Source: an uncultured Polaribacter sp.
GTDB taxonomy: Bacteria > Bacteroidota > Bacteroidia > Flavobacteriales > Flavobacteriaceae
Direction: 5' to 3'
Length of the DNA: 64,000 nucleotides
Assembly (NCBI RefSeq): GCF_947503875.1
Contig: NZ_CANNFH010000002.1
Span: forward strand, 372,001-436,000
The notes under the pieces are model-generated. The model saw only the letters and a list, made by a program, of their open reading frames with translations. It was not told the DNA's origin and did not search any database. This document shows, piece after piece, positions 1-64,000 of the stretch. Position 1 is the stretch's first letter. The number at the start of each line of letters is the position of its first letter. The position numbers and the translations under genes are program-made.

Positions 1-2
1 TT

Positions 3-362
3 TTATTTATTTTCCGATAATTTAATCATCATTTTAACCATTTTCTTACTCTTTTTAATGACATCTTCTATATTTTTTGATTCATCATTTATAGTTATTT
101 CACATTTAAACTGATCTTTTGAAGTTTTACTTAAATCTAAAGCAAAACCTAAAGCTATTTTTTGCTCTGGCTTGTTGGTTGCAAAAATCGATTTTATATC
201 ATCCCAATTAATTTTTTTTAATTCTTCTACTTTATCCGCAGAAAATTTAAGTGAGGTAATTTTTGCAACATCATCTTTTACATAATTTGAATTTATCTTG
301 TTGTCTTGTGCATTTGTAATTCCGCAAAAAAGAAGTAGCACATAAAAAATTAGATTTTTCAT
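3..362 (-). CDS. small secreted protein of unknown function
   Basis: This reads leftward and ends with a stop at the window edge. The start is placed at the ATG at 360-362, because the protein then begins with a clear signal peptide (MKNLIFYVLLLFCGITNAQ, about 19 residues, cleavage after NAQ). An in-frame ATG at 416 would put 18 unlikely residues in front of it. The mature part of about 100 residues is charged, rich in Lys and Asp, with no cysteine pair and one isolated Cys; I recognise no family. It is divergent from the sensor kinase gene that starts at 482, so the two could share a control region. Export to the periplasm or surface is the only property the sequence supports. Confidence 0.6.
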   Translation of the reverse strand: MKNLIFYVLLLFCGITNAQDNKINSNYVKDDVAKITSLKFSADKVEELKKINWDDIKSIFATNKPEQKIALGFALDLSKTSKDQFKCEITINDESKNIEDVIKKSKKMVKMMIKLSENK

Positions 363-469
363 AAGTATTGATTTTAATTGTTCTGTACAAAGGTGGACAA
401 GACAATTGTATTTCATAGTTAAGTAGTGTTAACGATTGTTAACCAGCTGATTTTATAATTTTTACCTTC

Positions 470-477
470 TATATTTG
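470..477 (+). promoter_or_regulatory. -7 box TATATTTG of the sensor kinase gene
   Basis: This matches the Bacteroidota -7 consensus TAnnTTTG. Only four bases separate it from the ATG at 482, so the transcript would start at or next to the start codon. No convincing -33 TTG sits at the usual distance. Confidence 0.45.
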
Positions 478-481
478 TAAT

Positions 482-2071
482 ATGAATACCACAAAACAAC
501 CTTGGCTTTTATACGTTATTGCCATTACTATTCTAGCAACTGTTACCATTCAATTTTATTGGAACTTTAAAAATTATGAAGAAAATAAGAGACAAGTTAC
601 CAATGATATACAATTGAGTTTAGACAATGCTGTAGAGGAATATTACGCTACTTTGGCAAAAAGTAATTTTATAACCATAGTAGAAAATAAAAAAACAACT
701 TTTAAAGAAAATTCTATTGGTTCTATTTTAAGAGAAATAAGAGAAAATAAAGTTGATTCTGTAAAACCAAAAATAACTCTTAATGGTATTAAAATTACTT
801 CTAACGATAATCTATCTCAAGAAAAGATAGATTCTATGATGACACAAACCAGAGATTTTGTAACTGATTTTAATTTAAAGAAAGATTCTAAAGCAGATAA
901 AAAAGTAAAAGCAATTGCAATATCTTCTAAATTTATAGATGATAAAAACGGGTTTAACACCAATGCTGATGGCACAAAAACACCAGTAAAATACTTTAAA
1001 GGTAAAAAAGCAGCAGACAGCTTAAAATTATTATCTAATTTAAAACCAATATTTATTTCTTTTTTAGATGAATATGTAGCCTATGATAAAATTGATTCTT
1101 TAATAAAAAAACAATTAGACCATAAAAAAATTAGTATTCAAACCAGTTTTAATCACTTTAAAAACGACACACTATTTCATCAAACAAATGATTCTTTAAT
1201 AGACCAAACTGTTTTTTCCGTAAATTCTAAATCTACTTATGTAAAAGAAAACGAAACCTTTAAATTGGTATACAACAACCCAAATTTTGAAGCTTTAAAG
1301 CGTAGTTTTTTCGGAATTGCCTTGTCTTTATTGTTAGCTTTAGCGGTAATTTCTAGTTTATTTTATTTGTTAAAAGTAATTCGCACGCAAAAAGAATTGG
1401 CAATTATAAAAAACGATTTGATCAGCAATATTACCCACGAATTTAAAACACCAATTGCAACAGTTTCCACCGCTATTGAAGCTATAGAAAATTTTAATGT
1501 TTTAGACGATAAAGAAAAAACCAATAGGTACCTTTCTGTGTCTTCTGTTCAGCTGAAAAAACTAAATCAAATGGTAGAAAAACTTTTAGAAACCGCCACT
1601 TTAGATAGCGAACAATTAATTTTAAAGAAAGAATCTGTAGATATTATAGACCTGATTGAAAAACAAGTAAAAAAACATCAATTATTAGCGAATGAAAAAG
1701 AAATTTTATTTGCTGCCAATGTAAAACCTTTGCATTTAAATGTTGATGTTTTTCATTTTGAGAATGTTGTTTCCAATTTAATTGATAATGCCATAAAATA
1801 TGGTGGAAACACAATTGAAATACATGTAAATTCAATTTTAAATAGCATGGAAATTGCTGTGGCAGATAATGGAACAGGAATAGATAAATTACAACAAGAA
1901 AAGATTTTCGATAAATTTTATAGAGTGCCAAAAGGAAACACACATAATGTAAAAGGCTTTGGAATTGGTTTGTATTACTGCAAAAAAATTATTGAAAAGC
2001 ACTTGGGTACATTAACCTTAACATCGACAAAAGACAATACCATATTTAAAATAAATTTGCCAAATGAATAA
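482..2071 (+). CDS. two-component sensor histidine kinase
   Basis: The protein has 529 residues. A first membrane helix lies at about 9-27, followed by a large periplasmic region (about 28-270) without a recognised sensor fold and a second membrane helix (about 275-298). No HAMP domain is evident. The cytoplasmic part has the H box NITHEFKTP with His319, the N box SNLIDNAIKYG (431-441), the G1 box DNGTGID (462-468) and the G2 box GFGIGLYY (492-499). It should autophosphorylate on His319 and pass the phosphate to the regulator encoded next, whose start overlaps this gene by eight bases. The ligand is unknown. The family assignment is firm; the role is not. Confidence 0.92.
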   Translation: MNTTKQPWLLYVIAITILATVTIQFYWNFKNYEENKRQVTNDIQLSLDNAVEEYYATLAKSNFITIVENKKTTFKENSIGSILREIRENKVDSVKPKITLNGIKITSNDNLSQEKIDSMMTQTRDFVTDFNLKKDSKADKKVKAIAISSKFIDDKNGFNTNADGTKTPVKYFKGKKAADSLKLLSNLKPIFISFLDEYVAYDKIDSLIKKQLDHKKISIQTSFNHFKNDTLFHQTNDSLIDQTVFSVNSKSTYVKENETFKLVYNNPNFEALKRSFFGIALSLLLALAVISSLFYLLKVIRTQKELAIIKNDLISNITHEFKTPIATVSTAIEAIENFNVLDDKEKTNRYLSVSSVQLKKLNQMVEKLLETATLDSEQLILKKESVDIIDLIEKQVKKHQLLANEKEILFAANVKPLHLNVDVFHFENVVSNLIDNAIKYGGNTIEIHVNSILNSMEIAVADNGTGIDKLQQEKIFDKFYRVPKGNTHNVKGFGIGLYYCKKIIEKHLGTLTLTSTKDNTIFKINLPNE

Positions 2072-2729
2072 AATTAAAATTTTACTTGCAGAAGATGAAG
2101 CCAGTTTAGGTATGATTGTAAAAGAAAGCCTAGAATCTAGAAATTTTGCAGTTTTTCATGCAGAAAATGGTGAAGAGGCTCTAGAAATGTATAAAAATGA
2201 AGAACCAAACATTTTAGTTTTAGATGTAATGATGCCTAAAAAAGACGGTTTTACCCTAGCCAAAGAAATAAGACAAGAAAACAAACAAATTCCCATTATC
2301 TTTTTAACGGCAAAATCACAAACTGCAGATGTTTTAGAAGGTTTTAATGACTACATAAAAAAGCCATTTTCTATGGAAGAATTAATTGTAAGAATTAATG
2401 CTCTCCTAAATAGGATTGAACTAAAATCTGACAAAGAGCACATTACAATTGGTAATTATATTTTTAACTTAACTAAGCAAACCTTAACGCTATTAGATGA
2501 GGAGCAACAGTTAACCCATAGAGAGGCGCAATTGTTATTTTATTTAGCCAACAATAAAAATCAAGTTTTAGACCGTAGTTTTATTTTAAATAAATTGTGG
2601 GGCAGTGACGGTTTTTTTAACGCGAGAAGTATGGATGTTTTTATAACCAAATTGAGAAAAAAGCTGAAAAAAGATGAAAGTATACAAATCTTAAATGTAA
2701 GAGGTATTGGTTATAAATTACTTTGCTAA
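2064..2729 (+). CDS. OmpR/PhoB-family response regulator with a shortened receiver domain
   Basis: The protein has 221 residues: a receiver domain (about 4-112) and a winged-helix DNA-binding domain (about 125-221). The acidic pair is at residues 10-11, the phosphorylation site is Asp54 (LVLDVMMP), the switch Thr is at 82 and the conserved Lys at 100 (IKKPF). It overlaps the upstream kinase gene by eight bases and is its likely partner. Between helix 4 and strand 5 most relatives read GF-x-x-G-A-D/N-D-Y-I. Here it reads EGFNDYIKKPF, so about four residues around the conserved Gly-Ala are missing. This could alter the phosphorylation-dependent dimer face. The reading frame is intact. Confidence 0.92.
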   Translation: MNKIKILLAEDEASLGMIVKESLESRNFAVFHAENGEEALEMYKNEEPNILVLDVMMPKKDGFTLAKEIRQENKQIPIIFLTAKSQTADVLEGFNDYIKKPFSMEELIVRINALLNRIELKSDKEHITIGNYIFNLTKQTLTLLDEEQQLTHREAQLLFYLANNKNQVLDRSFILNKLWGSDGFFNARSMDVFITKLRKKLKKDESIQILNVRGIGYKLLC

Positions 2730-2790
2730 TCCTTTTACAATTGTAAAATTTATGTACCTTTAACGCCTTTATAATTTTATACAATTTAAT

Positions 2791-3405
2791 ATGCACGTTG
2801 CAATTGCCGGAAATATTGGCGCAGGTAAAACTACGCTTACCAAACTTTTAGCCAAACACTACAAATGGAAACCTCACTACGAATCTGTAGATGAAAACCC
2901 ATATTTAGATGATTTTTATGGCGAAATGGAGCGTTGGTCTTTTAATTTACAGGTGTATTTTTTAAATAGCCGTTTCAGACAGATTTTAGAATTAAAAGAA
3001 ACCGGGAAAAAAATTATTCAAGATAGAACTATTTACGAAGACGCCCATATTTTTGCACCAAATTTACATGCAATGGGTTTAATGACAAATAGAGATTTTA
3101 GCAACTATTCTTCTCTATTTGATTTAATGGAAAACCTAATAACACCTCCAGATTTATTAATTTATTTACGTGCAGATATTTCTACTTTGGTTGGTCAGAT
3201 TCACAAACGTGGCAGAGAATATGAAAATTCTATTTCCATAGATTATTTAAGCCGATTAAACGAACGTTATGAAGCATTCATTTCTACTTATACCAAGGGA
3301 AAATTACTAGTAATTAATGTTGATAAACTCGATTTTGTAGCCAACCAAGAAGATTTAGGATATATAATTGATAGGATAGACTCTCAAATAAACGGGTTGT
3401 TTTAG
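2791..3405 (+). CDS. deoxynucleoside kinase (dNK family)
   Basis: The 204-residue length is normal for bacterial deoxyadenosine/deoxyguanosine kinases. The P-loop GNIGAGKTT is at residues 7-15 and is followed by the substrate-site Glu region YESVDENPYLDDFY. The conserved IQDRTIYEDAHIF segment holds the Asp-Arg pair that contacts the nucleoside. The lid region has HKRGREYENSI. It phosphorylates deoxynucleosides for nucleotide salvage in the cytoplasm. It stands alone downstream of the two-component genes and is followed by a 319-bp intergenic region with a large inverted repeat. Whether it prefers purine or pyrimidine nucleosides cannot be read from the sequence. Confidence 0.88.
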   Translation: MHVAIAGNIGAGKTTLTKLLAKHYKWKPHYESVDENPYLDDFYGEMERWSFNLQVYFLNSRFRQILELKETGKKIIQDRTIYEDAHIFAPNLHAMGLMTNRDFSNYSSLFDLMENLITPPDLLIYLRADISTLVGQIHKRGREYENSISIDYLSRLNERYEAFISTYTKGKLLVINVDKLDFVANQEDLGYIIDRIDSQINGLF

Positions 3406-3452
3406 ATTGATGAATTTTGAATTGATTTATCCGTAATAATTATTTTTTACCC

Positions 3453-3583
3453 GCAAACTTGTCTTTTCGACGCCAGGAGAAACCTCATAGTATTGCTCAC
3501 GTTTGTTTTGCATACTGCTATGTTTGTTTATGAAACTTTTCACTACGTTTGAAGTGGCAGGCGTTGTGGTGACAAGTTTTTGC
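3453..3583. repeat. large imperfect inverted repeat in an intergenic gap
   Basis: The gap 3406-3724 has no gene. Its left half holds an inverted repeat: the arm 3453-3474 (GCAAACTTGTC..CGACGCC) pairs with 3560-3583 (GGCGTTG..GACAAGTTTTTGC), enclosing about 85 bases. It could be a non-autonomous mobile repeat or the terminator of the kinase gene. The two cannot be told apart here. Confidence 0.5.
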
Positions 3584-3647
3584 TGTTCAATACATTAGAA
3601 GTGATAAAAAATATTGATTTTTAGCATTTTAGTTTAAAAAGGTTTTG

Positions 3648-3655
3648 TATTTTTG
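3648..3655 (+). promoter_or_regulatory. -7 box TATTTTTG of rpsP-rimM
   Basis: This matches TAnnTTTG and would give a leader of about 65 bases before rpsP. The leader contains a small hairpin at 3694-3709 (GAGGT..ACCTC), a possible site of control in this ribosomal-protein operon. Confidence 0.5.
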
Positions 3656-3724
3656 CACTCGCTTATCACGAGATGGTAAGAATTTTAATAATCGAGGTCG
3701 AGAACCTCAAAAAATTAACAAATT

Positions 3725-4270
3725 ATGTCTGTAAAGATTAGATTACAAAGACACGGTAAAAAAGGGAAACCATTCTATTGGATAGTTGCTGCTGATGCTC
3801 GTGCAAAAAGAGATGGTAAATACTTAGAAAAAATAGGTACTTACAATCCAAACGTTAACCCTGCAATTATCGATTTAAACATTGATAAAGCTGTAGAATG
3901 GTTACAAAATGGTGCACAACCAACAGATACTGCTAAAAACATTTTATCTTACAAAGGTGCAATGTTAAAGAATCATTTAGCTGGTGGTGTAAGAAAAGGT
4001 GCTTTAACACAAGAGCAAGCAGATGCTAAATTTGCCGCTTGGCTAGAAGAAAAAGCAGCAAAAATTGCTGCAAAGTCAGAAGGTTTATCTAAGGCAGAAG
4101 CAGATGCAAAAGCAAAAGCTTTAGCAGCAGAAAAAGCAGTAAACGAAGCAAGAATTGAAGCAGCTAAACCAGTTGTGGAAGAAGTTGCGGAAGTGGAAGC
4201 AGCAGCAGAAGATGCAGCTGAAGTGGCTCCAGAAACTATTGATGAAGCTCAAGAAAAAGCAGCAGAATAA
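3725..4270 (+). CDS. rpsP: 30S ribosomal protein S16
   Basis: The N-terminal 80-100 residues are canonical S16 (VKIRLQRHGKKGKPFYWIVA near the start). The protein has 181 residues against 80-90 in most bacteria. The extra C-terminal part (about 105-181) is a low-complexity Ala/Glu/Lys tail, as is usual in Bacteroidota S16. The protein binds 16S rRNA during assembly of the small subunit. The rimM gene follows after 18 bases, and pairing of S16 with its maturation factor is the classical arrangement. The leader hairpin at 3694-3709 could mediate autoregulation, but this is inference. Confidence 0.97.
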   Translation: MSVKIRLQRHGKKGKPFYWIVAADARAKRDGKYLEKIGTYNPNVNPAIIDLNIDKAVEWLQNGAQPTDTAKNILSYKGAMLKNHLAGGVRKGALTQEQADAKFAAWLEEKAAKIAAKSEGLSKAEADAKAKALAAEKAVNEARIEAAKPVVEEVAEVEAAAEDAAEVAPETIDEAQEKAAE

Positions 4271-4288
4271 ATTATAATTTACACGAGT

Positions 4289-4813
4289 ATGCGTAAAGAA
4301 GATTGTTTTTATTTAGGCAAAATCGTAACAAAATATAGTTTTAAGGGGGAAGTAGTTATCAAATTAGATACTGATGAACCTGAGTTGTACACAGAAATGG
4401 AATCAGTTTACGTCGAATTTGGCGCAAACTTGGTTCCATTTTTTATTGAAAAAAGTTCGCTGCATAAAGGCAACCAATTACGTGTTCAGTTTGAAGATGT
4501 ATATTCTGAAGAAGAAGCGGATGCGATTTTAAAATCTGGTGTTTATTTACCAAATACCATGTTGCCAGAATTAACAGGAGATAAGTTTTATTATCATGAA
4601 GTTATTGGTTTTACTGTGGTAGATACTAATTTTGGTGAAGTTGGGCAGATTGTTCATATAAACGATAAAGCTGCACAACCACTTTTTGAAATTGATAGGG
4701 ATGGGACAGAAATTTTTATTCCTATGGTTGACGATTTTATTAAAAAAGTAGATAGAGAAAACAAAATAATACAGGTAAACGCTCCAGATGGATTGATAGC
4801 CTTGTATATTTAG
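4289..4813 (+). CDS. rimM: 16S rRNA processing protein RimM
   Basis: The 174-residue length is normal. The N-terminal RimM domain begins FYLGKIVTKYSFKGEVVIK. A PRC-barrel C-terminal half follows, with KFYYHEVIGFTV and the closing IPMVDDFIKKVD. It binds S19 and helps mature the 30S head. It is cotranscribed with rpsP. Its stop codon TAG (4811-4813) shares two bases with the first two bases of the tRNA-Ser gene, so the tRNA 5' end must be cut from a transcript carrying this message or come from its own promoter inside rimM. Confidence 0.96.
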   Translation: MRKEDCFYLGKIVTKYSFKGEVVIKLDTDEPELYTEMESVYVEFGANLVPFFIEKSSLHKGNQLRVQFEDVYSEEEADAILKSGVYLPNTMLPELTGDKFYYHEVIGFTVVDTNFGEVGQIVHINDKAAQPLFEIDRDGTEIFIPMVDDFIKKVDRENKIIQVNAPDGLIALYI

Positions 4814-4898
4814 AGAGGTGTCTGAGTGGTCGAAAGAGCTACCCTGGAAAGGTAGTATATGGGTAACTGTATCGAGGGTTCGAATCCCTTCCTCTCTG
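4812..4898 (+). tRNA. tRNA-Ser (anticodon GGA)
   Basis: A class II tRNA of 87 bases. The acceptor stem AGAGAGG pairs perfectly with CCTCTCT (4891-4897), and the discriminator base is G. The anticodon arm CTACC-CTGGAAA-GGTAG gives anticodon GGA. A long variable arm is present, and the T arm is GAGGGTTCGAATCCCTT. CCA is not encoded. The 3' end is the integration site of the 26.5-kb island. The gene remains complete because the element carries the matching end sequence. Confidence 0.95.
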
Positions 4899-4899
4899 C
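4887..4899 (+). other. left attachment site (attL core)
   Basis: The core CCTTCCTCTCTGC covers the T-arm and acceptor end of tRNA-Ser and one base beyond. It is identical to 31386-31398. The flanks differ (preceded by C and followed by GAAAG here). Confidence 0.85.
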
Positions 4900-4921
4900 G
4901 AAAGGAATACTAATTAGAGTC

Positions 4922-4954
4922 AAAACCCTACAAACGCTATGTTTGTAGGGTTTT
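4922..4954 (+). terminator. rho-independent terminator after tRNA-Ser
   Basis: The arms AAAACCCTACAAAC and GTTTGTAGGGTTTT form a perfect 14-bp stem with a 5-base loop, followed by more T. It lies inside the island's left end, so the element supplies a new terminator to the tRNA it occupies. Confidence 0.85.
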
Positions 4955-5034
4955 TTCTATTTAAAGCATACCAATCAAAATCATCAAAAATTGTTGTGTA
5001 AGATGCTGATTAGGGGTCTGTTTTTTTAATTTAT

Positions 5035-5135
5035 AACTGACACCGAATCAAACTAAATATACTGATATTTAATTAGTTATGAGTTTTTTTTAATTTTATT
5101 TTCGTATATTTATGCTATAATAGTTAACTGACACC
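5035..5135 (+). repeat. two direct copies of AACTGACACC before the integrase
   Basis: Copies lie at 5035-5044 and 5126-5135; the second touches the integrase start codon. An inverted copy (AGGTGTCAGT) lies at 31317-31326 near the right end. The arrangement fits arm-type integrase or excisionase binding sites. This is inference from position and identity alone. Confidence 0.5.
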
Positions 5136-5136
5136 T

Positions 5137-6387
5137 ATGCAACATTTATTCTCATTCATTTTCTACATCAAACGTAGTAAAGCAGACAAAAATGGAAAAG
5201 CAAATATTTATTTAAGGATTACTGTAAATGGTAAAAGAGCCGAATTAAGTATTTCAAGAAAGGTTGATGTTCAAAAGTGGAGTTCCTCTGCTGGCAAAAT
5301 GAAAGGTTCTTCTGGAGCGGCTCAACAACTTAATAAATATATTGATAGTATTGCTAATCGAATTTATAAAATACACCAAAGATTAGTAGAAGAAAATAAA
5401 TTAATTACTGCTATTAATATTAGAAACATTTACCAAGGTAAAAATGAGGTTCGAAAAATGACTTTAGAAATTTTTGAAAATCATAATATTCAAATGGAAA
5501 AGTTAGTTGGTAAAGATTATGCTTTAGGTACTTCAGAAAGATATAAAACAGCAAAAAAACATTTAAAAAATTATATCAATCACGAATATAAAATAGAAGA
5601 TATACCAGTAACCGAGATTGACAATAAATTTATTACAGGGTTTGAATACTATCTAAAAACAGAAAAAAATTGTGCACACAATACAACAATAAAATACATT
5701 ACTAATTTTAAGAAAATTGTTAGAATTGCATACGCCAATGATTGGATAGTTAAAGACCCGTTTTTTAACTGGAAAGGAATTTTAAAGACGGTAGAAAGAG
5801 AATTTTTGGATGAAGAAGAAATTCAAAGATTAATTGAAAAAGAATTCTCTATACATCGTTTAAATTTAGTGAAAGATATTTTTGTGTTTAGCTGCTTTAC
5901 TGGTTTAGCTTATGCAGATGTAAAAGCTTTAAATAAAGATAATACCGTGATTGGTATTGATGGTGGTCGTTGGATAAAAACAACAAGAAAAAAGACTAAA
6001 ACCAAAAGTAATATTCCATTATTGCCTTCTGCAGAAATAATTTTAAAAAAATATGAAGAGGATTCTGATGTTTTAAATTCAAATAAGTTATTACCAATTT
6101 TAAGTAATCAAAAAATGAATGCTTACTTAAAAGAAATTGCTGATATATGCGAAATAAATAAAAACTTAACTTTTCATTTGGCACGTCATACTTTTGCAAC
6201 CACTATAACACTTACTAATGGTGTTCCAATAGAATCTGTTAGTAAAATGCTTGGGCATAAATCTCTGAAAACAACACAGCATTATGCTAAAATAATTGAT
6301 AGAAAAGTTAGTGAGGATATGGCTGTTTTGAAAGATAAATTGAGTATCCATACAACTGTAAAAGAAAAGAAAGAGCTTCATTTGTAA
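5137..6387 (+). CDS. tyrosine-type site-specific recombinase (integrase)
   Basis: The protein has 416 residues with the Bacteroidota layout. An arm-binding domain (about 1-95, with IYLRITVNGKRAELSISRK) and a SAM-like core-binding domain (about 105-205) precede the catalytic domain (about 220-400). Visible catalytic residues are a lysine-rich beta hairpin (about 282-290), His347-x-x-Arg350 (HLARHTF), His374 (LGH) and the nucleophile Tyr383. At the usual first-Arg position the motif reads TGLAYADV (255-262), a replacement common in integrases of this phylum. It sits 238 bp from the attachment site and reads inward, and should integrate and excise the island at tRNA-Ser. The ATG at 5137 directly follows a terminal repeat copy. 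Confidence 0.95.
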   Translation: MQHLFSFIFYIKRSKADKNGKANIYLRITVNGKRAELSISRKVDVQKWSSSAGKMKGSSGAAQQLNKYIDSIANRIYKIHQRLVEENKLITAINIRNIYQGKNEVRKMTLEIFENHNIQMEKLVGKDYALGTSERYKTAKKHLKNYINHEYKIEDIPVTEIDNKFITGFEYYLKTEKNCAHNTTIKYITNFKKIVRIAYANDWIVKDPFFNWKGILKTVEREFLDEEEIQRLIEKEFSIHRLNLVKDIFVFSCFTGLAYADVKALNKDNTVIGIDGGRWIKTTRKKTKTKSNIPLLPSAEIILKKYEEDSDVLNSNKLLPILSNQKMNAYLKEIADICEINKNLTFHLARHTFATTITLTNGVPIESVSKMLGHKSLKTTQHYAKIIDRKVSEDMAVLKDKLSIHTTVKEKKELHL

Positions 6388-6409
6388 ATTTATTATATAG
6401 GTTTCATTT

Positions 6410-6424
6410 TGCACAACCATTGCA
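6410..6424 (+). promoter_or_regulatory. operator-like site TGCA-N7-TGCA before the metal operon (copy 1)
   Basis: The sequence TGCACAACCATTGCA is nearly identical to 9421-9435 (TGCACTTCCATTGCA). In both, the inner TTG can serve as the -33 element, with a TAnnTTTG box 14-15 bases further on (6437-6444 here). It is probably the binding site of the Fur-family protein encoded at 9005-9418. Confidence 0.55.
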
Positions 6425-6436
6425 CATATTATTTTT

Positions 6437-6444
6437 TACTTTTG
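6437..6444 (+). promoter_or_regulatory. -7 box TACTTTTG of the DUF6660-TonB receptor-Fur operon
   Basis: This is an exact TAnnTTTG match. It ends five bases before the ATG at 6450, so the message would be nearly leaderless. Confidence 0.5.
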
Positions 6445-6449
6445 TATTA

Positions 6450-6767
6450 ATGAAATTTGCTACAATCATATTATCATTATTAATAATATTGCTTTCTGCA
6501 ACACCTTGTTCAGATGGTCTAAATCAAGCAGACCTAAATCAAGAAGAAATAGGTGTTAATCATAATCATCAAGAAGATAGTGATGATAATTGTCCAATAA
6601 CCTGTATTTGCAGTTGTTGTGGTATGTCTATAACTTATGAGCCACTAAAAGTATTTAGTTCAATTGATTTTCAAAAAATTTCTACTCAAATAATTGCTGT
6701 TTATCAATCAAATTATAGGTTTGATTTTCATACCAATATCTGGCAACCTCCCCAAGTAATTAGCTAA
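6450..6767 (+). CDS. DUF6660-type small secreted Cys/His protein
   Basis: The start is the ATG at 6450, which gives 105 residues with a signal peptide (MKFATIILSLLIILLSATPC); an upstream in-frame TTG would precede the promoter box. The mature part has a His/Asp-rich stretch (NHNHQEDSDDNC) and a cysteine cluster (CPITCICSCCG), then a hydrophilic tail. Proteins of this family in flavobacteria are typically found ahead of TonB-dependent receptors in metal regions, as here: the receptor starts 48 bases downstream. The His and Cys clusters suggest binding of a soft or borderline metal at the cell surface or in the periplasm. The function is not established. Confidence 0.7.
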   Translation: MKFATIILSLLIILLSATPCSDGLNQADLNQEEIGVNHNHQEDSDDNCPITCICSCCGMSITYEPLKVFSSIDFQKISTQIIAVYQSNYRFDFHTNIWQPPQVIS

Positions 6768-6815
6768 ACATTTAGATTTTTAAATCAATTTTTTAGTTAA
6801 TTATAATTTACTTCA

Positions 6816-9002
6816 ATGAATAAATATATAATGAGTATAATGCTCATATTATTACTTTGCTTTTCATTAAAAGCACAAACATCAGATATACAAATAAAAG
6901 TCTTTACAGTAGATAAAAACGAACCTTTAATGGGTGCAACTGTCTATTTTAAAACATTAGAAAAAGGAGCAGTTACTAATTTTGATGGTATTGCCGAATT
7001 TTCAAATATTCCAAATGGTCCTCATCAAATAATTATTTCTTTTTTAGGTTTTGAGAGTTTAGAAACCACAATAAAAATACCTAATAAAAAAGAATTGTTG
7101 TTTAAATTGAAAGAAACTGGAGGTGACCTTGACGAAATTGTAATACAGTCCAGTAGAAGCACAAGAACTGTAAGAAAAATACCTACAAGAATAGAATTTA
7201 TTGGTATTGAAGAATTAGGCGAAAAAGCTGTAATGAATCCAACTAACATTTCTATGGTATTGCGTGAAAGTACTGGAATACAGATGCAGCAAACATCTTT
7301 AAGTAGTGGTAGCACTAATATTCGAATACAAGGTTTAGATGGCAGATATACCCAGCTATTAAGGGATGGTTTTCCATTATATGGTGGTTTTTCAAGTGGT
7401 TTAAGTATTCTACAAATTCCACCTTTAGATCTAAAACAATTTGAGATTATTAAAGGAAGCTCCTCTACACTTTATGGTGGTGGTGCAATCGCAGGTTTGG
7501 TAAATATGGTTTCAAAAACACCAGGTGAAAAACCTGTTTTAGATTTAATGTTCACACAAACCCAAGCTTTAGGTAGTACAGCTAATATTTTTTATAGTAA
7601 AAGAAATAAAAAATTTGGTGTATCTCTTTATGGCTCTGGTCACTTCCAAAAAATATATGATCCAGAAAATGATGGTTTTAGTAATTTACCAGAAACAAAA
7701 TCTATCTCATTCAATCCAAAATTATTTTATTACCCATCAGAAAACACAACACTTTGGTTTGGTTTAAATGGAACTTATGATGATAGAATTGGTGGTGATG
7801 TTAATAAAATTGAAAATGGTGAAAATGGTATTCATCAATATACAGAGGAAAATATTTCCAAACGCTTAAGTAGTCAGTTTGTATACAAAACACAATTTGA
7901 AGACTTTAGTTCTTTAGAGTTTAAAAATAGCATTGCTTTTTTTGATAGAGATTTAACTATTCCTAATTTTAATTTTGATGGTAAGCAATTAAATACATTT
8001 ACTGAAATTACCTATAACAAAGCATTAACTAAAACAGATTGGATATTTGGAGGAAATCTTTACACTTCAAATTTTGATGAGAATGACAATGCATCATTAC
8101 AGAGAGATCAAAAAGATATAACATTTGGTACGTTTGTAAATAATATTTTTGATATTTCAGAAAATTGGATATTAGAAACAGGTTTAAGAGCAGATTACAA
8201 TACCGACTTTGGTTTTTTTCCACTTCCAAGAATATCATTGTTGTATAAAAATAATTCTGGATTATCAAGCAGAATAGGTGGTGGTTTAGGTTATAAAATC
8301 CCAGATGTTTTTACAGAAGAAGCAGAGTATATTAATTTTCAGAATGTACTTGCAATTGATAAATCTGTAATGAAAGCTGAACGTTCTTATGGTATGAATT
8401 TAGATTTTAATTACCAAGGTTACTTATCTGATGAAATAGGTTTTTCTATTAATCAATTATTCTACTTAACAGCAATTAAAGATGCTCTATTGTTAAACTC
8501 AACTAATAATAACTTTTTTAAATTTGAAAATGCGACAGATAATATTATAAGTAGAGGTGCAGAAACCAATATAAAATTCACTTATAAAGATTTTAGATGG
8601 TTCTTAAATTATGCACTAATAAACACTACATTAAATTATTTACCTGGTAACCCACAAAAACCGTTAACAGCAAAACATAATGCAGGTAGTATTTTAATGT
8701 ATGAATCTGATAAGTGGAGAATTGGTTATGAAACCTATTACACTGGTAAACAAAATTTATCTGATGGTACAGAAACAACTGATTTTATAACAATGGGCTT
8801 ATTGGCAATGCGTAATTTTAAATTTGGGACTGTATTTGTCAATTTTGAGAATTTTACAGATAGAAGACAAAGCAGATTTTCGCCCTTGGTTTTACCACCT
8901 CATCAAAATCCAGTATTTCCAGAAATTTATGCACCTACAGATGGATTTATATTTAGTGTAGGTATATTAATAAAACCTTTTGATAATAAAGAAAACGAAT
9001 AA
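6816..9002 (+). CDS. TonB-dependent outer-membrane receptor, probably for a metal or metal complex
   Basis: The protein has 728 residues. A signal peptide (about 1-20) is followed by a carboxypeptidase-regulatory-like domain (about 22-110, with DKNEPLMGATVYF), a plug domain (about 125-235, with SGSTNIRIQGLDGRYTQLL and GSSSTLYGGGAIAGLVN), and a beta barrel closing at the C-terminus. The barrel ends in a hydrophobic strand followed by a short charged tail. It imports a substrate across the outer membrane using TonB energy. The flanking Cys/His protein and the Fur-family regulator three bases downstream point to a metal or chelate substrate. Which metal cannot be read from the sequence. Confidence 0.88.
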   Translation: MNKYIMSIMLILLLCFSLKAQTSDIQIKVFTVDKNEPLMGATVYFKTLEKGAVTNFDGIAEFSNIPNGPHQIIISFLGFESLETTIKIPNKKELLFKLKETGGDLDEIVIQSSRSTRTVRKIPTRIEFIGIEELGEKAVMNPTNISMVLRESTGIQMQQTSLSSGSTNIRIQGLDGRYTQLLRDGFPLYGGFSSGLSILQIPPLDLKQFEIIKGSSSTLYGGGAIAGLVNMVSKTPGEKPVLDLMFTQTQALGSTANIFYSKRNKKFGVSLYGSGHFQKIYDPENDGFSNLPETKSISFNPKLFYYPSENTTLWFGLNGTYDDRIGGDVNKIENGENGIHQYTEENISKRLSSQFVYKTQFEDFSSLEFKNSIAFFDRDLTIPNFNFDGKQLNTFTEITYNKALTKTDWIFGGNLYTSNFDENDNASLQRDQKDITFGTFVNNIFDISENWILETGLRADYNTDFGFFPLPRISLLYKNNSGLSSRIGGGLGYKIPDVFTEEAEYINFQNVLAIDKSVMKAERSYGMNLDFNYQGYLSDEIGFSINQLFYLTAIKDALLLNSTNNNFFKFENATDNIISRGAETNIKFTYKDFRWFLNYALINTTLNYLPGNPQKPLTAKHNAGSILMYESDKWRIGYETYYTGKQNLSDGTETTDFITMGLLAMRNFKFGTVFVNFENFTDRRQSRFSPLVLPPHQNPVFPEIYAPTDGFIFSVGILIKPFDNKENE

Positions 9003-9004
9003 TA

Positions 9005-9418
9005 ATGAATAAAATAGAAAATATATTAGAATCAAAAAATATTAGAGTTACAGCAATGAGATTATTAATTTATAAATTTCTTGCACAAAAAGAGATAGCT
9101 GTTACTTTAAGTGATATTGAAAACGCTTTTGAGAAAGCAGATAGAACAACTTTATATAGAACTATCAAAACTTTTGAAGAGAATGATATTGTTCACCAAA
9201 TAGATGATGGCACTGGTATTACAAAATACGCACTATGTGAGAAAGACTGCAATTGCGAAATTGAAACCGATTTGCATTTACATTTTCATTGTAATAATTG
9301 TAATGAAACAGTTTGTTTAACAGATCATAAAATACCTCAAATTAAAGTTCCAGATGGCTATATTTCGGAAAATGTAAACTTGGTAGTAAAAGGTATTTGT
9401 GATAAATGTAGTGGGTAA
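9005..9418 (+). CDS. Fur-family metal-responsive repressor
   Basis: The protein has 137 residues. A winged helix with RVTAMRLLIYKFL and the recognition segment RTTLYRTIKTFEENDIVHQ is followed by the Fur metal and dimer region with the His-rich DLHLHFHCNNC. The structural zinc cysteines are C-x2-C pairs at the HCNNC and CDKC segments, and there is an extra cluster CEKDCNCE. It is translated directly after the receptor gene with a gap of two bases. Two copies of a TGCA-N7-TGCA site flank the operon (6410 and 9421), the second starting two bases past this gene. Whether it senses Fe, Zn or another metal is open; the neighbouring Zn/Cd-type ATPase favours a Zur-like sensor. Confidence 0.88.
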   Translation: MNKIENILESKNIRVTAMRLLIYKFLAQKEIAVTLSDIENAFEKADRTTLYRTIKTFEENDIVHQIDDGTGITKYALCEKDCNCEIETDLHLHFHCNNCNETVCLTDHKIPQIKVPDGYISENVNLVVKGICDKCSG

Positions 9419-9420
9419 AA

Positions 9421-9456
9421 TGCACTTCCATTGCAAGGTGTTAATCAATATTTTTG
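9421..9456 (+). promoter_or_regulatory. operator-like site (copy 2) and promoter of the ATPase operon
   Basis: TGCACTTCCATTGCA (9421-9435) repeats the site at 6410-6424. Its TTG (9431-9433) is 15 bases from the -7 box TATTTTTG (9449-9456), which lies 23 bases before the ATG at 9480. Confidence 0.6.
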
Positions 9457-9479
9457 ATAAATTTTAAAAATTACTTACA

Positions 9480-9836
9480 ATGATAAAGTTTATAGATTTA
9501 GATAAAGAAAATTTAATTTCTGCAATTATAAGTGACAAGGTTACAAAAGAAGATGTGAATAAAGTTCATAAGCTAATTCATAAAATTATTAATGATGGTA
9601 ACCAAGTAGATTTTTATTTTGAAATGAAAGATTTTACAGGTTATACTTTTAAAGGTTTTATAGAAGATTTAAAAGTAGATAAATCTCATAGTTCAGATTA
9701 TGGTAAAATGGCTTTTGTTGGCGAAAATAAGTTACAGGAATTGGTCACTAAAATAACCGATTTTTTTATGAAATCAGAAGTAAAGTATTTTAATACTCAA
9801 GAGAAAGAAAAAGCCAAAGTATGGATTAAATTATAA
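9480..9836 (+). CDS. STAS / SpoIIAA-like protein
   Basis: The protein has 118 residues and resembles the SpoIIAA-like family: alternating strands and helices with VDFYFEMKDFTGYTFKGFIEDL in the centre and a C-terminal helix ending ARVWI-like (AKVWIKL). It has no signal peptide or membrane segment, so it acts in the cytoplasm. It is the first gene of an operon with DUF3703 and the P1B ATPase and lies behind the second operator copy. Its role in metal resistance is unknown; a regulatory or partner-binding role is plausible for the fold. The family assignment rests on overall sequence character and length. Confidence 0.65.
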   Translation: MIKFIDLDKENLISAIISDKVTKEDVNKVHKLIHKIINDGNQVDFYFEMKDFTGYTFKGFIEDLKVDKSHSSDYGKMAFVGENKLQELVTKITDFFMKSEVKYFNTQEKEKAKVWIKL

Positions 9837-9852
9837 CGTAAACTCTAAAATT

Positions 9853-10230
9853 ATGCACTTTAATACTAAAATACCTGTACTCCTTAAACAAGCGTATAAA
9901 GAAGAATTAAAACAATACAACCATTATTTAGAGAATGGGCAGTATAGTAATGCTTGGCATCATTTAGAACGCAGTCACATTGTAGGACAATCTTATCCTT
10001 TAGAACATACCTATTCACATTGGTTAATGCTAAAATTTGGTTTCAGACAAAAAGACACAAAAGAGATTTTGGGTCAAATTATAAGACTGCTTGTTGGTGG
10101 TTGGAAATCATTTATAAATCACGTTCCTCTTGGTAATACAGGAGGAGCAAATGTACCACCATTAAAGAGAATGCCAATTCCAAATGATATTAAAGAAATA
10201 TTTAAAATAAATGAAAAAAAAGAAAATTAG
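9853..10230 (+). CDS. DUF3703 family protein
   Basis: The 125-residue protein is His- and Trp-rich. The central AWHHLERSHIVGQSYPLEHT and SHWLMLKFGFRQKD, and the segment VGGWKSFINHVPLGNTGG, are typical of DUF3703. The many histidines are compatible with metal binding, and members of this family are usually found beside heavy-metal transporters. The gene overlaps the ATPase start at 10211 by 20 bases, which argues for translational coupling. No membrane helix is evident. The biochemical role is unknown. Confidence 0.75.
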   Translation: MHFNTKIPVLLKQAYKEELKQYNHYLENGQYSNAWHHLERSHIVGQSYPLEHTYSHWLMLKFGFRQKDTKEILGQIIRLLVGGWKSFINHVPLGNTGGANVPPLKRMPIPNDIKEIFKINEKKEN

Positions 10231-12157
10231 TTTAAGAGATATTAAAACAAATTCTGAAAAAGAACACAGTCACGCTGATGGTCACAATCATAGTGGTCAA
10301 TCTAATAATTATAAAGCTTATGTACCAGCAATTATAAGTTTTATAATGCTAATTATTGGTATTGCATTAGATTATTTTGATGTTGAATTTTTTAAAGATT
10401 GGATTCGTATTGTTTGGTATGGTGTTGCTTATATTCCAGTTGGTTTTCCTGTAGTAAAAGAAGGTTGGAAAAGTATTACAAGAGGTGATGTTTTTACAGA
10501 GTTTTTTCTAATGTCTATAGCAACCATAGGTGCATTTATTATTGGAGAATATCCTGAAGGAGTTGCAGTAATGTTATTTTATGCAGTTGGAGAATTGTTT
10601 CAAAGTGCAGCAGTTAATAGAGCAAAAAGTAATATTAAAGCGCTACTTGATGTTCGTCCAAACGAAGCTTTAGTATATCGAAATAATGATTATAAATCGG
10701 TAAATCCTGAAACTGTAGAAATTGGAGAAAAAGTAAAAGTTCGTGTTGGTGAGAAAATTCCTTTAGATGGTATTTTATTATCCGAAAAAGGTTCTTTTAA
10801 TACTGCTGCATTAACTGGTGAAAGCAAACCTGATACGATTACAAAAGGAGAAAAAGTGTTTGCAGGTAGCATTAATATGGATGGTGTTATTGAAATTGAA
10901 ACTACTAAAGAATTTAAGGACAGTTCTATTGCCAGAATTCTGGATATGGTTCAAAATGCAACAACTCGTAAGTCTAAAACCGAATTGTTTATTAGAAAAT
11001 TTGCGAGAGTATATACACCAATTGTTGTGTTTTTAGCAATAGCTGTTACATTTCTACCTTATTTTTTTGTAGATGATTATGTGTTTAGAGATTGGCTATA
11101 TCGTGCATTAATATTTTTAGTAATATCCTGTCCTTGTGCTTTGGTAATTTCTATTCCTTTAGGATATTTTGGTGGTTTAGGTGCAGCTTCAAAAAATGGT
11201 ATTTTATTTAAAGGTGCTTCTTTTTTAGACGCAATGACCAAGATTAATATTTTGGTAATGGATAAAACTGGAACCGTAACAAAAGGAGTTTTTAAAATTA
11301 AAGATATTAAAGCCATTAAATGGGAGGAAAAGGAATTTATGAAATACTTAATGGCTATGGAGGAACAATCTACACATCCTATAGCAAAAGCTATTTTAGA
11401 GTATAAAGCAGATGGTAAAGATTTTGAAGCTTCACAAGTATCCGAAATTGCAGGTAAAGGATTAAAAGGGAACGTAAATGACAAACCTGTTTTAGTTGGT
11501 AATAAAGCCTTAATGAAGGCAAATAATATCGAAGTTTCCAAAGAAATTGACACTATTGTAGAATCCATAGTTTTAGTGGCTATTGATAACGCTTTTGCAG
11601 GCTATGTTGTTATTGCAGATGAATTAAAAGAGGATGCAAAAGAAACAATTACGGCGTTACACAAAGTAGGTATTAAAAAAATAATGATGCTTTCTGGAGA
11701 TAAAGATTCTATTACCCAAAAAGTAGCATTAGAATTAAATATTGAAGAAGCCAAAGGCGGTTTATTACCCGAAGATAAATTAAATGAAGTAGAAAAGTTA
11801 AAACAAAATTCAGAAAATAAGATTGCTTTTATTGGTGATGGAATTAATGATGCACCTGTTTTAGCAGCAAGTGATGTTGGTATTGCAATGGGAGGTTTAG
11901 GTAGTGATGTTGCCATTGAAACAGCAGATGTAATTATTCAGACAGATCAACCTTCAAAAGTGGTAAAAGCGATTCAAATTGGTCGTTCTACAAGAAAAAT
12001 TGTATGGCAAAATATCGGATTAGCATTTGGCGTAAAAGTGATTGTCCTAATTTTAGGAGCAGGTGGTTTAGCTACAATGTGGGAAGCAGTTTTCGCAGAT
12101 GTTGGTGTTGCTTTGTTAGCAATATTGAATGCTGTAAGATTACAGAGAATTTATTAA
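10211..12157 (+). CDS. heavy-metal P1B-type ATPase (Zn/Cd/Pb type)
   Basis: The protein has 648 residues. The N-terminus lacks an HMA domain and instead has a short His-rich stretch (EHSHADGHNHSG, about 18-29). Membrane helices follow from about 37. The transport site is SCPCALVIS (Cys307 and Cys309), the phosphorylated Asp351 lies in DKTGTVTKG, the P1B-specific His-Pro is at 389-390, the TGES loop is near 202, and the hinge GDGIND is at 542-547. CPC followed by ALVIS is the form seen in Zn/Cd/Pb exporters. It should pump divalent cations out of the cytoplasm. The His-rich N-terminus may be its metal sensor. It overlaps the DUF3703 gene. Confidence 0.93.
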   Translation: MKKKKISLRDIKTNSEKEHSHADGHNHSGQSNNYKAYVPAIISFIMLIIGIALDYFDVEFFKDWIRIVWYGVAYIPVGFPVVKEGWKSITRGDVFTEFFLMSIATIGAFIIGEYPEGVAVMLFYAVGELFQSAAVNRAKSNIKALLDVRPNEALVYRNNDYKSVNPETVEIGEKVKVRVGEKIPLDGILLSEKGSFNTAALTGESKPDTITKGEKVFAGSINMDGVIEIETTKEFKDSSIARILDMVQNATTRKSKTELFIRKFARVYTPIVVFLAIAVTFLPYFFVDDYVFRDWLYRALIFLVISCPCALVISIPLGYFGGLGAASKNGILFKGASFLDAMTKINILVMDKTGTVTKGVFKIKDIKAIKWEEKEFMKYLMAMEEQSTHPIAKAILEYKADGKDFEASQVSEIAGKGLKGNVNDKPVLVGNKALMKANNIEVSKEIDTIVESIVLVAIDNAFAGYVVIADELKEDAKETITALHKVGIKKIMMLSGDKDSITQKVALELNIEEAKGGLLPEDKLNEVEKLKQNSENKIAFIGDGINDAPVLAASDVGIAMGGLGSDVAIETADVIIQTDQPSKVVKAIQIGRSTRKIVWQNIGLAFGVKVIVLILGAGGLATMWEAVFADVGVALLAILNAVRLQRIY

Positions 12158-12204
12158 AACAATATTTTTCAACATTAATTTTAATCTTTTTTGTCACTAT
12201 TTCG

Positions 12205-12212
12205 TACCTTTG
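12205..12212 (+). promoter_or_regulatory. -7 box TACCTTTG of the HYC_CC_PP gene
   Basis: This is an exact TAnnTTTG match that ends eight bases before the ATG at 12221, implying a leader of only a few bases. Confidence 0.5.
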
Positions 12213-12220
12213 TTTTTAGA

Positions 12221-12643
12221 ATGTCAAAGTTATCACATAAAATATTAGCTGTTTTAATGTCGTTTGTAGTCTTATTTTCTACAACTTCATTTGCTATCAC
12301 AAAACATTTTTGTGGTGATACTCTTGTAGATACTGCAATTTTTTCTGAAGCTTCAACTTGTGGGATGGAAAGTCAAAAAGATACTTCTGCAACTATTTTT
12401 GGTTGTTCAATCATAAAAAAAGATTGTTGCAAAGATGAACAAGTATTAATTGATGGTCAAGACGAAGTACAATTGCAGGTTGATAAAATATCTTTTAACC
12501 AAGAATTATTTATTGCTTCGTTTATCTACACATACATTAATCTTTTTGAAAATTTAGAGAATAATGTATCTTCGTTCGAAGAATACGAACCACCACTCGT
12601 CATAAAAGAAATCTTCAAGATTGACGAGACTTATTTAATTTGA
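12221..12643 (+). CDS. HYC_CC_PP family secreted protein
   Basis: The start is the ATG at 12221, giving 140 residues with a signal peptide (about 1-25, ending TTSFA). The three family signatures are present: His-Phe-Cys (29-31), Cys-Cys (69-70, in KKDCCKDEQ) and Pro-Pro (124-125, in YEPPLV). This family is found in Bacteroidota next to TonB receptors and metal efflux genes and is presumed to bind metal outside the inner membrane. It has its own promoter box and precedes cusA by about 110 bases, so it may be cotranscribed with the Cus genes. Confidence 0.78.
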   Translation: MSKLSHKILAVLMSFVVLFSTTSFAITKHFCGDTLVDTAIFSEASTCGMESQKDTSATIFGCSIIKKDCCKDEQVLIDGQDEVQLQVDKISFNQELFIASFIYTYINLFENLENNVSSFEEYEPPLVIKEIFKIDETYLI

Positions 12644-12664
12644 TTTTTAAACAATAGACTATAA

Positions 12665-12693
12665 TATCCTATAGCTGCAATGTTATAAGGATA
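12665..12693. promoter_or_regulatory. inverted repeat in the leader of cusA
   Basis: TATCCTATA and TATAAGGATA form an inverted repeat (one inserted base) separated by ten bases. It lies about 60 bp before cusA in the only gap of this stretch and could be an operator for a metal regulator such as the HMA-AraC protein. Confidence 0.4.
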
Positions 12694-12753
12694 ATTTGTT
12701 GTATTCGATGTTTTTCTAACATCTATGTCTAATTGTTTAATAATCAAAATATA

Positions 12754-15700
12754 ATGCTAAATAAAAGCATCAAATTCTTAATAGAAAATAAACTTGTAGC
12801 AGTTTTACTACTCTTATTATTTGTAGGTTGGGGTACCGTAAACGCTCCTTTTAATTGGGATATTCCATTTTTACCAAGCAATCCTGTTGCAGTTGATGCT
12901 ATTCCAGATATTGGCGAAAATCAGCAAATAGTATTCACAAAGTGGGATGGTCGTTCACCTCAAGATATTGAAGATCAAATTACATATCCATTAACAACTT
13001 CGTTATTAGGTATTCCAGGAGTTAAAACAATTAGAAGTTCTTCTATGTTTGGTTTTTCCAGTATCTACATTATTTTCGAAGAGGATATCGAGTTTTATTG
13101 GAGCAGAAGTAGAATTTTAGAAAAACTAAATTCATTACCTAACAATTTATTACCAGAAGGTGTAAATCCTGCTTTAGGTCCAGATGCCACAGGTTTAGGA
13201 CAAATATTTTGGTACACTTTAGAAGGTCGTGATGAAAAAGGAAACGTTACTGGTGGTTGGGATTTACAAGAATTGCGAAGTATTCAAGATTACTACGTAA
13301 AATACGGATTGTCGTCTGCAAGTGGCGTTTCTGAAGTTGCTTCAATTGGTGGTTATGTTCAAGAATATCAAGTGGACGTGAATCCAGAATTAATGCGTCA
13401 ATACAATATTGGTTTAAATCAAGTTGTAAAAGCCGTTAAAAGTAGCAATCAAGATATTGGAGCACAAACTTTAGAAATCAATCAAGCTGAATATTTAGTT
13501 CGTGGTTTGGGGTATATTAAATCTATTGAAGATATTGAAAACGCAGTAGTTACATCCGAAGATTTTACAGCAATCAAAATAAAAGATATTGGTAAAGTTT
13601 CTTTAGGTCCTGCAACAAGAAGAGGTTTGTTAGATAAAGAAGGTGCAGAAGTTGTTGGAGGTGTTGTAGTTGCAAGATATGGAGCAAATCCTATGGAAGT
13701 AATTACGAATGTAAAAGCTCAAATTGAAGAATTAAAAGGAGGTTTACCAACAAAAGTTTTAGCTGATGGTAGAACATCACAAGTAACTATTGTTCCTTTT
13801 TACGATAGAACAGAATTAATTGAAGAAACTTTAGACACACTAAATGAAGCGTTAACATTAGAAATTTTGATTACCATTTTGGTAATTATTGTAATGGTTT
13901 TCAATCTTCGAGCTTCTATTTTAATATCTGGTTTATTACCTGTTGCAGTTTTAATGGTTTTTGTAACGATGAAACTATTTAATGTGGATGCAAATATTGT
14001 AGCACTTTCAGGTATTGCAATTGCGATAGGAACTATGGTTGATGTTGGTGTAATTCTCGCCGAAAATATGATTCGTCATTTAGATGATAAAAAGTTACAA
14101 ACTCGTGAAGATGGAACAAAATATACTACAGACGTAGTAATTTATAATGCAACTGCAGAAGTTTCTGGCGCTATTTTAACAGCAGTTTTAACAACAATTA
14201 TAAGTTTTGTACCTGTTTTTACAATGATTGGTGCAGAAGGTAAATTGTTTAGACCTTTGGCGTTTACAAAAACAATGGCACTATCAGCTTCTTTGGTTAT
14301 TGCTTTATTTTTAATTCCACCTTTTGCAGCTTATCTATTCAGAAAAACAACACTAAAAAAATCTTTTAATCATATTATAAATATTGCTTTAATAGTTGCT
14401 GGTATTGTAATTACAATTAGTGGTTATTGGTTAGGTGTAATTCTAATTGCTTTTGGAGTTAATGGTTTATTGGTTATTACAGGAAAACTAAACAAGAAAA
14501 ATAACAACCTTATAAATATCATTATTTCTTGTACAGCCATTATATTCTTACTCGCAGAATATTGGCGTCCATTAGGTTTTAATAGAAGTATCTTAATCAA
14601 CCTGCTTTTTGTAGCCATTATTTGCTTTGGTATTTTAGGTATATTTTCAGTTTTTAGAAAATATTATGGTCAAATTTTAAAATGGGCCTTGGCTAATAAA
14701 GTTTTGTTTTTAATAATTCCTGCAACTGTTCTTATTTTTGGAGGTTGGATTTTAAACAACACAGGTAAAGAATTTATGCCTTCTTTAAATGAAGGTTCAT
14801 TTTTATTAATGCCAACTTCGTTGCCACATTCTGGTGTAGCAGAAAATAAACGTGTTTTACAACAATTGGATATGGCAGTAGCAACCATTCCAGAAATTGA
14901 AACTGTGGTTGGTAAAGCCGGTAGAACAGAATCTGCTTTAGATCCTGCACCTTTATCAATGTATGAAAATATGATTCAGTATAAAACTGAATATATGAGA
15001 AATTCAGAGGGAAAAAGACAACGTTATAAAGTAAATGAAGATGGTGATTTTGAATTGAAAAATGGTGGTTTTGTAACAAATCCGAATAATTCTAAAAATG
15101 TCACCTTGAGCCAAGTCGAAAGGTCTCAACTAATCGAAGATGAAGATGGTGTATACTACAGAAATTGGCGACCAGAAATTAGTTCTCCAGATGATATTTG
15201 GAATGAAATTGTAAAAGTCACCAAATTACCAGGCGTTACTTCAGCTCCAAAATTACAACCCATAGAAACAAGACTGGTAATGCTACAAACTGGTATGCGT
15301 GCACCAATGGGAATAAAAGTAAAAGGACAAGATTTAAAACAAATTGAAGCTTTTGGTTTGCAATTAGAAAGTTTTTTAAAACAAGCAGAAGGTGTTAAAG
15401 TTGAAGCTGTTTTTGCAGATAGAATTGTAGGGAAACCATACTTACTGATTGATATTAATAGAGAAAAAATAGCACGTTATGGTATTTCTATTGAAGACGT
15501 TCAGAATGTTTTAAAAGTTGCAGTTGGTGGTATGCAATTAACTCAAACTGTTGAAGGAAGAGAACGTTATGGAATTCGAGTTCGTTATCCAAGAGAATTG
15601 CGTAACAATCCTGTATCTATAAAAGACATTTATATTCCTGTTGAAAAAGGGAATTCTGTTCCTTTAAGTGAGTTAGCAACGATTAGATATGAGCAAGGTC

Positions 15701-16482
15701 CACAAGTTATAAAAAGTGAAGATACTTTTTTAATTGGTTATGTACTGTTTGATAAATTAGATGGTTTTGCAGAGGTTGATGTAGTAGAAAATGCCCAAGA
15801 ATTGTTTCAACAAAAAATAGATTCTGGTGAATTAACGGTTCCAAAAGGCATCAGTTATAAATTTACTGGAACTTATGAAAACCAATTACGTGCAGAAAAA
15901 ACACTGTCTGTTATAGTTCCATTAGCATTAGCAATTATTTTCTTGATTTTATATTTCCAGTTTAAATCGGTTGCTACATCATTTATGGTTTTTACAGCAA
16001 TAACCATTGCTTTTGCAGGTGGTTTTATTATGATTTGGTTATATGGGCAAGATTGGTTTTTCAATTTTAGCTTTTTTGGTGAAAATATGCGAGACTTATT
16101 TAATATGAAAACCATCAATTTAAGTGTAGCAGTTTGGGTTGGTTTTATTGCATTGTTTGGTATTGCTACAGATGATGGTGTAGTTATGGCAACCTATTTA
16201 ACACAAACTTTTAAACGTGAAAAACCTGCAGATAAAAAGAGCATACGAGCTTCAGCTTTGGAAGCTGCAGAAAAAAGAATTCGTCCTTGTTTAATGACTA
16301 CTGTTACAACAATTTTAGCATTATTACCAGTTTTAACCTCTACAGGAAAAGGAAGCGATATTATGATTCCAATGGCGATTCCAATTTTTGGAGGAATGGT
16401 CATAGATATCACATCTTATTTTCTTTTACCTGTTTTATATAGTTGGAGAGAAGAATTCAAATTAAAAAAAGCAAACAAATGA
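12754..16482 (+). CDS. cusA: CusA-type heavy-metal RND efflux pump
   Basis: The ATG at 12754 starts MLNKSIKFLIENK, the usual HME-RND beginning, and gives about 1242 residues. The motifs DAIPDIGENQQIVF and GRSPQDIEDQITYP mark the CusA (Cu/Ag) group, with periplasmic Met-rich pore segments such as LVMLQTGMRAPMG. Two sets of membrane helices flank the porter domains; TM4 holds the proton-relay acidic residues in GIAIAIGTMVDVGVILAEN. It forms the inner-membrane engine of a tripartite pump with the TolC-like protein (ATG overlapping the stop) and CusB. Around residue 783-791 the frame reads through a REP-like repeat (15100-15127), inserted in a region that varies among relatives. Confidence 0.93.
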   Translation: MLNKSIKFLIENKLVAVLLLLLFVGWGTVNAPFNWDIPFLPSNPVAVDAIPDIGENQQIVFTKWDGRSPQDIEDQITYPLTTSLLGIPGVKTIRSSSMFGFSSIYIIFEEDIEFYWSRSRILEKLNSLPNNLLPEGVNPALGPDATGLGQIFWYTLEGRDEKGNVTGGWDLQELRSIQDYYVKYGLSSASGVSEVASIGGYVQEYQVDVNPELMRQYNIGLNQVVKAVKSSNQDIGAQTLEINQAEYLVRGLGYIKSIEDIENAVVTSEDFTAIKIKDIGKVSLGPATRRGLLDKEGAEVVGGVVVARYGANPMEVITNVKAQIEELKGGLPTKVLADGRTSQVTIVPFYDRTELIEETLDTLNEALTLEILITILVIIVMVFNLRASILISGLLPVAVLMVFVTMKLFNVDANIVALSGIAIAIGTMVDVGVILAENMIRHLDDKKLQTREDGTKYTTDVVIYNATAEVSGAILTAVLTTIISFVPVFTMIGAEGKLFRPLAFTKTMALSASLVIALFLIPPFAAYLFRKTTLKKSFNHIINIALIVAGIVITISGYWLGVILIAFGVNGLLVITGKLNKKNNNLINIIISCTAIIFLLAEYWRPLGFNRSILINLLFVAIICFGILGIFSVFRKYYGQILKWALANKVLFLIIPATVLIFGGWILNNTGKEFMPSLNEGSFLLMPTSLPHSGVAENKRVLQQLDMAVATIPEIETVVGKAGRTESALDPAPLSMYENMIQYKTEYMRNSEGKRQRYKVNEDGDFELKNGGFVTNPNNSKNVTLSQVERSQLIEDEDGVYYRNWRPEISSPDDIWNEIVKVTKLPGVTSAPKLQPIETRLVMLQTGMRAPMGIKVKGQDLKQIEAFGLQLESFLKQAEGVKVEAVFADRIVGKPYLLIDINREKIARYGISIEDVQNVLKVAVGGMQLTQTVEGRERYGIRVRYPRELRNNPVSIKDIYIPVEKGNSVPLSELATIRYEQGPQVIKSEDTFLIGYVLFDKLDGFAEVDVVENAQELFQQKIDSGELTVPKGISYKFTGTYENQLRAEKTLSVIVPLALAIIFLILYFQFKSVATSFMVFTAITIAFAGGFIMIWLYGQDWFFNFSFFGENMRDLFNMKTINLSVAVWVGFIALFGIATDDGVVMATYLTQTFKREKPADKKSIRASALEAAEKRIRPCLMTTVTTILALLPVLTSTGKGSDIMIPMAIPIFGGMVIDITSYFLLPVLYSWREEFKLKKANK
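15100..15127 (+). repeat. REP-like repeat inside the cusA coding frame
   Basis: GTCACCTTGAGCC-AAGTCGAAAGGTCTC is a close copy of the repeat at 24726-24753. It is read in frame as NVTLSQVERSQ. Confidence 0.7.
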
Positions 16483-17696
16483 AAAATTTAATTTTTACAC
16501 TAATAAGTTTTTTAGCTTTTGGTTTTTCAAATGCACAAGAATTAAATGTACTTATTGAGCAAGCTTTAAAAAATAACCCAGCAATTCAAAAATTTGAATT
16601 GCAATATAATATTGCTTCAGAAAAAATTAATGAAGTAAATACATTACCAAATACAGAATTTGGTGTTGGGTATTTTGTAAGTGAACCAGAAACCAGAACT
16701 GGAGCACAACGATTTAGAATTTCTGTAAAACAAATGTTGCCTTGGTTTGGTACAATTACTTCCAGAGAAAGCTATGTTTCTTCTTTGGCAAAGGTTAAAT
16801 ATGAAGATATTGTTATTGCCAAACGAAAACTAATTACTTCAGTTTCTCAATCCTATTATAATTTGTATGCAAATAAAGCAAAGCAAAATGTTTTAAAAGA
16901 AAATATAAAACTGCTTGAAACTTATGAAACATTAGCATTAACATCCGTTGAAGTTAATAAGGCATCTATGGTAGATGTATTGCGTTTGCAAATGCGCCAA
17001 AATGAAATGGAGCAATTATTGGCAATTTTAAATCAACAGTATTTAGCTGAACAAACTACCTTCAATAAGTTATTGAATCGAGATAAATCGATTTTTATAA
17101 ATGTTGTGGGTAATTTGAATTTTCCTGCAGAAAATTTTGATACCAAAACTAATAATTTATCAGTTCATCCAGAATTATTAAAGTACGATAGATTGTATCA
17201 ATCTATAGAAAAATCAGAATTATTAAATCAGAAAGAAAGCGCTCCAATGATTGGTTTTGGTTTAGATTATATAAATGTTACAGAACGTCCAAATATTAGT
17301 TTTAGTGATAATGGTAAAGATATTTTGATGCCAATGGTATCTCTTTCTATTCCTATTTTTAATAATAGTTATAAATCAAAAACCAAACAAAACAGCTTAC
17401 AACAAGAAGAAGTTTTAGCACAGAAGCAAGAACGAAAAAATAAATTAGAAACGTTTTTAGATAAAGCAAAAAACGAACGCATTTCTGCAAGAATTAGTTA
17501 TAAAACACAAACTAAAAATCTGAAACAAGCTAAAAATGCAGAAGAAATTCTAATTAAAAACTACGAAACTGGTACTATAGATTTTAATGATGTTTTAGAT
17601 ATTCAAGAGTTACAATTGAAGTTTAAAATGAATCAAATTGAATCTATAAAATCTTACTTCGTACAAACCACAATTATTAATTATCTAACCAATTAA
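16479..17696 (+). CDS. TolC-family outer-membrane efflux protein (CusC role)
   Basis: The ATG at 16479 overlaps the cusA stop (ATGA) and begins a signal peptide MKNLIFTLISFLAFGFSNAQ. The 405-residue protein has two repeats of long amphipathic helices separated by beta segments, as in TolC, with no lipobox. It should form the outer-membrane channel of the Cus pump. Translational coupling to cusA supports a fixed ratio. The adaptor CusB is encoded 2.6 kb downstream in the same orientation. Confidence 0.88.
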   Translation: MKNLIFTLISFLAFGFSNAQELNVLIEQALKNNPAIQKFELQYNIASEKINEVNTLPNTEFGVGYFVSEPETRTGAQRFRISVKQMLPWFGTITSRESYVSSLAKVKYEDIVIAKRKLITSVSQSYYNLYANKAKQNVLKENIKLLETYETLALTSVEVNKASMVDVLRLQMRQNEMEQLLAILNQQYLAEQTTFNKLLNRDKSIFINVVGNLNFPAENFDTKTNNLSVHPELLKYDRLYQSIEKSELLNQKESAPMIGFGLDYINVTERPNISFSDNGKDILMPMVSLSIPIFNNSYKSKTKQNSLQQEEVLAQKQERKNKLETFLDKAKNERISARISYKTQTKNLKQAKNAEEILIKNYETGTIDFNDVLDIQELQLKFKMNQIESIKSYFVQTTIINYLTN

Positions 17697-17698
17697 AA

Positions 17699-18421
17699 AT
17701 GAAAAAATCGATAGTTATAATAGCATCACTAATCATAATATTGTTTATCAATTCCTGCCAATTGAAAGATAAAAAAAACATTAAAGTAAAAGTAAAATAT
17801 TCAGGTGCTTTAAAAACAATAATGTCAGGGGATATTCAATCAGTAATTAGTTTGGATAGTCTAAATAAAAAGAATTTATATGCACTTGGTGCTGTAGAAA
17901 ATTTAAAAGGAGAAATTCAAATATTTGATAGTCAACCAAGCAATAGTTATGTTATTAACGATAATTTACAAATTAACGACAGTTACAATATTAAAGCATC
18001 ACTATTAGTATATGCAGTAGTTGAAGACTGGAACACTTTTAAAATTGAAAATATTAAAACCAAAACAGATTTAGAAGATCGGATATTCTCAATAGCAAAA
18101 AGTAACGGAATAGATGTAGAAAACCCTTTTCCATTTTTATTAGAAGGTAGCATTGCATCTATAGACTGGCACGTTATAAACTGGAAGGATAATGATAAAA
18201 TACATACTCATAAAAAGCATAAAGAGTCTGGTTTAAAAGGAAATTCAGAAAATAAAGAGGTTCAAATTATTGGGTTTTACTCCACAAAACATAAAGCAGT
18301 TTTTACACATCATACTACTAATATATATCTTCATTTTAAAACAAAAGACAATACAGTCGCTGGCCATATTGATGATTTATTATTTGATAACGAAATAACT
18401 TTAAAACTATTTAGAAAATGA
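17699..18421 (+). CDS. lipoprotein resembling acetolactate decarboxylase
   Basis: The protein has 240 residues with a lipobox (FINSC, Cys20), so it is probably a periplasmic or surface lipoprotein. The body resembles the acetolactate decarboxylase (BudA/AlsD) fold: LYALGAVENLKGEIQIFD near the start, FPFLLEGSIASIDWHVI in the middle, and IIGFYSTKHKAVFTHH followed by YLHFKT and AGHIDDL. In BudA the zinc ligands include an H-x-H pair and a later Gly-His. Here the pair reads Y-x-H, so one ligand may be lost. It has two other His clusters (HTHKKHK). A metal-related role fits the operon better than acetoin synthesis, but this is inference. Confidence 0.5.
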   Translation: MKKSIVIIASLIIILFINSCQLKDKKNIKVKVKYSGALKTIMSGDIQSVISLDSLNKKNLYALGAVENLKGEIQIFDSQPSNSYVINDNLQINDSYNIKASLLVYAVVEDWNTFKIENIKTKTDLEDRIFSIAKSNGIDVENPFPFLLEGSIASIDWHVINWKDNDKIHTHKKHKESGLKGNSENKEVQIIGFYSTKHKAVFTHHTTNIYLHFKTKDNTVAGHIDDLLFDNEITLKLFRK

Positions 18422-18951
18422 GTGAAATAGTATTAATAAAAAATATGGTTTGTGGTAGATGTAAAACGACAGTTTTAAAACTGTTTAATGATGCAAACAT
18501 AGAAATTGAATCTGTTGAACTCGGAAAAGTAGTTGTAAAAGACCATCAAAATATAAACTATAGTAGTCTTGAAGATTCTTTGATTGAAAAGGGTTTTGAG
18601 CTAATGAAAGATTCTTCTGATATTCTAATTGAAAAAATTAAAGTTAGTATGATTAAACGTGTAACACAAAATAACACGCTCAACATTCTTTCAGAAGTAA
18701 CAAAAGAATTAGGTAAAAATTATGCTACGATAAGTAAAGTTTTTAGTAGGTCTGAAGGAATTACGCTTGAAAAATATTTAATCAATTTGAAAATTGAAAA
18801 AGTAAAAGAACACATCCAACTAAATGACTTAAACTTTACAGAAATAGCGTACAGTTTAAACTATAATAATAGCAGTCATTTAGCAAAACAATTTAAAAAT
18901 AATACGGGTATTACAATGACAGCTTATAAAAAAATCAGAGATATGGGATAG
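18418..18951 (+). CDS. HMA-AraC fusion regulator
   Basis: The protein has 177 residues. Residues 1-70 form an HMA-like domain with the metal pair M-V-C12-x-x-C15, and residues 90-177 form an AraC-type double helix-turn-helix (NFTEIAYSLNYNNSSHLAKQF, then TGITMTAYKKIR). It overlaps the upstream lipoprotein by four bases (ATGA). A DNA-binding protein carrying its own soft-metal pair is a natural Cu/Ag sensor for the surrounding efflux genes. The fusion form is seen in other Bacteroidota copper regions. Confidence 0.85.
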   Translation: MSEIVLIKNMVCGRCKTTVLKLFNDANIEIESVELGKVVVKDHQNINYSSLEDSLIEKGFELMKDSSDILIEKIKVSMIKRVTQNNTLNILSEVTKELGKNYATISKVFSRSEGITLEKYLINLKIEKVKEHIQLNDLNFTEIAYSLNYNNSSHLAKQFKNNTGITMTAYKKIRDMG

Positions 18952-19050
18952 AAAGTCTTTAGACAAAATTGTATAAATATGAAGCATAATTAGAAAAGTA
19001 AATTAGAAAAGCTCAATGTAATTTTACAGATTAATTTAAAATATTTAATA

Positions 19051-19776
19051 ATGAAACACACGTATAATATTACAGGAATGACTTGTGGTGGTTGTAAAGC
19101 TTCCGTAGAAAAATATTTAGGAGATATAAATAATGTTACCAATGTTTCTGTAAATCTCGAAAAAGGAGTAGCAGAAGTTACAATGGAAAAACATATAGAA
19201 ACCAAAGTTTTAAAAGATGCTTTGCCAGAAAAATATACACTTTCAGAAAAAAAAGAAGAAAAGAAAGAAATACCAGCAGTAGATTTTGGTGAAGAATTTG
19301 AAAAATCAAAATTCGAGCAATTAAAACCATTATTTCTAATCATCTTTTATATTACAACTGCAGGTATTTTATTGAACTACAAAAACTGGAATTGGAGTAG
19401 TTTTATGCTCGATTTTATGGGTTTATTCTACATTGTATTTAGCTTTTTTAAAATGTTAGATTTAAAAGGATTTCCAGATTCATTTAGAATGTATGATCCT
19501 TTGGCAAAAAGAGTTCCTATTTATGCTAAAATTTATCCCTTTATAGAAACTGCATTAGGTCTAATGTTTTTAATGCGTTTTGAAATAACTATAGCCCTAA
19601 TAATTACACTGGTTATTTTAGGTGTTACTACAATTGGAGTTACAAAAACACTTTTAGACAAAAAAGCAATTAGATGCGCTTGTCTTGGTACTGCTTTAAA
19701 GTTACCAATGACAGAAGCTACTTTTATAGAAAACGCAATTATGATTATAATGGCAATATTAATGTTAACAATTTAA
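19051..19776 (+). CDS. HMA domain fused to a MauE/DoxX-like membrane protein
   Basis: The protein has 241 residues. Residues 1-68 are an HMA domain with MTCGGC (Cys12, Cys15). A charged linker (KKEEKKE) leads to about four membrane helices (about 92-240). The last part has the motif IRCACLGTALKLP, with another Cys-x-Cys pair typical of the MauE-like group. It may receive copper on the cytoplasmic side and pass it to a membrane redox or transport step. It has no precise known function. About 100 bp without a gene separate it from the AraC fusion gene, room for a promoter. Confidence 0.75.
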   Translation: MKHTYNITGMTCGGCKASVEKYLGDINNVTNVSVNLEKGVAEVTMEKHIETKVLKDALPEKYTLSEKKEEKKEIPAVDFGEEFEKSKFEQLKPLFLIIFYITTAGILLNYKNWNWSSFMLDFMGLFYIVFSFFKMLDLKGFPDSFRMYDPLAKRVPIYAKIYPFIETALGLMFLMRFEITIALIITLVILGVTTIGVTKTLLDKKAIRCACLGTALKLPMTEATFIENAIMIIMAILMLTI

Positions 19777-19788
19777 AATAGAAAAATT

Positions 19789-20280
19789 ATGAATTCAAAT
19801 GAACACAAAAACAATAATAAAAGTATGAGTAATTACACCAAATTCTTTTTAATGTTAGGTTTATCTTTTATAGCGATGTACATAACTATGTATTTAAATA
19901 CCTATGAATTTGACCACGTATATTTTAGTCTAACACGCTTTTATATGGTTTGTTTAGGTACTTCTACAATGGCAGTAATTATGTGGTTTTTTATGAGAAA
20001 TATGTATGAGAATAAGAAAAAAAACATTGCAATTCTTATTGGAAGTTTTGTTCTTTTTGCAGGTTCATTAGGTTTGGTTCGTGAACAAAAATCTACAGTT
20101 GGCGACGTTCTTTGGATGAAAGCAATGATTCCACATCATTCAATTGCAATCCTTACAAGTGGAAGAGCTGATATTAAAGACCCAGAAGTTAAAAAATTGG
20201 CAGAAGATATTATTAAAGCGCAGAAAAGAGAAATTGAAGAAATGAAAGCGATGATAAAACGTTTAGAAAATGAAAAATAA
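19789..20280 (+). CDS. DUF305 family membrane protein
   Basis: The protein has 163 residues, with three membrane helices (about 18-38, 47-66 and 74-94) and a C-terminal DUF305 helix pair with the signature MKAMIPHHSIAI. The family often accompanies copper resistance genes; the Met and His of the signature are candidate metal ligands. The gene overlaps the CusB start by 11 bases. DUF305 domains resemble ferritin-like helical bundles, but no enzymatic role is established. Confidence 0.8.
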   Translation: MNSNEHKNNNKSMSNYTKFFLMLGLSFIAMYITMYLNTYEFDHVYFSLTRFYMVCLGTSTMAVIMWFFMRNMYENKKKNIAILIGSFVLFAGSLGLVREQKSTVGDVLWMKAMIPHHSIAILTSGRADIKDPEVKKLAEDIIKAQKREIEEMKAMIKRLENEK

Positions 20281-22036
20281 AAATATAGCAATCTATTTGG
20301 GAATACTTGCTTTCGGTTTGTTGTTGGGCTATTTTTTCTTCGGAAATTCTTCTGATAAGACAACTCACAATCACAATGAAGTTTCTACAAAAAGTCAAAT
20401 GTGGACGTGTTCTATGCATCCGCAAATTATGAAATCAGAATCTGGTGATTGCCCAATTTGTGGAATGGATTTAATTCCTGCAGAAAATAATTCAGATGGT
20501 TTAATGGCAAACCAATTTAAACTGACAGAAAATGCAATGGCTTTAGCAAACATTCAAACGTCTATTGTTGGTAATGATAAAGTAGAAAATAATGGAATTC
20601 TATTATCAGGAAAAATTGTAGAAAATGAAGAAGAAAATGCTATACAAGTAAGTTATTTCTCTGGTAGAATAGAACGTTTAAACATCAATTCTACAGGTGT
20701 AAAGGTTAATAAAGGGCAACTATTAGCAACTATTTATTCACCAGAATTATTTGCTGCACAACAAGAATTAATTACAGCTTCATCTTTAAAAGAAACACAA
20801 CCAGCATTATACAAAGCTGTTCGTAACAAATTGAAATTATGGAAACTTTCAGAAACTCAAATTAATCAAATTGAGTCATCAGGTAAAGTAAAAGAAAACT
20901 TTCCTGTGTATGCAACTGTTTCTGGTACAGTTTTAGAAAAATTAGTAGCAGAAGGAGCGTCTGTAAAACAAGGGCAACCATTATTTAAAATAGCAAACTT
21001 TAACACTCTTTGGGCAAATTTTGATGTGTATGAAAATCAGATTGGTTTGTTTAAAAAAGGTCAAGAAATTTCTATAACAACAAATACTAATAAAGTAATT
21101 AATGCAAAAGTAGATTTTATAGATCCTGTTTTAGATACAAAAACAAGAACTGTAAAATTAAGAGTTGTACTTAATAATAGAAACAACCTATTAAAACCAG
21201 GAATGTTTGTTGAAGGAAAAATTAAAGGAATAAATTCAAATGAAGGAGCAATTATTTCTATTCCAGCATCAGCAGTTTTATGGACAGGAAAACGCTCTGT
21301 TGTTTATGTAAAAACGAATGAGAATGCTCCTGTTTTTGAAATGCGCGAAATTACATTAGGCAATAGAATTGGCGATAACTACGAAGTTTTAAAAGGTTTA
21401 AAAAATGAAGATGAAATAGTAACTAATGGAACTTTTACGGTTGATGCAGCAGCTCAATTACAAGGTAAAAAATCTATGATGAATAAAAAAGGTGGTGAAG
21501 TAATGACAGGTCACGAAAATCATCTTGGTAAGGAAAAGAATACTTCATCAATAACAAACAACTTCAATAAAAACGAGAGAGTAGAAGTATCAGAGGATTT
21601 TCAAAATCAATTAAAAACAGTTTTTAATGAGTATATAAAATTAAAAGATGCTCTGGTTAAAGTAAAAACTAATAAATCAATTTCAGCTTCAAAAAAGCTA
21701 TTAGAAAACATATCTAAAGTAGATATGAAACTACTAAAAGATAACGAAACTCATACAAATTGGATGTCTTTAGTAAAAGAGATAAAAATTTCTACAACAT
21801 CAATTTCTACAACATCAAATATTGAAGAACAAAGAAGTCATTTTAAAAATTTGTCTTTAAACTTAATAAAAGCAATTCAAATATTCGGAATCAACAGAAA
21901 AGTGTTTGTAGAATTCTGTCCTATGGCAAATAGTAACAAGGGTGCTTATTGGTTAAGTAAAGAAGAAAAAGTAATAAATCCTTATTATGGTGATAAAATG
22001 TTAACCTGTGGAGAATTAAAACAAGTAATACAATAA
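20270..22036 (+). CDS. cusB: CusB-type periplasmic adaptor with a DUF3347 tail
   Basis: The protein has 588 residues. A membrane anchor (about 7-24) precedes a heavy-metal-binding motif CSMHP...CPICGMDLIP (47-70), then the barrel-sandwich hybrid and beta-barrel domains of an RND adaptor (about 110-400, with LLATIYSPELFAAQQEL). A C-terminal DUF3347 domain (about 440-588) ends with FCPMANSNKGAYWLS and LTCGELKQVI. The two metal-binding ends could capture Cu or Ag and feed CusA. It completes the tripartite pump with CusA and the TolC-like protein. Confidence 0.92.
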   Translation: MKNKNIAIYLGILAFGLLLGYFFFGNSSDKTTHNHNEVSTKSQMWTCSMHPQIMKSESGDCPICGMDLIPAENNSDGLMANQFKLTENAMALANIQTSIVGNDKVENNGILLSGKIVENEEENAIQVSYFSGRIERLNINSTGVKVNKGQLLATIYSPELFAAQQELITASSLKETQPALYKAVRNKLKLWKLSETQINQIESSGKVKENFPVYATVSGTVLEKLVAEGASVKQGQPLFKIANFNTLWANFDVYENQIGLFKKGQEISITTNTNKVINAKVDFIDPVLDTKTRTVKLRVVLNNRNNLLKPGMFVEGKIKGINSNEGAIISIPASAVLWTGKRSVVYVKTNENAPVFEMREITLGNRIGDNYEVLKGLKNEDEIVTNGTFTVDAAAQLQGKKSMMNKKGGEVMTGHENHLGKEKNTSSITNNFNKNERVEVSEDFQNQLKTVFNEYIKLKDALVKVKTNKSISASKKLLENISKVDMKLLKDNETHTNWMSLVKEIKISTTSISTTSNIEEQRSHFKNLSLNLIKAIQIFGINRKVFVEFCPMANSNKGAYWLSKEEKVINPYYGDKMLTCGELKQVIQ

Positions 22037-22067
22037 TAAAACAAATTAATAATTAAATTTTAAACAA

Positions 22068-22466
22068 ATGAAAAAAGTAATTTTAAGTGCAGTAATTATT
22101 ACAGCAACAGTATTTACAAGCTGTAAAAAAGAAGGTAAAAAAGAAACAAACACCAACAAAACTGAAGTTTCTAAAGAAGTGGCAACAACAGAAATTTCTT
22201 TTGGTGTAAGAGGAAACTGTGGTATGTGTAAAAGTACAATTGAAAAAGCAGCAAACAATGTTGATGGTGTTGCAACTGCAACTTGGGATGTTGATAAAAA
22301 GAAAATTGCTGTTTCTTTTGATGAAAGTAAAACTAATGAAATGGCTATTCATAAAGCAATTGCAGCTTCTGGTTATGATACAGAAAAAGCGATAGGAGAT
22401 ATAGATGCTTATGACAATTTACCTGGTTGTTGTAAATATGACCATACTATGGAAATGAACCAATAA
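22068..22466 (+). CDS. periplasmic HMA-domain lipoprotein
   Basis: The protein has 132 residues with a lipobox (VFTSC, Cys19), a charged linker, and an HMA domain with the variant motif RGNCGMCKS (Cys51, Cys54). A C-terminal segment LPGCCKYDH adds a Cys-Cys pair and a His. It is likely a periplasmic copper or silver carrier that delivers ions to CusB. It is the last gene of the metal section. Confidence 0.8.
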   Translation: MKKVILSAVIITATVFTSCKKEGKKETNTNKTEVSKEVATTEISFGVRGNCGMCKSTIEKAANNVDGVATATWDVDKKKIAVSFDESKTNEMAIHKAIAASGYDTEKAIGDIDAYDNLPGCCKYDHTMEMNQ

Positions 22467-22475
22467 ATAGAATAG

Positions 22476-22496
22476 TAACAAAAATCATTTTTGTTA
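22476..22496. promoter_or_regulatory. 21-bp palindrome before rteC
   Basis: TAACAAAAAT-C-ATTTTTGTTA is a perfect inverted repeat with a one-base centre. The short loop makes an operator more likely than a terminator. Confidence 0.45.
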
Positions 22497-22524
22497 TAAG
22501 ATGATTTCCTCCAGATTATGAAAA

Positions 22525-23370
22525 TTGAAAAAGATTGAAAAAATTATTAAAGAGTTAGATCACAATTTAGAATTTTTAGAAAAAGAAATTGAAGGTGCAA
22601 TTGAAAGAGCAGAAGAAGGTATAAGAATTACGAAACGAGTTTTAGGTCAAATAAAAAATTTGTTTCTTAAAATCAGAACGATGTCTAAAAGTGAAGAAAT
22701 TCATTTTTTTAAAAATTCTAAACCTTATGTTTTTAGCAAATTAATTTATTATGTAAAATTATTTAATATAGAAAGTAAAAGACCACGAAGTAGTAATAAA
22801 TCACAAATTAAATACTTCAATAATCATATTGATAAACTGCAAAATTATTTTAATGATAATTTAGAGTTTTATCATTATTTTAGAAGAGGTGCTAAATTTC
22901 TCGATGAAGAATATTTTATGAGAGGTAAAGTAGATTTAAGATTATTTCCAGATTCACTTTCTTTTTTTACTGATGATACGTTTTCAACAAGTCACGATTC
23001 TTCTGTTGCAACAATACTTGCTTATGATATGTTAATCATCTATTTAAAAATAGAAATAGATAAACTTGAAAATTATAGTACAATGGAAACAAATTATGGA
23101 GCCTTTAAGAAACAATCAAAATTATTCTGGACTGGTAACAAAACAGATCTAATAGAATTGATTTATGCACTACATAGTTCAGGAGCAATTAATAGTGGTA
23201 CAGCAGATATCAAAGAATTGGCATCGGTTTGTGAGCAGATGTTTAATATTGAATTAGGCGATTATTACAGAACCTTTTTAGAAATAAAATCAAGAAAAAT
23301 AAATCAGACAAAATTTATTGATAAAATAAGAGATTCACTGCTCAAAAAGATGATTGAGTCAGACGAATAA
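22525..23370 (+). CDS. rteC: RteC-type regulator of the element
   Basis: The 281-residue protein is of the RteC family: coiled-coil N-terminus (about 1-60) and a helical body with TNYGAFKKQSKLFWTGNKTDLIELIYALHSS-like sequence (split over 190-220) and INSGTADIKELASVCEQ. In CTnDOT, RteC activates the excision operon. The only in-frame start I see is TTG at 22525. A 10-bp tandem duplication (ATTGAAAAAG) at this point puts the natural ATG (22518) out of frame; removing one copy restores M-K-I-E-K-I-I-K-E. Expression may thus be reduced in this copy. Confidence 0.85.
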   Translation: MKKIEKIIKELDHNLEFLEKEIEGAIERAEEGIRITKRVLGQIKNLFLKIRTMSKSEEIHFFKNSKPYVFSKLIYYVKLFNIESKRPRSSNKSQIKYFNNHIDKLQNYFNDNLEFYHYFRRGAKFLDEEYFMRGKVDLRLFPDSLSFFTDDTFSTSHDSSVATILAYDMLIIYLKIEIDKLENYSTMETNYGAFKKQSKLFWTGNKTDLIELIYALHSSGAINSGTADIKELASVCEQMFNIELGDYYRTFLEIKSRKINQTKFIDKIRDSLLKKMIESDE

Positions 23371-23372
23371 TT

Positions 23373-23511
23373 ACCCAACTTGGGTGTTTTAAAGTGCAAA
23401 TTATTTTCATATAATTTGCACTTTTTTGTGGTATTGATTTAAGTATTAAAAAATCAAATAAAAACAATCTAATACATTAAAAATGAGTGCGTAAAAATAC
23501 CCAAGTTGGGT
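23373..23511. promoter_or_regulatory. pair of operator-like palindromes flanking the rteC terminator
   Basis: ACCCAA-C-TTGGGT (23373-23385) and ACCCAA-G-TTGGGT (23499-23511) are palindromes and reverse complements of each other. They are 126 bp apart, close to 12 helical turns. They sit between rteC and the HTH gene, where RteC sites are known in CTnDOT. Confidence 0.55.
23391..23425 (+). terminator. terminator of rteC
   Basis: AAGTGCAAATTAT and ATAATTTGCACTT form a near-perfect stem with a short loop, followed by a run of T. Confidence 0.8.
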
Positions 23512-23582
23512 GTAACTTGTGTGTATTCTTCAATAATTCACTTCATATTTGTAAAACGAAAGTCAAATCGTAACAAAAAGGG

Positions 23583-23620
23583 CTGCCCAAAATGTTAGGG
23601 ATATTTGGGCAGTTTCTTTT
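23583..23620 (+). terminator. attenuator-like hairpin in the leader of the HTH gene
   Basis: CTGCCCAAA (23583-23591) pairs with TTTGGGCAG (23604-23612) and is followed by TTTCTTTTT. It lies downstream of the palindromes and about 65 bp before the HTH start, so it could cause premature termination of that transcript. Confidence 0.6.
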
Positions 23621-23684
23621 TATAATCTGATTGTCAATTCGTAATATTAGAAAAGAAAAAGTATTAATTTTTAAAAAAAAAGCT

Positions 23685-23963
23685 ATGCCAACCTCAATCA
23701 TCACAACAGACGATTTAAGAGAATTCAAGGAAGAATTATTAGAAGACATCAAAGCTATGATTAATCATCAATCTGGTTTTGCGCCTAAAAAATGGCTCAA
23801 GTCTCCAGAAGTTAGAGATTTACTAAGTATCTCTCCAGGAACGTTACAAAATTTAAGAATTAACGGCACGTTACCTTACACAAAAGTTGGTGGTGTTATT
23901 TACTACGATTACGAAGAAATTACCAAAGTGTTAGAAGAAAACCGTGTTCATAATAAGTTCTAA
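23685..23963 (+). CDS. small helix-turn-helix protein (MerR/excisionase-like)
   Basis: The ATG at 23685 gives 92 residues; in-frame upstream TTG codons overlap the leader. A helical N-terminus (about 8-24) precedes an HTH_17-type domain with WLKSPEVRDLLSISPGTLQNLR followed by the wing PYTKVGGVIYYDYEEI. Proteins of this type serve as excisionase or activator in many Bacteroidota mobile elements. It leads the replication module and sits behind the putative RteC sites, which fits a role in the switch to excision. Confidence 0.78.
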   Translation: MPTSIITTDDLREFKEELLEDIKAMINHQSGFAPKKWLKSPEVRDLLSISPGTLQNLRINGTLPYTKVGGVIYYDYEEITKVLEENRVHNKF

Positions 23964-23978
23964 ATTTTTAATAATGCT

Positions 23979-24053
23979 GTCACTTCGAGTGATTTTAGTA
24001 TCAAGTTGAACTTTAGTGAAATTTGATGCTAAAATTGTATCGAGAAGTCTATA
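23979..24053 (+). repeat. dispersed stem-loop repeat
   Basis: GTCACTTCGAGTGATTTTAG and the downstream complement ending ATCGAGAAGTCT form a long imperfect stem of about 75 bases. The ends match the Gly/Cys-type REP sequence family that also occurs at 24726 and 15100 (CTTGAG/GTCGAAAG). It directly precedes the replisome organiser gene. Confidence 0.6.
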
Positions 24054-24055
24054 CT

Positions 24056-24724
24056 ATGCAAAACGTAAACTACATCAAACACCTAAAAGGTGTATTTATA
24101 CAATTCTCAAAAGACAATCGTTTAAATCCAACACATATAAGTTTATATATAGCATTATTTCAAATTTGGAATAGTAATCGATTTTTAGAAGAATTCTATA
24201 TCAATCGAGAAGAAGTAATGCGTTTTTCTAAAATAGGATCTAAATCAACTTATCATAAATGTATTAAAGAATTAAGTCACTGGAAATACATCGTTTATTT
24301 TCCTTCACACAATCCTTACAAAGGCAGTAAGATTAAGATGTTCAAATTTGAGACAAGTAATGAACAAGCACTGGTATCTATTAATAAACATATACAAACT
24401 AGTAAAAACAATAAAAACACTAGTAAACTTGACCAGCCAAAAAATGAGAAAGAAGTAATTCATTTTTTTGAAAAGGAAAACTGGCCAATAATTGAGGCTC
24501 AAAAATTTTATAACCATTACCAAGGAATTGGTTGGAAAGTTGGGGGTAAAACAAAAATTGTCAATTGGCAAGCAACAGCAAAAAATTGGATGATAAAAGC
24601 GGAAGAAATTATGTCGTCTCGAGCGCAGTCGAGAGAAAAAAACAAAGAAACACAAAACTCAATTAGCCAGAATATGGACAACTTAAAGACAAGTAAAAAC
24701 AAAAATTACAATGAACCTTTATAA
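24056..24724 (+). CDS. replisome organiser-like replication initiation protein
   Basis: The ATG at 24056 gives 222 residues. The N-terminal 90 residues form a winged-helix domain (NPTHISLYIALFQIWNSNRF; SKIGSKSTYHKCIKEL). A low-complexity linker (Ser/Asn/Lys) leads to the C-terminal DnaD-like motif AQKFYNHYQGIGWKVGGKTK followed by IVNWQATAKNWM. This motif pattern (YY-x3-GW-x-V-G...W-x3-x-x-W) is the hallmark of phage replisome organisers that recruit a helicase loader, here encoded next. Near residue 188 the frame contains a small palindromic repeat copy (24612-24634, read as SSRAQSRE). Confidence 0.75.
   Translation: MQNVNYIKHLKGVFIQFSKDNRLNPTHISLYIALFQIWNSNRFLEEFYINREEVMRFSKIGSKSTYHKCIKELSHWKYIVYFPSHNPYKGSKIKMFKFETSNEQALVSINKHIQTSKNNKNTSKLDQPKNEKEVIHFFEKENWPIIEAQKFYNHYQGIGWKVGGKTKIVNWQATAKNWMIKAEEIMSSRAQSREKNKETQNSISQNMDNLKTSKNKNYNEPL
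24612..24634 (+). repeat. REP-like repeat inside the replisome organiser gene
   Basis: TCTCGAGCGCAGTCGAGAG is a variant of the dispersed CTTGAGCGCAGTCGAAAG repeat and reads in frame as SRAQSR. Confidence 0.6.
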
Positions 24725-24725
24725 A

Positions 24726-24753
24726 TGTCACCTTGAGCGCAGTCGAAAGGTCT
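24726..24753 (+). repeat. REP-like repeat between the two replication genes
   Basis: The sequence TGTCACCTTGAGCGCAGTCG followed by AAAGGTCT lies in the 36-bp gap between the two genes. Copies with the same core occur at 15100 and 24612. Confidence 0.7.
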
Positions 24754-24760
24754 ATGAACC

Positions 24761-25423
24761 ATGAATAATTTACAACCTCACATAATCCAAGAAGGAAGCG
24801 TTCAATACCAATTAGGTGCACAAAGCGGAAATCAAATAATATACGATTTCCCAAAAATGCTAATCTATTTAGAAGCAAAGGGTAAATTAATGTTTGGTAA
24901 AAACTTCAAAATATATATGGAGGACGAAGCAACTTTATACAAACTATGTATTTATTTTATTCGTGATTTTAAAACCTGCAGAAAATTAAATATAGATCCG
25001 AACAAAGGTATTTTATTATCAGGTCCAGTAGGTTGTGGTAAAACCAGTTTAATGAAATTATTGCCATTTATTGTTCCACATCATAATCAACATAAATTAA
25101 TTCCTGCAAGAAATATCACGTTTAGTTTTAATAAAAGTGGTTTTAAAATTGTAGAAGATTATGGTAATAATGGTTTTTATTGTTTTGACGATTTAGGTGT
25201 AGAAACAACAGGAAGACATTTTGGAAAAGATTGCAATGTAATGGGAGAAATATTACTATCACGTTACGATTTATTTCTAAAGCGAAAGATTAGAACACAC
25301 GCAACCACAAATTTAAATGCACAAGAAATAGAAAGTAGATATGGTATTCGTGTACGCTCCAGAATGAGAGAGTTATTTAATTTAATTGCTTTTGATAAAG
25401 AAAGTATTGATAAGCGAAAATAG
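24761..25423 (+). CDS. DnaC/IstB-like helicase-loader ATPase
   Basis: The protein has 220 residues. The Walker A motif GPVGCGKTS is at about 87-95, Walker B is FYCFDDLG (about 137-144), and the sensor region has ATTNLNAQEIESRYG and the arginine finger RVRSRMRELF. This is the form of DnaC-like loaders encoded by phages and mobile elements. Together with the DnaD-like protein it should load the host replicative helicase at an origin on the element. This implies that the excised island replicates. Confidence 0.82.
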   Translation: MNNLQPHIIQEGSVQYQLGAQSGNQIIYDFPKMLIYLEAKGKLMFGKNFKIYMEDEATLYKLCIYFIRDFKTCRKLNIDPNKGILLSGPVGCGKTSLMKLLPFIVPHHNQHKLIPARNITFSFNKSGFKIVEDYGNNGFYCFDDLGVETTGRHFGKDCNVMGEILLSRYDLFLKRKIRTHATTNLNAQEIESRYGIRVRSRMRELFNLIAFDKESIDKRK

Positions 25424-25459
25424 TTTCTAAAATCAGTTAATTTAATTTCTGTAAATTGT

Positions 25460-25467
25460 TAACTTTG
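25460..25467 (+). promoter_or_regulatory. -7 box TAACTTTG of the toxin-like trio
   Basis: This is an exact TAnnTTTG match that ends seven bases before the ATG at 25475. It gives the trio its own, nearly leaderless promoter, independent of the replication genes. Confidence 0.5.
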
Positions 25468-25474
25468 TAAAATA

Positions 25475-26377
25475 ATGGAAGTAGCTAAAAATATAGAAAG
25501 TTTAAGGAATTTAGCACAAATTCTATCTCCTGCTAATTTTAAAAAAATAGTAAAGGAGAGGAATTATTTTGATACATTCTATCGCATTAGTAAGCATACT
25601 AAAATATCTGACACTACCACTAATTTTGAAGTCATTAATAACATTTACAAATCACTTTTAGGTACTTATAAAAATGAATATGTCTATAAAAATATACTTT
25701 TAAATCAAAAACTTCTTAAAAAATATAGCTTAAAAAAATCAATTGCATTATCAGAATTTAAAATTGGTAATTCAATAGCTGACTTTGTAATTCTAAATGG
25801 TGAAGCTCGTGTTTATGAAATAAAAACAGAATTAGACGGTTTAGATAAATTAGATAAACAGTTAGCAGATTATAGAAAATTTGCAAATAAAATCTATGTT
25901 GTTTCAAATTCTAAACACATACCAAATCTTTTAGTTAAATTTCATAATACAGATATTGGCTTAATAGAGTTAACAAAAAGGAACGCATTAAAAACTATTA
26001 AAAAAGCAGGTCAAAATTTCTTATTTTCTCACGAAACACTATTCAAAAGTTTACGAAAAGATGAATATACTAATTTGTTGAAAAAATATTTTGGAAAAGT
26101 TCCTAATGTTCCTAACACGCTAATTTTCAGAGAATGTTTTAAACTTTCAAAAAAAATAGATATTTTAGAGTTTCAAAAATTAGTTATTAAAGAATTAAAA
26201 TTTAGAAATATTTCTAATCCAGAATTATTTAATGAAGATTTAGTACCAGATTCATTAAAACACATCTGTTACACTTTAAATTTTTCAAATGAAGAATTTA
26301 TTGAATTAGAAGATTTTCTATATAAAAAAAGTAAGCTATGTATTTCCCATATGTCAGAGGTAAACAATTTGAATTAA
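25475..26377 (+). CDS. sce7726 family protein (PD-(D/E)XK nuclease-like)
   Basis: The protein has 300 residues without a signal or membrane segment. The centre has the arrangement SEFKIGNSIADFVIL...YEIKTELDGLDKLDKQ: Glu94, Asp103, Glu115 and Lys117, the order of a PD-(D/E)XK catalytic core, then Gln129 and Tyr133 as in sce7726-type proteins. The C-terminal half is helical and of unknown role. The gene is the first of three; it overlaps the next by 40 bases. A DNase acting on foreign nucleic acid is the likely role, but no activity is known to me for this family. Confidence 0.72.
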   Translation: MEVAKNIESLRNLAQILSPANFKKIVKERNYFDTFYRISKHTKISDTTTNFEVINNIYKSLLGTYKNEYVYKNILLNQKLLKKYSLKKSIALSEFKIGNSIADFVILNGEARVYEIKTELDGLDKLDKQLADYRKFANKIYVVSNSKHIPNLLVKFHNTDIGLIELTKRNALKTIKKAGQNFLFSHETLFKSLRKDEYTNLLKKYFGKVPNVPNTLIFRECFKLSKKIDILEFQKLVIKELKFRNISNPELFNEDLVPDSLKHICYTLNFSNEEFIELEDFLYKKSKLCISHMSEVNNLN

Positions 26378-27276
26378 TCGCGTTAAGAGAATTATGTGGT
26401 TTGCTTTCAAGTTTTTCTGCTAAAATTTCACCTGTAATTGAACCAATTAAAGGTTCTTCTACTTTAAAATCTGCTTTAAAGACTTTAGCATCTAAAAATG
26501 TAAATTTTAGTATTATTATTAATCCTAAAGTGGGTGGTTTAGTTGGTGAGGGTAATAAAATTATAGATCTCCTAAAAGAGGTACTGCAACACTATAATAA
26601 TTATCAAATTGCAATAATCATCGATACAAAAATTGAAGAGCAAATTCCAGCTTTAATTGAAGGTATAAATAATTTAGAGTTAGATTATAAAGGCATTACT
26701 TTAATTCATAATTCTGAAATATCAGAAGGTAGTATCGATGAAATTAAAAATAACATAAATGTTATTTACAACATAATTTACTTTAGCAATACAAGCAGAC
26801 GTTATTATAGATTGTTTTCTGAAGAAAGTAGAATTTCTTTAGATGATTACTTTAGAGATATGCCAAGAAATGCAGATTATCTTGAAGTAGGCGAAAGTCC
26901 TTTTTCTGAAGAATATAGTTTTTATAAAGATGAAGGCTTTTTTGGTTTTTCTGACTTTTTAACGGTTGGCGATAATTATTCAGATTCAGGTTTTTTACCA
27001 AGAGCTGTAGCAATGCATTTATCATATATTAATGCATCAGGCAAAATAATGGTAAAACATTTTGTTTCTGACTCAAATGGTGATGTATCTGATATAGGTG
27101 GTAAATTCGCAGAAGCACTTGAAAAACTTGTAAATTGGTGTGTTAACAACAATATAAATACCCAAGCTGTAGAAGTATATAAAGACCTTCGTAATCGTGG
27201 TCATTTCCCTGGTTTAGGTACCTTAAAAAAATTGTCAATAATGAATCATATCGAATTAATTGTAGATAAGATTTAA
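26338..27276 (+). CDS. sce7725 family (beta-protein-like) protein
   Basis: The protein has 312 residues. The N-terminus MYFPYVRGKQFELIALREL is the standard beginning of sce7725-type proteins; the body alternates strands and helices as in a TIM-barrel-like fold (SIIINPKVGGL, IAIIIDTKIEEQIPAL, GFSDFLTVGDNYSDSGF). No catalytic motif is obvious to me. It overlaps the sce7726 gene by 40 bases, and the pair is conserved as neighbours in other genomes, so a shared complex is likely. Its end is two bases before the RES gene. Confidence 0.72.
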   Translation: MYFPYVRGKQFELIALRELCGLLSSFSAKISPVIEPIKGSSTLKSALKTLASKNVNFSIIINPKVGGLVGEGNKIIDLLKEVLQHYNNYQIAIIIDTKIEEQIPALIEGINNLELDYKGITLIHNSEISEGSIDEIKNNINVIYNIIYFSNTSRRYYRLFSEESRISLDDYFRDMPRNADYLEVGESPFSEEYSFYKDEGFFGFSDFLTVGDNYSDSGFLPRAVAMHLSYINASGKIMVKHFVSDSNGDVSDIGGKFAEALEKLVNWCVNNNINTQAVEVYKDLRNRGHFPGLGTLKKLSIMNHIELIVDKI

Positions 27277-27278
27277 TT

Positions 27279-28325
27279 ATGAATTGTTGTGTAAATTGTT
27301 TCAATAGCGAATACTTAATAAGTATTATTAATGCTGATGATAGAAATGGTAATTGTGATTTTTGTGAATCAATAAACGTTTCTATTTATGCAGCAAGAGA
27401 GTTAGCTCCTTTTTTTCGTAATATAATTTCTTTGTATCAAGTAGATATTAATTCAGTATTTGATTTAGCACAATCCTTAAAAAAGGATTTTAATCTCACC
27501 AGTAATTTAGTTGCTAATAATAGATTGTTATTTGAATCTATTTTTGTGGATGAAGAAGAAATTCTAAATGAATTATTTAATGTTAATGTATCGTCAGAAA
27601 TAAAGATTGAATTAATTTCTGAAACCAATCAAATTCATAGTATTTGGAAAGAATTTAAAGACGAAATAAAATCTATAAATCGCTACCACATTAAAAATAC
27701 TATTGATTTAAATAAATTAGCTAATTTTTTTAATCACGAAAGTTTCTACAAAACGATAAAAAAAGGTCGCATTTTTTATAGATGTCGCATATCAAATAAA
27801 ACAGGCTTTACTACAAATCAAATGGGTAATCCACCTAACGAACTTGCTACTGGTGGTAGAGCAAATCCTAAAGGAATATCTTATTTATATGTAGCTGATA
27901 AGTTAGAAACATCATTGTATGAAACCAGAGCATCTATATTTGATTATGTTACAGTTGGCGAATTTCGTTTGAATGAAGATTTAAAAATTCTTAATTTAAG
28001 AAATCCTAAAGATGATCCAATTCCTTGGTCAGAAAACGAAGCAATAGAAGACTTTTTAACCTATGTTCCATTTATTCAAACTTTACAAAAAGAAATCTCA
28101 TTACCAATAAGAAAAAGAGATAAACAATTAGATTATATTCCTACTCAATACATTTCAGAATATATTAAATCATTAGGTTTTGATGGTGAAGAATACCAAA
28201 GTTCATTGTTTGCTGAAGGATATAATTTAGCAATTTTCAATCCTGATAAATTAGAATGTATTACTACAAAAGTTTATGAAATTGAAAATATAGAACTACA
28301 TCATAAATTACTTCCTAACAATTAA
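27279..28325 (+). CDS. RES-domain protein with HEPN/RES zinc-ribbon N-terminus
   Basis: The protein has 348 residues. The N-terminus has cysteine pairs C4-x2-C7 and C26-x2-C29, the pattern of the HEPN/RES N-terminal domain. Residues 165-330 form a RES domain: Arg168 or Arg170 (FYRCRIS), GGRANPKG (192-199), Glu215 (SLYETRAS) and Ser308 or Ser309 (EYQSSLFAEGYNLAIF), the Arg-Glu-Ser triad that names the domain. RES toxins degrade NAD+. No Xre-type antitoxin is adjacent, unlike in RES-Xre toxin-antitoxin pairs. It follows sce7725 by two bases, so one transcript should carry all three. Confidence 0.8.
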   Translation: MNCCVNCFNSEYLISIINADDRNGNCDFCESINVSIYAARELAPFFRNIISLYQVDINSVFDLAQSLKKDFNLTSNLVANNRLLFESIFVDEEEILNELFNVNVSSEIKIELISETNQIHSIWKEFKDEIKSINRYHIKNTIDLNKLANFFNHESFYKTIKKGRIFYRCRISNKTGFTTNQMGNPPNELATGGRANPKGISYLYVADKLETSLYETRASIFDYVTVGEFRLNEDLKILNLRNPKDDPIPWSENEAIEDFLTYVPFIQTLQKEISLPIRKRDKQLDYIPTQYISEYIKSLGFDGEEYQSSLFAEGYNLAIFNPDKLECITTKVYEIENIELHHKLLPNN

Positions 28326-29275
28326 ATTCCCCACAAACCAAAACCCAATTTATTGCAAAAAAGCAAAAAATCTTTGTCTTTCGGTTTGTTCCGCGCGCCA
28401 ACGCAAGTTTAGCGTTTTAATATTCTATAGGTTGTTGCATTTTAGAGCTTGCTCCATTCGCATACTCATTGCACAACTCTAAAAACCAACACATTTCTAT
28501 TTTTTCATAAAACACAAAACTTCCCAAAGCTAAGTTACATAACGGGTAGTTATACTGCTCTGCCGTAAAAACTCCAGGCACTATAACTCCATTATTTAAA
28601 ATAGCCGCTCACCCAACGCGCACATCCGTTGTTAATAATGAAATTTAGATATTTAAACGAAATTTCTTCTTTGTTGCATTGTTTTTATAAGTGCTTGCGG
28701 TAATAGTAAACTACAAATAAGTACTACATAAACAAATACATAAATTAAAGGCAATTTATAAAGCACCTATAAAATCAAAAAAAGCCAATAAGAGTAAAAC
28801 TTTTTATTTGTGTAGGAAATTAATCAGTACCGTTTTCACTAAAAGTAAATGCAATTAGAAAAAATGAAACAATTAATTAATAGGAAAAATACCCACTTAA
28901 AATTAAATTTTGTGAGCATTCACTTTTAATAAAACCTAATAAAATACGTTAGCAAAAATAAAAAGTCTTTACACTTATTCTCGCTTCTGCCAGCGCACTA
29001 CGTACTTCGTCTTTAATTATTTAATTCAATCGCCATTGGGCTAACATTTTTAAAGATTGATAAACTCCACGCTCAAACCAGCCTCTGTTTTTCAATCTTT
29101 AAAAACGATAATATCAATTAATTTTTTTCCTTATCTCATTCATCTGCACAAAAATTCTGCTAAATTCATTTAGTTTCTTTATCAAAATTCTTTGTTTGCC
29201 TCATTTCGTTAAGTAAAAAACAAAAAAAAGGACATTTAAAATATAAACATCCTTTTCTCTAACTAAATTTTGATA
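28326..29275. other. 950-bp non-coding stretch with hairpins
   Basis: No credible gene is present on either strand. The stretch includes a locally GC-rich segment near 28390-28415 (CCGCGCGCC, then an AACGC..GCGTT hairpin), an imperfect stem near 28438-28490 (TTTTAGAGCTTG..CAACTCTAAAAA), and a perfect 14-bp inverted repeat at 29047-29060/29092-29105. It lies between a rightward and a leftward transcription unit. Candidate uses are an origin of replication or transfer, or a packaging signal; none can be proven here. Confidence 0.5.
29047..29105. repeat. perfect 14-bp inverted repeat with a 31-base loop
   Basis: TTTTTAAAGATTGA (29047-29060) and TCAATCTTTAAAAA (29092-29105) enclose 31 bases. The A/T ends would let it serve as a terminator in either direction, but no gene ends nearby on the plus strand. 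Confidence 0.7.
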
Positions 29276-29491
29276 TTACTTTTTGCGCTTTTTTTTGATC
29301 GTTTTTACCAATATTTTCATCATAAAAGATGCAATAAAACTGACGATTGCCCCCAAAATAGCCAAAACAATAGTAGTAATAATATCTTCTGAACCAATAT
29401 GAGTTATTGCAGATAAAAATATACCACCTAAAACACCAGCACTCAAATTTTGATGAGGTAATTGGAAATTCATATCAATTACTTTTTTCAT
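29276..29491 (-). CDS. small membrane protein (holin-like size)
   Basis: The protein has 71 residues, with a polar start (MKKVIDMNFQLPHQNLSAG), one or two hydrophobic segments (about 22-40 and 43-62) and a strongly basic end (KTIKKKRKK). This layout of two helices and a charged C-terminus resembles phage holins. It is the last gene of the leftward module and overlaps the preceding gene by 17 bases. The function is unknown. Confidence 0.5.
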   Translation of the reverse strand: MKKVIDMNFQLPHQNLSAGVLGGIFLSAITHIGSEDIITTIVLAILGAIVSFIASFMMKILVKTIKKKRKK

Positions 29492-29720
29492 TTGTATCTA
29501 CTACTGATTTTTCTTTTTTATCAGAAACTACAGCTTGACTTACTGCAGTTGCAACAGTTCCTGCAACTGTCATATAAGTAGCAATTGTAATAATGGTTGC
29601 AGGAATACTAATTGGAGCAGCAATAATTGCTCCACCTGCGGTAGCCAGTGCAATTCCAATGTTTCTTAAAATTCTGAAGAATTTCGGAGTAGGTTTTTTA
29701 TAACGTTCTATAATTTTCAT
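29475..29720 (-). CDS. small membrane protein
   Basis: The protein has 81 residues, with a basic N-terminus (MKIIERYKKPTPKFFRILRN) and two hydrophobic segments (about 20-42 and 44-64) rich in Ala, Ile and Thr, then a charged tail. It overlaps both neighbours (23 and 17 bases), so the three are translated together. I recognise no family. With the next gene it could form a membrane pore pair or an anchor. Confidence 0.5.
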   Translation of the reverse strand: MKIIERYKKPTPKFFRILRNIGIALATAGGAIIAAPISIPATIITIATYMTVAGTVATAVSQAVVSDKKEKSVVDTNEKSN

Positions 29721-30120
29721 AATTCTGTGATTTAATGGTTAATGTTATTTTTTCTTTTCGATCTCTAGCTTGATATACTAATGATAGTAATTTTTGCATT
29801 GCCTCTCTTGAATAAACACCTCTACCAATTCCATTCAAGTAAGTTACAGGAGCAATACAACCCTCTAGATCTCTTTTTGCATCATTAGCAGGATGAAATA
29901 AAATAAAACTTCTACTTTTTACATTTTTTAATATTAGATGATGTTTAAAACGTTTTGAAAAACGAGGAGTAACTTCATATTGTCCTTCCAGAATACAAGA
30001 AATGTTTCGTTTGTTATTTCTCCAAGGTAATTCAATCGTATGGCAAAGAAACTTGTCAGAATTAAAGAGAGTACCATTGGTACCCTCTTTAAAATAGTTT
30101 CTATGAAGAATTAACTCCAT
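29698..30120 (-). CDS. DUF5675 family protein, possible cell-wall enzyme
   Basis: The protein has 140 residues. The conserved core reads FILFHPANDAKRDLEGCIAP (73-92), with His76 and Cys88. A His followed by Gly-Cys resembles the HG...GC signature of YkuD-type L,D-transpeptidases, so a peptidoglycan-acting role is possible; this analogy is mine. DUF5675 genes occur in phage-like and island contexts in Bacteroidota. It lies two bases downstream of the 251-residue protein gene and overlaps the small membrane protein gene. Confidence 0.7.
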   Translation of the reverse strand: MELILHRNYFKEGTNGTLFNSDKFLCHTIELPWRNNKRNISCILEGQYEVTPRFSKRFKHHLILKNVKSRSFILFHPANDAKRDLEGCIAPVTYLNGIGRGVYSREAMQKLLSLVYQARDRKEKITLTIKSQNYENYRTL

Positions 30121-30122
30121 GA

Positions 30123-30878
30123 TTAAGGTTTATCTATAATGGTAACTGATAATGCATTATAAGTACCATTTTTTAAAGAATACATTTGCCCATTTACCTC
30201 TTGATAAAACTCTACACCTAAAACTTGAATAACTGGTAAAGTTGAATTTGCAGTGATAGTCGCAGATAATGCAATTGCAGCTGTGTTAGCAGCTGTATAA
30301 GGTAAAATTGCAGTTTCATCATTTTCAAAAGTTGATGTTTCATTTACAAAATCCAACTCAGATGCACCCATTACAATTTTAAAATGAGTTGTTCCTGCAG
30401 GTGCTGCAATTCTAACAGTTGGAGAAAATGCTGCCATATCTAAAGCAGCTTCTCCAGAAACTCTATCAAATTCTTTTGCAAATGCGGCAAATAAAGTAGC
30501 ACCTAATTTTCCATTCAAGTTAAATTCAAATGCTTCTAACAGGTTTAAATTTCCATCTTGTAAAGTTCTTAACCCTCTTTCATTTACAACATCAGTTTTG
30601 GTAATTGCAACCATTGCTTTTGTTAAACGAGAGACAACTCTTCTATCTTTTGCATTTTGCAAGAGCACACGAATGGCATTTCGTAATACTTTGCCTCCTT
30701 TACCTGCTCTTCCAAATTCAGAGCCATTTTCTCGCGTTCTTTGAAACGCAGGATCATTTTGGATTCTACTTTTATCTACTCCACCTTTTTCACGAGCTAG
30801 ATGACCATCAGCAGTTTTGTAGAAAGAAATACCTCCAATCGTTCCTTTTAGTTTAATAATTCCAGTTTGTTTTGCCAT
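30123..30878 (-). CDS. conserved protein of unknown function, possible structural protein
   Basis: The protein has 251 residues. The N-terminus (MAKQTGIIKLKGTIGGISFY, then DGHLAREKGGVDKSRI) and the segment DPAFQRTRENGSEFGRAGK are strongly patterned and basic. The C-terminal half is Ala/Thr-rich with predicted strands. It is the first gene of the leftward module. The composition and its position beside DUF5675 and holin-sized proteins suggest a structural or secreted component, for example of a phage-like particle, but no homologue of known function was recognised. Confidence 0.55.
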   Translation of the reverse strand: MAKQTGIIKLKGTIGGISFYKTADGHLAREKGGVDKSRIQNDPAFQRTRENGSEFGRAGKGGKVLRNAIRVLLQNAKDRRVVSRLTKAMVAITKTDVVNERGLRTLQDGNLNLLEAFEFNLNGKLGATLFAAFAKEFDRVSGEAALDMAAFSPTVRIAAPAGTTHFKIVMGASELDFVNETSTFENDETAILPYTAANTAAIALSATITANSTLPVIQVLGVEFYQEVNGQMYSLKNGTYNALSVTIIDKP

Positions 30879-30950
30879 AATTTTTACTTTTTTTATGATT
30901 AATAATTCAAATCACGTAACTTTATAGCAGTCAGTAAAAAAACAAATTCC

Positions 30951-31022
30951 GTTTTTGGCCATTCATTCCGAAACAACCAAAAACGTCATTAAAATATTGA
31001 CAACTCTTCGAGTTTTCAACAT
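30951..31022. repeat. two stem-loops upstream of the leftward module
   Basis: CGTTTTTGG...CCAAAAACG (perfect 9-bp arms, starting near 30951) is followed by TTGACAACTC-TTC-GAGTTTTCAA near 31000. They lie between the divergent starts at 30878 and 31102, so they could be operators for either unit. Confidence 0.5.
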
Positions 31023-31101
31023 TTTAACGACGCATAATTTTCATCATTATAAATTACTTTCAAGTAATCTATAACCATAGATAAAGCACGGATAAAGTAT
31101 T

Positions 31102-31299
31102 ATGAATCAAAAGAGAGCTTGTATATATCCCAAAGACATTCAGCGTATCACAGGGCGAAGTGAACGCTATGGGCGCAAGTTGTTGAATGACATCAAAGAC
31201 TTTTTAGATAAAGAACCTCACCAATTTGTAACTATCAATGAGTTTTCTGAATATTCTGGAATTCAGGTAGAAATAGTAAATGAGTATATTAAAGATTAA
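31102..31299 (+). CDS. 65-residue DNA-binding-like protein at the right end
   Basis: The short basic protein has a possible helix-turn-helix: IYPKDIQRITGRSERYGRKL followed by LNDIKDF, and a second helical half with FVTINEFSEYSGIQVEIVNE. Small proteins of this kind are common at the ends of Bacteroidota islands. It is 87 bp from the right attachment site and close to the inverted ACTGACACC copy, so a role as a recombination directionality factor is possible. No family was recognised. Confidence 0.5.
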   Translation: MNQKRACIYPKDIQRITGRSERYGRKLLNDIKDFLDKEPHQFVTINEFSEYSGIQVEIVNEYIKD

Positions 31300-31316
31300 A
31301 TTTTAAGGGACTAATT

Positions 31317-31326
31317 AGGTGTCAGT
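31317..31326 (-). repeat. inverted copy of the terminal repeat ACTGACACCT
   Basis: AGGTGTCAGT is the reverse complement of the sequence found twice at the left end (5035 and 5126). It lies 60 bp inside the right attachment site. Confidence 0.5.
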
Positions 31327-31385
31327 ATAAAATTATATATTTGCAAACACAGATAAATAAAGAGGTTTTTAATTTTTAGTTAGTT

Positions 31386-31398
31386 CCTTCCTCTCTGC
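31386..31398 (+). other. right attachment site (attR core)
   Basis: CCTTCCTCTCTGC is identical to the tRNA-Ser 3' end at 4887-4899. It marks the right edge of the island. Confidence 0.85.
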
Positions 31399-31413
31399 AA
31401 AGAAAAAAGTTTA

Positions 31414-31445
31414 AAAGTTCTGTGTTTTTCACAGAACTTTTTGGT
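31414..31445 (+). terminator. chromosomal terminator originally behind tRNA-Ser
   Basis: AAAGTTCTGTG and CACAGAACTTT form a perfect 11-bp stem with a five-T loop, followed by T. Without the island it would lie about 15 bases after the tRNA. Confidence 0.8.
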
Positions 31446-31460
31446 TAAAAAAATATTACA

Positions 31461-32183
31461 ATGTCTACAGTTTTTAAATTTAAAGAGGTTACAATTCATC
31501 AAGATAAAACAGCTATGAAAGTAGGTACAGATGGTGTTTTGCTAGGTGCTTGGTGTACTGTTGATAATTATACTGATACAATTTTAGATATTGGTTCTGG
31601 AACGGGAGTCATTGCTTTAATGTTGGCACAACGTTGTGATGCCATGACTATTGATGCTGTAGAAATCGATGAGAATGCTTACGAACAAACTGTAGAAAAT
31701 TTTGAACAATCAGATTGGGGAGATCGTTTGTATTGCTATCATACAAGTTTTACTGAATTCGCAGATGAAATTGCCGAAGAAGAAGAAACCTATGATGTAA
31801 TTGTTTCAAATCCGCCATTTTATACTGATGATTTTGAATCTGAAAATGAAGGCAGAAACAAAGCACGTTTTACTTCCGCTTTATCTTTTGAAGCATTGTT
31901 GAGTGGAGTTGCAAAAATTTTAGCTAAAAAGGGAGTTTTCTCTGTAATTATTCCTTTTAAAGAGGAAGAAAGTTTTATCAATCTAGCAAAAGCACAAAAT
32001 TTGTTTTTAAACAGAGTTTGTCATGTTCAAGGAAATGAAACTTCAGCAATTAAAAGAAGTTTGTTAGCTTTTTCTTTTGAGAAGAAAGATGTTGAAAAGA
32101 ACACTTTAATTATAGAAATAGAGCGACATAAATATACCCAAGATTATATAGATTTAACAAAAGATTTTTATTTGAAAATGTAG
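31461..32183 (+). CDS. tRNA1(Val) adenine-37 N6-methyltransferase
   Basis: The protein has 240 residues. The SAM-binding motif I is ILDIGSGTGVIALMLAQR, the acidic residue ends the next strand (DAVEID), and the N6-adenine methylase motif NPPFY is present (VSNPPFYTDDF). The start KFKEVTIHQDKTAMKVGTDG is typical of the TrmN6/YfiC family. It methylates A37 of tRNA1(Val). It is the first chromosomal gene right of the island. Confidence 0.9.
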   Translation: MSTVFKFKEVTIHQDKTAMKVGTDGVLLGAWCTVDNYTDTILDIGSGTGVIALMLAQRCDAMTIDAVEIDENAYEQTVENFEQSDWGDRLYCYHTSFTEFADEIAEEEETYDVIVSNPPFYTDDFESENEGRNKARFTSALSFEALLSGVAKILAKKGVFSVIIPFKEEESFINLAKAQNLFLNRVCHVQGNETSAIKRSLLAFSFEKKDVEKNTLIIEIERHKYTQDYIDLTKDFYLKM

Positions 32184-32226
32184 TTTTGTGTTCCTTTCTC
32201 TTATTTTAGTCGGTAAAATAACTCAC

Positions 32227-32610
32227 ATGGTTAAAAATTTAGTAATAACTTGTTTGCTAGGAGCACTAGCTATAATTTCAGGTGCCTTTGGTGCGCATGC
32301 GCTAAAGGAAACACTTACATCTGCTCAGTTGTTAAGTTTTGAAACAGCAGTTCGTTACCAAATGTATCATGTTATTGTGTTGTTGTTTGTAAATACTTTT
32401 GCAGGTTTTTCTGTAAAACAGAAAAATTATATTAGTTACTTATTTTTCCTAGGTATTTTTTGTTTTTCAGGTTCTATATATTTAATCCAATTGACTAACA
32501 TTGCTGCAAAATCAATTTGGTTTATAACACCTCTTGGTGGTTTGTTTTTTATAATTGGGTGGATTTTAATGGTTATATACTTTTTAAAGAAAAGAACTTT
32601 TAATTCGTAA
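32227..32610 (+). CDS. DUF423 membrane protein
   Basis: The ATG at 32227 (MVKNLVITCLLGALAIISGA) gives 127 residues; an in-frame GTG at 32188 would add 13 unlikely residues. Four membrane helices are visible. The family signature FGAHALKETLT appears after the first helix, and RYQMYHVIVLL follows. DUF423 proteins (E. coli YgdD type) are inner-membrane proteins of unknown function. Confidence 0.85.
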   Translation: MVKNLVITCLLGALAIISGAFGAHALKETLTSAQLLSFETAVRYQMYHVIVLLFVNTFAGFSVKQKNYISYLFFLGIFCFSGSIYLIQLTNIAAKSIWFITPLGGLFFIIGWILMVIYFLKKRTFNS

Positions 32611-32637
32611 TATCGTAAAAAATAATACTTATTTACT

Positions 32638-32664
32638 TTTGTTTTAAAATATTATGTAATTTTG
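32638..32664 (+). promoter_or_regulatory. promoter of pckA
   Basis: TTTG (32638-32641) and the -7 box TAATTTTG (32657-32664) are separated by 15 bases. The leader would be about 30 bases. It is the best match to a full Bacteroidota promoter in the window. Confidence 0.6.
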
Positions 32665-32699
32665 TTAAGACAAAGTAAAGAACATCTAAATTCATACCA

Positions 32700-34310
32700 A
32701 TGATAGAATCAAATACGAAATCGATTTCGTTAGTCGATTTAGGAATCAAAAATGCAACTGTTCATTATCAATTAACTTCAGATGAACTGCATCAAGAAAT
32801 TTTGTGTAAAAACCAAGGAGTGGAGTCTTCTTTAGGTGCAATAGCCATTAATACAGGAGAGTTTACAGGACGATCACCTAAAGATAGGTTTATTGTAAAA
32901 GATGAAATTACAAAAGATAAAGTTTGGTGGAGCGATATTAACATACCTTTTGCTGCTGATAAGTTTGATGCACTTTACACGAAAGTAACAAACTATTTAT
33001 CTGAAAAAGAAATTTTTGTAAGAGATTCTTATGCTTGTGCAGATGAAAATTACAAATTAAACATTAGAGTTGTAAATGAATATCCTTGGAGCAATATGTT
33101 TGCTTACAATATGTTTTTAAGACCAACAGAAGAAGAACTAAAAGAGTTTTCTCCAGAATGGACAGTTATTAATGCGCCAGGTTTTATGGCAGATGCAGCA
33201 ATTGATGGAACAAGACAACACAACTTTGCAATTTTAAATTTCACTAAAAAAATTGCTTTAATTGGTGGAACTGGTTATACAGGCGAAATAAAAAAAGGAA
33301 TTTTTTCTGCTTTAAATTTTATTTTACCTGTTTACAAAAATACCTTACCAATGCATTGTTCGGCAAATGTTGGTAAAGAGGGCGATACTGCCATTTTCTT
33401 TGGACTTTCTGGAACAGGAAAAACAACACTTTCTACAGATCCAAATAGAAGTTTAATTGGTGATGATGAACATGGCTGGACTGCAGAAAACACTGTTTTT
33501 AATTTTGAAGGAGGTTGTTATGCAAAAGTGATTAACTTATCTGCAAAGCAGGAGCCAGAAATTTTTGGAGCTATTAAAAAAGGTGCAATTTTAGAAAACG
33601 TAGTTCTAGATAGAGATAATAATGTAGATTTTTCAGATACTTCTATTACGCAAAATACGAGAGTTAGTTATCCAATTTATCATATAGACAACATTCAAAC
33701 ACCTTCTATTGGTAAAAATCCAAAGAATATTTTCTTTTTAACAGCAGATGCATTTGGGGTTTTGCCTCCAATTTCTAAGTTAACTCCAAACCAAGCAGCA
33801 TATCATTTTATTTCTGGTTACACGGCAAAAGTTGCAGGAACAGAAGCAGGAGTTAAAGAACCAACACCAAGTTTTTCAGCCTGTTTTGGTGCACCTTTTA
33901 TGCCTTTACATCCCACAAAATATGGAGAAATGTTAAGCAAAAAAATGAAAGAAGCTGGTGTTAATGTTTGGTTGATAAATACAGGTTGGTCTGGTGGCCA
34001 ATATGGAGTTGGTAGAAGAATGCCTTTAAAATATACAAGAGCAATGATTAACGCTGTTTTAAATGGCGATTTAGGTAGTTATAGATATGAAGATTATCAT
34101 ATTCATTCTGTTTTTGGATTGGCACAACCAAGAACTTGCCCTGGTGTGCCTACAGCGTTATTAAGTCCAAGATCAACTTGGAATAATGATGAAGAATATT
34201 ATAAAACAGCCTTTAAATTATCAAACGCATTTAGACATAATTTCACACAATTTGAAGAAATTGCGAACGAAGATATTAGAAGAGGTGGTCCACAACGTTT
34301 TGCATTTTAA
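32700..34310 (+). CDS. pckA: ATP-dependent phosphoenolpyruvate carboxykinase
   Basis: The 536-residue length is normal. The substrate loop FTGRSPKDRFIV, the kinase-1a P-loop GLSGTGKTTLS and the metal-binding GDDEHGW are all present, as is the C-terminal CFGAPFMPLHP segment. It makes PEP from oxaloacetate with ATP, the first step of gluconeogenesis. A single gene with its own promoter and two tandem terminators. Confidence 0.97.
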   Translation: MIESNTKSISLVDLGIKNATVHYQLTSDELHQEILCKNQGVESSLGAIAINTGEFTGRSPKDRFIVKDEITKDKVWWSDINIPFAADKFDALYTKVTNYLSEKEIFVRDSYACADENYKLNIRVVNEYPWSNMFAYNMFLRPTEEELKEFSPEWTVINAPGFMADAAIDGTRQHNFAILNFTKKIALIGGTGYTGEIKKGIFSALNFILPVYKNTLPMHCSANVGKEGDTAIFFGLSGTGKTTLSTDPNRSLIGDDEHGWTAENTVFNFEGGCYAKVINLSAKQEPEIFGAIKKGAILENVVLDRDNNVDFSDTSITQNTRVSYPIYHIDNIQTPSIGKNPKNIFFLTADAFGVLPPISKLTPNQAAYHFISGYTAKVAGTEAGVKEPTPSFSACFGAPFMPLHPTKYGEMLSKKMKEAGVNVWLINTGWSGGQYGVGRRMPLKYTRAMINAVLNGDLGSYRYEDYHIHSVFGLAQPRTCPGVPTALLSPRSTWNNDEEYYKTAFKLSNAFRHNFTQFEEIANEDIRRGGPQRFAF

Positions 34311-34351
34311 AAACAATAAAACTTATCTTTTTTTTAGTTTTTGATTTTGTG

Positions 34352-34406
34352 AAAAGTGAATTTTTGTTCACTTTTAATAAAACACCTCATTTTTGAGGTG
34401 TTTTTT
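34352..34406 (+). terminator. tandem terminators after pckA
   Basis: Two hairpins: AAAAGTGAA..TTCACTTTT (34352-34375) and AAAACACCTCA..TGAGGTGTTTT (34379-34406) with a T run. Confidence 0.8.
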
Positions 34407-34443
34407 ATTTTTAGAAGTATATTTATTGAATTAATTCCTATTA

Positions 34444-35670
34444 ATGTTGAAAAAATATTTCAAAAATATTGGTCCAGGAACTCTAGTTGCAGCCGCTTTT
34501 ATTGGCCCAGGAACGGTTACACTTTGTACTTTGGCAGGTGTAAATTTTGGTTTTAATTTATTGTGGGCAATGTTATTGTCTATTATAGCAACTATTGTTT
34601 TACAAGAAATGGCTGCAAGATTGGGCATTATCTCTCAAAAAGGATTATCTTCAGTAATTAGAGAAGAGATAAAAACACCTTTTATAAGACAGTTTATTAC
34701 TATTTTAATTTTAGCTGCTGTAGTTATTGGAAATGCTTCTTACGAAGCAGGAAATATAAGTGGAGGTATTTTAGGTTTGGAAAGTATTTTAGGAAATTAT
34801 AGTTTTTCTTTAGGAGAAAATACAATAAACTTAATGAGTATTGTAATAGGAATTATTGCGTTTATATTGCTGTATATTGGAAATTATAAGTTTTTAGAAA
34901 AAGCATTAATTACGTTGGTTTTACTAATGAGTGTTTCTTTTGTAGCTACTGCAATTATAACAAAACCAAATATTTTAGCAATTTTAAATGGCTTGTTCGT
35001 TCCTAAATTTCCAGAGAAAAGTATTTTAACTATTATTGGTTTGGTGGGTACAACTGTGGTGCCTTATAATTTATTTTTACACGCTTCTTTAGTAAAAGAA
35101 CGTTGGCAAAAAAAAGAAGATTTAAAATTTGCTAGAAAAGATACCATTGTTTCTATTATTCTTGGAGGTTTGGTTTCTATGGCAATTATAATTTCTGCAG
35201 CAGCTATACAAACTACAGATATTAAAAATGCAGCAGATTTGGCAAAAGGTTTGGCACCTTTGTATGGTAATTTTGCTAAATATTTTATGGGCTTAGGTTT
35301 GTTTGCAGCTGGTATAACTTCTGCAATTACAGCACCCTTGGCTGCTGCTTATGTGGCAAAAGGTTGTTTGGGATGGAGTGAAGGTTTAAAATCTAAAAAA
35401 TTTAGATTTGTTTGGGTTTCCATTCTCTTTTTAGGTGTTTTATTTTCTTCTATAGGAATAAAACCGATTGAAATTATAAAGTTTGCACAAGTGGCAAATG
35501 GCATGTTATTACCAATTATAGCAGGAATTTTATTGTGGATTGTAAATAAAAAATCGGTTTTAGGAAGTTTTGTAAATACGAAAACACAAAACTTTTTAGG
35601 GTTTGTAATTTTAGTAATCGCTATTTTTTTAGGTGTAAAAGGTATTTTAAAAGTATTAAATTTTCCATAA
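34444..35670 (+). CDS. Nramp-like transporter lacking the metal-site motifs (YcsG type)
   Basis: The protein has 408 residues and about 11 membrane helices of the LeuT-fold Nramp family. In metal-transporting Nramps TM1 has D-P-G-N and TM6 M-P-H; here TM1 reads GPGTVT (21-26) and TM6 VPYNLFLHAS (Val206, Tyr208), so the metal-binding Asp and Met are absent. It starts an operon with pxpA, pxpB and pxpC (pxpA starts immediately after its stop). B. subtilis carries a related gene, ycsG, in the same neighbourhood. An import role for 5-oxoproline or a related acid is a reasonable guess; metal transport is unlikely. Confidence 0.8.
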   Translation: MLKKYFKNIGPGTLVAAAFIGPGTVTLCTLAGVNFGFNLLWAMLLSIIATIVLQEMAARLGIISQKGLSSVIREEIKTPFIRQFITILILAAVVIGNASYEAGNISGGILGLESILGNYSFSLGENTINLMSIVIGIIAFILLYIGNYKFLEKALITLVLLMSVSFVATAIITKPNILAILNGLFVPKFPEKSILTIIGLVGTTVVPYNLFLHASLVKERWQKKEDLKFARKDTIVSIILGGLVSMAIIISAAAIQTTDIKNAADLAKGLAPLYGNFAKYFMGLGLFAAGITSAITAPLAAAYVAKGCLGWSEGLKSKKFRFVWVSILFLGVLFSSIGIKPIEIIKFAQVANGMLLPIIAGILLWIVNKKSVLGSFVNTKTQNFLGFVILVIAIFLGVKGILKVLNFP

Positions 35671-36405
35671 ATGTATATTGATATTAATTGTGATGTTGGA
35701 GAAGGAATTGCAAATGAATATTTGTTGTTTCCTTATATTTCTTCTTGTAATATTGCTTGTGGAGGTCATTTTGGTGATGTGAAATCAATTGATAAAACCA
35801 TACAACTGGCAGTTAAAAATAATGTAAAAATAGGAGCACACCCTAGTTTTTCAGATTTTAAAAACTTTGGTAGAAAAGTGTTGCAAATTTCTGAACAAGA
35901 ATTAAAAGCAAGTTTAGACTTTCAATTAGAATTATTTTTAGAGAGAATGGCGAACTTCAACCAGAAAATACATCATATAAAACCTCATGGGGCTTTGTAT
36001 AATTTAATAGCTAAGGATAGAGGTGAAGCTGAAAAGTTTATCAGTATTACAAAAAAATACTTAAAAGATTGTTTTCTGTATGTTCCTTATAATTCAGAAA
36101 TTGAAAAAGTTGCTTTAGAAAATCACATCAAAATTAAATATGAAGCTTTTGCAGATAGAAATTATAATACCAATTTAACTTTAGTGGCAAGAGCGGCTAA
36201 AAATGCAATTATAGAAGAGCCAAAAGACGTTTTAAATCATGTTTTAAATATGGTAACAAATAAAAAAGTAATCTCCATTTCTGGCGAAGAAAAAAATATT
36301 AAAGCATCTACTTTTTGTGTGCATGGAGATCATAAAAACTCAGTTGAAATTTTAAAATATTTAACTTCGCAATTAAAAATTAAAGGGATACAAGTTGCCA
36401 ATTAA
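35671..36405 (+). CDS. pxpA: 5-oxoprolinase subunit PxpA
   Basis: The protein has 244 residues of the LamB/YcsF family: MYIDINCDVGEGI at the start, the metal-site-like segment SCNIACGGHFGD, GAHPSFSDFKNFGRK and IHHIKPHGALYNL. It starts directly after the transporter stop. With PxpB and PxpC it hydrolyses 5-oxoproline to glutamate with ATP, removing a damage product of glutamine and glutamate. Its last 11 bases overlap pxpB. Confidence 0.93.
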   Translation: MYIDINCDVGEGIANEYLLFPYISSCNIACGGHFGDVKSIDKTIQLAVKNNVKIGAHPSFSDFKNFGRKVLQISEQELKASLDFQLELFLERMANFNQKIHHIKPHGALYNLIAKDRGEAEKFISITKKYLKDCFLYVPYNSEIEKVALENHIKIKYEAFADRNYNTNLTLVARAAKNAIIEEPKDVLNHVLNMVTNKKVISISGEEKNIKASTFCVHGDHKNSVEILKYLTSQLKIKGIQVAN

Positions 36406-37123
36406 AATAACCTACAAACTTTATGGAGAAAAGGCAATTCTAATAGAATGGCAAAAAGAAATTAGCACAAAAATTTCTGAAGATATTTTAATGTTTGCCT
36501 CTAAAATTGAAACAAAAAAAGATATAAATATTGTAGATGTAATTGCTGCTTATAACTCGTTGACTATTATTTTTAAAGATAATATTCTAGATTTTGAAAA
36601 AGAAATACATCAATTAAAAACTATTTATAATTCAACAGTAAAAACTTTTAAAAAAGAGAATTTTATTTGGGAAATTCCCGTTTGTTACGATTTACAGTTT
36701 GGTATTGATTTGCAAGAAATGGAAAAAAAATCTGGTTTGTCAATTTCAGAAATTGTAAAACTACATTCAGAAAAATTGTATAGAGTTTATTTTATCGGTT
36801 TTTTACCTGGTTTTTTATATTTGGGAGGTTTGAACAAGCAATTATTTTTCGACAGAAAAGCAAATCCTAGATTAAAGGTTGCAAAAGGAGCAATTGCCAT
36901 TGGCGGAAATCAAACAGGTGTTTACCCAACAGAAACTGCTGGTGGTTGGAATATTATAGGCAACAGTCCCGTTGATTTTTTTGACATCTCAAAAGAAAAC
37001 CCCTGCTTTGCAAAACCCGGTGATTTTATAAATTTTAAAGCGATTTCCCTTTTAGAATATCAACATATAAAAAATAGTATTTATAAAAAGACATACACAT
37101 TAAGTAAATATCCTGTAAAATGA
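36395..37123 (+). CDS. pxpB: 5-oxoprolinase subunit PxpB
   Basis: The protein has 242 residues. The only suitable start is TTG at 36395, inside the end of pxpA; the sequence AAAGGGA lies upstream. The family segments are GFLPGFLYLGGL, AKGAIAIGGNQTGVYPTETA and GGWNIIGNSP (KipI/CT_C_D type). It is a subunit of the PxpBC part that activates 5-oxoproline with ATP. Overlaps with pxpA (11 bases) and pxpC (4 bases) point to one coupled transcript. Confidence 0.92.
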   Translation: MPIKITYKLYGEKAILIEWQKEISTKISEDILMFASKIETKKDINIVDVIAAYNSLTIIFKDNILDFEKEIHQLKTIYNSTVKTFKKENFIWEIPVCYDLQFGIDLQEMEKKSGLSISEIVKLHSEKLYRVYFIGFLPGFLYLGGLNKQLFFDRKANPRLKVAKGAIAIGGNQTGVYPTETAGGWNIIGNSPVDFFDISKENPCFAKPGDFINFKAISLLEYQHIKNSIYKKTYTLSKYPVK

Positions 37124-37962
37124 TTAAAGTTTTAAAAGCAGGTTTTTATACAACAATACAAGATAAAGGCAGGTTTGGCTTTGCTAATATTGGTGTGCCA
37201 ATTTCTGGTGCTATGGATGCTTATGCTATGGATTTGGCCAATGCTATTTTAAATAATAATCTAAATTGTGCAGTACTAGAGCTTAATTTTTCGAATTGCA
37301 AATTTCAATTTTTAGAAACCACTACAATCTGTATTTCGGGCGCAGACTTTTCTCCTAAAATTAATGATACTCTTGTAAAACAAAATACGAGAATAGCTAT
37401 ACATAAAAATGATGTGTTAACTTTTGGAAAGATAAATTATGGAGCAAGAACTTATATAGCTGTTTTAGGAGGTTTAGCATCTGAAGTAAAGTTAAAAAGC
37501 AGGAGTATGTTTAAGTGCATTACAAAAATGAAAAAAATAGAAGATGGCACCATTTTACATTTTAAACAAAAAATGGAAAGCCCAGAATTATCTTATGCTT
37601 CTATTAAAGTACATAAAAATTATTTTGATGAAGGTTTATTAAATTGCTGTAAAGGACCAGAATTTAATTTGTTAACAGCGTTACAAAAAGAACAATTATT
37701 TGCAGAAAAATACACAATATCTAATGATATGAATAGAATGGGCTATCGTTTAAACGAAAGTTTACAAAACAATTTGTCCAGTATCATAACTTCTTCAGCT
37801 TTACCAGGAACAGTACAATTAACGCCATCAGGAAAACTAATTGTTTTAATGAAAGACTGCCAAGTTACAGGTGGTTACCCAAGAATATTACAATTAAAAG
37901 AATCTGCCCTAAATATTTTAGCTCAAAAAACAGTAGGTTGTAAAATACAGTTTTCTTTATAA
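37120..37962 (+). CDS. pxpC: 5-oxoprolinase subunit PxpC
   Basis: The protein has 280 residues of the KipA/CT_A_B family: IQDKGRFGFANIGVPISGAM near the start, GARTYIAVLGGL in the middle, and SALPGTVQLTPSGKLIVLMK near the end. It joins PxpA and PxpB in ATP-driven 5-oxoproline cleavage. It is the last gene of the operon. Confidence 0.93.
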   Translation: MIKVLKAGFYTTIQDKGRFGFANIGVPISGAMDAYAMDLANAILNNNLNCAVLELNFSNCKFQFLETTTICISGADFSPKINDTLVKQNTRIAIHKNDVLTFGKINYGARTYIAVLGGLASEVKLKSRSMFKCITKMKKIEDGTILHFKQKMESPELSYASIKVHKNYFDEGLLNCCKGPEFNLLTALQKEQLFAEKYTISNDMNRMGYRLNESLQNNLSSIITSSALPGTVQLTPSGKLIVLMKDCQVTGGYPRILQLKESALNILAQKTVGCKIQFSL

Positions 37963-38075
37963 ATTAATATCAAATTCCTTCTGTTACTAAACTATTACCT
38001 CGTATGCTTATTGCTTTTTATTAATTGAAATAGCACAAAATACGTGTGAATAACAAATTAACAATTTAAAAATAG

Positions 38076-38258
38076 TATATCAAATATTTATCAGGAGTTT
38101 TAGTAGGATCATTATTAGGAGCAGGTTTTCAAAATGTGGTTTTGGGTTATGTTGCTGTTAGTCTGTTGTTTTTACTGTTTAGTTTTGTAGTTTTTTTGAT
38201 GCGAAAAAAGATAGATACGCTCGTTATTGCTAAAGTTGCTGGTAAATTTATGAAATAA
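38076..38258 (+). pseudogene. remnant of a small membrane protein gene
   Basis: The open frame (61 codons) reads YIKYLSGVLVGSLLGAGF and onward with a second hydrophobic segment (VAVSLLFLLFSFVVFLMRKK), but it has no start codon and follows a stop at 38073-38075. It looks like the end of a holin-like or YtxH-type protein whose front part is lost. Confidence 0.5.
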
Positions 38259-38450
38259 AGATTATCAAAAAACTATACAAGTAACGAGGAGCTAGAACTT
38301 GATTTAGAAAGAAAGGTTGCTTTAGAAGAATTAAAAGTTACAAAAACCGATTTTGATACTCAAATAAAGTCTTTAAATTCTGTAAGTACCATTTTAAAGT
38401 ATGCGGGTAAATATGTTTTTTTATTTCTGATTAAAAAGTTCTTTAAATAA
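38259..38450 (+). pseudogene. remnant of a DUF6327-like gene
   Basis: This frame directly continues the previous one after its TAA. It reads KNYTSNEELELDLERKVALE and ends ILKYAGKYVFLFLIKKFFK, the shape of DUF6327-type proteins, but has no start codon. It forms a decayed gene pair with the preceding fragment in the otherwise empty gap 37963-38505. Confidence 0.5.
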
Positions 38451-38481
38451 AAAAGAGACTATTAAAAAATAGTCCCTTTTT
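38450..38481. terminator. terminator between pxpABC remnants and hppA
   Basis: AAAAAGAGACTATT and AATAGTCCCTTTTT form a 14-bp stem with one mismatch. A and T runs at both ends allow use in both directions; it follows the leftward hppA gene. Confidence 0.75.
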
Positions 38482-38505
38482 GTGCTAATATTATTACAAT
38501 TACTT

Positions 38506-40905
38506 TTATGGTTGTGTTTTATTATTTAAAGCCATATTGTTTTTTGCTGAAGTAATTGTGTTTGTTCTTTCTGTATTTTTTACTGGGGTTACAATTTTTT
38601 TGTGAGTTTCAATCTTTACAAAGTCATTTTTGATTTGTGTTTTGCTATAATTTGTTACTCCTATATGCTCAGAAGAATGTTCATGTTTTAGATGTACTTC
38701 TTTTTTTAATTTTTTACCATGTTCATTAGCATCTGCATGACCACCCAATATTGGTGCAATTACCAAACCAATTAAACAAGTTAGTTTAATTAAAATATTC
38801 ATAGATGGTCCAGAAGTATCTTTAAAAGGATCTCCAACAGTATCTCCAGTTACTGCAGCCTTATGAGCATCAGAACCTTTGTAGGTCATTTCTCCATTAA
38901 TTTCTACACCAGCTTCAAAAGATTTCTTAGCATTATCCCAAGCACCACCTGCATTGTTTTGAAAAATAGCCCATAATACACCAGATACCGTAACACCAGC
39001 CATATAACCACCTAACATTTCTGCAATTGCTAATTTATCCATACCAAAAGCTAATGGTAAAAAGGCTATAATTAATGGGAAACCAATGGTTAATAAACCA
39101 GGAAGCATCATCTCTTTTAACGATGCTTGTGTAGAAATTGCCACACATTTGTCATATTCTGGTTTTCCTGTACCTTCCATAATACCAGGAATTGCTTTAA
39201 ACTGTCTTCTTACTTCTTGTACCATTTCCATAGCAGCTTTACCAACCGCATTCATTGCTAAGGCAGAAAAAACTACAGGTACCATTCCACCTACAAATAA
39301 CATCGCCAAAACAGGCGCTTTAAAAATATTAATTCCGTCTATTCCTGTAAAAGTTACATAGGCAGCAAATAAAGCTAAAGAAGTTAATGCAGCAGAAGCA
39401 ATGGCAAAACCTTTACCAGTTGCTGCTGTTGTGTTTCCTACAGAATCTAAAATATCTGTACGTTCTCTTACAATTGGTTCTTGTTCACTCATTTCTGCAA
39501 TACCACCAGCATTGTCAGAAATTGGTCCAAAAGCATCAATTGCCAATTGCATGGCTGTTGTTGCCATCATTGCAGAAGCTGCTAAAGCAACACCATAAAA
39601 ACCAGCAAAAGCGTAAGAAGCCCAAATTGCACCTGCAAATAAAAGTACAGATGGGAAAGTAGAAATCATACCTGTAGCTAAACCTGCAATAATGTTGGTG
39701 CCTGCTCCTGTAGAAGATTGTTGTACTATTTTTAAAATTGGAGATTTTCCTAAACCTGTATAATATTCTGTAACTGAAGAAATAACTGCTCCAACTACTA
39801 AACCAACTAACGTGGCATAAAAAACACGAAGAGAAGAGATTTCTTGCAAGCCTTCACCAAAAAATTCCATTTGCATAGTTTCTGGTAACATCCAAGTTAC
39901 TAAGCCTAAACAGGAAAGGCCAACAAGTACAATAGATGTCCAATTTCCTTTATTTAAAGCGCCCATTACCTGAGATTCTTTTGCTTGGTTATTTGAAATT
40001 TTCACAAGCATAGTACCAATTATAGAAATAATTATTCCTGCGCCAGCAATAGCCATTGGTAACAAAATTGGACCAATTCCACCAAAATCATCAGCAATAC
40101 TTCCACCCATATCGCTTATTACATAATTTCCTAATACCATAGCTGCTAAAACTGTAGCAACATAAGAACCAAATAAATCTGCTCCCATACCAGCAACATC
40201 ACCAACATTATCACCAACATTATCTGCAATTGTTGCAGGATTTCTTGGGTCGTCTTCTGGTATTCCAGCTTCTACTTTACCCACTAAATCTGCACCCACA
40301 TCTGCAGCTTTTGTGTAAATACCACCACCAACTCTCGCAAATAAAGCAATAGATTCTGCGCCTAAAGAAAAACCAGCTAAAGTTTCTAGAACAATAGTCA
40401 TATCCATGGTATTTGTCCATTCACTTCCCATAAAAAACCAAAAGAAGAAAATAAAGAATGCGGTTAAACCTAAAACGGCTAAACCTGCAACACCAAGACC
40501 CATTACTGTGCCACCACCAAAAGATATTTTTAGTGCGTTTGGTAAACTTGTTCTAGCAGCTTGGGTAGTTCTAACATTTGTTTTGGTGGCTATTTTCATA
40601 CCAATATTTCCTGCGTAAGCAGAAAATACAGCTCCAAAAATAAAAGCAACTACTATTAGAATATGTGTGGTTGGTACTATAAAAGAAACCACGGCTAAGG
40701 CAATGCTCACTAATATAACAAAAACGGCTAATAATTTGTATTCTGCCCGTAAAAATGCGAGTGCTCCTTCATAAATGTAATCTGAAATTTCTTTCATTTT
40801 ACCATCTCCTGCATCTTGCTTCATTACCCAAGATTGTTTAACCCACATGTAGATTAAACCTAAAATTGCCATTGCAATTGGCATCCAAATCATTAATGAT
40901 CCCAT
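38506..40905 (-). CDS. hppA: membrane-bound ion-pumping pyrophosphatase
   Basis: The protein has 799 residues and about 16 helices. The catalytic region has [20 protein letters not shown] and [13 protein letters not shown], and the later DNAGGIAEM segment. The position that separates K+-dependent from K+-independent forms reads [10 protein letters not shown], with Ala, the K+-dependent form. The C-terminus after [15 protein letters not shown] has an extra tail of about 70 residues that is rich in His and Lys ([20 protein letters not shown]). Whether it pumps H+ or Na+ is not decided by what I can see. The soluble pyrophosphatase is encoded next to it. Confidence 0.95.
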
Positions 40906-40963
40906 ATTTTTCTTATTATTTTAATTAGTATGGGTAAATGTAATAAAATCAAAGTAATAAAAA

Positions 40964-40989
40964 AAGCTACCTTTAATTAAAGATAGCTT
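40964..40989 (-). terminator. hairpin between ppa and hppA
   Basis: AAGCTA-C-CTTT-aatt-AAAG-A-TAGCTT is a 10-bp stem with one mismatch. It lies downstream of leftward ppa and upstream of leftward hppA. Confidence 0.6.
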
Positions 40990-41021
40990 ATTTATTTAGT
41001 GTTTTATTGAGGATATCTCAA

Positions 41022-41555
41022 TTATATGGTAAAGGTTCGTTTTTTCTTGTGTTCACTATTATCATAACGCTCTACACATTCGTGGTATATTTTAATGGCT
41101 TCAGCTGCATTTCCCCAACCACCAGTATCTACTTTTTTCTTTTCTAAGTCTTTATAAACCTTAAAAAAGTGTTCAATTTCTTTTAATCTATGAGGGTTTA
41201 AATCAGCAATATCTCCTTTTTTACTCCAAATGGGATCAGAAACAGGTACACAAATAATCTTTTCATCTGGTCCTTTTTCATCAGTCATATAAAAAACACC
41301 AATTGGTCTTACTTCCATTACAACCATTGGGTAAGTTGGTTGGTGTCCTAAAACTAAAACATCTAAAGGATCTGAATCTAGTGCTAAAGTTTCTGGTATA
41401 AATCCATAATCTCCAGGATACATCATAGATGAAAATAGCATTCTATCGAAACGAATTTTGTGTAAAGTAAAATCGTATTCGTATTTATTTCTGCTTCCTT
41501 TTGGGATTTCAATTAAAACGTCAAAAGTTAAATCTCCTTTTTGTTCTTCGCTCAT
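41022..41555 (-). CDS. ppa: soluble inorganic pyrophosphatase
   Basis: The 177-residue length is normal for family I enzymes. Motifs IEIPKGSRNKYEYD, YPGDYGFIPETLA, and the metal-binding DSDPLDVLVLG are present; the C-terminal half has DLNPHRLKEIEHFFKVYKDLEKK. It hydrolyses cytoplasmic pyrophosphate. It lies upstream of hppA in the same orientation, so the cell has both a dissipating and an energy-conserving route in one place. Confidence 0.96.
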   Translation of the reverse strand: MSEEQKGDLTFDVLIEIPKGSRNKYEYDFTLHKIRFDRMLFSSMMYPGDYGFIPETLALDSDPLDVLVLGHQPTYPMVVMEVRPIGVFYMTDEKGPDEKIICVPVSDPIWSKKGDIADLNPHRLKEIEHFFKVYKDLEKKKVDTGGWGNAAEAIKIYHECVERYDNSEHKKKRTFTI

Positions 41556-41680
41556 ATGTTCTTTTCTTTCTATTATTTATATTATAAAAGCAAAAGTAGT
41601 AAATCTATTGTGTATTTTATAATTTTAATCTTGTATTTGTATTGCGAATTTTAGAATAAGCAGAAAATAGAAATACAATA

Positions 41681-41716
41681 AAAAATCCTTTCTTCAACTA
41701 AGAAAAAAGGATTTTT
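41681..41716 (-). terminator. terminator of pdhB
   Basis: AAAAATCCTTT pairs with AAAGGATTTTT; on the minus strand it follows the end of pdhB by about 20 bases. Confidence 0.75.
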
Positions 41717-41738
41717 AAAAATATATATTGTGAATTAC

Positions 41739-42719
41739 TTATTTTACGTAAAGTACTTCTTTTACTGCTTTAACAACATCGTTTGCATTAGGTATCCAAG
41801 CTTCAAATAAAACTGGAGAATAAGGCGCAGGTACATCTGCAGTAGTTATTCTTTTAATTGGTGCGTCTAAATAATCAAAAGCTTCGTCTTGTATTCTGTA
41901 TGTAATTTCTGAAGATACACTTGCAAAAGGCCAAGCTTCTTCTAAAATAACCAATCTATTTGTTTTCTTAACAGAAGTTAAAATAGCATCATGATCCATA
42001 GGTCTTACAGTTCTTAGATCTATAATTTCTACAGAAATATTTTCTTTAGCCAATTCATCAGCTGCTTTGTAAGCTTCTTTTATAATTTTACCAAAAGAAA
42101 CGATGGTAACATCTGTACCTTCTCTTTTAATATCTGCAACTCCAATTGGTATAATGTATTCTCCCTCTGGAATTTCCATTTTATCACCATACATTTGTTC
42201 AGATTCCATAAAAATTACTGGATCGTCATCTCTAATAGCAGCTTTTAATAAACCTTTTGCATCGTAAGGATTAGAAGGTACAATAACCTTTAAACCAGGT
42301 GTGTTTGCAAACCAGTTTTCAAAAGCTTGCGAGTGTGTTGCACCTAATTGCCCAGCAGAAGCTGTAGGTCCTCTAAAAACAATTGGACAGTTAAATTGCC
42401 CACCAGACATTTGTCTAATTTTAGCGGCATTATTTATAATTTGATCAATTCCAACTAAAGAGAAATTAAAAGTCATATACTCTACAATGGGTCTATTACC
42501 ATTCATGGCAGAACCAATTGCAATACCTGCAAAACCTAGCTCAGCAATAGGAGTATCTATAACTCTCTTTTCGCCAAACTCATCTAACATTCCCTTACTG
42601 GCTTTGTAAGCTCCATTATATTCTGCAACTTCTTCACCCATTAAATAAATGCTTTCGTCTCTTCGCATTTCTTCGCTCATTGCCTCGCAAATGGCTTCTC
42701 TAAATTGAACTGTTTTCAT
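41739..42719 (-). CDS. pdhB: pyruvate dehydrogenase E1 component, beta subunit
   Basis: The protein has 326 residues: MKTVQFREAICEAMSEEMRR, the thiamine-diphosphate region MGEEVAEYNGAYKAS with its Glu, and PIVFRGPTASAGQLGATHSQ, then the C-terminal transketolase domain (EIIDLRTVRPMD, VILEEAWPFASVSSEI). With E1 alpha it decarboxylates pyruvate for acetyl-CoA. The alpha subunit is not adjacent, which is common in this phylum. It reads leftward and ends with its own terminator. Confidence 0.94.
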   Translation of the reverse strand: MKTVQFREAICEAMSEEMRRDESIYLMGEEVAEYNGAYKASKGMLDEFGEKRVIDTPIAELGFAGIAIGSAMNGNRPIVEYMTFNFSLVGIDQIINNAAKIRQMSGGQFNCPIVFRGPTASAGQLGATHSQAFENWFANTPGLKVIVPSNPYDAKGLLKAAIRDDDPVIFMESEQMYGDKMEIPEGEYIIPIGVADIKREGTDVTIVSFGKIIKEAYKAADELAKENISVEIIDLRTVRPMDHDAILTSVKKTNRLVILEEAWPFASVSSEITYRIQDEAFDYLDAPIKRITTADVPAPYSPVLFEAWIPNANDVVKAVKEVLYVK

Positions 42720-42794
42720 TGAATCTAAGTTGTTGTTAATTTTAGTTCACAAAAGTAAGCATTTTAAACCTAAAATTTATACTTAAAAGTTACA

Positions 42795-44330
42795 TTAGTT
42801 AAACTTTTTAAATTCTTTAAAATCGCTAAAAATACTTTGTGTATTATCAATTTTAAACCCTTTAATTTTAGAAACATCTAAAATACTATGAAATAGAAAA
42901 TCTGTAGTAAATTTTTGCTGTTGATTAGAGATAACATTTTTAACGATTAAAGGGTTCTTATTTTTAAAATTTTCTGAATACCAAACTAACATGGCAGGGT
43001 TTTCTGAAGCATTATTTTTTTGAGCATGAAACCACTGCCCATTTTCGCCTAGAATTTCGCCATGATCAGAAAGGTAAATTAGTAAGGTTTCTTTTGACGA
43101 TTTTTTTAATTCTTCAATTAATTCATTTAAAAAATAATCTAGGTATAGAATTGTATTGTCATAAGAATTTATAAGTTGTTCTTTAGATAAGGAACCTACA
43201 TATTTACTATTGGTAATTGGTGTAAATTTTTCAAATTCTTTTGTATACTTACTATTGTAGTACCAGTGACTACCAATCATATGAATTGTAGATAGTCTGT
43301 TTTTATGGTTTGTGTTATGAAGGCTAAACTGTTCTAATAGCGCTAGATCTTTCTTTTTTTTGAAACTTAAAACAGAGTGAAACTGATCTATAATAGTTAC
43401 TTTTTTATTTGTTTTTACAATTGCTTCGTAGCTTTTTTCTAAGGTCTGATTTCCAATCCAATCTGTGTAAAAATCAGCTTTATTTAGTATGGAGTACACA
43501 CTATAAAATGACGTTTTTGAAATGTCTGTAGTTGCTTTATTGGTTAAAATTTGCGGAACACTTACAGCTGTGTAAGTTAAAGGCGTATAAATATTTTTAA
43601 AGCTAACAATATTTTCTTGTAAAGAAAGTAAAGGTGTTGTATTTCTGTAATATCCATTAAGAGTTAAATGATCTGCTCTAACAGATTCTCCCAAAACAAA
43701 GATAATATGAAGGTTTTCTTTAGCTCCAGTTATGTTATTTTCAGGTTCTTTTAATCGAATTTCCGGTTTAGTAAGGTAATTTTTTACCGAAACAAAACTG
43801 TTATATGGTAATTTTCTTTTTAAAACTCCAAAACGGTAGTTTTCTGCAATAAAAAAAGAGATAATAGCAACTATTGCTATTAAAAAAAGAGGCGATTTTA
43901 TATTGTTTAGTTGTAGTTTTTGAAACCTTTTCATTAAAAAAAACGAAACTAGAAAAGCTGAAATCACATAAATTACAAAAGGAAAACTAAGTGTATCTAT
44001 AGCAATATCTAATTTTGTTTCTAAAATTGCTTGAATAATGCTAGACTCTAGTGTAATATCTTGTGTATATACCCAAAAAGCTAGTGCAGATAGCGTGCTA
44101 AACAATATTGGGAAGGTGAACTTAAATAGCGTTTTAAAGAGAGTGTAAACGTAAATAAAACCAAAAATAGTAAACTGTAATATCACAAAATGAATACAAT
44201 ATACAAGCACTCCTTTTGTGCTTCCAAATGGAATATGAATATACGAGGCTGCACTAATAAAAAAAGCGATTATTATATTTAAGAGTATATGAAAAGTAAA
44301 TTCGTGTTTGTATTTATTTATTTTTTCCAT
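42795..44330 (-). CDS. phosphoethanolamine transferase-like sulfatase-fold enzyme
   Basis: The protein has 511 residues. Five membrane helices occupy about residues 1-165. The periplasmic alkaline-phosphatase-fold domain has FVLGESVRADHLTLNGYYRN with the Glu metal ligand and the nucleophilic Thr nearby (NTTPLL), then MIGSHWYY and YLSDHGEILGENG. It should transfer phosphoethanolamine to lipid A or another cell-surface glycan. It overlaps the acyltransferase gene upstream by 17 bases. Confidence 0.85.
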   Translation of the reverse strand: MEKINKYKHEFTFHILLNIIIAFFISAASYIHIPFGSTKGVLVYCIHFVILQFTIFGFIYVYTLFKTLFKFTFPILFSTLSALAFWVYTQDITLESSIIQAILETKLDIAIDTLSFPFVIYVISAFLVSFFLMKRFQKLQLNNIKSPLFLIAIVAIISFFIAENYRFGVLKRKLPYNSFVSVKNYLTKPEIRLKEPENNITGAKENLHIIFVLGESVRADHLTLNGYYRNTTPLLSLQENIVSFKNIYTPLTYTAVSVPQILTNKATTDISKTSFYSVYSILNKADFYTDWIGNQTLEKSYEAIVKTNKKVTIIDQFHSVLSFKKKKDLALLEQFSLHNTNHKNRLSTIHMIGSHWYYNSKYTKEFEKFTPITNSKYVGSLSKEQLINSYDNTILYLDYFLNELIEELKKSSKETLLIYLSDHGEILGENGQWFHAQKNNASENPAMLVWYSENFKNKNPLIVKNVISNQQQKFTTDFLFHSILDVSKIKGFKIDNTQSIFSDFKEFKKFN

Positions 44331-45342
44331 TTAAAATGGGAATATATCTGTTAATAAAAATAAGAATTGGGTACATTATAATAAGTTGTGCAAAGGTTAA
44401 AATCACTTTTTCAAATTCTGTAAAATTAAAAATAGAAATTCCTAAAATTAGAAAGAAAAAAAGTTTTATAACACTTAAAGCTCTAGCTTGCAAGGCTAGT
44501 ATAGGTATTGTGTTTTTTCCTAAAAAAGCTAAAAATTTTAATTGTGTAAAGTTTTTAAAAAAAGAAGCCCAAAAAAGAAAACCAACAAGGCTATTTACTA
44601 AAAATAAGATTTCGTTACTGTAAATAGACCTATACATATCTATTTTTTGTAATAAAAATATAGAGACTAACGCGTGTAGTACGCCAAGTATTAGTAAAGC
44701 ATATTTGTTTTTAATTTTTTTAGAGATAATAAAATCTGTAGTATAAAATCCAAAACTATAAAAGAAAAGAGAAACCAAAGCCACATCTAAACTCCAAATT
44801 AAATAAAGATTATAATAGTTTGCAATTAAAAAACCCAAAATAATACTTGCAACTAGAACACCATGTTGTAAATACTTGTTTTTACATTTTAAAATAAAAC
44901 CAAAAAATAAAAATGTTAAAAATATTGTTGGTAAAAACCACATGGGTATTCCCCAATTCATGTAATTAATATCTCCTTGAGAGAAGAAAATACCAATAAA
45001 GTTTTCGGTAATTGATAAATCTAAAAGAGCAGATTCCCCAAATTTTCTACCAAGTATTAACCAAAATCCAAATAAAAAAAAACTCCACAAAAAGTAAGGA
45101 ATTAGAATTTGTTTTGCCCTTTTTTTAATAATGGCATTATCCATTTTTTCCGGATGAAATAAGCCTGCAACAATAAAAAACAAAGGCATATGAAAACTAT
45201 AAATATAATCTTCTAATACAGGAAAATTGTGGCCATATACCATTAAAAGAATACCGAAACCTTTTAATTGGTCTAACCAATTTATTCTATTGTTTGTAGT
45301 TTTTTGTTTTAAAAGCAAGTTGTGTTTTTTAGATATACGCAA
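44314..45342 (-). CDS. membrane acyltransferase (acyltransferase 3 family)
   Basis: The protein has 342 residues and about 10 membrane helices. The signature LDQLKGFGILLMVYGH contains the catalytic His, and SFHMPLFFIVAGLFHPEK follows. It moves acetyl or other acyl groups onto surface carbohydrates. It pairs with the phosphoethanolamine transferase in a two-gene leftward operon, suggesting a common modified surface molecule. It is divergent from etfB and faces the 36-bp palindrome. Confidence 0.85.
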   Translation of the reverse strand: MRISKKHNLLLKQKTTNNRINWLDQLKGFGILLMVYGHNFPVLEDYIYSFHMPLFFIVAGLFHPEKMDNAIIKKRAKQILIPYFLWSFFLFGFWLILGRKFGESALLDLSITENFIGIFFSQGDINYMNWGIPMWFLPTIFLTFLFFGFILKCKNKYLQHGVLVASIILGFLIANYYNLYLIWSLDVALVSLFFYSFGFYTTDFIISKKIKNKYALLILGVLHALVSIFLLQKIDMYRSIYSNEILFLVNSLVGFLFWASFFKNFTQLKFLAFLGKNTIPILALQARALSVIKLFFFLILGISIFNFTEFEKVILTFAQLIIMYPILIFINRYIPILNGKNK

Positions 45343-45404
45343 TTAAAAGACAATATTAATCATTCTAAAATTAAAGGTAAACTAAACGAGTATTTGTTAA
45401 ATAA

Positions 45405-45440
45405 TTTAAAATTTACTATGCATGCATAGTAAATTTTAAA
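45405..45440. promoter_or_regulatory. 36-bp perfect palindrome upstream of etfBA
   Basis: The symmetric sequence has no spacer; its centre is ACTATGCATGCATAGT (45415-45430) and it extends as TTTAAAATTT/AAATTTTAAA. It lies in the 144-bp gap between the divergent acyltransferase and etfB genes, just before the -7-like TAATTTCG at about 45450. It is likely the operator of a dimeric repressor. Confidence 0.7.
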
Positions 45441-45486
45441 AAAAAGCCGTAATTTCGTTGTTAGAAACGTAAATAAAAATCAATTT

Positions 45487-46233
45487 ATGAAAATATTAGT
45501 TTGTATTAGCCATGTTCCTGATACCACTTCCAAAATAAATTTTACCAATAATAATGCCGAGTTTGACAAGAATGGTGTACAGTTTGTAATTAACCCTTAT
45601 GACGAATTTTGCCTTACAAGAGCAATGTGGTTTAAGGAAAAGCAAGGCGCTACAGTAACAGTGGTAAATATTGGTGGTGCAGAAACAGAACCTACTTTAA
45701 GAAAAGCATTAGCTATTGGCGCAGATGATGCTATAAGAGTTAATGCAGAGGCTACAGATGGTTTTTCAGTAGCAAAAGAATTGGCAGCTGTTGTAAAAAA
45801 TGGTAGTTACGATTTAGTTTTGGCAGGTAAAGAATCTGCAGATTATAACGGACAAATGGTGCCAGGTATGTTAGCAGGTTTGGTAGATTATAACTTTGTA
45901 AACGGTTGTGTAGCTGTTGAAGTTGAAGATAAAAATGTAACTGCCAAAAGAGAAATAGATGGTGGTAATGAAACTTTATCTACAAATTTACCTTTGGTAG
46001 TTGGTGGGCAAAAAGGTATTGTAGAAGAAAAAGATTTGCGCATACCAAACATGAGAGGTATCATGATGGCGCGTAAAAAACCTTTACAAGTTATAGAACC
46101 AGTTAATGCAAACGCAACCACAAGTATTTCATCATTTGAAAAACCAGCACCAAAAGGAGCCGTAAAGTTAGTAGATGCAAATAATTTAGATGAACTAATT
46201 AACCTTTTGCATAATGAAGCTAAAGTAATTTAA
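45487..46233 (+). CDS. etfB: electron transfer flavoprotein subunit beta
   Basis: The protein has 248 residues. Typical segments are MKILVCISHVPDTTSKINF, NPYDEFCLTRA, LVLAGKESADYNGQMVPGML and the AMP-site region REIDGGNETLSTNLPLVVGG. With EtfA it carries electrons from acyl-CoA dehydrogenases to the quinone pool. It is encoded 135 bp before etfA. Confidence 0.95.
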   Translation: MKILVCISHVPDTTSKINFTNNNAEFDKNGVQFVINPYDEFCLTRAMWFKEKQGATVTVVNIGGAETEPTLRKALAIGADDAIRVNAEATDGFSVAKELAAVVKNGSYDLVLAGKESADYNGQMVPGMLAGLVDYNFVNGCVAVEVEDKNVTAKREIDGGNETLSTNLPLVVGGQKGIVEEKDLRIPNMRGIMMARKKPLQVIEPVNANATTSISSFEKPAPKGAVKLVDANNLDELINLLHNEAKVI

Positions 46234-46368
46234 TCTTTTATTAAATTATGCTGAACGCACTTCAGCAGATAAAGATTTAGAAACAAATGTAATTTGATTC
46301 TTAATCGGTTTTGAAAATTAAAATAACAAGATTCTGAAACTAGTTTCAGCATTAAAAAAATAAAAAAT

Positions 46369-47325
46369 ATGTCAGTTTTAGTATATGCAGACGCAACAGA
46401 AGGTACTTTTAAAAAATCTGCTTTTGAAGTAGTTTCTTACGGAAAAAAAGTTGCCGAACAATTAGGTAGTAATTTAGTTGTTGTAACTATAAATGCAAAC
46501 AACACCTCAGATTTATACACTTACGGAGCAGAAAAGGTAGTAAACATTTCTAATGAAGCCTTAACCACTTTTAATGCCAAAGGATATGCAGATGTTATAA
46601 CTCAAGTAGCTAAAAAAGAAACAGCAAACACGGTAATTGTAGACTCTAGTATAGATGGTTTGTACTTGGCACCTTTTGTAGCTGTAAATTTAGAAGCAGG
46701 TTATGCATCAAATACAGTTGCAGCACCTTCTAGCACAGCACCTTTTACAGTTAAAAGAAAAGCTTTTTCTAATAAAGCCTTTTCTAATACTGTAATTGCA
46801 ACAGAAAATAAAGTGATTGGTTTGGCTAAAAATTCTTTTGGTATTCATGAAAACCCAGTAGGAGGAACCACAGAAAATTTTGATGCAGAAATTACCACTA
46901 CAGGTGTAAAATCAGAAAATATTGAAAGGGTAACAGGCAAAGTAACTATTGCAGATGCAGATGTTGTAGTCTCTGCAGGTAGAGGTTTAAAAGGACCAGA
47001 AAATTGGGCGATGGTAGAAGAGTTGGCAGGTGTTTTAAACGCTGCAACCGCCTGTTCTAAACCCGTTTCAGATTTAGGTTGGCGTCCTCATGGAGAGCAT
47101 GTTGGGCAAACAGGTAAACCAGTTGCTTCTAATTTATATATTGCCATTGGTATTTCTGGTGCAATACAGCATTTAGCAGGTATAAATGCCTCTAAAGTAA
47201 AAGTTGTTGTAAACACAGATCCTGAAGCACCCTTTTTTAAAGCCGCAGATTATGGAGTTGTAGGAGACGCTTTTGAAGTAATCCCACAACTTATTGAGAA
47301 ATTAAAAGCCTTTAAAGCCGCTTAA
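46369..47325 (+). CDS. etfA: electron transfer flavoprotein subunit alpha
   Basis: The protein has 318 residues. The C-terminal FAD domain has VVSAGRGLKGPENW, GWRPHGEHVGQTGKPVASNL and YIAIGISGAIQHLAGI, then VVVNTDPEAPFFKAADYGVVG. It binds FAD and pairs with EtfB. A terminator follows at 47377-47414. Confidence 0.95.
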   Translation: MSVLVYADATEGTFKKSAFEVVSYGKKVAEQLGSNLVVVTINANNTSDLYTYGAEKVVNISNEALTTFNAKGYADVITQVAKKETANTVIVDSSIDGLYLAPFVAVNLEAGYASNTVAAPSSTAPFTVKRKAFSNKAFSNTVIATENKVIGLAKNSFGIHENPVGGTTENFDAEITTTGVKSENIERVTGKVTIADADVVVSAGRGLKGPENWAMVEELAGVLNAATACSKPVSDLGWRPHGEHVGQTGKPVASNLYIAIGISGAIQHLAGINASKVKVVVNTDPEAPFFKAADYGVVGDAFEVIPQLIEKLKAFKAA

Positions 47326-47376
47326 AATAAAAACAATCTTTTGGGCGTGCCCAAATTATTTTAAATAGTACATTTT

Positions 47377-47414
47377 AATAAGCCTATTATAACATAAAAT
47401 ATAATAGGCTTATT
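47377..47414 (+). terminator. terminator of etfBA
   Basis: AATAAGCCTATTAT and ATAATAGGCTTATT form a perfect 14-bp stem with a 10-base loop. A further small palindrome TTTGGGC-GT-GCCCAAA precedes it at about 47340. Confidence 0.85.
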
Positions 47415-47442
47415 TATGCAATTTAGTTTTTAATCAAAATAA

Positions 47443-47550
47443 TTTCGTCAGGCTTAAACCTTTGTTGAGCTTGTCGAAACAACACTCGCTTTACCCTAAA
47501 AAGTGTAAGAGCTCAAACAAAGGTTTAATGCTTCACGCGGGCTTTCGTCA
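47443..47550. repeat. inverted-repeat element flanked by an 8-bp direct repeat
   Basis: In the gap 47326-47660, TTAAACCTTTGTTGAGCT (47454-47471) pairs with AGCTCAAACAAAGGTTTAA (47510-47528). The 8-bp sequence TTTCGTCA occurs on both sides (47443-47450 and 47543-47550), as a target-site duplication would. No gene is present. It is probably a small non-autonomous repeat. Confidence 0.5.
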
Positions 47551-47660
47551 TTTTTTTAAAATTATTTCAATAGATATATCATTAATCACTATTTATTTTT
47601 TAGTAAATTGTGCGCTTAAAATAATAGCAACTTAAGCTATTTTATTTTGTAACAAAATAT

Positions 47661-48278
47661 ATGAGTTTAATACAACTAAACATTAAGGGAATCTCTTACA
47701 GCCAAACACAAAGCGGTGCATATGCTTTGGTTTTAAGTGAAATAGAAGGTTCTAGAACATTACCAATTATTATTGGTGCATTTGAAGCACAATCTATAGC
47801 AATTGCTTTAGAAAAAGAAATAAGACCACCAAGACCCTTAACACACGATTTGTTTAAAACATTTTCAGACCGTTTTGCAATACAAATTAAAGAGGTAATT
47901 ATTCATAAATTAGTAGACGGTGTTTTCTTTTCTAGTTTGGTATGTGAAAAAGATGGAGATGAAGAGGTAATAGACACTAGAACGTCAGATGCTATTGCAA
48001 TAGCAGTTCGTTTTCAGGCACCAATTTACACTTACGAAAATATTTTAGATAAAGCCGGAGTTTATTTAAAAGTAGAAGAAGAATTAGATTTAAATAACCC
48101 ATCAGAACAAGAGGAAGAGGTATCTGCTGCAATAGAAACAATTTTAGACACAGATAACCCTGCACCTTATGCAAAGCTTTCTATGCAAGATTTAAATGAA
48201 AAATTAAATAAAGCAGTTACCGATGAAAATTACGAATTAGCTGCAAAAATTAGGGATGAAATTAGCAAACGTTCTTAA
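47661..48278 (+). CDS. bifunctional nuclease family protein with a UVR motif
   Basis: The protein has 205 residues. The BFN domain (about 1-130) has YALVLSEIEGSRTLPIIIGA, EAQSIAIALEKEI and RTSDAIAIAVRFQAPIYTYE. A C-terminal UVR motif (about 170-205, LNEKLNKAVTDENYELAAKIRD) is the common Bacteroidota extension. The family shows DNase and RNase activity in some plants and bacteria. It is 11 bases upstream of the nucleoside transporter gene. Confidence 0.88.
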   Translation: MSLIQLNIKGISYSQTQSGAYALVLSEIEGSRTLPIIIGAFEAQSIAIALEKEIRPPRPLTHDLFKTFSDRFAIQIKEVIIHKLVDGVFFSSLVCEKDGDEEVIDTRTSDAIAIAVRFQAPIYTYENILDKAGVYLKVEEELDLNNPSEQEEEVSAAIETILDTDNPAPYAKLSMQDLNEKLNKAVTDENYELAAKIRDEISKRS

Positions 48279-48289
48279 AAAATAGCAAC

Positions 48290-50059
48290 ATGAAAAAAAA
48301 ATTCGTCCTACTTTTTTGCTTGGTGTTTACGCAGTTTTTTGCTCAAGATTTGGAGCAAGATTGGTTAGTAAACTCAGTAATTAAGGCAGGAGATATTTCT
48401 AGTATAGATCAAGAAAAACCACCAGTATTTTCATTTTCCAATGGTAATTTTGAGTATCCAACATTTGGAGATCATAAAAGAGCAAGTGGGTCTTACATAC
48501 GTCAGAATAATTTACTTATTTTAAATTTTTTACAGCCAAAACAGCAATTAAAATATTTAAATATTGTTTCCTTAAATGATGCTAATTTAATATTATCAGA
48601 AGGAGATACTATCTACAATTTAAAATCTCAGGTATATGTTAAAAGTACAATACCAGAAACCAAAGTAGCACAAAAAGAAAATCTACAAGTAGAGAAAGAG
48701 GAAGCAAAATTAGAAGCTGATAAACTAAAGAATACTGCAGAAATAAGACCAAGTGCAGGTTTTAGTATGCGTACTTTGTGGAGAGGTGTATTAGGAATGT
48801 TTTCTTTAATTATAATTGCTTTTTTGTTTAGTGCCAATAGAAAAGCTATAGATTGGAAAAAAGTAGGTATAGGTTTAGCCTTGCAATTAATTATAGCTGT
48901 AGGTGTTTTAAAAATATCATTTGTACAAAAAGCGTTTGAGCTTGTAGGAAAACTTTTTATAGAGATTTTAGAATATACAAAAGCGGGTAGTAAATTCTTA
49001 TTTGACGGCCTAATTGCAGATATGGATACTTTTGGTTACATTTTTGCTTTTCAAGTATTACCAACCATTATATTTTTCTCTGCATTAACATCTTTATTAT
49101 TTTATTTAGGTATTATTCAGTGGATTGTAAAGATATTAGCCATTGGTTTGTCTAAGTTTTTGGGTATTTCTGGTATGGAAAGTTTATCTGTAGCAGGTAA
49201 TATTTTCTTAGGTCAAACAGAAGCACCATTATTAATTAAGGCGTATTTAGAAAAAATGAATAAGTCGGAAATGTTATTGGTGATGATTGGTGGAATGGCC
49301 ACTGTTGCTGGTGCAGTTTTAGCAGCTTATATTGGTTTTTTAGGTGGTGGAGACAAGGCGCTAGAATTGGTTTTTGCAAAACACTTATTGGCAGCTTCTG
49401 TTATGGCAGCACCTGGTGCAATTGTAATAGCTAAAATTTTATATCCTCAAACGGAAAAAGTGAATACAGACGTTAGCGTTTCTCAAGAAAAAATTGGGTC
49501 TAATATACTAGATGCTATTGCAAATGGTACAACAGAAGGTTTGCGTTTGGCGGTTAATGTTGGTGCAATGTTACTAGTTTTTGTTGCAGTAATTGCCATG
49601 ATAAATGGTGGTTTAGGTCTTATTGGAGACCTAACTTCTTTAAACGAAATAATTGTAGCAAATACAAGATATGAAAAGCTTTCTTTAGAATTTTTATTGG
49701 GCTATGCTTTTGCACCATTAATGTGGTTAATTGGTGTGCCAACTGTAGATATGACTTTAATGGGGCAGCTTTTAGGTATTAAATTAGCGGCTAGTGAATT
49801 TATAGGCTACATTCAGCTAGCAGAACTTAAAGATGTTGCTAATGCAACGCATTTAACCTATAATAAATCGGTAATTATGGCCACTTACATGCTTTGTGGT
49901 TTTGCAAATTTTGCATCTATAGGTATACAAATTGGTGGTATTGGTTCTTTAGCACCCGGCCAACGTAAAACCTTATCAGAATTTGGCATAAAAGCCTTAA
50001 TAGGCGGTACAATTGCCTCTTTAATGTCTGCAACTATTGCAGGGATGATTATTGGTTAA
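48290..50059 (+). CDS. concentrative nucleoside transporter with a lipocalin-like N-terminal domain
   Basis: The protein has 589 residues. A signal peptide (MKKKFVLLFCLVFTQFFAQ) is followed by a periplasmic domain (about 20-125) that resembles lipocalin-like repeats, a charged linker (KEEAKLEADKLKNT), and the CNT core (about 160-589) with GNIFLGQTEAPLLIKAYLEK and VATYMLCGFANFASIGIQIG-type sequence near the end. It imports nucleosides with H+ or Na+. The extra domain may bind nucleosides or a partner in the periplasm; it is common in Flavobacteriia. Confidence 0.88.
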   Translation: MKKKFVLLFCLVFTQFFAQDLEQDWLVNSVIKAGDISSIDQEKPPVFSFSNGNFEYPTFGDHKRASGSYIRQNNLLILNFLQPKQQLKYLNIVSLNDANLILSEGDTIYNLKSQVYVKSTIPETKVAQKENLQVEKEEAKLEADKLKNTAEIRPSAGFSMRTLWRGVLGMFSLIIIAFLFSANRKAIDWKKVGIGLALQLIIAVGVLKISFVQKAFELVGKLFIEILEYTKAGSKFLFDGLIADMDTFGYIFAFQVLPTIIFFSALTSLLFYLGIIQWIVKILAIGLSKFLGISGMESLSVAGNIFLGQTEAPLLIKAYLEKMNKSEMLLVMIGGMATVAGAVLAAYIGFLGGGDKALELVFAKHLLAASVMAAPGAIVIAKILYPQTEKVNTDVSVSQEKIGSNILDAIANGTTEGLRLAVNVGAMLLVFVAVIAMINGGLGLIGDLTSLNEIIVANTRYEKLSLEFLLGYAFAPLMWLIGVPTVDMTLMGQLLGIKLAASEFIGYIQLAELKDVANATHLTYNKSVIMATYMLCGFANFASIGIQIGGIGSLAPGQRKTLSEFGIKALIGGTIASLMSATIAGMIIG

Positions 50060-50061
50060 TA

Positions 50062-50221
50062 TCCCCATTGTCTTTCAGACATTTCACCAAAGGGGAAAAA
50101 GTTAATAACCTATTGATAAATTATGGTTTGAAAGAGTTAAATTTTATCGGTCATTTTTTAAATTTACAAACAAACTAAACACAAGAGTGTTTCTTCCCTT
50201 AGGGAAGATTAAGATGGGAAT
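50062..50221. repeat. short gap with a C/G-run repeat
   Basis: TCCCC...GGGGA ends frame 50071-50098 (CCCCATTGTCTTTCAGACATTTCACC...GGGG), with a second motif TTCCCTTAGGGAAG near 50193. Both are small inverted repeats of the kind dispersed in flavobacterial genomes. Confidence 0.4.
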
Positions 50222-51046
50222 ATGAAACAATATCACGATTTAGTAAAGCACGTTTTAGAAAACGGAAACGAAAAAGGCGATAGAACAGGAACAGGTACAA
50301 AAAGTGTTTTTGGTTATCAAATGCGATTCGATTTAAGTGAAGGATTTCCTATGGTAACTACTAAAAAGTTGCACTTAAAAAGTATTGTATATGAATTACT
50401 TTGGTTTATAAAAGGTAATACTAATATTAAATACTTACAAGAAAATGGTGTAAGAATTTGGAATGAATGGGCAGACGAAAAGGGTAATTTAGGTCCCGTT
50501 TATGGGCATCAATGGCGCAATTGGAATAGTGATGAGGTAGATCAGTTAAATGAAGTTATTGCTACTTTAAAAACGAACCCAAACTCAAGAAGAATGTTGG
50601 TTTCTGCTTGGAACCCCTCTGTTTTGCCAGATACTTCTGTGTCTTTTTCAGAAAATGTAGCCAATGGTAAAGCAGCTTTACCACCTTGCCATGCGTTTTT
50701 TCAGTTTTATGTTTCAGACGGAAAATTATCTTGTCAATTGTATCAAAGAAGTGCAGATATATTTTTGGGTGTTCCTTTTAATATTGCATCTTATGCTTTG
50801 TTTACAATGATGATTGCTCAGGTTTGTGGTTATGAAGCAGGAGAGTTTATACACACTTTTGGAGATGCACACATTTACAACAATCATAAAGAACAATTAG
50901 AGTTGCAATTGTCTAGAGATATTAGGCCATTGCCAAAGATGAAAATTAATTCAGCAATAAAAAATATAGAAGATTTTACCTTTAACGATTTTGAATTATT
51001 AGATTACAATCCACATCCGCATATAAAAGGTAAAGTAGCAATTTAA
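50222..51046 (+). CDS. thyA: thymidylate synthase
   Basis: The protein has 274 residues, near the E. coli length. The catalytic Cys lies in [12 protein letters not shown], the folate and dUMP regions include [56 protein letters not shown] and GDAHIYNNH. It makes dTMP from dUMP. folA lies 700 bp downstream, the classical partner in the folate cycle. A terminator follows. Confidence 0.97.
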
Positions 51047-51067
51047 TACCTGAATACAATAAAATAG

Positions 51068-51102
51068 AAAACGCTTTAAATTAAAAACTTAAAGCGTTTT
51101 TT
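51068..51102 (+). terminator. terminator of thyA
   Basis: AAAACGCTTTAA and TTAAAGCGTTTT form a perfect 12-bp stem with a 9-base loop and a T tail. It also serves the converging CBM48 gene. Confidence 0.85.
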
Positions 51103-51122
51103 ATATCTGTCATTTTAATTTT

Positions 51123-51419
51123 TTATAGAGATAAAACACTATTTTCTGCGCCAGCATATTCATTCCAAGCAAAAGCATCAGCTTCTGTTTCATTTGCGTA
51201 AGCACCATCTATTAAATATCTAAACTCGTAAGAAGAATTTGTTTCTAAATTTACTGTTCCTTTAAATGTACCGTTTTTTAACTTTTTTAATGGCGTAGCT
51301 TTTGCGTTCCATTCATTAAAACTACCTATAACTGCAACAGTTTTAGCTTCTTCTGCGGGTACAGTAAACGTTACTTTACAAACAGGTTTACTCTTCAAAA
51401 ATTGTTTTTTAATAGCCAT
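51123..51419 (-). CDS. small CBM48 (glycogen-binding) protein
   Basis: The protein has 98 residues and is almost entirely one CBM48 domain: CKVTFTVPAEEAKTVAVIGS, FNEWNAKATPLKK, SSYEFRYLIDGAY with the Trp and Lys/Arg residues that contact alpha-glucan. Free-standing CBM48 domains may target a partner to glycogen or have a regulatory role. It converges on thyA. Confidence 0.85.
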   Translation of the reverse strand: MAIKKQFLKSKPVCKVTFTVPAEEAKTVAVIGSFNEWNAKATPLKKLKNGTFKGTVNLETNSSYEFRYLIDGAYANETEADAFAWNEYAGAENSVLSL

Positions 51420-51625
51420 AATTTTTTAATTTTATCTCTTAATTAAATCTAATATAGGATAAAATTAAAGAAGACCTTCAACATAACAAACAGAATTTAA
51501 GTGTTTTATAAAAGAATTATCACTTTACCAATTTGTAGCTTTACAAAGTTCTTATTTAGTAATTTTTCTTGTATTCTATTGCTATGTTCTTAAAATTAGC
51601 AATTCTCTTTTAGCTTGATTTTCAG

Positions 51626-51633
51626 TAACTTTG
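51626..51633 (+). promoter_or_regulatory. -7 box TAACTTTG upstream of folA
   Basis: This is an exact TAnnTTTG match about 100 bp before folA, in the otherwise gene-free 51420-51735. No -33 box is seen at the normal distance. Confidence 0.4.
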
Positions 51634-51735
51634 CTCAGGTATAGGTCTCTTTGACCACTTATTTTTCTTAAAAATAGTTAAAATGAACATTTCTCAAAAC
51701 ATTTCAGCTATTTTTGTTTTTTAAAATAAACAACT

Positions 51736-52224
51736 ATGATTACCGTAATTGCTGCTATTGCAGAAAATAATGCACTTGGTAAAAATAACGATTTGATATG
51801 GCACTTGCCTGCAGACCTAAAGAGATTTAAAAAGGTTACCACAGGTAATTATATAATAATGGGTAGAAACACATTTGAATCTATTGGCAAGCCACTACCA
51901 AATAGAACTACCATAATTATTACTAGAAATACAAATTATTTTGAAGAAGGTTGTTTAATTGCGCATAGCCTAGAGGAAGCTTTAGAGTTAGCAAAAGCAC
52001 AAAAACAAATATTTATAATTGGTGGGGCTCAGATTTATAAAGAAACGTTGGCAAAAGATTTGGCAGATCAGTTAGATATTACATTGGTGCATAAAGCCTT
52101 TGATGCAGATGTTTATTTTCCTGAGATTAATAAAAAGATCTGGAAAGAAACAGCAAGAGAAGATTTTAAAGCTGATGACAAAAATAAATACGACTACAGT
52201 TTTATCTCTTATCAGAAAAACTAA
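51736..52224 (+). CDS. folA: dihydrofolate reductase
   Basis: The protein has 162 residues. Motifs: IAAIAENNALGKNNDLIWHL with the Asp-type substrate residue nearby, PADLKRFKKVTTGNYIIMGR, TFESIGKPLPNRTTIIITR and IIGGAQIYKE. It reduces dihydrofolate formed by ThyA. Its last four bases overlap the converging DUF6146 gene. Confidence 0.96.
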   Translation: MITVIAAIAENNALGKNNDLIWHLPADLKRFKKVTTGNYIIMGRNTFESIGKPLPNRTTIIITRNTNYFEEGCLIAHSLEEALELAKAQKQIFIIGGAQIYKETLAKDLADQLDITLVHKAFDADVYFPEINKKIWKETAREDFKADDKNKYDYSFISYQKN

Positions 52225-52655
52225 TTTATTCTATTCGTTCTAAAACCACCACCTAAATTTATATTATATTTTTGTTGTGCAAATAAAAAGTAATTGAATA
52301 ATTTGTAGTTTACATCATAACCATAATCTATGTTTGGTTGATAATCGATGATGTTTTCGTAAATATTCTGATTAAAACGCGATGGATTTTGTGCTCTTAA
52401 ATTCCAAGAAATTACCCAAGCTCTATTTCTAGCTTCTAAATAGTTTTGGTTGTAAAAACCTTTTGGTTGTGCAATTGAATTTAAGTAATTGTTAAAGCCA
52501 ATATCTATAATAATAATTTTATACTCTAAACTGTCATTAGCAATTACTACAGGTTCTTCTTTTGTTAGTTTTGGGTTGTTTTTTGGTAAACCTGAACAAG
52601 ACCAAAAAATAAAGGCAAGTATTAAAAAAGTTACAAGTTTTTTTATAATTTTCAT
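52221..52655 (-). CDS. DUF6146 family lipoprotein
   Basis: The protein has 144 residues with a lipobox (FIFWSC, Cys20). The body reads EYKIIIIDIGFNNYLNSI, NQNYLEARNRAWVISWNLRA and IDYQPNIDYGYDVNYKLFNYF, the conserved pattern of DUF6146 in flavobacteria. The function is unknown. It is an outer-membrane or periplasmic lipoprotein by its signal. Confidence 0.8.
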   Translation of the reverse strand: MKIIKKLVTFLILAFIFWSCSGLPKNNPKLTKEEPVVIANDSLEYKIIIIDIGFNNYLNSIAQPKGFYNQNYLEARNRAWVISWNLRAQNPSRFNQNIYENIIDYQPNIDYGYDVNYKLFNYFLFAQQKYNINLGGGFRTNRIN

Positions 52656-52863
52656 GATTCTTAAAGGTATTAAATTTTTATGAATTGAAATTGTAGTTTG
52701 TGTTTCCTCATTTTTGTTAAATATATAGCCGTATTTCTAAATAAAACTTTCATTTAGTAAATAGGTATGCTTATTTAGTTAACCAGTTTTTATAGAAAAA
52801 TACTTAAAAAAATAGATGATTTTTTATGATTTTTAGTAGTAATTTGCTTTTTAAAATTAAAGT

Positions 52864-53424
52864 ATGAAACAAAGATGTTTTTGGGTTACCTCAAGTAAAT
52901 TATACCAAGAGTATCACGATAATGAATGGGGTAAGCCAGTTTATGATGATAAAACCTTGTTTGAGTTCTTACTGCTAGAAACTTTTCAAGCAGGCTTAAG
53001 TTGGATTACCATTTTAAACAAAAGAGAAAATTTTAGAAACGCATTTGATAATTTCGATTACAGAAAAATAGCAAAATATCCAGAAAGTAAATACCAATCT
53101 TTATTACAAGATGCAGGTATCATAAGAAATAAATTAAAAATTAAAAGTGCCATTACAAACGCAAAACTTTTTATGCAGATTCAAGAAGAATTTGGCTCGT
53201 TTTCTAAATTTATTTGGGCTTATGTTAATGATAAACCTATTTTAAATCAGTTTGAAAATAGAGAAGACGTTCCTGCAACAACAACATTATCAGAAAAAAT
53301 ATCTAAAGACTTAAAAAAAAGAGGTTTTAAATTTGTTGGTTCTACAGTTATCTATGCATACATGCAAGCAATAGGTATGGTTAATGATCATACAAAAAAC
53401 TGTTTTAAATATCCTGTTTTATGA
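52864..53424 (+). CDS. tag: DNA-3-methyladenine glycosylase I
   Basis: The protein has 186 residues, equal to E. coli Tag. It starts MKQRCFWVTSSKLYQEYHDN and has EWGKPVYDD, LLLETFQAGLSWITIL and the C-terminal GSTVIYAYMQAIGMVNDHTK. The zinc ligands Cys5 and His18 (near the start) and the C-terminal His-Cys pair (DHTKNC) are present. It removes 3-methyladenine from alkylated DNA. Its stop overlaps the next start by four bases. Confidence 0.95.
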   Translation: MKQRCFWVTSSKLYQEYHDNEWGKPVYDDKTLFEFLLLETFQAGLSWITILNKRENFRNAFDNFDYRKIAKYPESKYQSLLQDAGIIRNKLKIKSAITNAKLFMQIQEEFGSFSKFIWAYVNDKPILNQFENREDVPATTTLSEKISKDLKKRGFKFVGSTVIYAYMQAIGMVNDHTKNCFKYPVL

Positions 53425-54179
53425 AAATATTGCAAATACCCAAACAAGATTTAAAAAGACTTGGTTATGTTTTTCTAAGAAAAGTGGGCATTTTTATAGG
53501 TTTTATTTTTATACTTTTTTTTGATGGAACTTATTTCACAGAAAACTATGTAAATTCTCAAGTGCCTATAAATATGTTAGCATTGTTCAGCTTTCTTTGG
53601 ATGTACAAAAGGGCTTTTCCAAGGGTTAGAAAACTAATGCTAATTGCAGTTATAATTGGTCTTTTAGGAGAGTATTTTTTTTCTGTTTATTTAAATATGT
53701 ATACCTACAGATTAGGAAATGTGCCTTGGTATGTACCTCTGGGCCATGCAGCACTTTATGGTAGAGTTTTTATTTTTAGCAAAGACGTTTTAGCAAGAAA
53801 ATATCACAAAGAAATAGAACAACTATTTAGTTATATTATTATAGCTTTTGCAACAGTGTATTTAGCTTTTTTTGCCGATGTTTTTGGTTTTGTAATGACC
53901 TTTTTCGTCTTTTTACTACTACACAAAAGACCTAAAGATAAACTGTATTTTTATACCATGTATATTGTAGTTGCCTTGTTAGAAATTGGAGGAACTGCCT
54001 TTGGTTGTTGGTATTGGCCTGCTTTTGCGTTTAATGTGTTTGATTTTTTACCTAGTAATAATCCACCAAGCGGAATTAGTTTGTTCTATTTTTTACTGGA
54101 TATTAGCTGTTTTTTAATTTATTTTTTAATTTACAATAAAACATGGTCACGTTTTAAAAGTGTTAAAACTAAAAATTAG
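53421..54179 (+). CDS. hypothetical membrane protein
   Basis: The protein has 252 residues with about seven membrane helices. Conserved-looking pieces are IGLLGEYFFSVYLNMYTYRL, VPWYVPLGHAALYGRVF and GCWYWPAFAFN. It is coupled to tag (ATGA overlap), but no shared function is evident. I do not recognise the family. Confidence 0.65.
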   Translation: MKILQIPKQDLKRLGYVFLRKVGIFIGFIFILFFDGTYFTENYVNSQVPINMLALFSFLWMYKRAFPRVRKLMLIAVIIGLLGEYFFSVYLNMYTYRLGNVPWYVPLGHAALYGRVFIFSKDVLARKYHKEIEQLFSYIIIAFATVYLAFFADVFGFVMTFFVFLLLHKRPKDKLYFYTMYIVVALLEIGGTAFGCWYWPAFAFNVFDFLPSNNPPSGISLFYFLLDISCFLIYFLIYNKTWSRFKSVKTKN

Positions 54180-54239
54180 TGCTTTTTGTTATGCTGATGA
54201 AGCAGATTTTTACAATTTTAAATTGCTAGAGAAGGTGAA

Positions 54240-54443
54240 TTAATGTCCCGTAAAAAAACGAATTGCCATAAAAATTAAAACAATTAAACCTCCATAAAGT
54301 AATACTTTTTTACCTGAATTTTGATAGTAACGTTTATGATTTTTAACATCTTTTTTGTAGCTATAAATCATTAAAGAAATAAAAGCAACAATAAAAAATA
54401 TCATAAAAATAATTCTTCCTGTGGTAAAAAAAGCTAAAAACAT
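54240..54443 (-). CDS. small two-helix membrane protein
   Basis: The protein has 67 residues, with hydrophobic segments at about 8-28 and 46-63 separated by the basic stretch YKKDVKNHKRYYQ. It stands alone. I recognise no family; the size and layout support a real but uncharacterised inner-membrane protein. Confidence 0.5.
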   Translation of the reverse strand: MFLAFFTTGRIIFMIFFIVAFISLMIYSYKKDVKNHKRYYQNSGKKVLLYGGLIVLIFMAIRFFTGH

Positions 54444-54590
54444 AAGGTCGTATTCTTAATAAGTTATTTATTAAATTTAATTAAAAAGTATAAAATTTTT
54501 AAAAAATCGAGCTATTTTGTCTTTCTAAAAATAATATAAATTTTACAATACGAAATTACGAATTAAATAACTTTTAATAATTAAAATAGT

Positions 54591-54977
54591 ATGAAAAATA
54601 AAATAGCTGCCGTACAAAAATTTCATAAGGCTTTTGGTGCAGGAATAAAACACAAACCAACAGCATCTATAGGAGAAGATAGAAATTTACTGCGTTTTAA
54701 TTTAATGAAAGAAGAAAACGAAGAATATTTAGAAGCTGCTAAAAATAACGATTTGGTGGAAGTTGCAGATGCTTTAGGTGATATGCTATATATTTTATGC
54801 GGCACAATTGTAGAACATGGTATGCAAGAAAAAATAGAAGAAGTGTTCAACGAAATTCAGCGTAGTAATATGAGCAAGTTGGGAGAAGATGGCAAACCTA
54901 TTTACAGAGAAGATGGTAAAATTTTAAAAGGACCCAATTATTTTAAACCAAATATTAAAGAGATTTTAGAGCAGTAA
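54591..54977 (+). CDS. MazG-like nucleoside triphosphate pyrophosphohydrolase
   Basis: The protein has 128 residues. The all-alpha NTP-PPase core has the acidic metal motif KEENEEYLEA (Glu-Glu-x2-Glu) and the second acidic pair in EVADALGDMLYILCG. A C-terminal basic segment has GKPIYREDGKILKGPNYF. Such enzymes remove the pyrophosphate from non-canonical nucleotides. The exact substrate is unknown. Confidence 0.82.
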   Translation: MKNKIAAVQKFHKAFGAGIKHKPTASIGEDRNLLRFNLMKEENEEYLEAAKNNDLVEVADALGDMLYILCGTIVEHGMQEKIEEVFNEIQRSNMSKLGEDGKPIYREDGKILKGPNYFKPNIKEILEQ

Positions 54978-54984
54978 GTTTCTT

Positions 54985-55085
54985 AGATTATAGATACAGG
55001 ATATATGAGACAAGAGACAAGAGACAAGAGACAGGAATCAGGAAACAAATTTCAAGAAACAAGATACAAGAATCAGGATAGCAAA
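54985..55085 (+). repeat. degenerate purine-rich tandem repeats
   Basis: Units such as GAGACAAGAGACAAGAGACA followed by AGAAACAAGATACAAGAATC are tandem-like with 7-9-base periods. A similar block lies at 61035-61098 near fabD. They have no gene. Confidence 0.6.
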
Positions 55086-55154
55086 GAGGTAATATTTAAT
55101 AGAGTTTTTTTAGCCTTTTTGCAGAAGTTAGATTGAAATTATTTTTTTAGCATT

Positions 55155-55616
55155 TTAATCAAAATGAGTGATATTTTCTCTAACATAATCTAATGTAAGT
55201 GCAATAATATCATCTTCATATTTTTCGAATTCGTCATCTAAATCGTCCCATAAATCTATGTTTGCTTCTTTTTCCATTAAAATACTTCTTCTAGTATTTA
55301 AATCTTTAGGAACAGGAATTACGGGAAACAAGAAAATGGCCTTGGTTAAAATAGCTACAGTTTTTTCTGCTTTTATTGCCAAATATGCCTGAAAAATTTC
55401 ATGCGTAAATTGCCCTGAAGAATCAAAAAAGAACTGAATAAAACCACCTTCTGTAACATTGTTTTCTAAAATATCGATATAGATAAAATTCTTTTCAAAA
55501 TCATTTAAATTGCTAAAATCATCTCTTTTAGCAATTTTTTTTGTGATGATTTCTCCAATACGCGTAATTTTTTCGCTGTCACTATTTAATAATAAAGCAA
55601 TCTCTGTAGAAGTCAT
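55155..55616 (-). CDS. DMP19/DUF4375 family protein
   Basis: The protein has 153 residues, acidic, without signal. The conserved core is LNDFEKNFIYIDILENNVTE and GGFIQFFFDSSGQF, typical of DUF4375 (DMP19). DMP19 of Neisseria is a DNA mimic, and the acidic C-terminus here (NIDLWDDLDDEFEKYEDD) would suit that, but the function in this organism is unknown. It overlaps the DUF4174 gene by four bases. Confidence 0.75.
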   Translation of the reverse strand: MTSTEIALLLNSDSEKITRIGEIITKKIAKRDDFSNLNDFEKNFIYIDILENNVTEGGFIQFFFDSSGQFTHEIFQAYLAIKAEKTVAILTKAIFLFPVIPVPKDLNTRRSILMEKEANIDLWDDLDDEFEKYEDDIIALTLDYVRENITHFD

Positions 55617-56029
55617 TTTTTGTTTTTTTCTAGTTCTCTTTTTCGCATTGGCATTCCATCTATACTAGTAAAAATATTGTCTAAAGGTATTAACTTGTTT
55701 GCTGTTTGTTTTACAGCGCCGTCTAAACCTATTAAAATTGTTTTAAACTTTGTTTTTTCTAAAATAAATGTTGAATATAAATTAGAAGAGTTAATCCATT
55801 CCCTTTCAAAATTAACACCATAAGAAGTTGTATTAAACTTGTATAGTATTAATTTCCTTTCTAAAAATTGATGTTGTTTTTTATCAATTTCTAGTACATA
55901 GTTTCTAAAATCAGTATCATTTTTATCTTCAGTAAAAACCAACAACACTCTTTTTTGCCATTTGTGTTTCGTTAAATTCTGTCCAAAACTTATCAAACTA
56001 AAAAATAAAAGGAGTGTTGTTAACTTCAT
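55613..56029 (-). CDS. DUF4174 family secreted protein
   Basis: The protein has 138 residues with a signal peptide (about 1-17, LISFGQ). The body has KHKWQKRVLLVFTEDKNDTD and IILEKTKFKTILIGLDGAVK-like sequence with KQTANKLIPLDNIFTSID, the thioredoxin-like fold of DUF4174 without a CxxC pair. The function is unknown. It overlaps the DMP19 gene downstream. Confidence 0.75.
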   Translation of the reverse strand: MKLTTLLLFFSLISFGQNLTKHKWQKRVLLVFTEDKNDTDFRNYVLEIDKKQHQFLERKLILYKFNTTSYGVNFEREWINSSNLYSTFILEKTKFKTILIGLDGAVKQTANKLIPLDNIFTSIDGMPMRKRELEKNKK

Positions 56030-56050
56030 TCAAACTAAATTGATATTACT

Positions 56051-57868
56051 TTATTCCATGGCTTTTTTAAAAGCACTAAAACCGCCAACAATAGGTATTG
56101 TAATTTTAGTTTTGGTTAAATCTACAGTTAATTCTGTACCAGGTTTTGGTAGTAAGGTATATTCAGAATCACTAGAAAAAATAAGCAAACCAATTTGTTG
56201 TCCTTTTTTAATAATTTGGTCATCAGGTTGTAAATCAAAAGTCATTTCATAAAACTTACCTACTTTTAAAGGTTTACTTTTTGTAAGTGATTTGTAGTTT
56301 TGTAAATCTGCCCAACCACGCGTAATAATATTATCTGTTATTTTAGTTCTTCTTCCTTTATTCCATGGTAAAGAAACCAGATATACAGATAAATTTACAG
56401 CCTCTTTAGAACTGGCTGCTTTAATAGTTATTCTTGAAATACCAGAAATATGTACATCTTCTTTTAAAGTTGGTGTAACGTATAACAAACGGTGGTTTGT
56501 ATAATCTGCCTGGGCCAAAGCTTCTGCAGAAAAAGAATAATTATCTACTAAGGTTTCTTTTTGTTTTGTTGTATTTTGTTTAAAAGTTAAAGTACCAATT
56601 TCTGGTGCATTTCCACTTAAATATAGCGTTACATTTTGTGCATCAGGATTTGGGTAATTTTCATAAGCAGTAGGTGAACTTTGTCTGTCATCTTCTCTAA
56701 CAATCCAAGCTTTAGCATCGTTTTCTACATTATTAGCAACACCATGTAAATATTTGGTAAACCACCTATTCATCATTTTAATTGTTGGTGGTCCTCCATG
56801 TCCATTTTGGTGGTAATAGATTTGAGTAGGTAAGCCCATTTCTGTAGCTTTTTTATAGATTCTGTAACTGTGTTCTGGCATTACATTCCAATCATTAAAA
56901 CCATGAGACATTAACAAGGCCGCTTTCATGGGTTGCATTTCATTTAAATAATCTCTACCTGCCCAAAAATCATTATAATCTCCAGTTTCTCTATCCATTC
57001 CGTTTGCCAATTCTGTATCTCTTACAACGCGGTTGTTTCTAGCTCTATTTTCTTCTTTGCCACTGTGAATAAAATCGTACAAAACATCTATATCTTCACC
57101 TAAATAACCACCTGGAGAACGCACCAAACCATTAGATCTGTAATAGTGATAGTAAGAAGTATTTGGTGCAATAGGTATAATAGCTTCTAAACCAGCTACA
57201 CCTGTAGTGGCTGCTGCTAAAGGGATTGTTCCATTGTAAGAAGTACCTGTCATTCCTACTTTTCCAGTACTCCAAAACGCAGTAACTTTTTCGTTTCCTT
57301 CTCTCTCAGAAAAACCTTTAGCTCTGCCATTTAACCAATCTATTACAGCCTTTGGCGCTAAAGATTCATTATCTCCACCAACTGTTGGTGCACCATCAGA
57401 TAATCCAGTTCCTGGGGAAGAAGAATGCACCACAATATAACCTCTAGGAACCCAAGTTCTAATTTGAGAATTCGAAATAATGGGTCTTTTACCTGTTCTT
57501 TGCACTTCTACATGCACAGGTTTTGGCATTTTTTCTCCTAATTCATGCTTTACATTCCAAAATAATTCTTTACCACCTCTTGCTACTCCTGCATAATATG
57601 GGCTAGATTCGTAAACTACAGGTAATTTTAAACCTTCAGTTTCTGTTTGTTTTGGTCTTGTTACAGCCACATGCATTCTGTCTAATTTTCCATCACCATC
57701 AGAATCAAATTCAGTTTCTACCCATAAATCATGGCGAATCCAATTTTCTGGATTTTTAAAACTTTCTACAACTTGAGCTTCACCGTCTTTAAAAATAGGT
57801 GTTACTTTTTCTTGAGCATATACCTGAATAATAAAAGTAAGTAATAGTATGTAAATTATTTTTTTCAT
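56051..57868 (-). CDS. CocE/NonD (S15) family hydrolase, secreted
   Basis: The protein has 605 residues with a signal peptide (about 1-18, IQVYAQ). The alpha/beta-hydrolase domain has the nucleophile Ser in GKVGMTGTSYNGTIPLAAA, the Asp in MSHGFNDWNVMPEH and the His in YHQNGHGGPP. A C-terminal jelly-roll domain follows (about 400-605). It may be an X-prolyl dipeptidyl aminopeptidase or an esterase. It has a second relative upstream (57906-59837). Confidence 0.85.
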   Translation of the reverse strand: MKKIIYILLLTFIIQVYAQEKVTPIFKDGEAQVVESFKNPENWIRHDLWVETEFDSDGDGKLDRMHVAVTRPKQTETEGLKLPVVYESSPYYAGVARGGKELFWNVKHELGEKMPKPVHVEVQRTGKRPIISNSQIRTWVPRGYIVVHSSSPGTGLSDGAPTVGGDNESLAPKAVIDWLNGRAKGFSEREGNEKVTAFWSTGKVGMTGTSYNGTIPLAAATTGVAGLEAIIPIAPNTSYYHYYRSNGLVRSPGGYLGEDIDVLYDFIHSGKEENRARNNRVVRDTELANGMDRETGDYNDFWAGRDYLNEMQPMKAALLMSHGFNDWNVMPEHSYRIYKKATEMGLPTQIYYHQNGHGGPPTIKMMNRWFTKYLHGVANNVENDAKAWIVREDDRQSSPTAYENYPNPDAQNVTLYLSGNAPEIGTLTFKQNTTKQKETLVDNYSFSAEALAQADYTNHRLLYVTPTLKEDVHISGISRITIKAASSKEAVNLSVYLVSLPWNKGRRTKITDNIITRGWADLQNYKSLTKSKPLKVGKFYEMTFDLQPDDQIIKKGQQIGLLIFSSDSEYTLLPKPGTELTVDLTKTKITIPIVGGFSAFKKAME

Positions 57869-57905
57869 CTGTATTGTTTTTCTCCTAAAGTCGGAAGTTT
57901 AGCTA

Positions 57906-59837
57906 CTATTTTAATACTGTAAATTCTATACTAGAGTCTGTAAAAACACTGTGTGTTTGGGTTTTAAAATCTTTTTCATCTGCTTTGTAAATATTATCTA
58001 CATACGTTTGCGGATTCAAATCAATTAACGGAAACCAAGTACTTTGCACTTGAATTTGTAATTTATGTCCTTTTTTAAAAGTATGAAAAACGTCTTGTAA
58101 TTTAATGTTTACAGCTGTTTTTTTGTTCGGTGTAAAAGGTTCTGGAAACTCAAAACTATTTCTAAATCGACCTCTTAAAACTTCACTTCTAACCATTAAA
58201 TGGTAGTTACTCATTTTTAAGTGATCTTGTAATTTGTCATTTTCTTTATCGGTTGCTAAGTCAGATGGATGCACGTCTATTACTTTTACAATCCAATCTG
58301 ATGCAGTACCTGTTGTAGCCACTTTTAATTTCGCTAAAATATCTCCAGCAAGCGTATAATCTTCAGTTAAAATATCAGTTTCAAAAACCAATACATCTGG
58401 TCTTCTTGCAGCAAAACGCTGGTCGTCTGTCATGTATTTACGTGGTGTAAAAACCGTTTTAATATCTTCAGAATAGGGCACAGGTCGTTTTATATCACTA
58501 ATGAAATTAATTTTTGCTGTTCCTTTTTTATTAGCCGTTAATTCTTGATTTTCAGATAAAAACCAATCTTCTTTTACTACATTTTTAGGTGGCCAAGCAT
58601 CATAAGACTTCCATTCTTTTTTACCAGAATCAAAAACATAAGCTTCTGGCAAACCAGAGTTTTTATCTCCTGTTCCTTTTAAAAAGTGATTAAAAAATTT
58701 GGTTTCTATTTCCTTCTGATAATTTAAAGAAATAGAATCGCCAAAATAATAATTACCCACATAGTTTTTTTGCACAGAACTTGCCCATCTACCATGATCC
58801 CAAGGACCAAAAACCAACGTATTGTAATTGTCTTTACCATGTTTTTCTATGCCTTTATAGGTCTCTAAAGGTCCGTATAAATCTTCAGCATCAAACCAAC
58901 CACCAACAACCATGGTTGCTACAGAGCTTGGTACTTTATTCATGTGCTGAATAATGCCTTTGCTTTGCCAAACAGAATCGTAATTTGGGTGTTCTGTAAT
59001 TTCTTTCCAAAAGAAATCATCTATTTTTTCTTTGGAAGCCTTTCCATTTACATCTAATTTCTCATATTGAAAAAACTCGTTTAAGTTCTTTAAAGGCCCC
59101 TTGTCTAAAAAGAATTGATATTGATCTTGTGTGTTCATTTTTGGGAAAGAATACCAAGCAGCGTCTGTTGGTGTGTCTTTATAAGTGCCAAATAAAGAGA
59201 TGGCTCTAAAATAGCTTAATAAAAATGCGCCATTATGATGAAAATCATCAAAAAAGAAATCGCCAATACAAGCTTGTGGAGAAGCCGCTTTTAAAGCAGG
59301 ATGTGCATCTATTGCAGATACTGTTGCATAATGGCCAGGATAAGAAATACCCCAAGTACCAACATTTCCATTGTTGTTTTTAACATTTTTAACCAGCCAA
59401 TCAATAGTGTCATAGGTGTCAGAAACTTCGTCAGATTCGTTTTCTTTTTTATTGGGTAAATAAGCACGCATGTTATCGTAAACGCCTTCACTCATCCAGC
59501 GCCCGCGCACATCTTGGTAAACAACAATATTACCTTCTTTCATTAAATGCACGTTTGGGGCTATTTTTGTTTTCATTTTTCCTTCCCCATAAGGCGCAGA
59601 ACTATAAGGTGTTCTTTGCATTAAAATTGGGTATTTTTTAGAGGTATCTTTAGGCGAATAAATAGTAGTGTGCAACTTAATACCATCTCGCATTGTAATG
59701 GCTACTTCCTTTTTAGTGTAATTATCTACAACATAAGTGTCTTTTTTGTTTTTTTCTGATGTTTTATCTGCAGTGCAATTCATAAAAACAACGCTAATAA
59801 ATAGGCAAGTAAAGTAGTTAAGGAGTGTTTTTTTCAT
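57906..59837 (-). CDS. CocE/NonD family hydrolase, lipoprotein
   Basis: The protein has 643 residues with a lipobox (VFMNC, Cys21). The catalytic segments are GTWGISYPGHYATVSA (Ser), VGGWFDAEDLYGPL (Asp) and FGPWDHGRWAS (His), with a C-terminal beta-sandwich. These are typical of cocaine-esterase/glutaryl-7-ACA acylase-like proteins that cleave esters or acyl peptides. It lies 37 bases upstream of its relative in the same orientation; the two are about 20% or less alike by eye except for the catalytic segments. Confidence 0.85.
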   Translation of the reverse strand: MKKTLLNYFTCLFISVVFMNCTADKTSEKNKKDTYVVDNYTKKEVAITMRDGIKLHTTIYSPKDTSKKYPILMQRTPYSSAPYGEGKMKTKIAPNVHLMKEGNIVVYQDVRGRWMSEGVYDNMRAYLPNKKENESDEVSDTYDTIDWLVKNVKNNNGNVGTWGISYPGHYATVSAIDAHPALKAASPQACIGDFFFDDFHHNGAFLLSYFRAISLFGTYKDTPTDAAWYSFPKMNTQDQYQFFLDKGPLKNLNEFFQYEKLDVNGKASKEKIDDFFWKEITEHPNYDSVWQSKGIIQHMNKVPSSVATMVVGGWFDAEDLYGPLETYKGIEKHGKDNYNTLVFGPWDHGRWASSVQKNYVGNYYFGDSISLNYQKEIETKFFNHFLKGTGDKNSGLPEAYVFDSGKKEWKSYDAWPPKNVVKEDWFLSENQELTANKKGTAKINFISDIKRPVPYSEDIKTVFTPRKYMTDDQRFAARRPDVLVFETDILTEDYTLAGDILAKLKVATTGTASDWIVKVIDVHPSDLATDKENDKLQDHLKMSNYHLMVRSEVLRGRFRNSFEFPEPFTPNKKTAVNIKLQDVFHTFKKGHKLQIQVQSTWFPLIDLNPQTYVDNIYKADEKDFKTQTHSVFTDSSIEFTVLK

Positions 59838-60130
59838 AAGATGTTTGTTTTGTAGTGCCTAAAATTACAAAACAAAACAGAGTTAGTAGAAAAGGATTTG
59901 TTAAAATAAAACTTTATAAAAAGTAGATTGAATTGTGAAACTTATAGTTCTTAATATTCACTTCATTTAAATTACAAAGTACAGTAGAAATATTATTTTA
60001 TCTGAATTGCATTATTCTTGCGTCTTTTTGAAATAAGATAAATCAATACTAAGAAATAGCTTCCAATAAAAATGATTATTTTCGCAGCTGATTAAAAAAG
60101 TAAATTAGAACAACAATTAAATAATTTTAA

Positions 60131-61015
60131 ATGAAAGCATATATTTTTCCTGGACAAGGAGCACAGTTTTCTGGAATGGGGTTAGATTTATATGAAAAAT
60201 CTGCTTTAGCACAAGAATATTTTGAAAAAGCAAACGATATTTTAGGTTTTTCTATTACAGATATTATGTTTGAAGGAACTGCAGAACAGTTAAAAGAAAC
60301 AAAAGTTACACAACCTGCGATTTTTTTACATTCTGTAATTTTAGCAAAAGTTTTAGGAGATTCTTTTCAGCCAGAAATGGTTGCAGGTCATTCTTTAGGT
60401 GAATTATCTGCATTGGTTGCAAATGGTGTTTTATCTTTTGAAGACGGATTAACTTTAGTCTCTAAACGTGCTTTGGCCATGCAGAAGGCTTGCGAAGTGC
60501 AAAAATCTACAATGGCAGCTGTTTTGGGTTTAGAAGATAATGTAGTAGAAGAAACTTGTGCTGCAATTGATGGAGTAGTAGTAGCAGCAAATTACAATTG
60601 TCCTGGGCAATTGGTGATTTCAGGAGAAATTGAAGCTGTAGAAAAAGCCTGTGAAGTTTTAACTGAAAAGGGAGCAAGAAGAGCTTTATTGTTGCCTGTT
60701 GGTGGTGCATTTCACTCGCCAATGATGGAACCTGCAAGAGAAGAATTAGCTGCAGCAATTAAAGCAACTACTTTTAGCGAACCAACTTGTGCTGTGTATC
60801 AAAATGTGGTGGCAAAAGCGGTTACAAATCCTGAAGAAATTAAAGAAAACTTAATTGCTCAATTAACTGCTCCTGTAAAATGGACACAATGCGTACAAGC
60901 AATGATTGCAGATGGTGGAACAGAATTTGTGGAAGTTGGACCTGGTAAAGTATTACAAGGTTTAATGCGTAAAATAGATAGAAGTGTTGCCGCAAGTGGC
61001 GCTGTTATTGAATAG
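60131..61015 (+). CDS. fabD: malonyl-CoA:ACP transacylase
   Basis: The protein has 294 residues. The active-site Ser lies in GHSLGEL, the oxyanion segment in FPGQGAQFSGMG, the Arg in SKRALAMQKA and the His in GGAFHSPMMEPAREEL. It transfers malonyl to ACP for fatty acid synthesis. It is a single gene; the preceding gap 59838-60130 has no gene. It has a terminator and purine-rich repeats behind it. Confidence 0.96.
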   Translation: MKAYIFPGQGAQFSGMGLDLYEKSALAQEYFEKANDILGFSITDIMFEGTAEQLKETKVTQPAIFLHSVILAKVLGDSFQPEMVAGHSLGELSALVANGVLSFEDGLTLVSKRALAMQKACEVQKSTMAAVLGLEDNVVEETCAAIDGVVVAANYNCPGQLVISGEIEAVEKACEVLTEKGARRALLLPVGGAFHSPMMEPAREELAAAIKATTFSEPTCAVYQNVVAKAVTNPEEIKENLIAQLTAPVKWTQCVQAMIADGGTEFVEVGPGKVLQGLMRKIDRSVAASGAVIE

Positions 61016-61034
61016 GTTTTAGAAGGAAGCAGTA

Positions 61035-61098
61035 GGAAGGAAAAAAGAACTTATAATCAAGAATCAAGAATCAAGAGGCAAGAAACAAGAAACAAGGA
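61035..61098 (+). repeat. degenerate purine-rich tandem repeats behind fabD
   Basis: AATCAAGAATCAAGAGGCAA and AGAAACAAGAAACAAGG resemble the block at 54985-55085. Confidence 0.6.
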
Positions 61099-61138
61099 AA
61101 AAATCCCATTTTCATATTTGAAATTGGGATTTTTTTTG
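61099..61138. terminator. terminator of fabD and the M16 peptidase
   Basis: AAAAATCCCATTTTCA and TGAAATTGGGATTTTT form a 16-bp stem with one mismatch and a 4-base loop. It can stop transcription from both sides (fabD and the converging peptidase gene). Confidence 0.8.
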
Positions 61139-61162
61139 TTGTTTAAAACTTAAAACTAATTC

Positions 61163-63997
61163 CTAATTCTTAATTTTCTCTTGCGTTTTGTTTAGTAAAA
61201 TTGGTTCTCCATAACCCAATTCTTTCATTCTTTCTAATTGCGTTTCTGCATCACCTACAACCAGCCAAATCATTTTACTAGGGTTTACATAATTGTTTGC
61301 TAACTCTTTAATTCTATCTGTAGTCATATTTTTTACTACTTTTTCTCTTTCTGAAACATAATCAGCTTTCATGTTATAATTACTAATGTTAGACAACATT
61401 CTTAATTTAGCACCAGCAGTCTCAAAAGCTCTAGCATTACTTTTAATTAAAAAACTTTTGGTAGTTTCTAAATCTTTATCAGAAAATGTTTCTGGATAAT
61501 CTTCTAATATTTTTTTAACAGCTTGCGCAGATTCTAAAGTAACGTTAGAACGTACGCCACTAGAAATGGTAAATGCTCCTTTTGCTTTTGTGCCAGAAAA
61601 ATTAGAACGAATTCCATAGGTGTACCCTTTTCCTTCTCTTAATTCTTGTGTTAATCGAGAAGCAAAACCACCACCACCTAAAATATAATTCATAACAGAG
61701 GCTGGGTAAAAATCTTTGTCTGTAGCTGCTAAAGCAGGGGCTCCAAATTGTAAAACAGATTGTTTTGCATTGGGTATATCATAAAAATAAACTACAGGTT
61801 TTGTTGGTGCATCTGGTGTTTTATATTCAGGAATGGTTACTTTTTTAGCTTTCCATTTTTCATTTAAATCATTTAAAGAAGCAGTTATATTTTCTTCAGA
61901 AATAGCACCTACAACTAATAATTTTGCCACACTTGGCGAAATGTAGTTGTTGTAAAAACTTTTTACATCTTCAATAGTTATCGATTTAACAGAGGAAATT
62001 GTACCTAAAGTATTTTTAGACCTCATATTTTCTTTACCGTAAATTAACTCATTATACGTATTTCTTGCCACCGCATTTGGATTTGCCTCTTGCTGTCTTA
62101 AACTAGTAACAGTTGCTTTTTTCAGTAAGCTGAACTCTTTTTCATCAAACCTTGGCTCTAATAACATTTCTTCTGCTAAAGCGAGAGTTTTTGTGTAGTT
62201 TTTGGCTAAAGTAGTACCACTAATTGTAATGCTCTCTTTATCAGAATACACAAAAATAGAAGCACCTAATTCTTGTATAGCCTCTTCCAATTCTTTTACC
62301 GTTTTGTTTTTTGTGCCTTTATTTAACAATTCTGCGGTTAGGTTGGCAACCCCTAACTTATCCATACTTTCTAATAATTGTCCACCATCAATAGTTAAAT
62401 TAAAACGAACCAAAGGAACTTCATCATTTTCTATACCATAAATTTTTAAGCCATTTTCTAGGGTATTTTCATAAACTTTTGGAACAGCTAAAGAAGGCGT
62501 TTTACCATAAGGAGGCTCTTCACTTCTATTAAAAGATGATGGTGTTTTGGTATAAGTTGCTGTAATTTTAGGGTCAAAACTTTCTTCTGCACCAACCACA
62601 ATTTTTTCTTCAACAACATCAGCTAATATAGAGCCGTCAAGTGCTAATTCTTTGGAATTTTTAGGTACAAAGCTAGTAGCAATGTAGTTTTGGTTTTTAA
62701 TGTAGGTATTATAAACGCGCATTACATCTTGTGTTGTAACTCCTAATGTGTTTTTTATATCTTCAGTTACAAAACCAGGATTACCAGTGTACGTATTGTA
62801 AGACGCTAAATTTGTTCCTTTACCCAAAACACTAGATAAACTCCTGTAGAAATTTGTTTCTTGGCCTGCTTTTATTCTTTTTAAATCTTTTTCTGAAATT
62901 CCTTCTGCTTCAAATTTTGCAAAAGCTTTTTCTACTCCTGCTAAAACTTCGTCTAATTTTTTGTTATTAAAAGCTCTTATAGACAATTGAATTTCTCCTG
63001 CCAATTCAGAATTTCTGCTAAACATTCCTGTAAAAGAAGTGAGTTTTAAATCGTCTATTAAAACTTGATTCATAGGAGCAGATTTACCGTCTGTTAAATA
63101 TTCGCTTAATACATCTAACGCATAAGCATCTTTATGATAACTTTCTACAGTAGGCCAAACCATAGTAAGTTGTGGTACTCTTGCAAAATTATCTTCGTAG
63201 TATAATTTTTTAGTTTCTTTTACAAAACCGGATCTTTTTTCTAAAGGCGCTATTTCTTCCCCTTTAGGGATTTCATCAAAATATTTTTTAACCCATTTTG
63301 TAGCTTGTTCAATATCTAAATCACCAGACAAAACTAAAGTAGCATTGTTTGGTACATACCATTTGTTAAAGAAATTTTTTACATCTTGTAAGGTTGCGTT
63401 TTGTAAATCTTCTAAAGAACCAATTACTTGCCAATTGTAAGGATGGTCTTTAGGATACAGATTTTTACCAATTACATATTGATTATGCCCATAAGGTCTA
63501 TTGTCTACACCTTGTCTTTTTTCGTTTTTAACTACTTGTTTTTCTTTGGCTAAAACAGGTTCTGTAACTGTGTTTATAAAATATCCTAATTTGTCTGCCT
63601 CTGCCCAAATCATTTTTTCTAAAGCATCTTTTGGTACAGTTTGTAAGTAATTTGTTCGGTCTCTAGAAGTAGATCCATTAGCGCCAGAACCTCCAATTCT
63701 TGCACTCATTTTATCTAAACCGCCTTTTCCTAAATTTTCGCTTTCTAAGAATAATAAGTGCTCAAATAAATGAGCAAAGCCTGTTCTGCCTTCAATTTCT
63801 CTTGCAGAACCCACATGTACCATTAATTCTACAGCAACAACCGGGTCTGATTTATCTACATGAAAGATTACATCTAAACCATTTTCTAGTTCTATTTTTT
63901 TATAATTGATGCTAAGTTCTGGTGTTTTTTCTTCGGATGAGTTTGCGCAAGAAAATAGGAAAAGAATTGCTAAAAAAGCAAGAAATGTATTCTTCAT
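61163..63997 (-). CDS. M16-family zinc metallopeptidase lipoprotein
   Basis: The protein has 944 residues with a lipobox (LFLFSC, Cys17). It contains two M16 units. The first has the inverted zinc motif His76-L-F-Glu79-His80 (GFAHLFEHLLFLE) and a later Glu in WAEADKLGYF; the second (about 500-944) has the non-catalytic half with GGGGFASRLTQELREGKGYT and YGIRSNFSG. Such periplasmic or outer-membrane peptidases degrade peptides. The ATG is three bases from the window end, so upstream sequence is not visible. Confidence 0.9.
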   Translation of the reverse strand: MKNTFLAFLAILFLFSCANSSEEKTPELSINYKKIELENGLDVIFHVDKSDPVVAVELMVHVGSAREIEGRTGFAHLFEHLLFLESENLGKGGLDKMSARIGGSGANGSTSRDRTNYLQTVPKDALEKMIWAEADKLGYFINTVTEPVLAKEKQVVKNEKRQGVDNRPYGHNQYVIGKNLYPKDHPYNWQVIGSLEDLQNATLQDVKNFFNKWYVPNNATLVLSGDLDIEQATKWVKKYFDEIPKGEEIAPLEKRSGFVKETKKLYYEDNFARVPQLTMVWPTVESYHKDAYALDVLSEYLTDGKSAPMNQVLIDDLKLTSFTGMFSRNSELAGEIQLSIRAFNNKKLDEVLAGVEKAFAKFEAEGISEKDLKRIKAGQETNFYRSLSSVLGKGTNLASYNTYTGNPGFVTEDIKNTLGVTTQDVMRVYNTYIKNQNYIATSFVPKNSKELALDGSILADVVEEKIVVGAEESFDPKITATYTKTPSSFNRSEEPPYGKTPSLAVPKVYENTLENGLKIYGIENDEVPLVRFNLTIDGGQLLESMDKLGVANLTAELLNKGTKNKTVKELEEAIQELGASIFVYSDKESITISGTTLAKNYTKTLALAEEMLLEPRFDEKEFSLLKKATVTSLRQQEANPNAVARNTYNELIYGKENMRSKNTLGTISSVKSITIEDVKSFYNNYISPSVAKLLVVGAISEENITASLNDLNEKWKAKKVTIPEYKTPDAPTKPVVYFYDIPNAKQSVLQFGAPALAATDKDFYPASVMNYILGGGGFASRLTQELREGKGYTYGIRSNFSGTKAKGAFTISSGVRSNVTLESAQAVKKILEDYPETFSDKDLETTKSFLIKSNARAFETAGAKLRMLSNISNYNMKADYVSEREKVVKNMTTDRIKELANNYVNPSKMIWLVVGDAETQLERMKELGYGEPILLNKTQEKIKN

Positions 63998-64000
63998 GAT

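Follow-up and report, generated by a model that had tools for sequence, protein, structure and literature searches.

The three-gene unit considered here (the trio) lies within a 64,000-nucleotide stretch of DNA from an uncultured Polaribacter sp. (contig NZ_CANNFH010000002.1, positions 372,001 to 436,000); this whole stretch is referred to as the window, and coordinates are counted from its first letter. The trio and the features around it are:

4887..4899, plus strand: left 13-bp attachment repeat CCTTCCTCTCTGC, at the 3' end of the tRNA-Ser(GGA) gene (4812-4899)
5137..6387, plus strand: tyrosine integrase of the element (PF00589, PF13102, PF17293)
22525..23370, plus strand: RteC protein of the element (PF09357, 266.7 bits)
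23631..25423, plus strand: replication-type module (putative role), three ORFs directly upstream of the trio
23631-23963, plus strand: HTH_17 protein of this module (Pfam)
24023-24724, plus strand: ORF of this module without a Pfam match
24761-25423, plus strand: AAA ATPase of this module (weak DnaI/PRK08116-type matches)
25460..25467, plus strand: -7 box TAACTTTG, 7 bp 5' of the ATG, read by eye
25475..26377, plus strand: sce7726-family gene (P4 cII family), 300 aa, PD-(D/E)XK-type core E94/D103/E115/K117
26338..27276, plus strand: sce7725-family gene, 312 aa, predicted TIM barrel and remote relative of P4 beta and Pfam Beta_protein
27279..28325, plus strand: zinc-ribbon and RES-domain gene, 348 aa, proposed NAD+-consuming effector
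31386..31398, plus strand: right 13-bp attachment repeat, at the end of the 26.5-kb element

The sce7726 and sce7725 ORFs of the window overlap by 40 bp and the gap between sce7725 and the RES gene is 2 bp; with all three on the plus strand they form one operon, locked together as a preliminary description of this DNA had it. That description also gave the unit its own promoter box. The -7 box TAACTTTG, which we take to be of the Bacteroidota TAnnTTTG -7 type, is present, but inspection by eye found no clear -33 TTG upstream of it. The next downstream ORF of at least 60 aa begins about 950 bp from the trio, on the opposite strand. Among the window ORFs, a Pfam scan found no Xre or ParS antitoxin gene adjacent to the RES gene, whose neighbours are sce7725 and sce7726 and then, further upstream, the AAA ATPase; the absence of an Xre partner noted earlier thus holds. 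The HTH_17 protein at 23631-23963 is not adjacent to the RES gene. We rejected a RES-Xre arrangement whose antitoxin had been overlooked, as no such gene is adjacent.

The trio is cargo of an integrative element of 26.5 kb inserted in the tRNA-Ser gene. A genome of the same genus, L247, has the corresponding empty site: there window positions 3606-4913 and 31386-32185 are contiguous. Integrase, direct repeats and empty site, together with the replication-type genes upstream, agree with the earlier reading of the trio as island cargo next to a replication module. Plasmids carry it as well: of 12 plasmid records with an sce7725 match six were read, and four of these hold the full trio.

The sce7726 protein scores 165.5 bits against NCBIfam NF033832 (cut-off 70) and 57.3 bits against the PADLOC model 'cll', a name taken here as P4 cII, the identity having been checked on the sequences. 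P4 cII itself reaches 151.4 bits with NF033832, at the same cut-off, and belongs to the same family. The match of the window sce7726 protein to Pfam is weak and MmcB-like only (E 0.12). The residues singled out in the preliminary description, E94, D103, E115 and K117, are indeed invariant across 44 aligned sce7726 sequences; D103, E115 and K117 correspond to the D...E-x-K catalytic core of PD-(D/E)XK nucleases, and P4 cII retains the same E, D, E, K. We regard sce7726 as putatively PD-(D/E)XK-like on these conserved residues and the weak profile match, and the invariance of the four residues, extending to P4 cII, suggests catalysis. A search of solved structures by sequence returned no useful relative for sce7726, sce7725 or the RES protein.

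The sce7725 protein is a clear member of NCBIfam NF033831 (291.5 bits, cut-off 60), and its AlphaFold2 model (pLDDT 94.2) matches TIM barrels, mainly metabolic ones; many of these match at similar Z, and for this reason no enzyme family was assigned from the fold. It gave no match to Pfam Beta_protein PF14350 up to E 1. Run on 99 Bacteroidota genomes, the same Pfam model returned no match, a result uninformative on absence because the controls gave no match either. Profile-to-profile comparison with hhalign reached further: 96.3% against six Beta proteins over the N-terminal 143 columns, this first local alignment covering the N-terminal half only, and, once P4 beta was included with the Beta proteins, 90.7% locally and 95.8% end to end, against at most 2.3% for unrelated pairs. 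Direct scores are low, the sce7725 profile scoring P4 beta at just 12.0 bits and Powerball gene 33 at 1.7 bits. Among viral proteins the fold is matched best by a 379-aa protein of Gordonia phage Powerball, gene 33 by length, which is itself a Beta relative. By profile and predicted fold, sce7725 thus appears to be a remote relative of P4 beta.

The third protein contains a RES domain (PF08808, 60.4 bits, cut-off 23.2) in which R168, R170, E215 and S308 are invariant among 44 trio sequences, in line with the Arg, Glu and Ser residues pointed out earlier. Of the N-terminal cysteines, C7 and C26 are invariant and C4 and C29 are conserved in at least 90% of the same sequences; the CxxC pairs described before therefore stand. 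The HEPN_RES_NTD1 model (PF18870) scores just 22.0 bits, below its cut-off of 27.4. We adopt the R-E-S triad of RES domains as set out in a passage of PMC12457610; it conflicts with a statement in the review PMC9503650 that the usual S and E of the ART clade concerned are absent from RES domains. In its predicted fold the protein most resembles MbcT and NatT, which are NAD+ phosphorylases; the activity of NatT is described in PMC11535050.

The full trio, in the same order and on the same strand, is found at 97 of 103 sce7725 loci among the nearest relatives, which span several phyla. Eleven of the 103 duplicate an sce7725 already counted, being identical copies or coming from genomes present in two collections, which leaves 86 full trios at 92 distinct loci. 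These counts include L079 (split sce7726), L096 (with a 121-aa RES ORF) and L102 (whose RES is truncated where the contig stops), since all three families were found there. A chance gene cluster was rejected on these numbers, and the co-occurrence of the three families is thereby borne out across genomes. Within 395 Bacteroidota genomes sce7725 exceeds its cut-off in 14, and 13 of the 14 loci have all three genes. Conversely, all 13 full-length strong copies of the RES subfamily in these genomes (among the best five candidates, at most, per genome) stand beside sce7725, so that this subfamily does not occur mostly without its partners; more distant zinc-ribbon RES proteins stand alone (L191-L194). 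Over 53 loci the three proteins diverge in step, with r of 0.87-0.91 against a permutation maximum of 0.255.

The association is not absolute. The pair occurs without RES in 7 of 27 viral-contig loci, or 6 of 17 after removal of copies (L207, L214, L215, L217, L219/L220, L222), and the Bacteroidota locus L028 also has the pair without RES; the idea that RES always accompanies the pair was rejected on these loci, and the viral ones suggest that the pair may function by itself. In the MAG locus L079 an intact RES stands next to a split sce7726, on which we rejected the view that RES strictly depends on the pair; L059, L096, L208 and E. coli UTME-9 show the opposite state, RES being damaged and the pair whole, and such cases are too few to decide the matter.

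Of the 18 E. coli trio loci detected, six were read, and all six have neighbours with annotations as KwaB-like, Pycsar effector, TIR, caspase, BREX, AbiE or type I R-M; the six islands are related rather than independent, and the gene names are those of the records. For Bacteroidota, a control stretch could be used for nine of the 13 other loci (two of the controls being short), and the neighbourhoods of these nine matched 212 PADLOC families against 6 in the controls, with ORFs above 1500 aa dropped and the RES-less L028 among the nine. A position among annotated defence genes, as raised in the preliminary description, is seen at the E. coli loci; for Bacteroidota the figures are counts of families, not of genes. 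Ten large Bacteroidota neighbours, chosen by size, gave clear R-M matches at three loci (L021, L022, L024), a dCTPase model at L020, a weaker helicase match at L025 and no match at L023, L026 and L028.

The closest known systems include gop-beta-cII of the phage satellite P4, a published defence effective against lambda and P1 whose gop gene is toxic when beta is missing, as reported by Rousset et al. 2022 (PMC9122126). Its cII falls in the NCBIfam family of sce7726, its beta is remotely related to sce7725, and both systems consist of three genes, one of them a toxin (proposed for the trio), carried on mobile DNA. They differ in the toxin seat, taken by a zinc-ribbon RES protein in the trio and by Gop in P4; Gop has 133 aa with, judged by eye, a hydrophobic N-terminal half, and the RES profile scores it at chance level (2.8 bits). 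In P4, beta and cII lie tail to tail with gop first, whereas the trio is co-directional with RES last, and sce7725 is below detection by Pfam Beta_protein. The earlier statement that no named system has this composition was too strong, sce7726 being of the P4 cII family and sce7725 a remote beta relative; what remains of it is the difference in toxin. Of 12 sce7726 loci lacking sce7725 that were fetched, six have a Beta_protein neighbour, placed tail to tail like the P4 pair, and PADLOC PD-Lambda-2_C models match five of the six such partners tested.

PD-lambda-2 is a toxin-antitoxin-like abortive infection system whose third component, PD-lambda-2C, is 'related to a P4 phage antitoxin' and required for defence, according to its description in Vassallo et al. 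2022 (PMC9519451). That description gives HigB-like and Xre-peptidase proteins as partners and does not name RES or sce7726; neither partner type is among the scanned window neighbours. RES-Xre toxin-antitoxin systems (MbcTA, NatRT, ParST, Xre-RES) share with the trio the RES domain with its R, E and S and the same fold, but the trio has sce7725 and sce7726 as partners instead of an adjacent Xre/ParS antitoxin, and its RES protein has an added N-terminal zinc ribbon. Powerball genes 32/33, from a phage, encode a Beta-type protein and an sce7726-family protein; they differ from the trio in being convergent (tail to tail), with no RES in the 3.8 kb read.

Based on this, we consider it rather probable that the trio defends against phage by abortive infection and belongs to the P4 gop-beta-cII class, its toxin exchanged for a RES protein. 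The beta-like sce7725 and the cII-family sce7726 would form a gating module, presumably as a physical complex, that holds the RES protein quiet and senses infection, one partner probably sensing and the other restraining. The beta-type protein may serve in sensing rather than restraint, since the PD-lambda-2 toxin is neutralised without need of a beta-type protein, as a passage of PMC9519451 has it. On a trigger the RES domain would consume NAD+, most likely by phosphorolysis as in MbcT and NatT, and the proposed loss of NAD+ would therefore stall the infected cell before phage release, giving protection; sce7726 may also cut nucleic acid. Some observations sit less well with this: the split sce7726 beside an intact RES in L079 is hard to square with sce7726 as an essential antitoxin, the link from sce7725 to Beta is remote, and the gene order differs from that of P4.

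The defence role could also be kept with a different chemistry, the RES domain modifying a target by ADP-ribosylation of protein, RNA or DNA and the zinc ribbon selecting it. One RES fold supports differing activities, ParT being an ADP-ribosyltransferase and VPA0770 a predicted one in the relevant part of PMC12457610. ParT acts on Prs, and the CxxC...CxxC of the N-terminal part is conserved in the 44 trio RES proteins; we judge target modification unlikely. We likewise doubt that the pair is the effector, with the sce7726 nuclease cutting phage DNA, sce7725 recognising it and RES an accessory or backup suicide module: the invariant E, D, E, K kept in P4 cII and the pair-only loci in viral contigs and L028 speak for it, but RES accompanies the pair at 86 of 92 distinct loci and P4 genetics place toxicity in gop (the gop experiments of PMC9122126).

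An addiction module of toxin-antitoxin type, which would stabilise mobile elements and have no anti-phage role, seems more doubtful still. RES proteins are known as toxins of such modules (so introduced in PMC11535050), and both the integrative element of the window and the four of six plasmid records would suit it; against this stand the annotated defence neighbours in E. coli and two published relatives of the pair that act in phage defence (the accounts of these two in PMC9519451 and PMC9122126). A housekeeping operon of NAD+ or nucleotide metabolism without a conflict role would be compatible with TIM barrels and NAD-using domains being common in metabolism, but the trio is sporadic (14 of 395 genomes over the cut-off), present across phyla and carried on mobile DNA, and we hold this to be very improbable.

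The trio points to the P4 pair as a module that can be reused with one toxin or another. More tentatively, and with a little less than even confidence, we speculate that beta/cII is a portable sensing and gating module joined to varied killers (as proposed here Gop, HigB/Xre-peptidase-type, possibly SocA/Panacea-type, and RES) and that the trio would be the first demonstrated RES NAD+ phosphorylase immune system. An anti-phage role for RES proteins is not a new idea as such, since a section of the review PMC9503650 suggested, though without a system, that phage-borne RES toxins might counter superinfecting phages; what we propose as new is the identity of the pair as beta/cII-like, with an unrelated RES protein in the toxin seat beside it. 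Two of the trio proteins are full members of the NCBIfam families sce7725 and sce7726, which carry a name only and, in one paper that mentions them, are simply listed; P4 beta and cII now give both a biological frame. With its RES gene tied to relatives of a pair of proven anti-phage function, and lying in defence islands, the trio offers a direct test case.

The three genes of the trio are packed on the + strand as described in the preliminary description, with a 40-bp overlap between sce7726 and sce7725 followed by a 2-bp gap between sce7725 and RES:

7 bp upstream of the first ATG: TAACTTTG box
25475-26377, + strand: sce7726 gene (NF033832, 165.5 bits; cut-off 70)
26338-27276, + strand: sce7725 gene (NF033831, 291.5 bits; cut-off 60)
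27279-28325, + strand: RES gene (PF08808, 60.4 bits; cut-off 23.2)

The promoter suggested for the trio holds as far as its box is concerned, but inspection of the sequence before the first ATG showed no clear -33 element. Similarly, the RES domain of the third protein is well supported, but the N-terminal type assigned to it (HEPN_RES_NTD1) stays below threshold, at 22.0 bits against a cut-off of 27.4.

The trio is a conserved unit. Among 395 Bacteroidota genomes, sce7725 exceeds the cut-off in 14, window included, and at 12 of the other 13 loci the trio is complete and in order; RES is missing only at L028 (L-numbers denote single loci compared with the window). From a scan of named-species genomes, the best 80 of 470 sce7725 relatives were combined with G-genome, plasmid and phage loci and the window into a set of 103 loci; 97 of these nearest relatives contain all three families in unchanged order and strand, three of them imperfectly (sce7726 is split at L079, the RES ORF of L096 has 121 aa, and L102 runs past the contig end). 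Removing repeats left 92 distinct sce7725 proteins, 86 of them in full trios, a figure that applies to this subfamily because the loci are nearest relatives by design. Four have the pair of sce7726 and sce7725 only: L028, L035 (broken by an insertion element), L059 (which keeps a RES remnant) and L074 (at a contig end). At the last two, L030 (an E. faecium plasmid) and L036, no recognised sce7726 or RES was found beside sce7725. L036 (OR848224, 'Listeria phage LM 4-14-1') shares 10,069 of 10,082 bases with L030, which suggests that the 'phage' record is a plasmid contig.

The concern that RES might occur mostly without its partners is not borne out for this RES subfamily. When the 395 genomes were searched from the RES side, with up to five candidates scored per genome, 13 of 30 places among the matches listed were full-length and strong (>320 bits), and all 13 lie at sce7725 loci; the remaining 17, of which two lie at contig ends, fall short in length or strength (≤245 bits). 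Across 53 loci, pairwise divergence is correlated between sce7726 and sce7725 (r = 0.905), sce7726 and RES (0.867) and sce7725 and RES (0.882), against a permutation maximum of 0.255, with nearest neighbours agreeing at 35, 30 and 35 loci, respectively; part of this correlation is accounted for by shared descent. Trio hosts include Bacteroidota, Bacillota and Pseudomonadota, as well as MAGs labelled Chlorobiaceae, Anaerolineae and Gastranaerophilales. All three proteins of a Pasteurella copy (L071) have Bacteroidota copies as nearest neighbours (L070, L070 and L067), which points to inter-phylum transfer.

PADLOC labels the window sce7726 'cll', which we read as the probable cII of satellite phage P4, a reading tested directly on the sequences: P4 cII reaches 151.4 bits against the sce7726 model and has the same E, D, E and K residues. 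Besides the 14 places at sce7725 loci, sce7726 exceeds the cut-off at 13 others in the 395 genomes (27 in all). Of these 13, 12 were fetched, and in six (L178, L179, L180, L182, L183, L184) a Beta_protein gene adjoins sce7726 in a tail-to-tail overlap, just as beta and cII are tail to tail in P4; no Beta neighbour was seen by eye at the other six, where L187 gave no ORF match. Around these pairs we found HTH and M78/ImmA-like proteins (L179 and L182 by Pfam; L183 through the capH/capP models of PADLOC), a SocA/Panacea antitoxin-like protein (L184) and DUF3800 (L180). The neighbours at L179, L182, L183 and L184 suggest that sce7726/Beta_protein is a module with exchangeable partners.

The relation of sce7725 to beta is more distant. 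P4 beta is a Pfam Beta_protein (191.3 bits), but a Pfam search of the window sce7725 gave no Beta match, and P4 beta reaches just 12.0 bits with the sce7725 profile. Profile-profile comparison of sce7725 with six Beta proteins nevertheless gave 96.3% probability across the N-terminal 143 columns, and with the Beta set plus P4 beta 90.7% locally (111 columns) and 95.8% end to end (302 columns), while five unrelated control pairs did not exceed 2.3% in either mode. Among viral proteins, the predicted sce7725 fold is best matched by one of 379 aa from Gordonia phage Powerball (E 5e-9, TM 0.66). Powerball gene 33, found by a Beta query at E 4e-9, has 75.4 bits with a Beta profile; from its equal length (379 aa) we infer that it is the same protein. 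Gene 32 carries the annotation 'exonuclease' and reaches 46.3 bits with the sce7726 profile:

L252 1429-3241: Powerball genes 33 and 32, Beta-type and sce7726-family, tail to tail

The nearest fold relative of sce7725 would thus itself be the Beta member of a pair with cII. The two phage genes lie four genes from the integrase of Powerball, with a HicA-like toxin also annotated close by.

Published work on gop-beta-cII describes protection against lambda and P1 and toxicity of gop without beta (PMC9122126). By the Beta model and by Gop, the trio does not count as a gop-beta-cII member: that system has the Gop toxin and a Pfam Beta protein, whereas the trio has RES and a sce7725 without a Pfam Beta match. 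The trio is real and conserved as first proposed, and its explanation as a candidate defence or toxin system is improved by the P4 cII/beta relation of the pair. Most simply, the trio can be read as a gop-beta-cII-like module whose effector is RES, and it likely works like gop-beta-cII. We suggest that the pair would restrain RES before infection and release it upon infection, whereupon RES would lower NAD+ and the cell would stop. Which way control runs is uncertain, since P4 beta is antitoxin-like and PD-lambda-2C defence-trigger-like; the latter, a relative of a P4 phage antitoxin, is reported to be required for defence and dispensable for neutralisation (PMC9519451). As sce7726 keeps a nuclease-type core, nucleic-acid recognition or cleavage may belong to sensing.

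In the literature on RES, one paper states that immunity has not been linked to any RES toxin-antitoxin system (PMC11535050); activities vary among RES proteins, and a conserved R-E-S triad is named (PMC12457610). A review raises the possibility that RES toxins carried by phages block superinfecting phages or bring on dormancy; it also gives Y and N as the RES residues in place of S and E (PMC9503650), which conflicts with that triad. Titles and opening abstract lines of the listed RES-domain and immunity articles, preprints being outside this scope, gave no account of the trio, and the part seen of a paper mentioning both sce7725 and sce7726 merely lists the genes.

The pair also occurs without RES. 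At 7 of 27 viral-contig loci (L207, L214, L215, L217, L219/L220, L222) it has no recognised RES; without repeats this is 6 of 17 distinct loci, since a single trio accounts for ten of the 27 and a single pair for two of the seven. We speculate that such pairs are either defence genes in their own right or antitoxins with which a phage would disarm the RES of its host. Elsewhere the pair is intact upstream of a frameshifted, truncated, split or remnant RES (L225 of E. coli UTME-9, 13844-14868; L059; L096; L208). The 17 lesser places of the RES-side search include longer zinc-ribbon RES proteins (394-496 aa), in fetched stretches where no sce gene was found:

L191 6144-7547: zinc-ribbon RES protein
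L192 6215-7405: zinc-ribbon RES protein
L193 2148-3332: zinc-ribbon RES protein
L194 1725-3215: zinc-ribbon RES protein

In the window, the trio lies inside a 26.5-kb integrative element (4887-31398) bounded by 13-bp repeats; the empty site in a same-genus genome joins window 3606-4913 to 31386-32185 at the same tRNA. The element also carries RteC and metal-related cargo:

4887-4899: left 13-bp repeat, inside tRNA-Ser(GGA)
10211-12157: P-type ATPase
16443-17696: outer-membrane efflux protein
19051-19776: heavy-metal-associated domain protein
31386-31398: right 13-bp repeat

Three Polaribacter trio loci (L039, L040, L041) have common flanks. The expected proximity to defence genes was found in E. 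coli, where a search detecting close DNA only gave the trio in 18 of 5,426 genomes (96.9-97.8% identical to the L037 trio): all six loci inspected, on mutually related islands, are near annotated defence-related genes (KwaB-like, Pycsar effector, TIR, caspase, BREX, AbiE and type I R-M). For Bacteroidota the comparison counts families rather than genes, with 212 PADLOC families, many of them overlapping R-M models, matched in nine neighbourhoods (104 ORFs) against 6 in other stretches of the same genomes (126 ORFs). Clear R-M genes are present at L021, L022 and L024, among ten large Bacteroidota neighbours chosen by size. Four of the six islands inspected in E. coli (L224, L225, L226, L228) have a gene annotated KwaB-like upstream of the trio, with at least two genes between.
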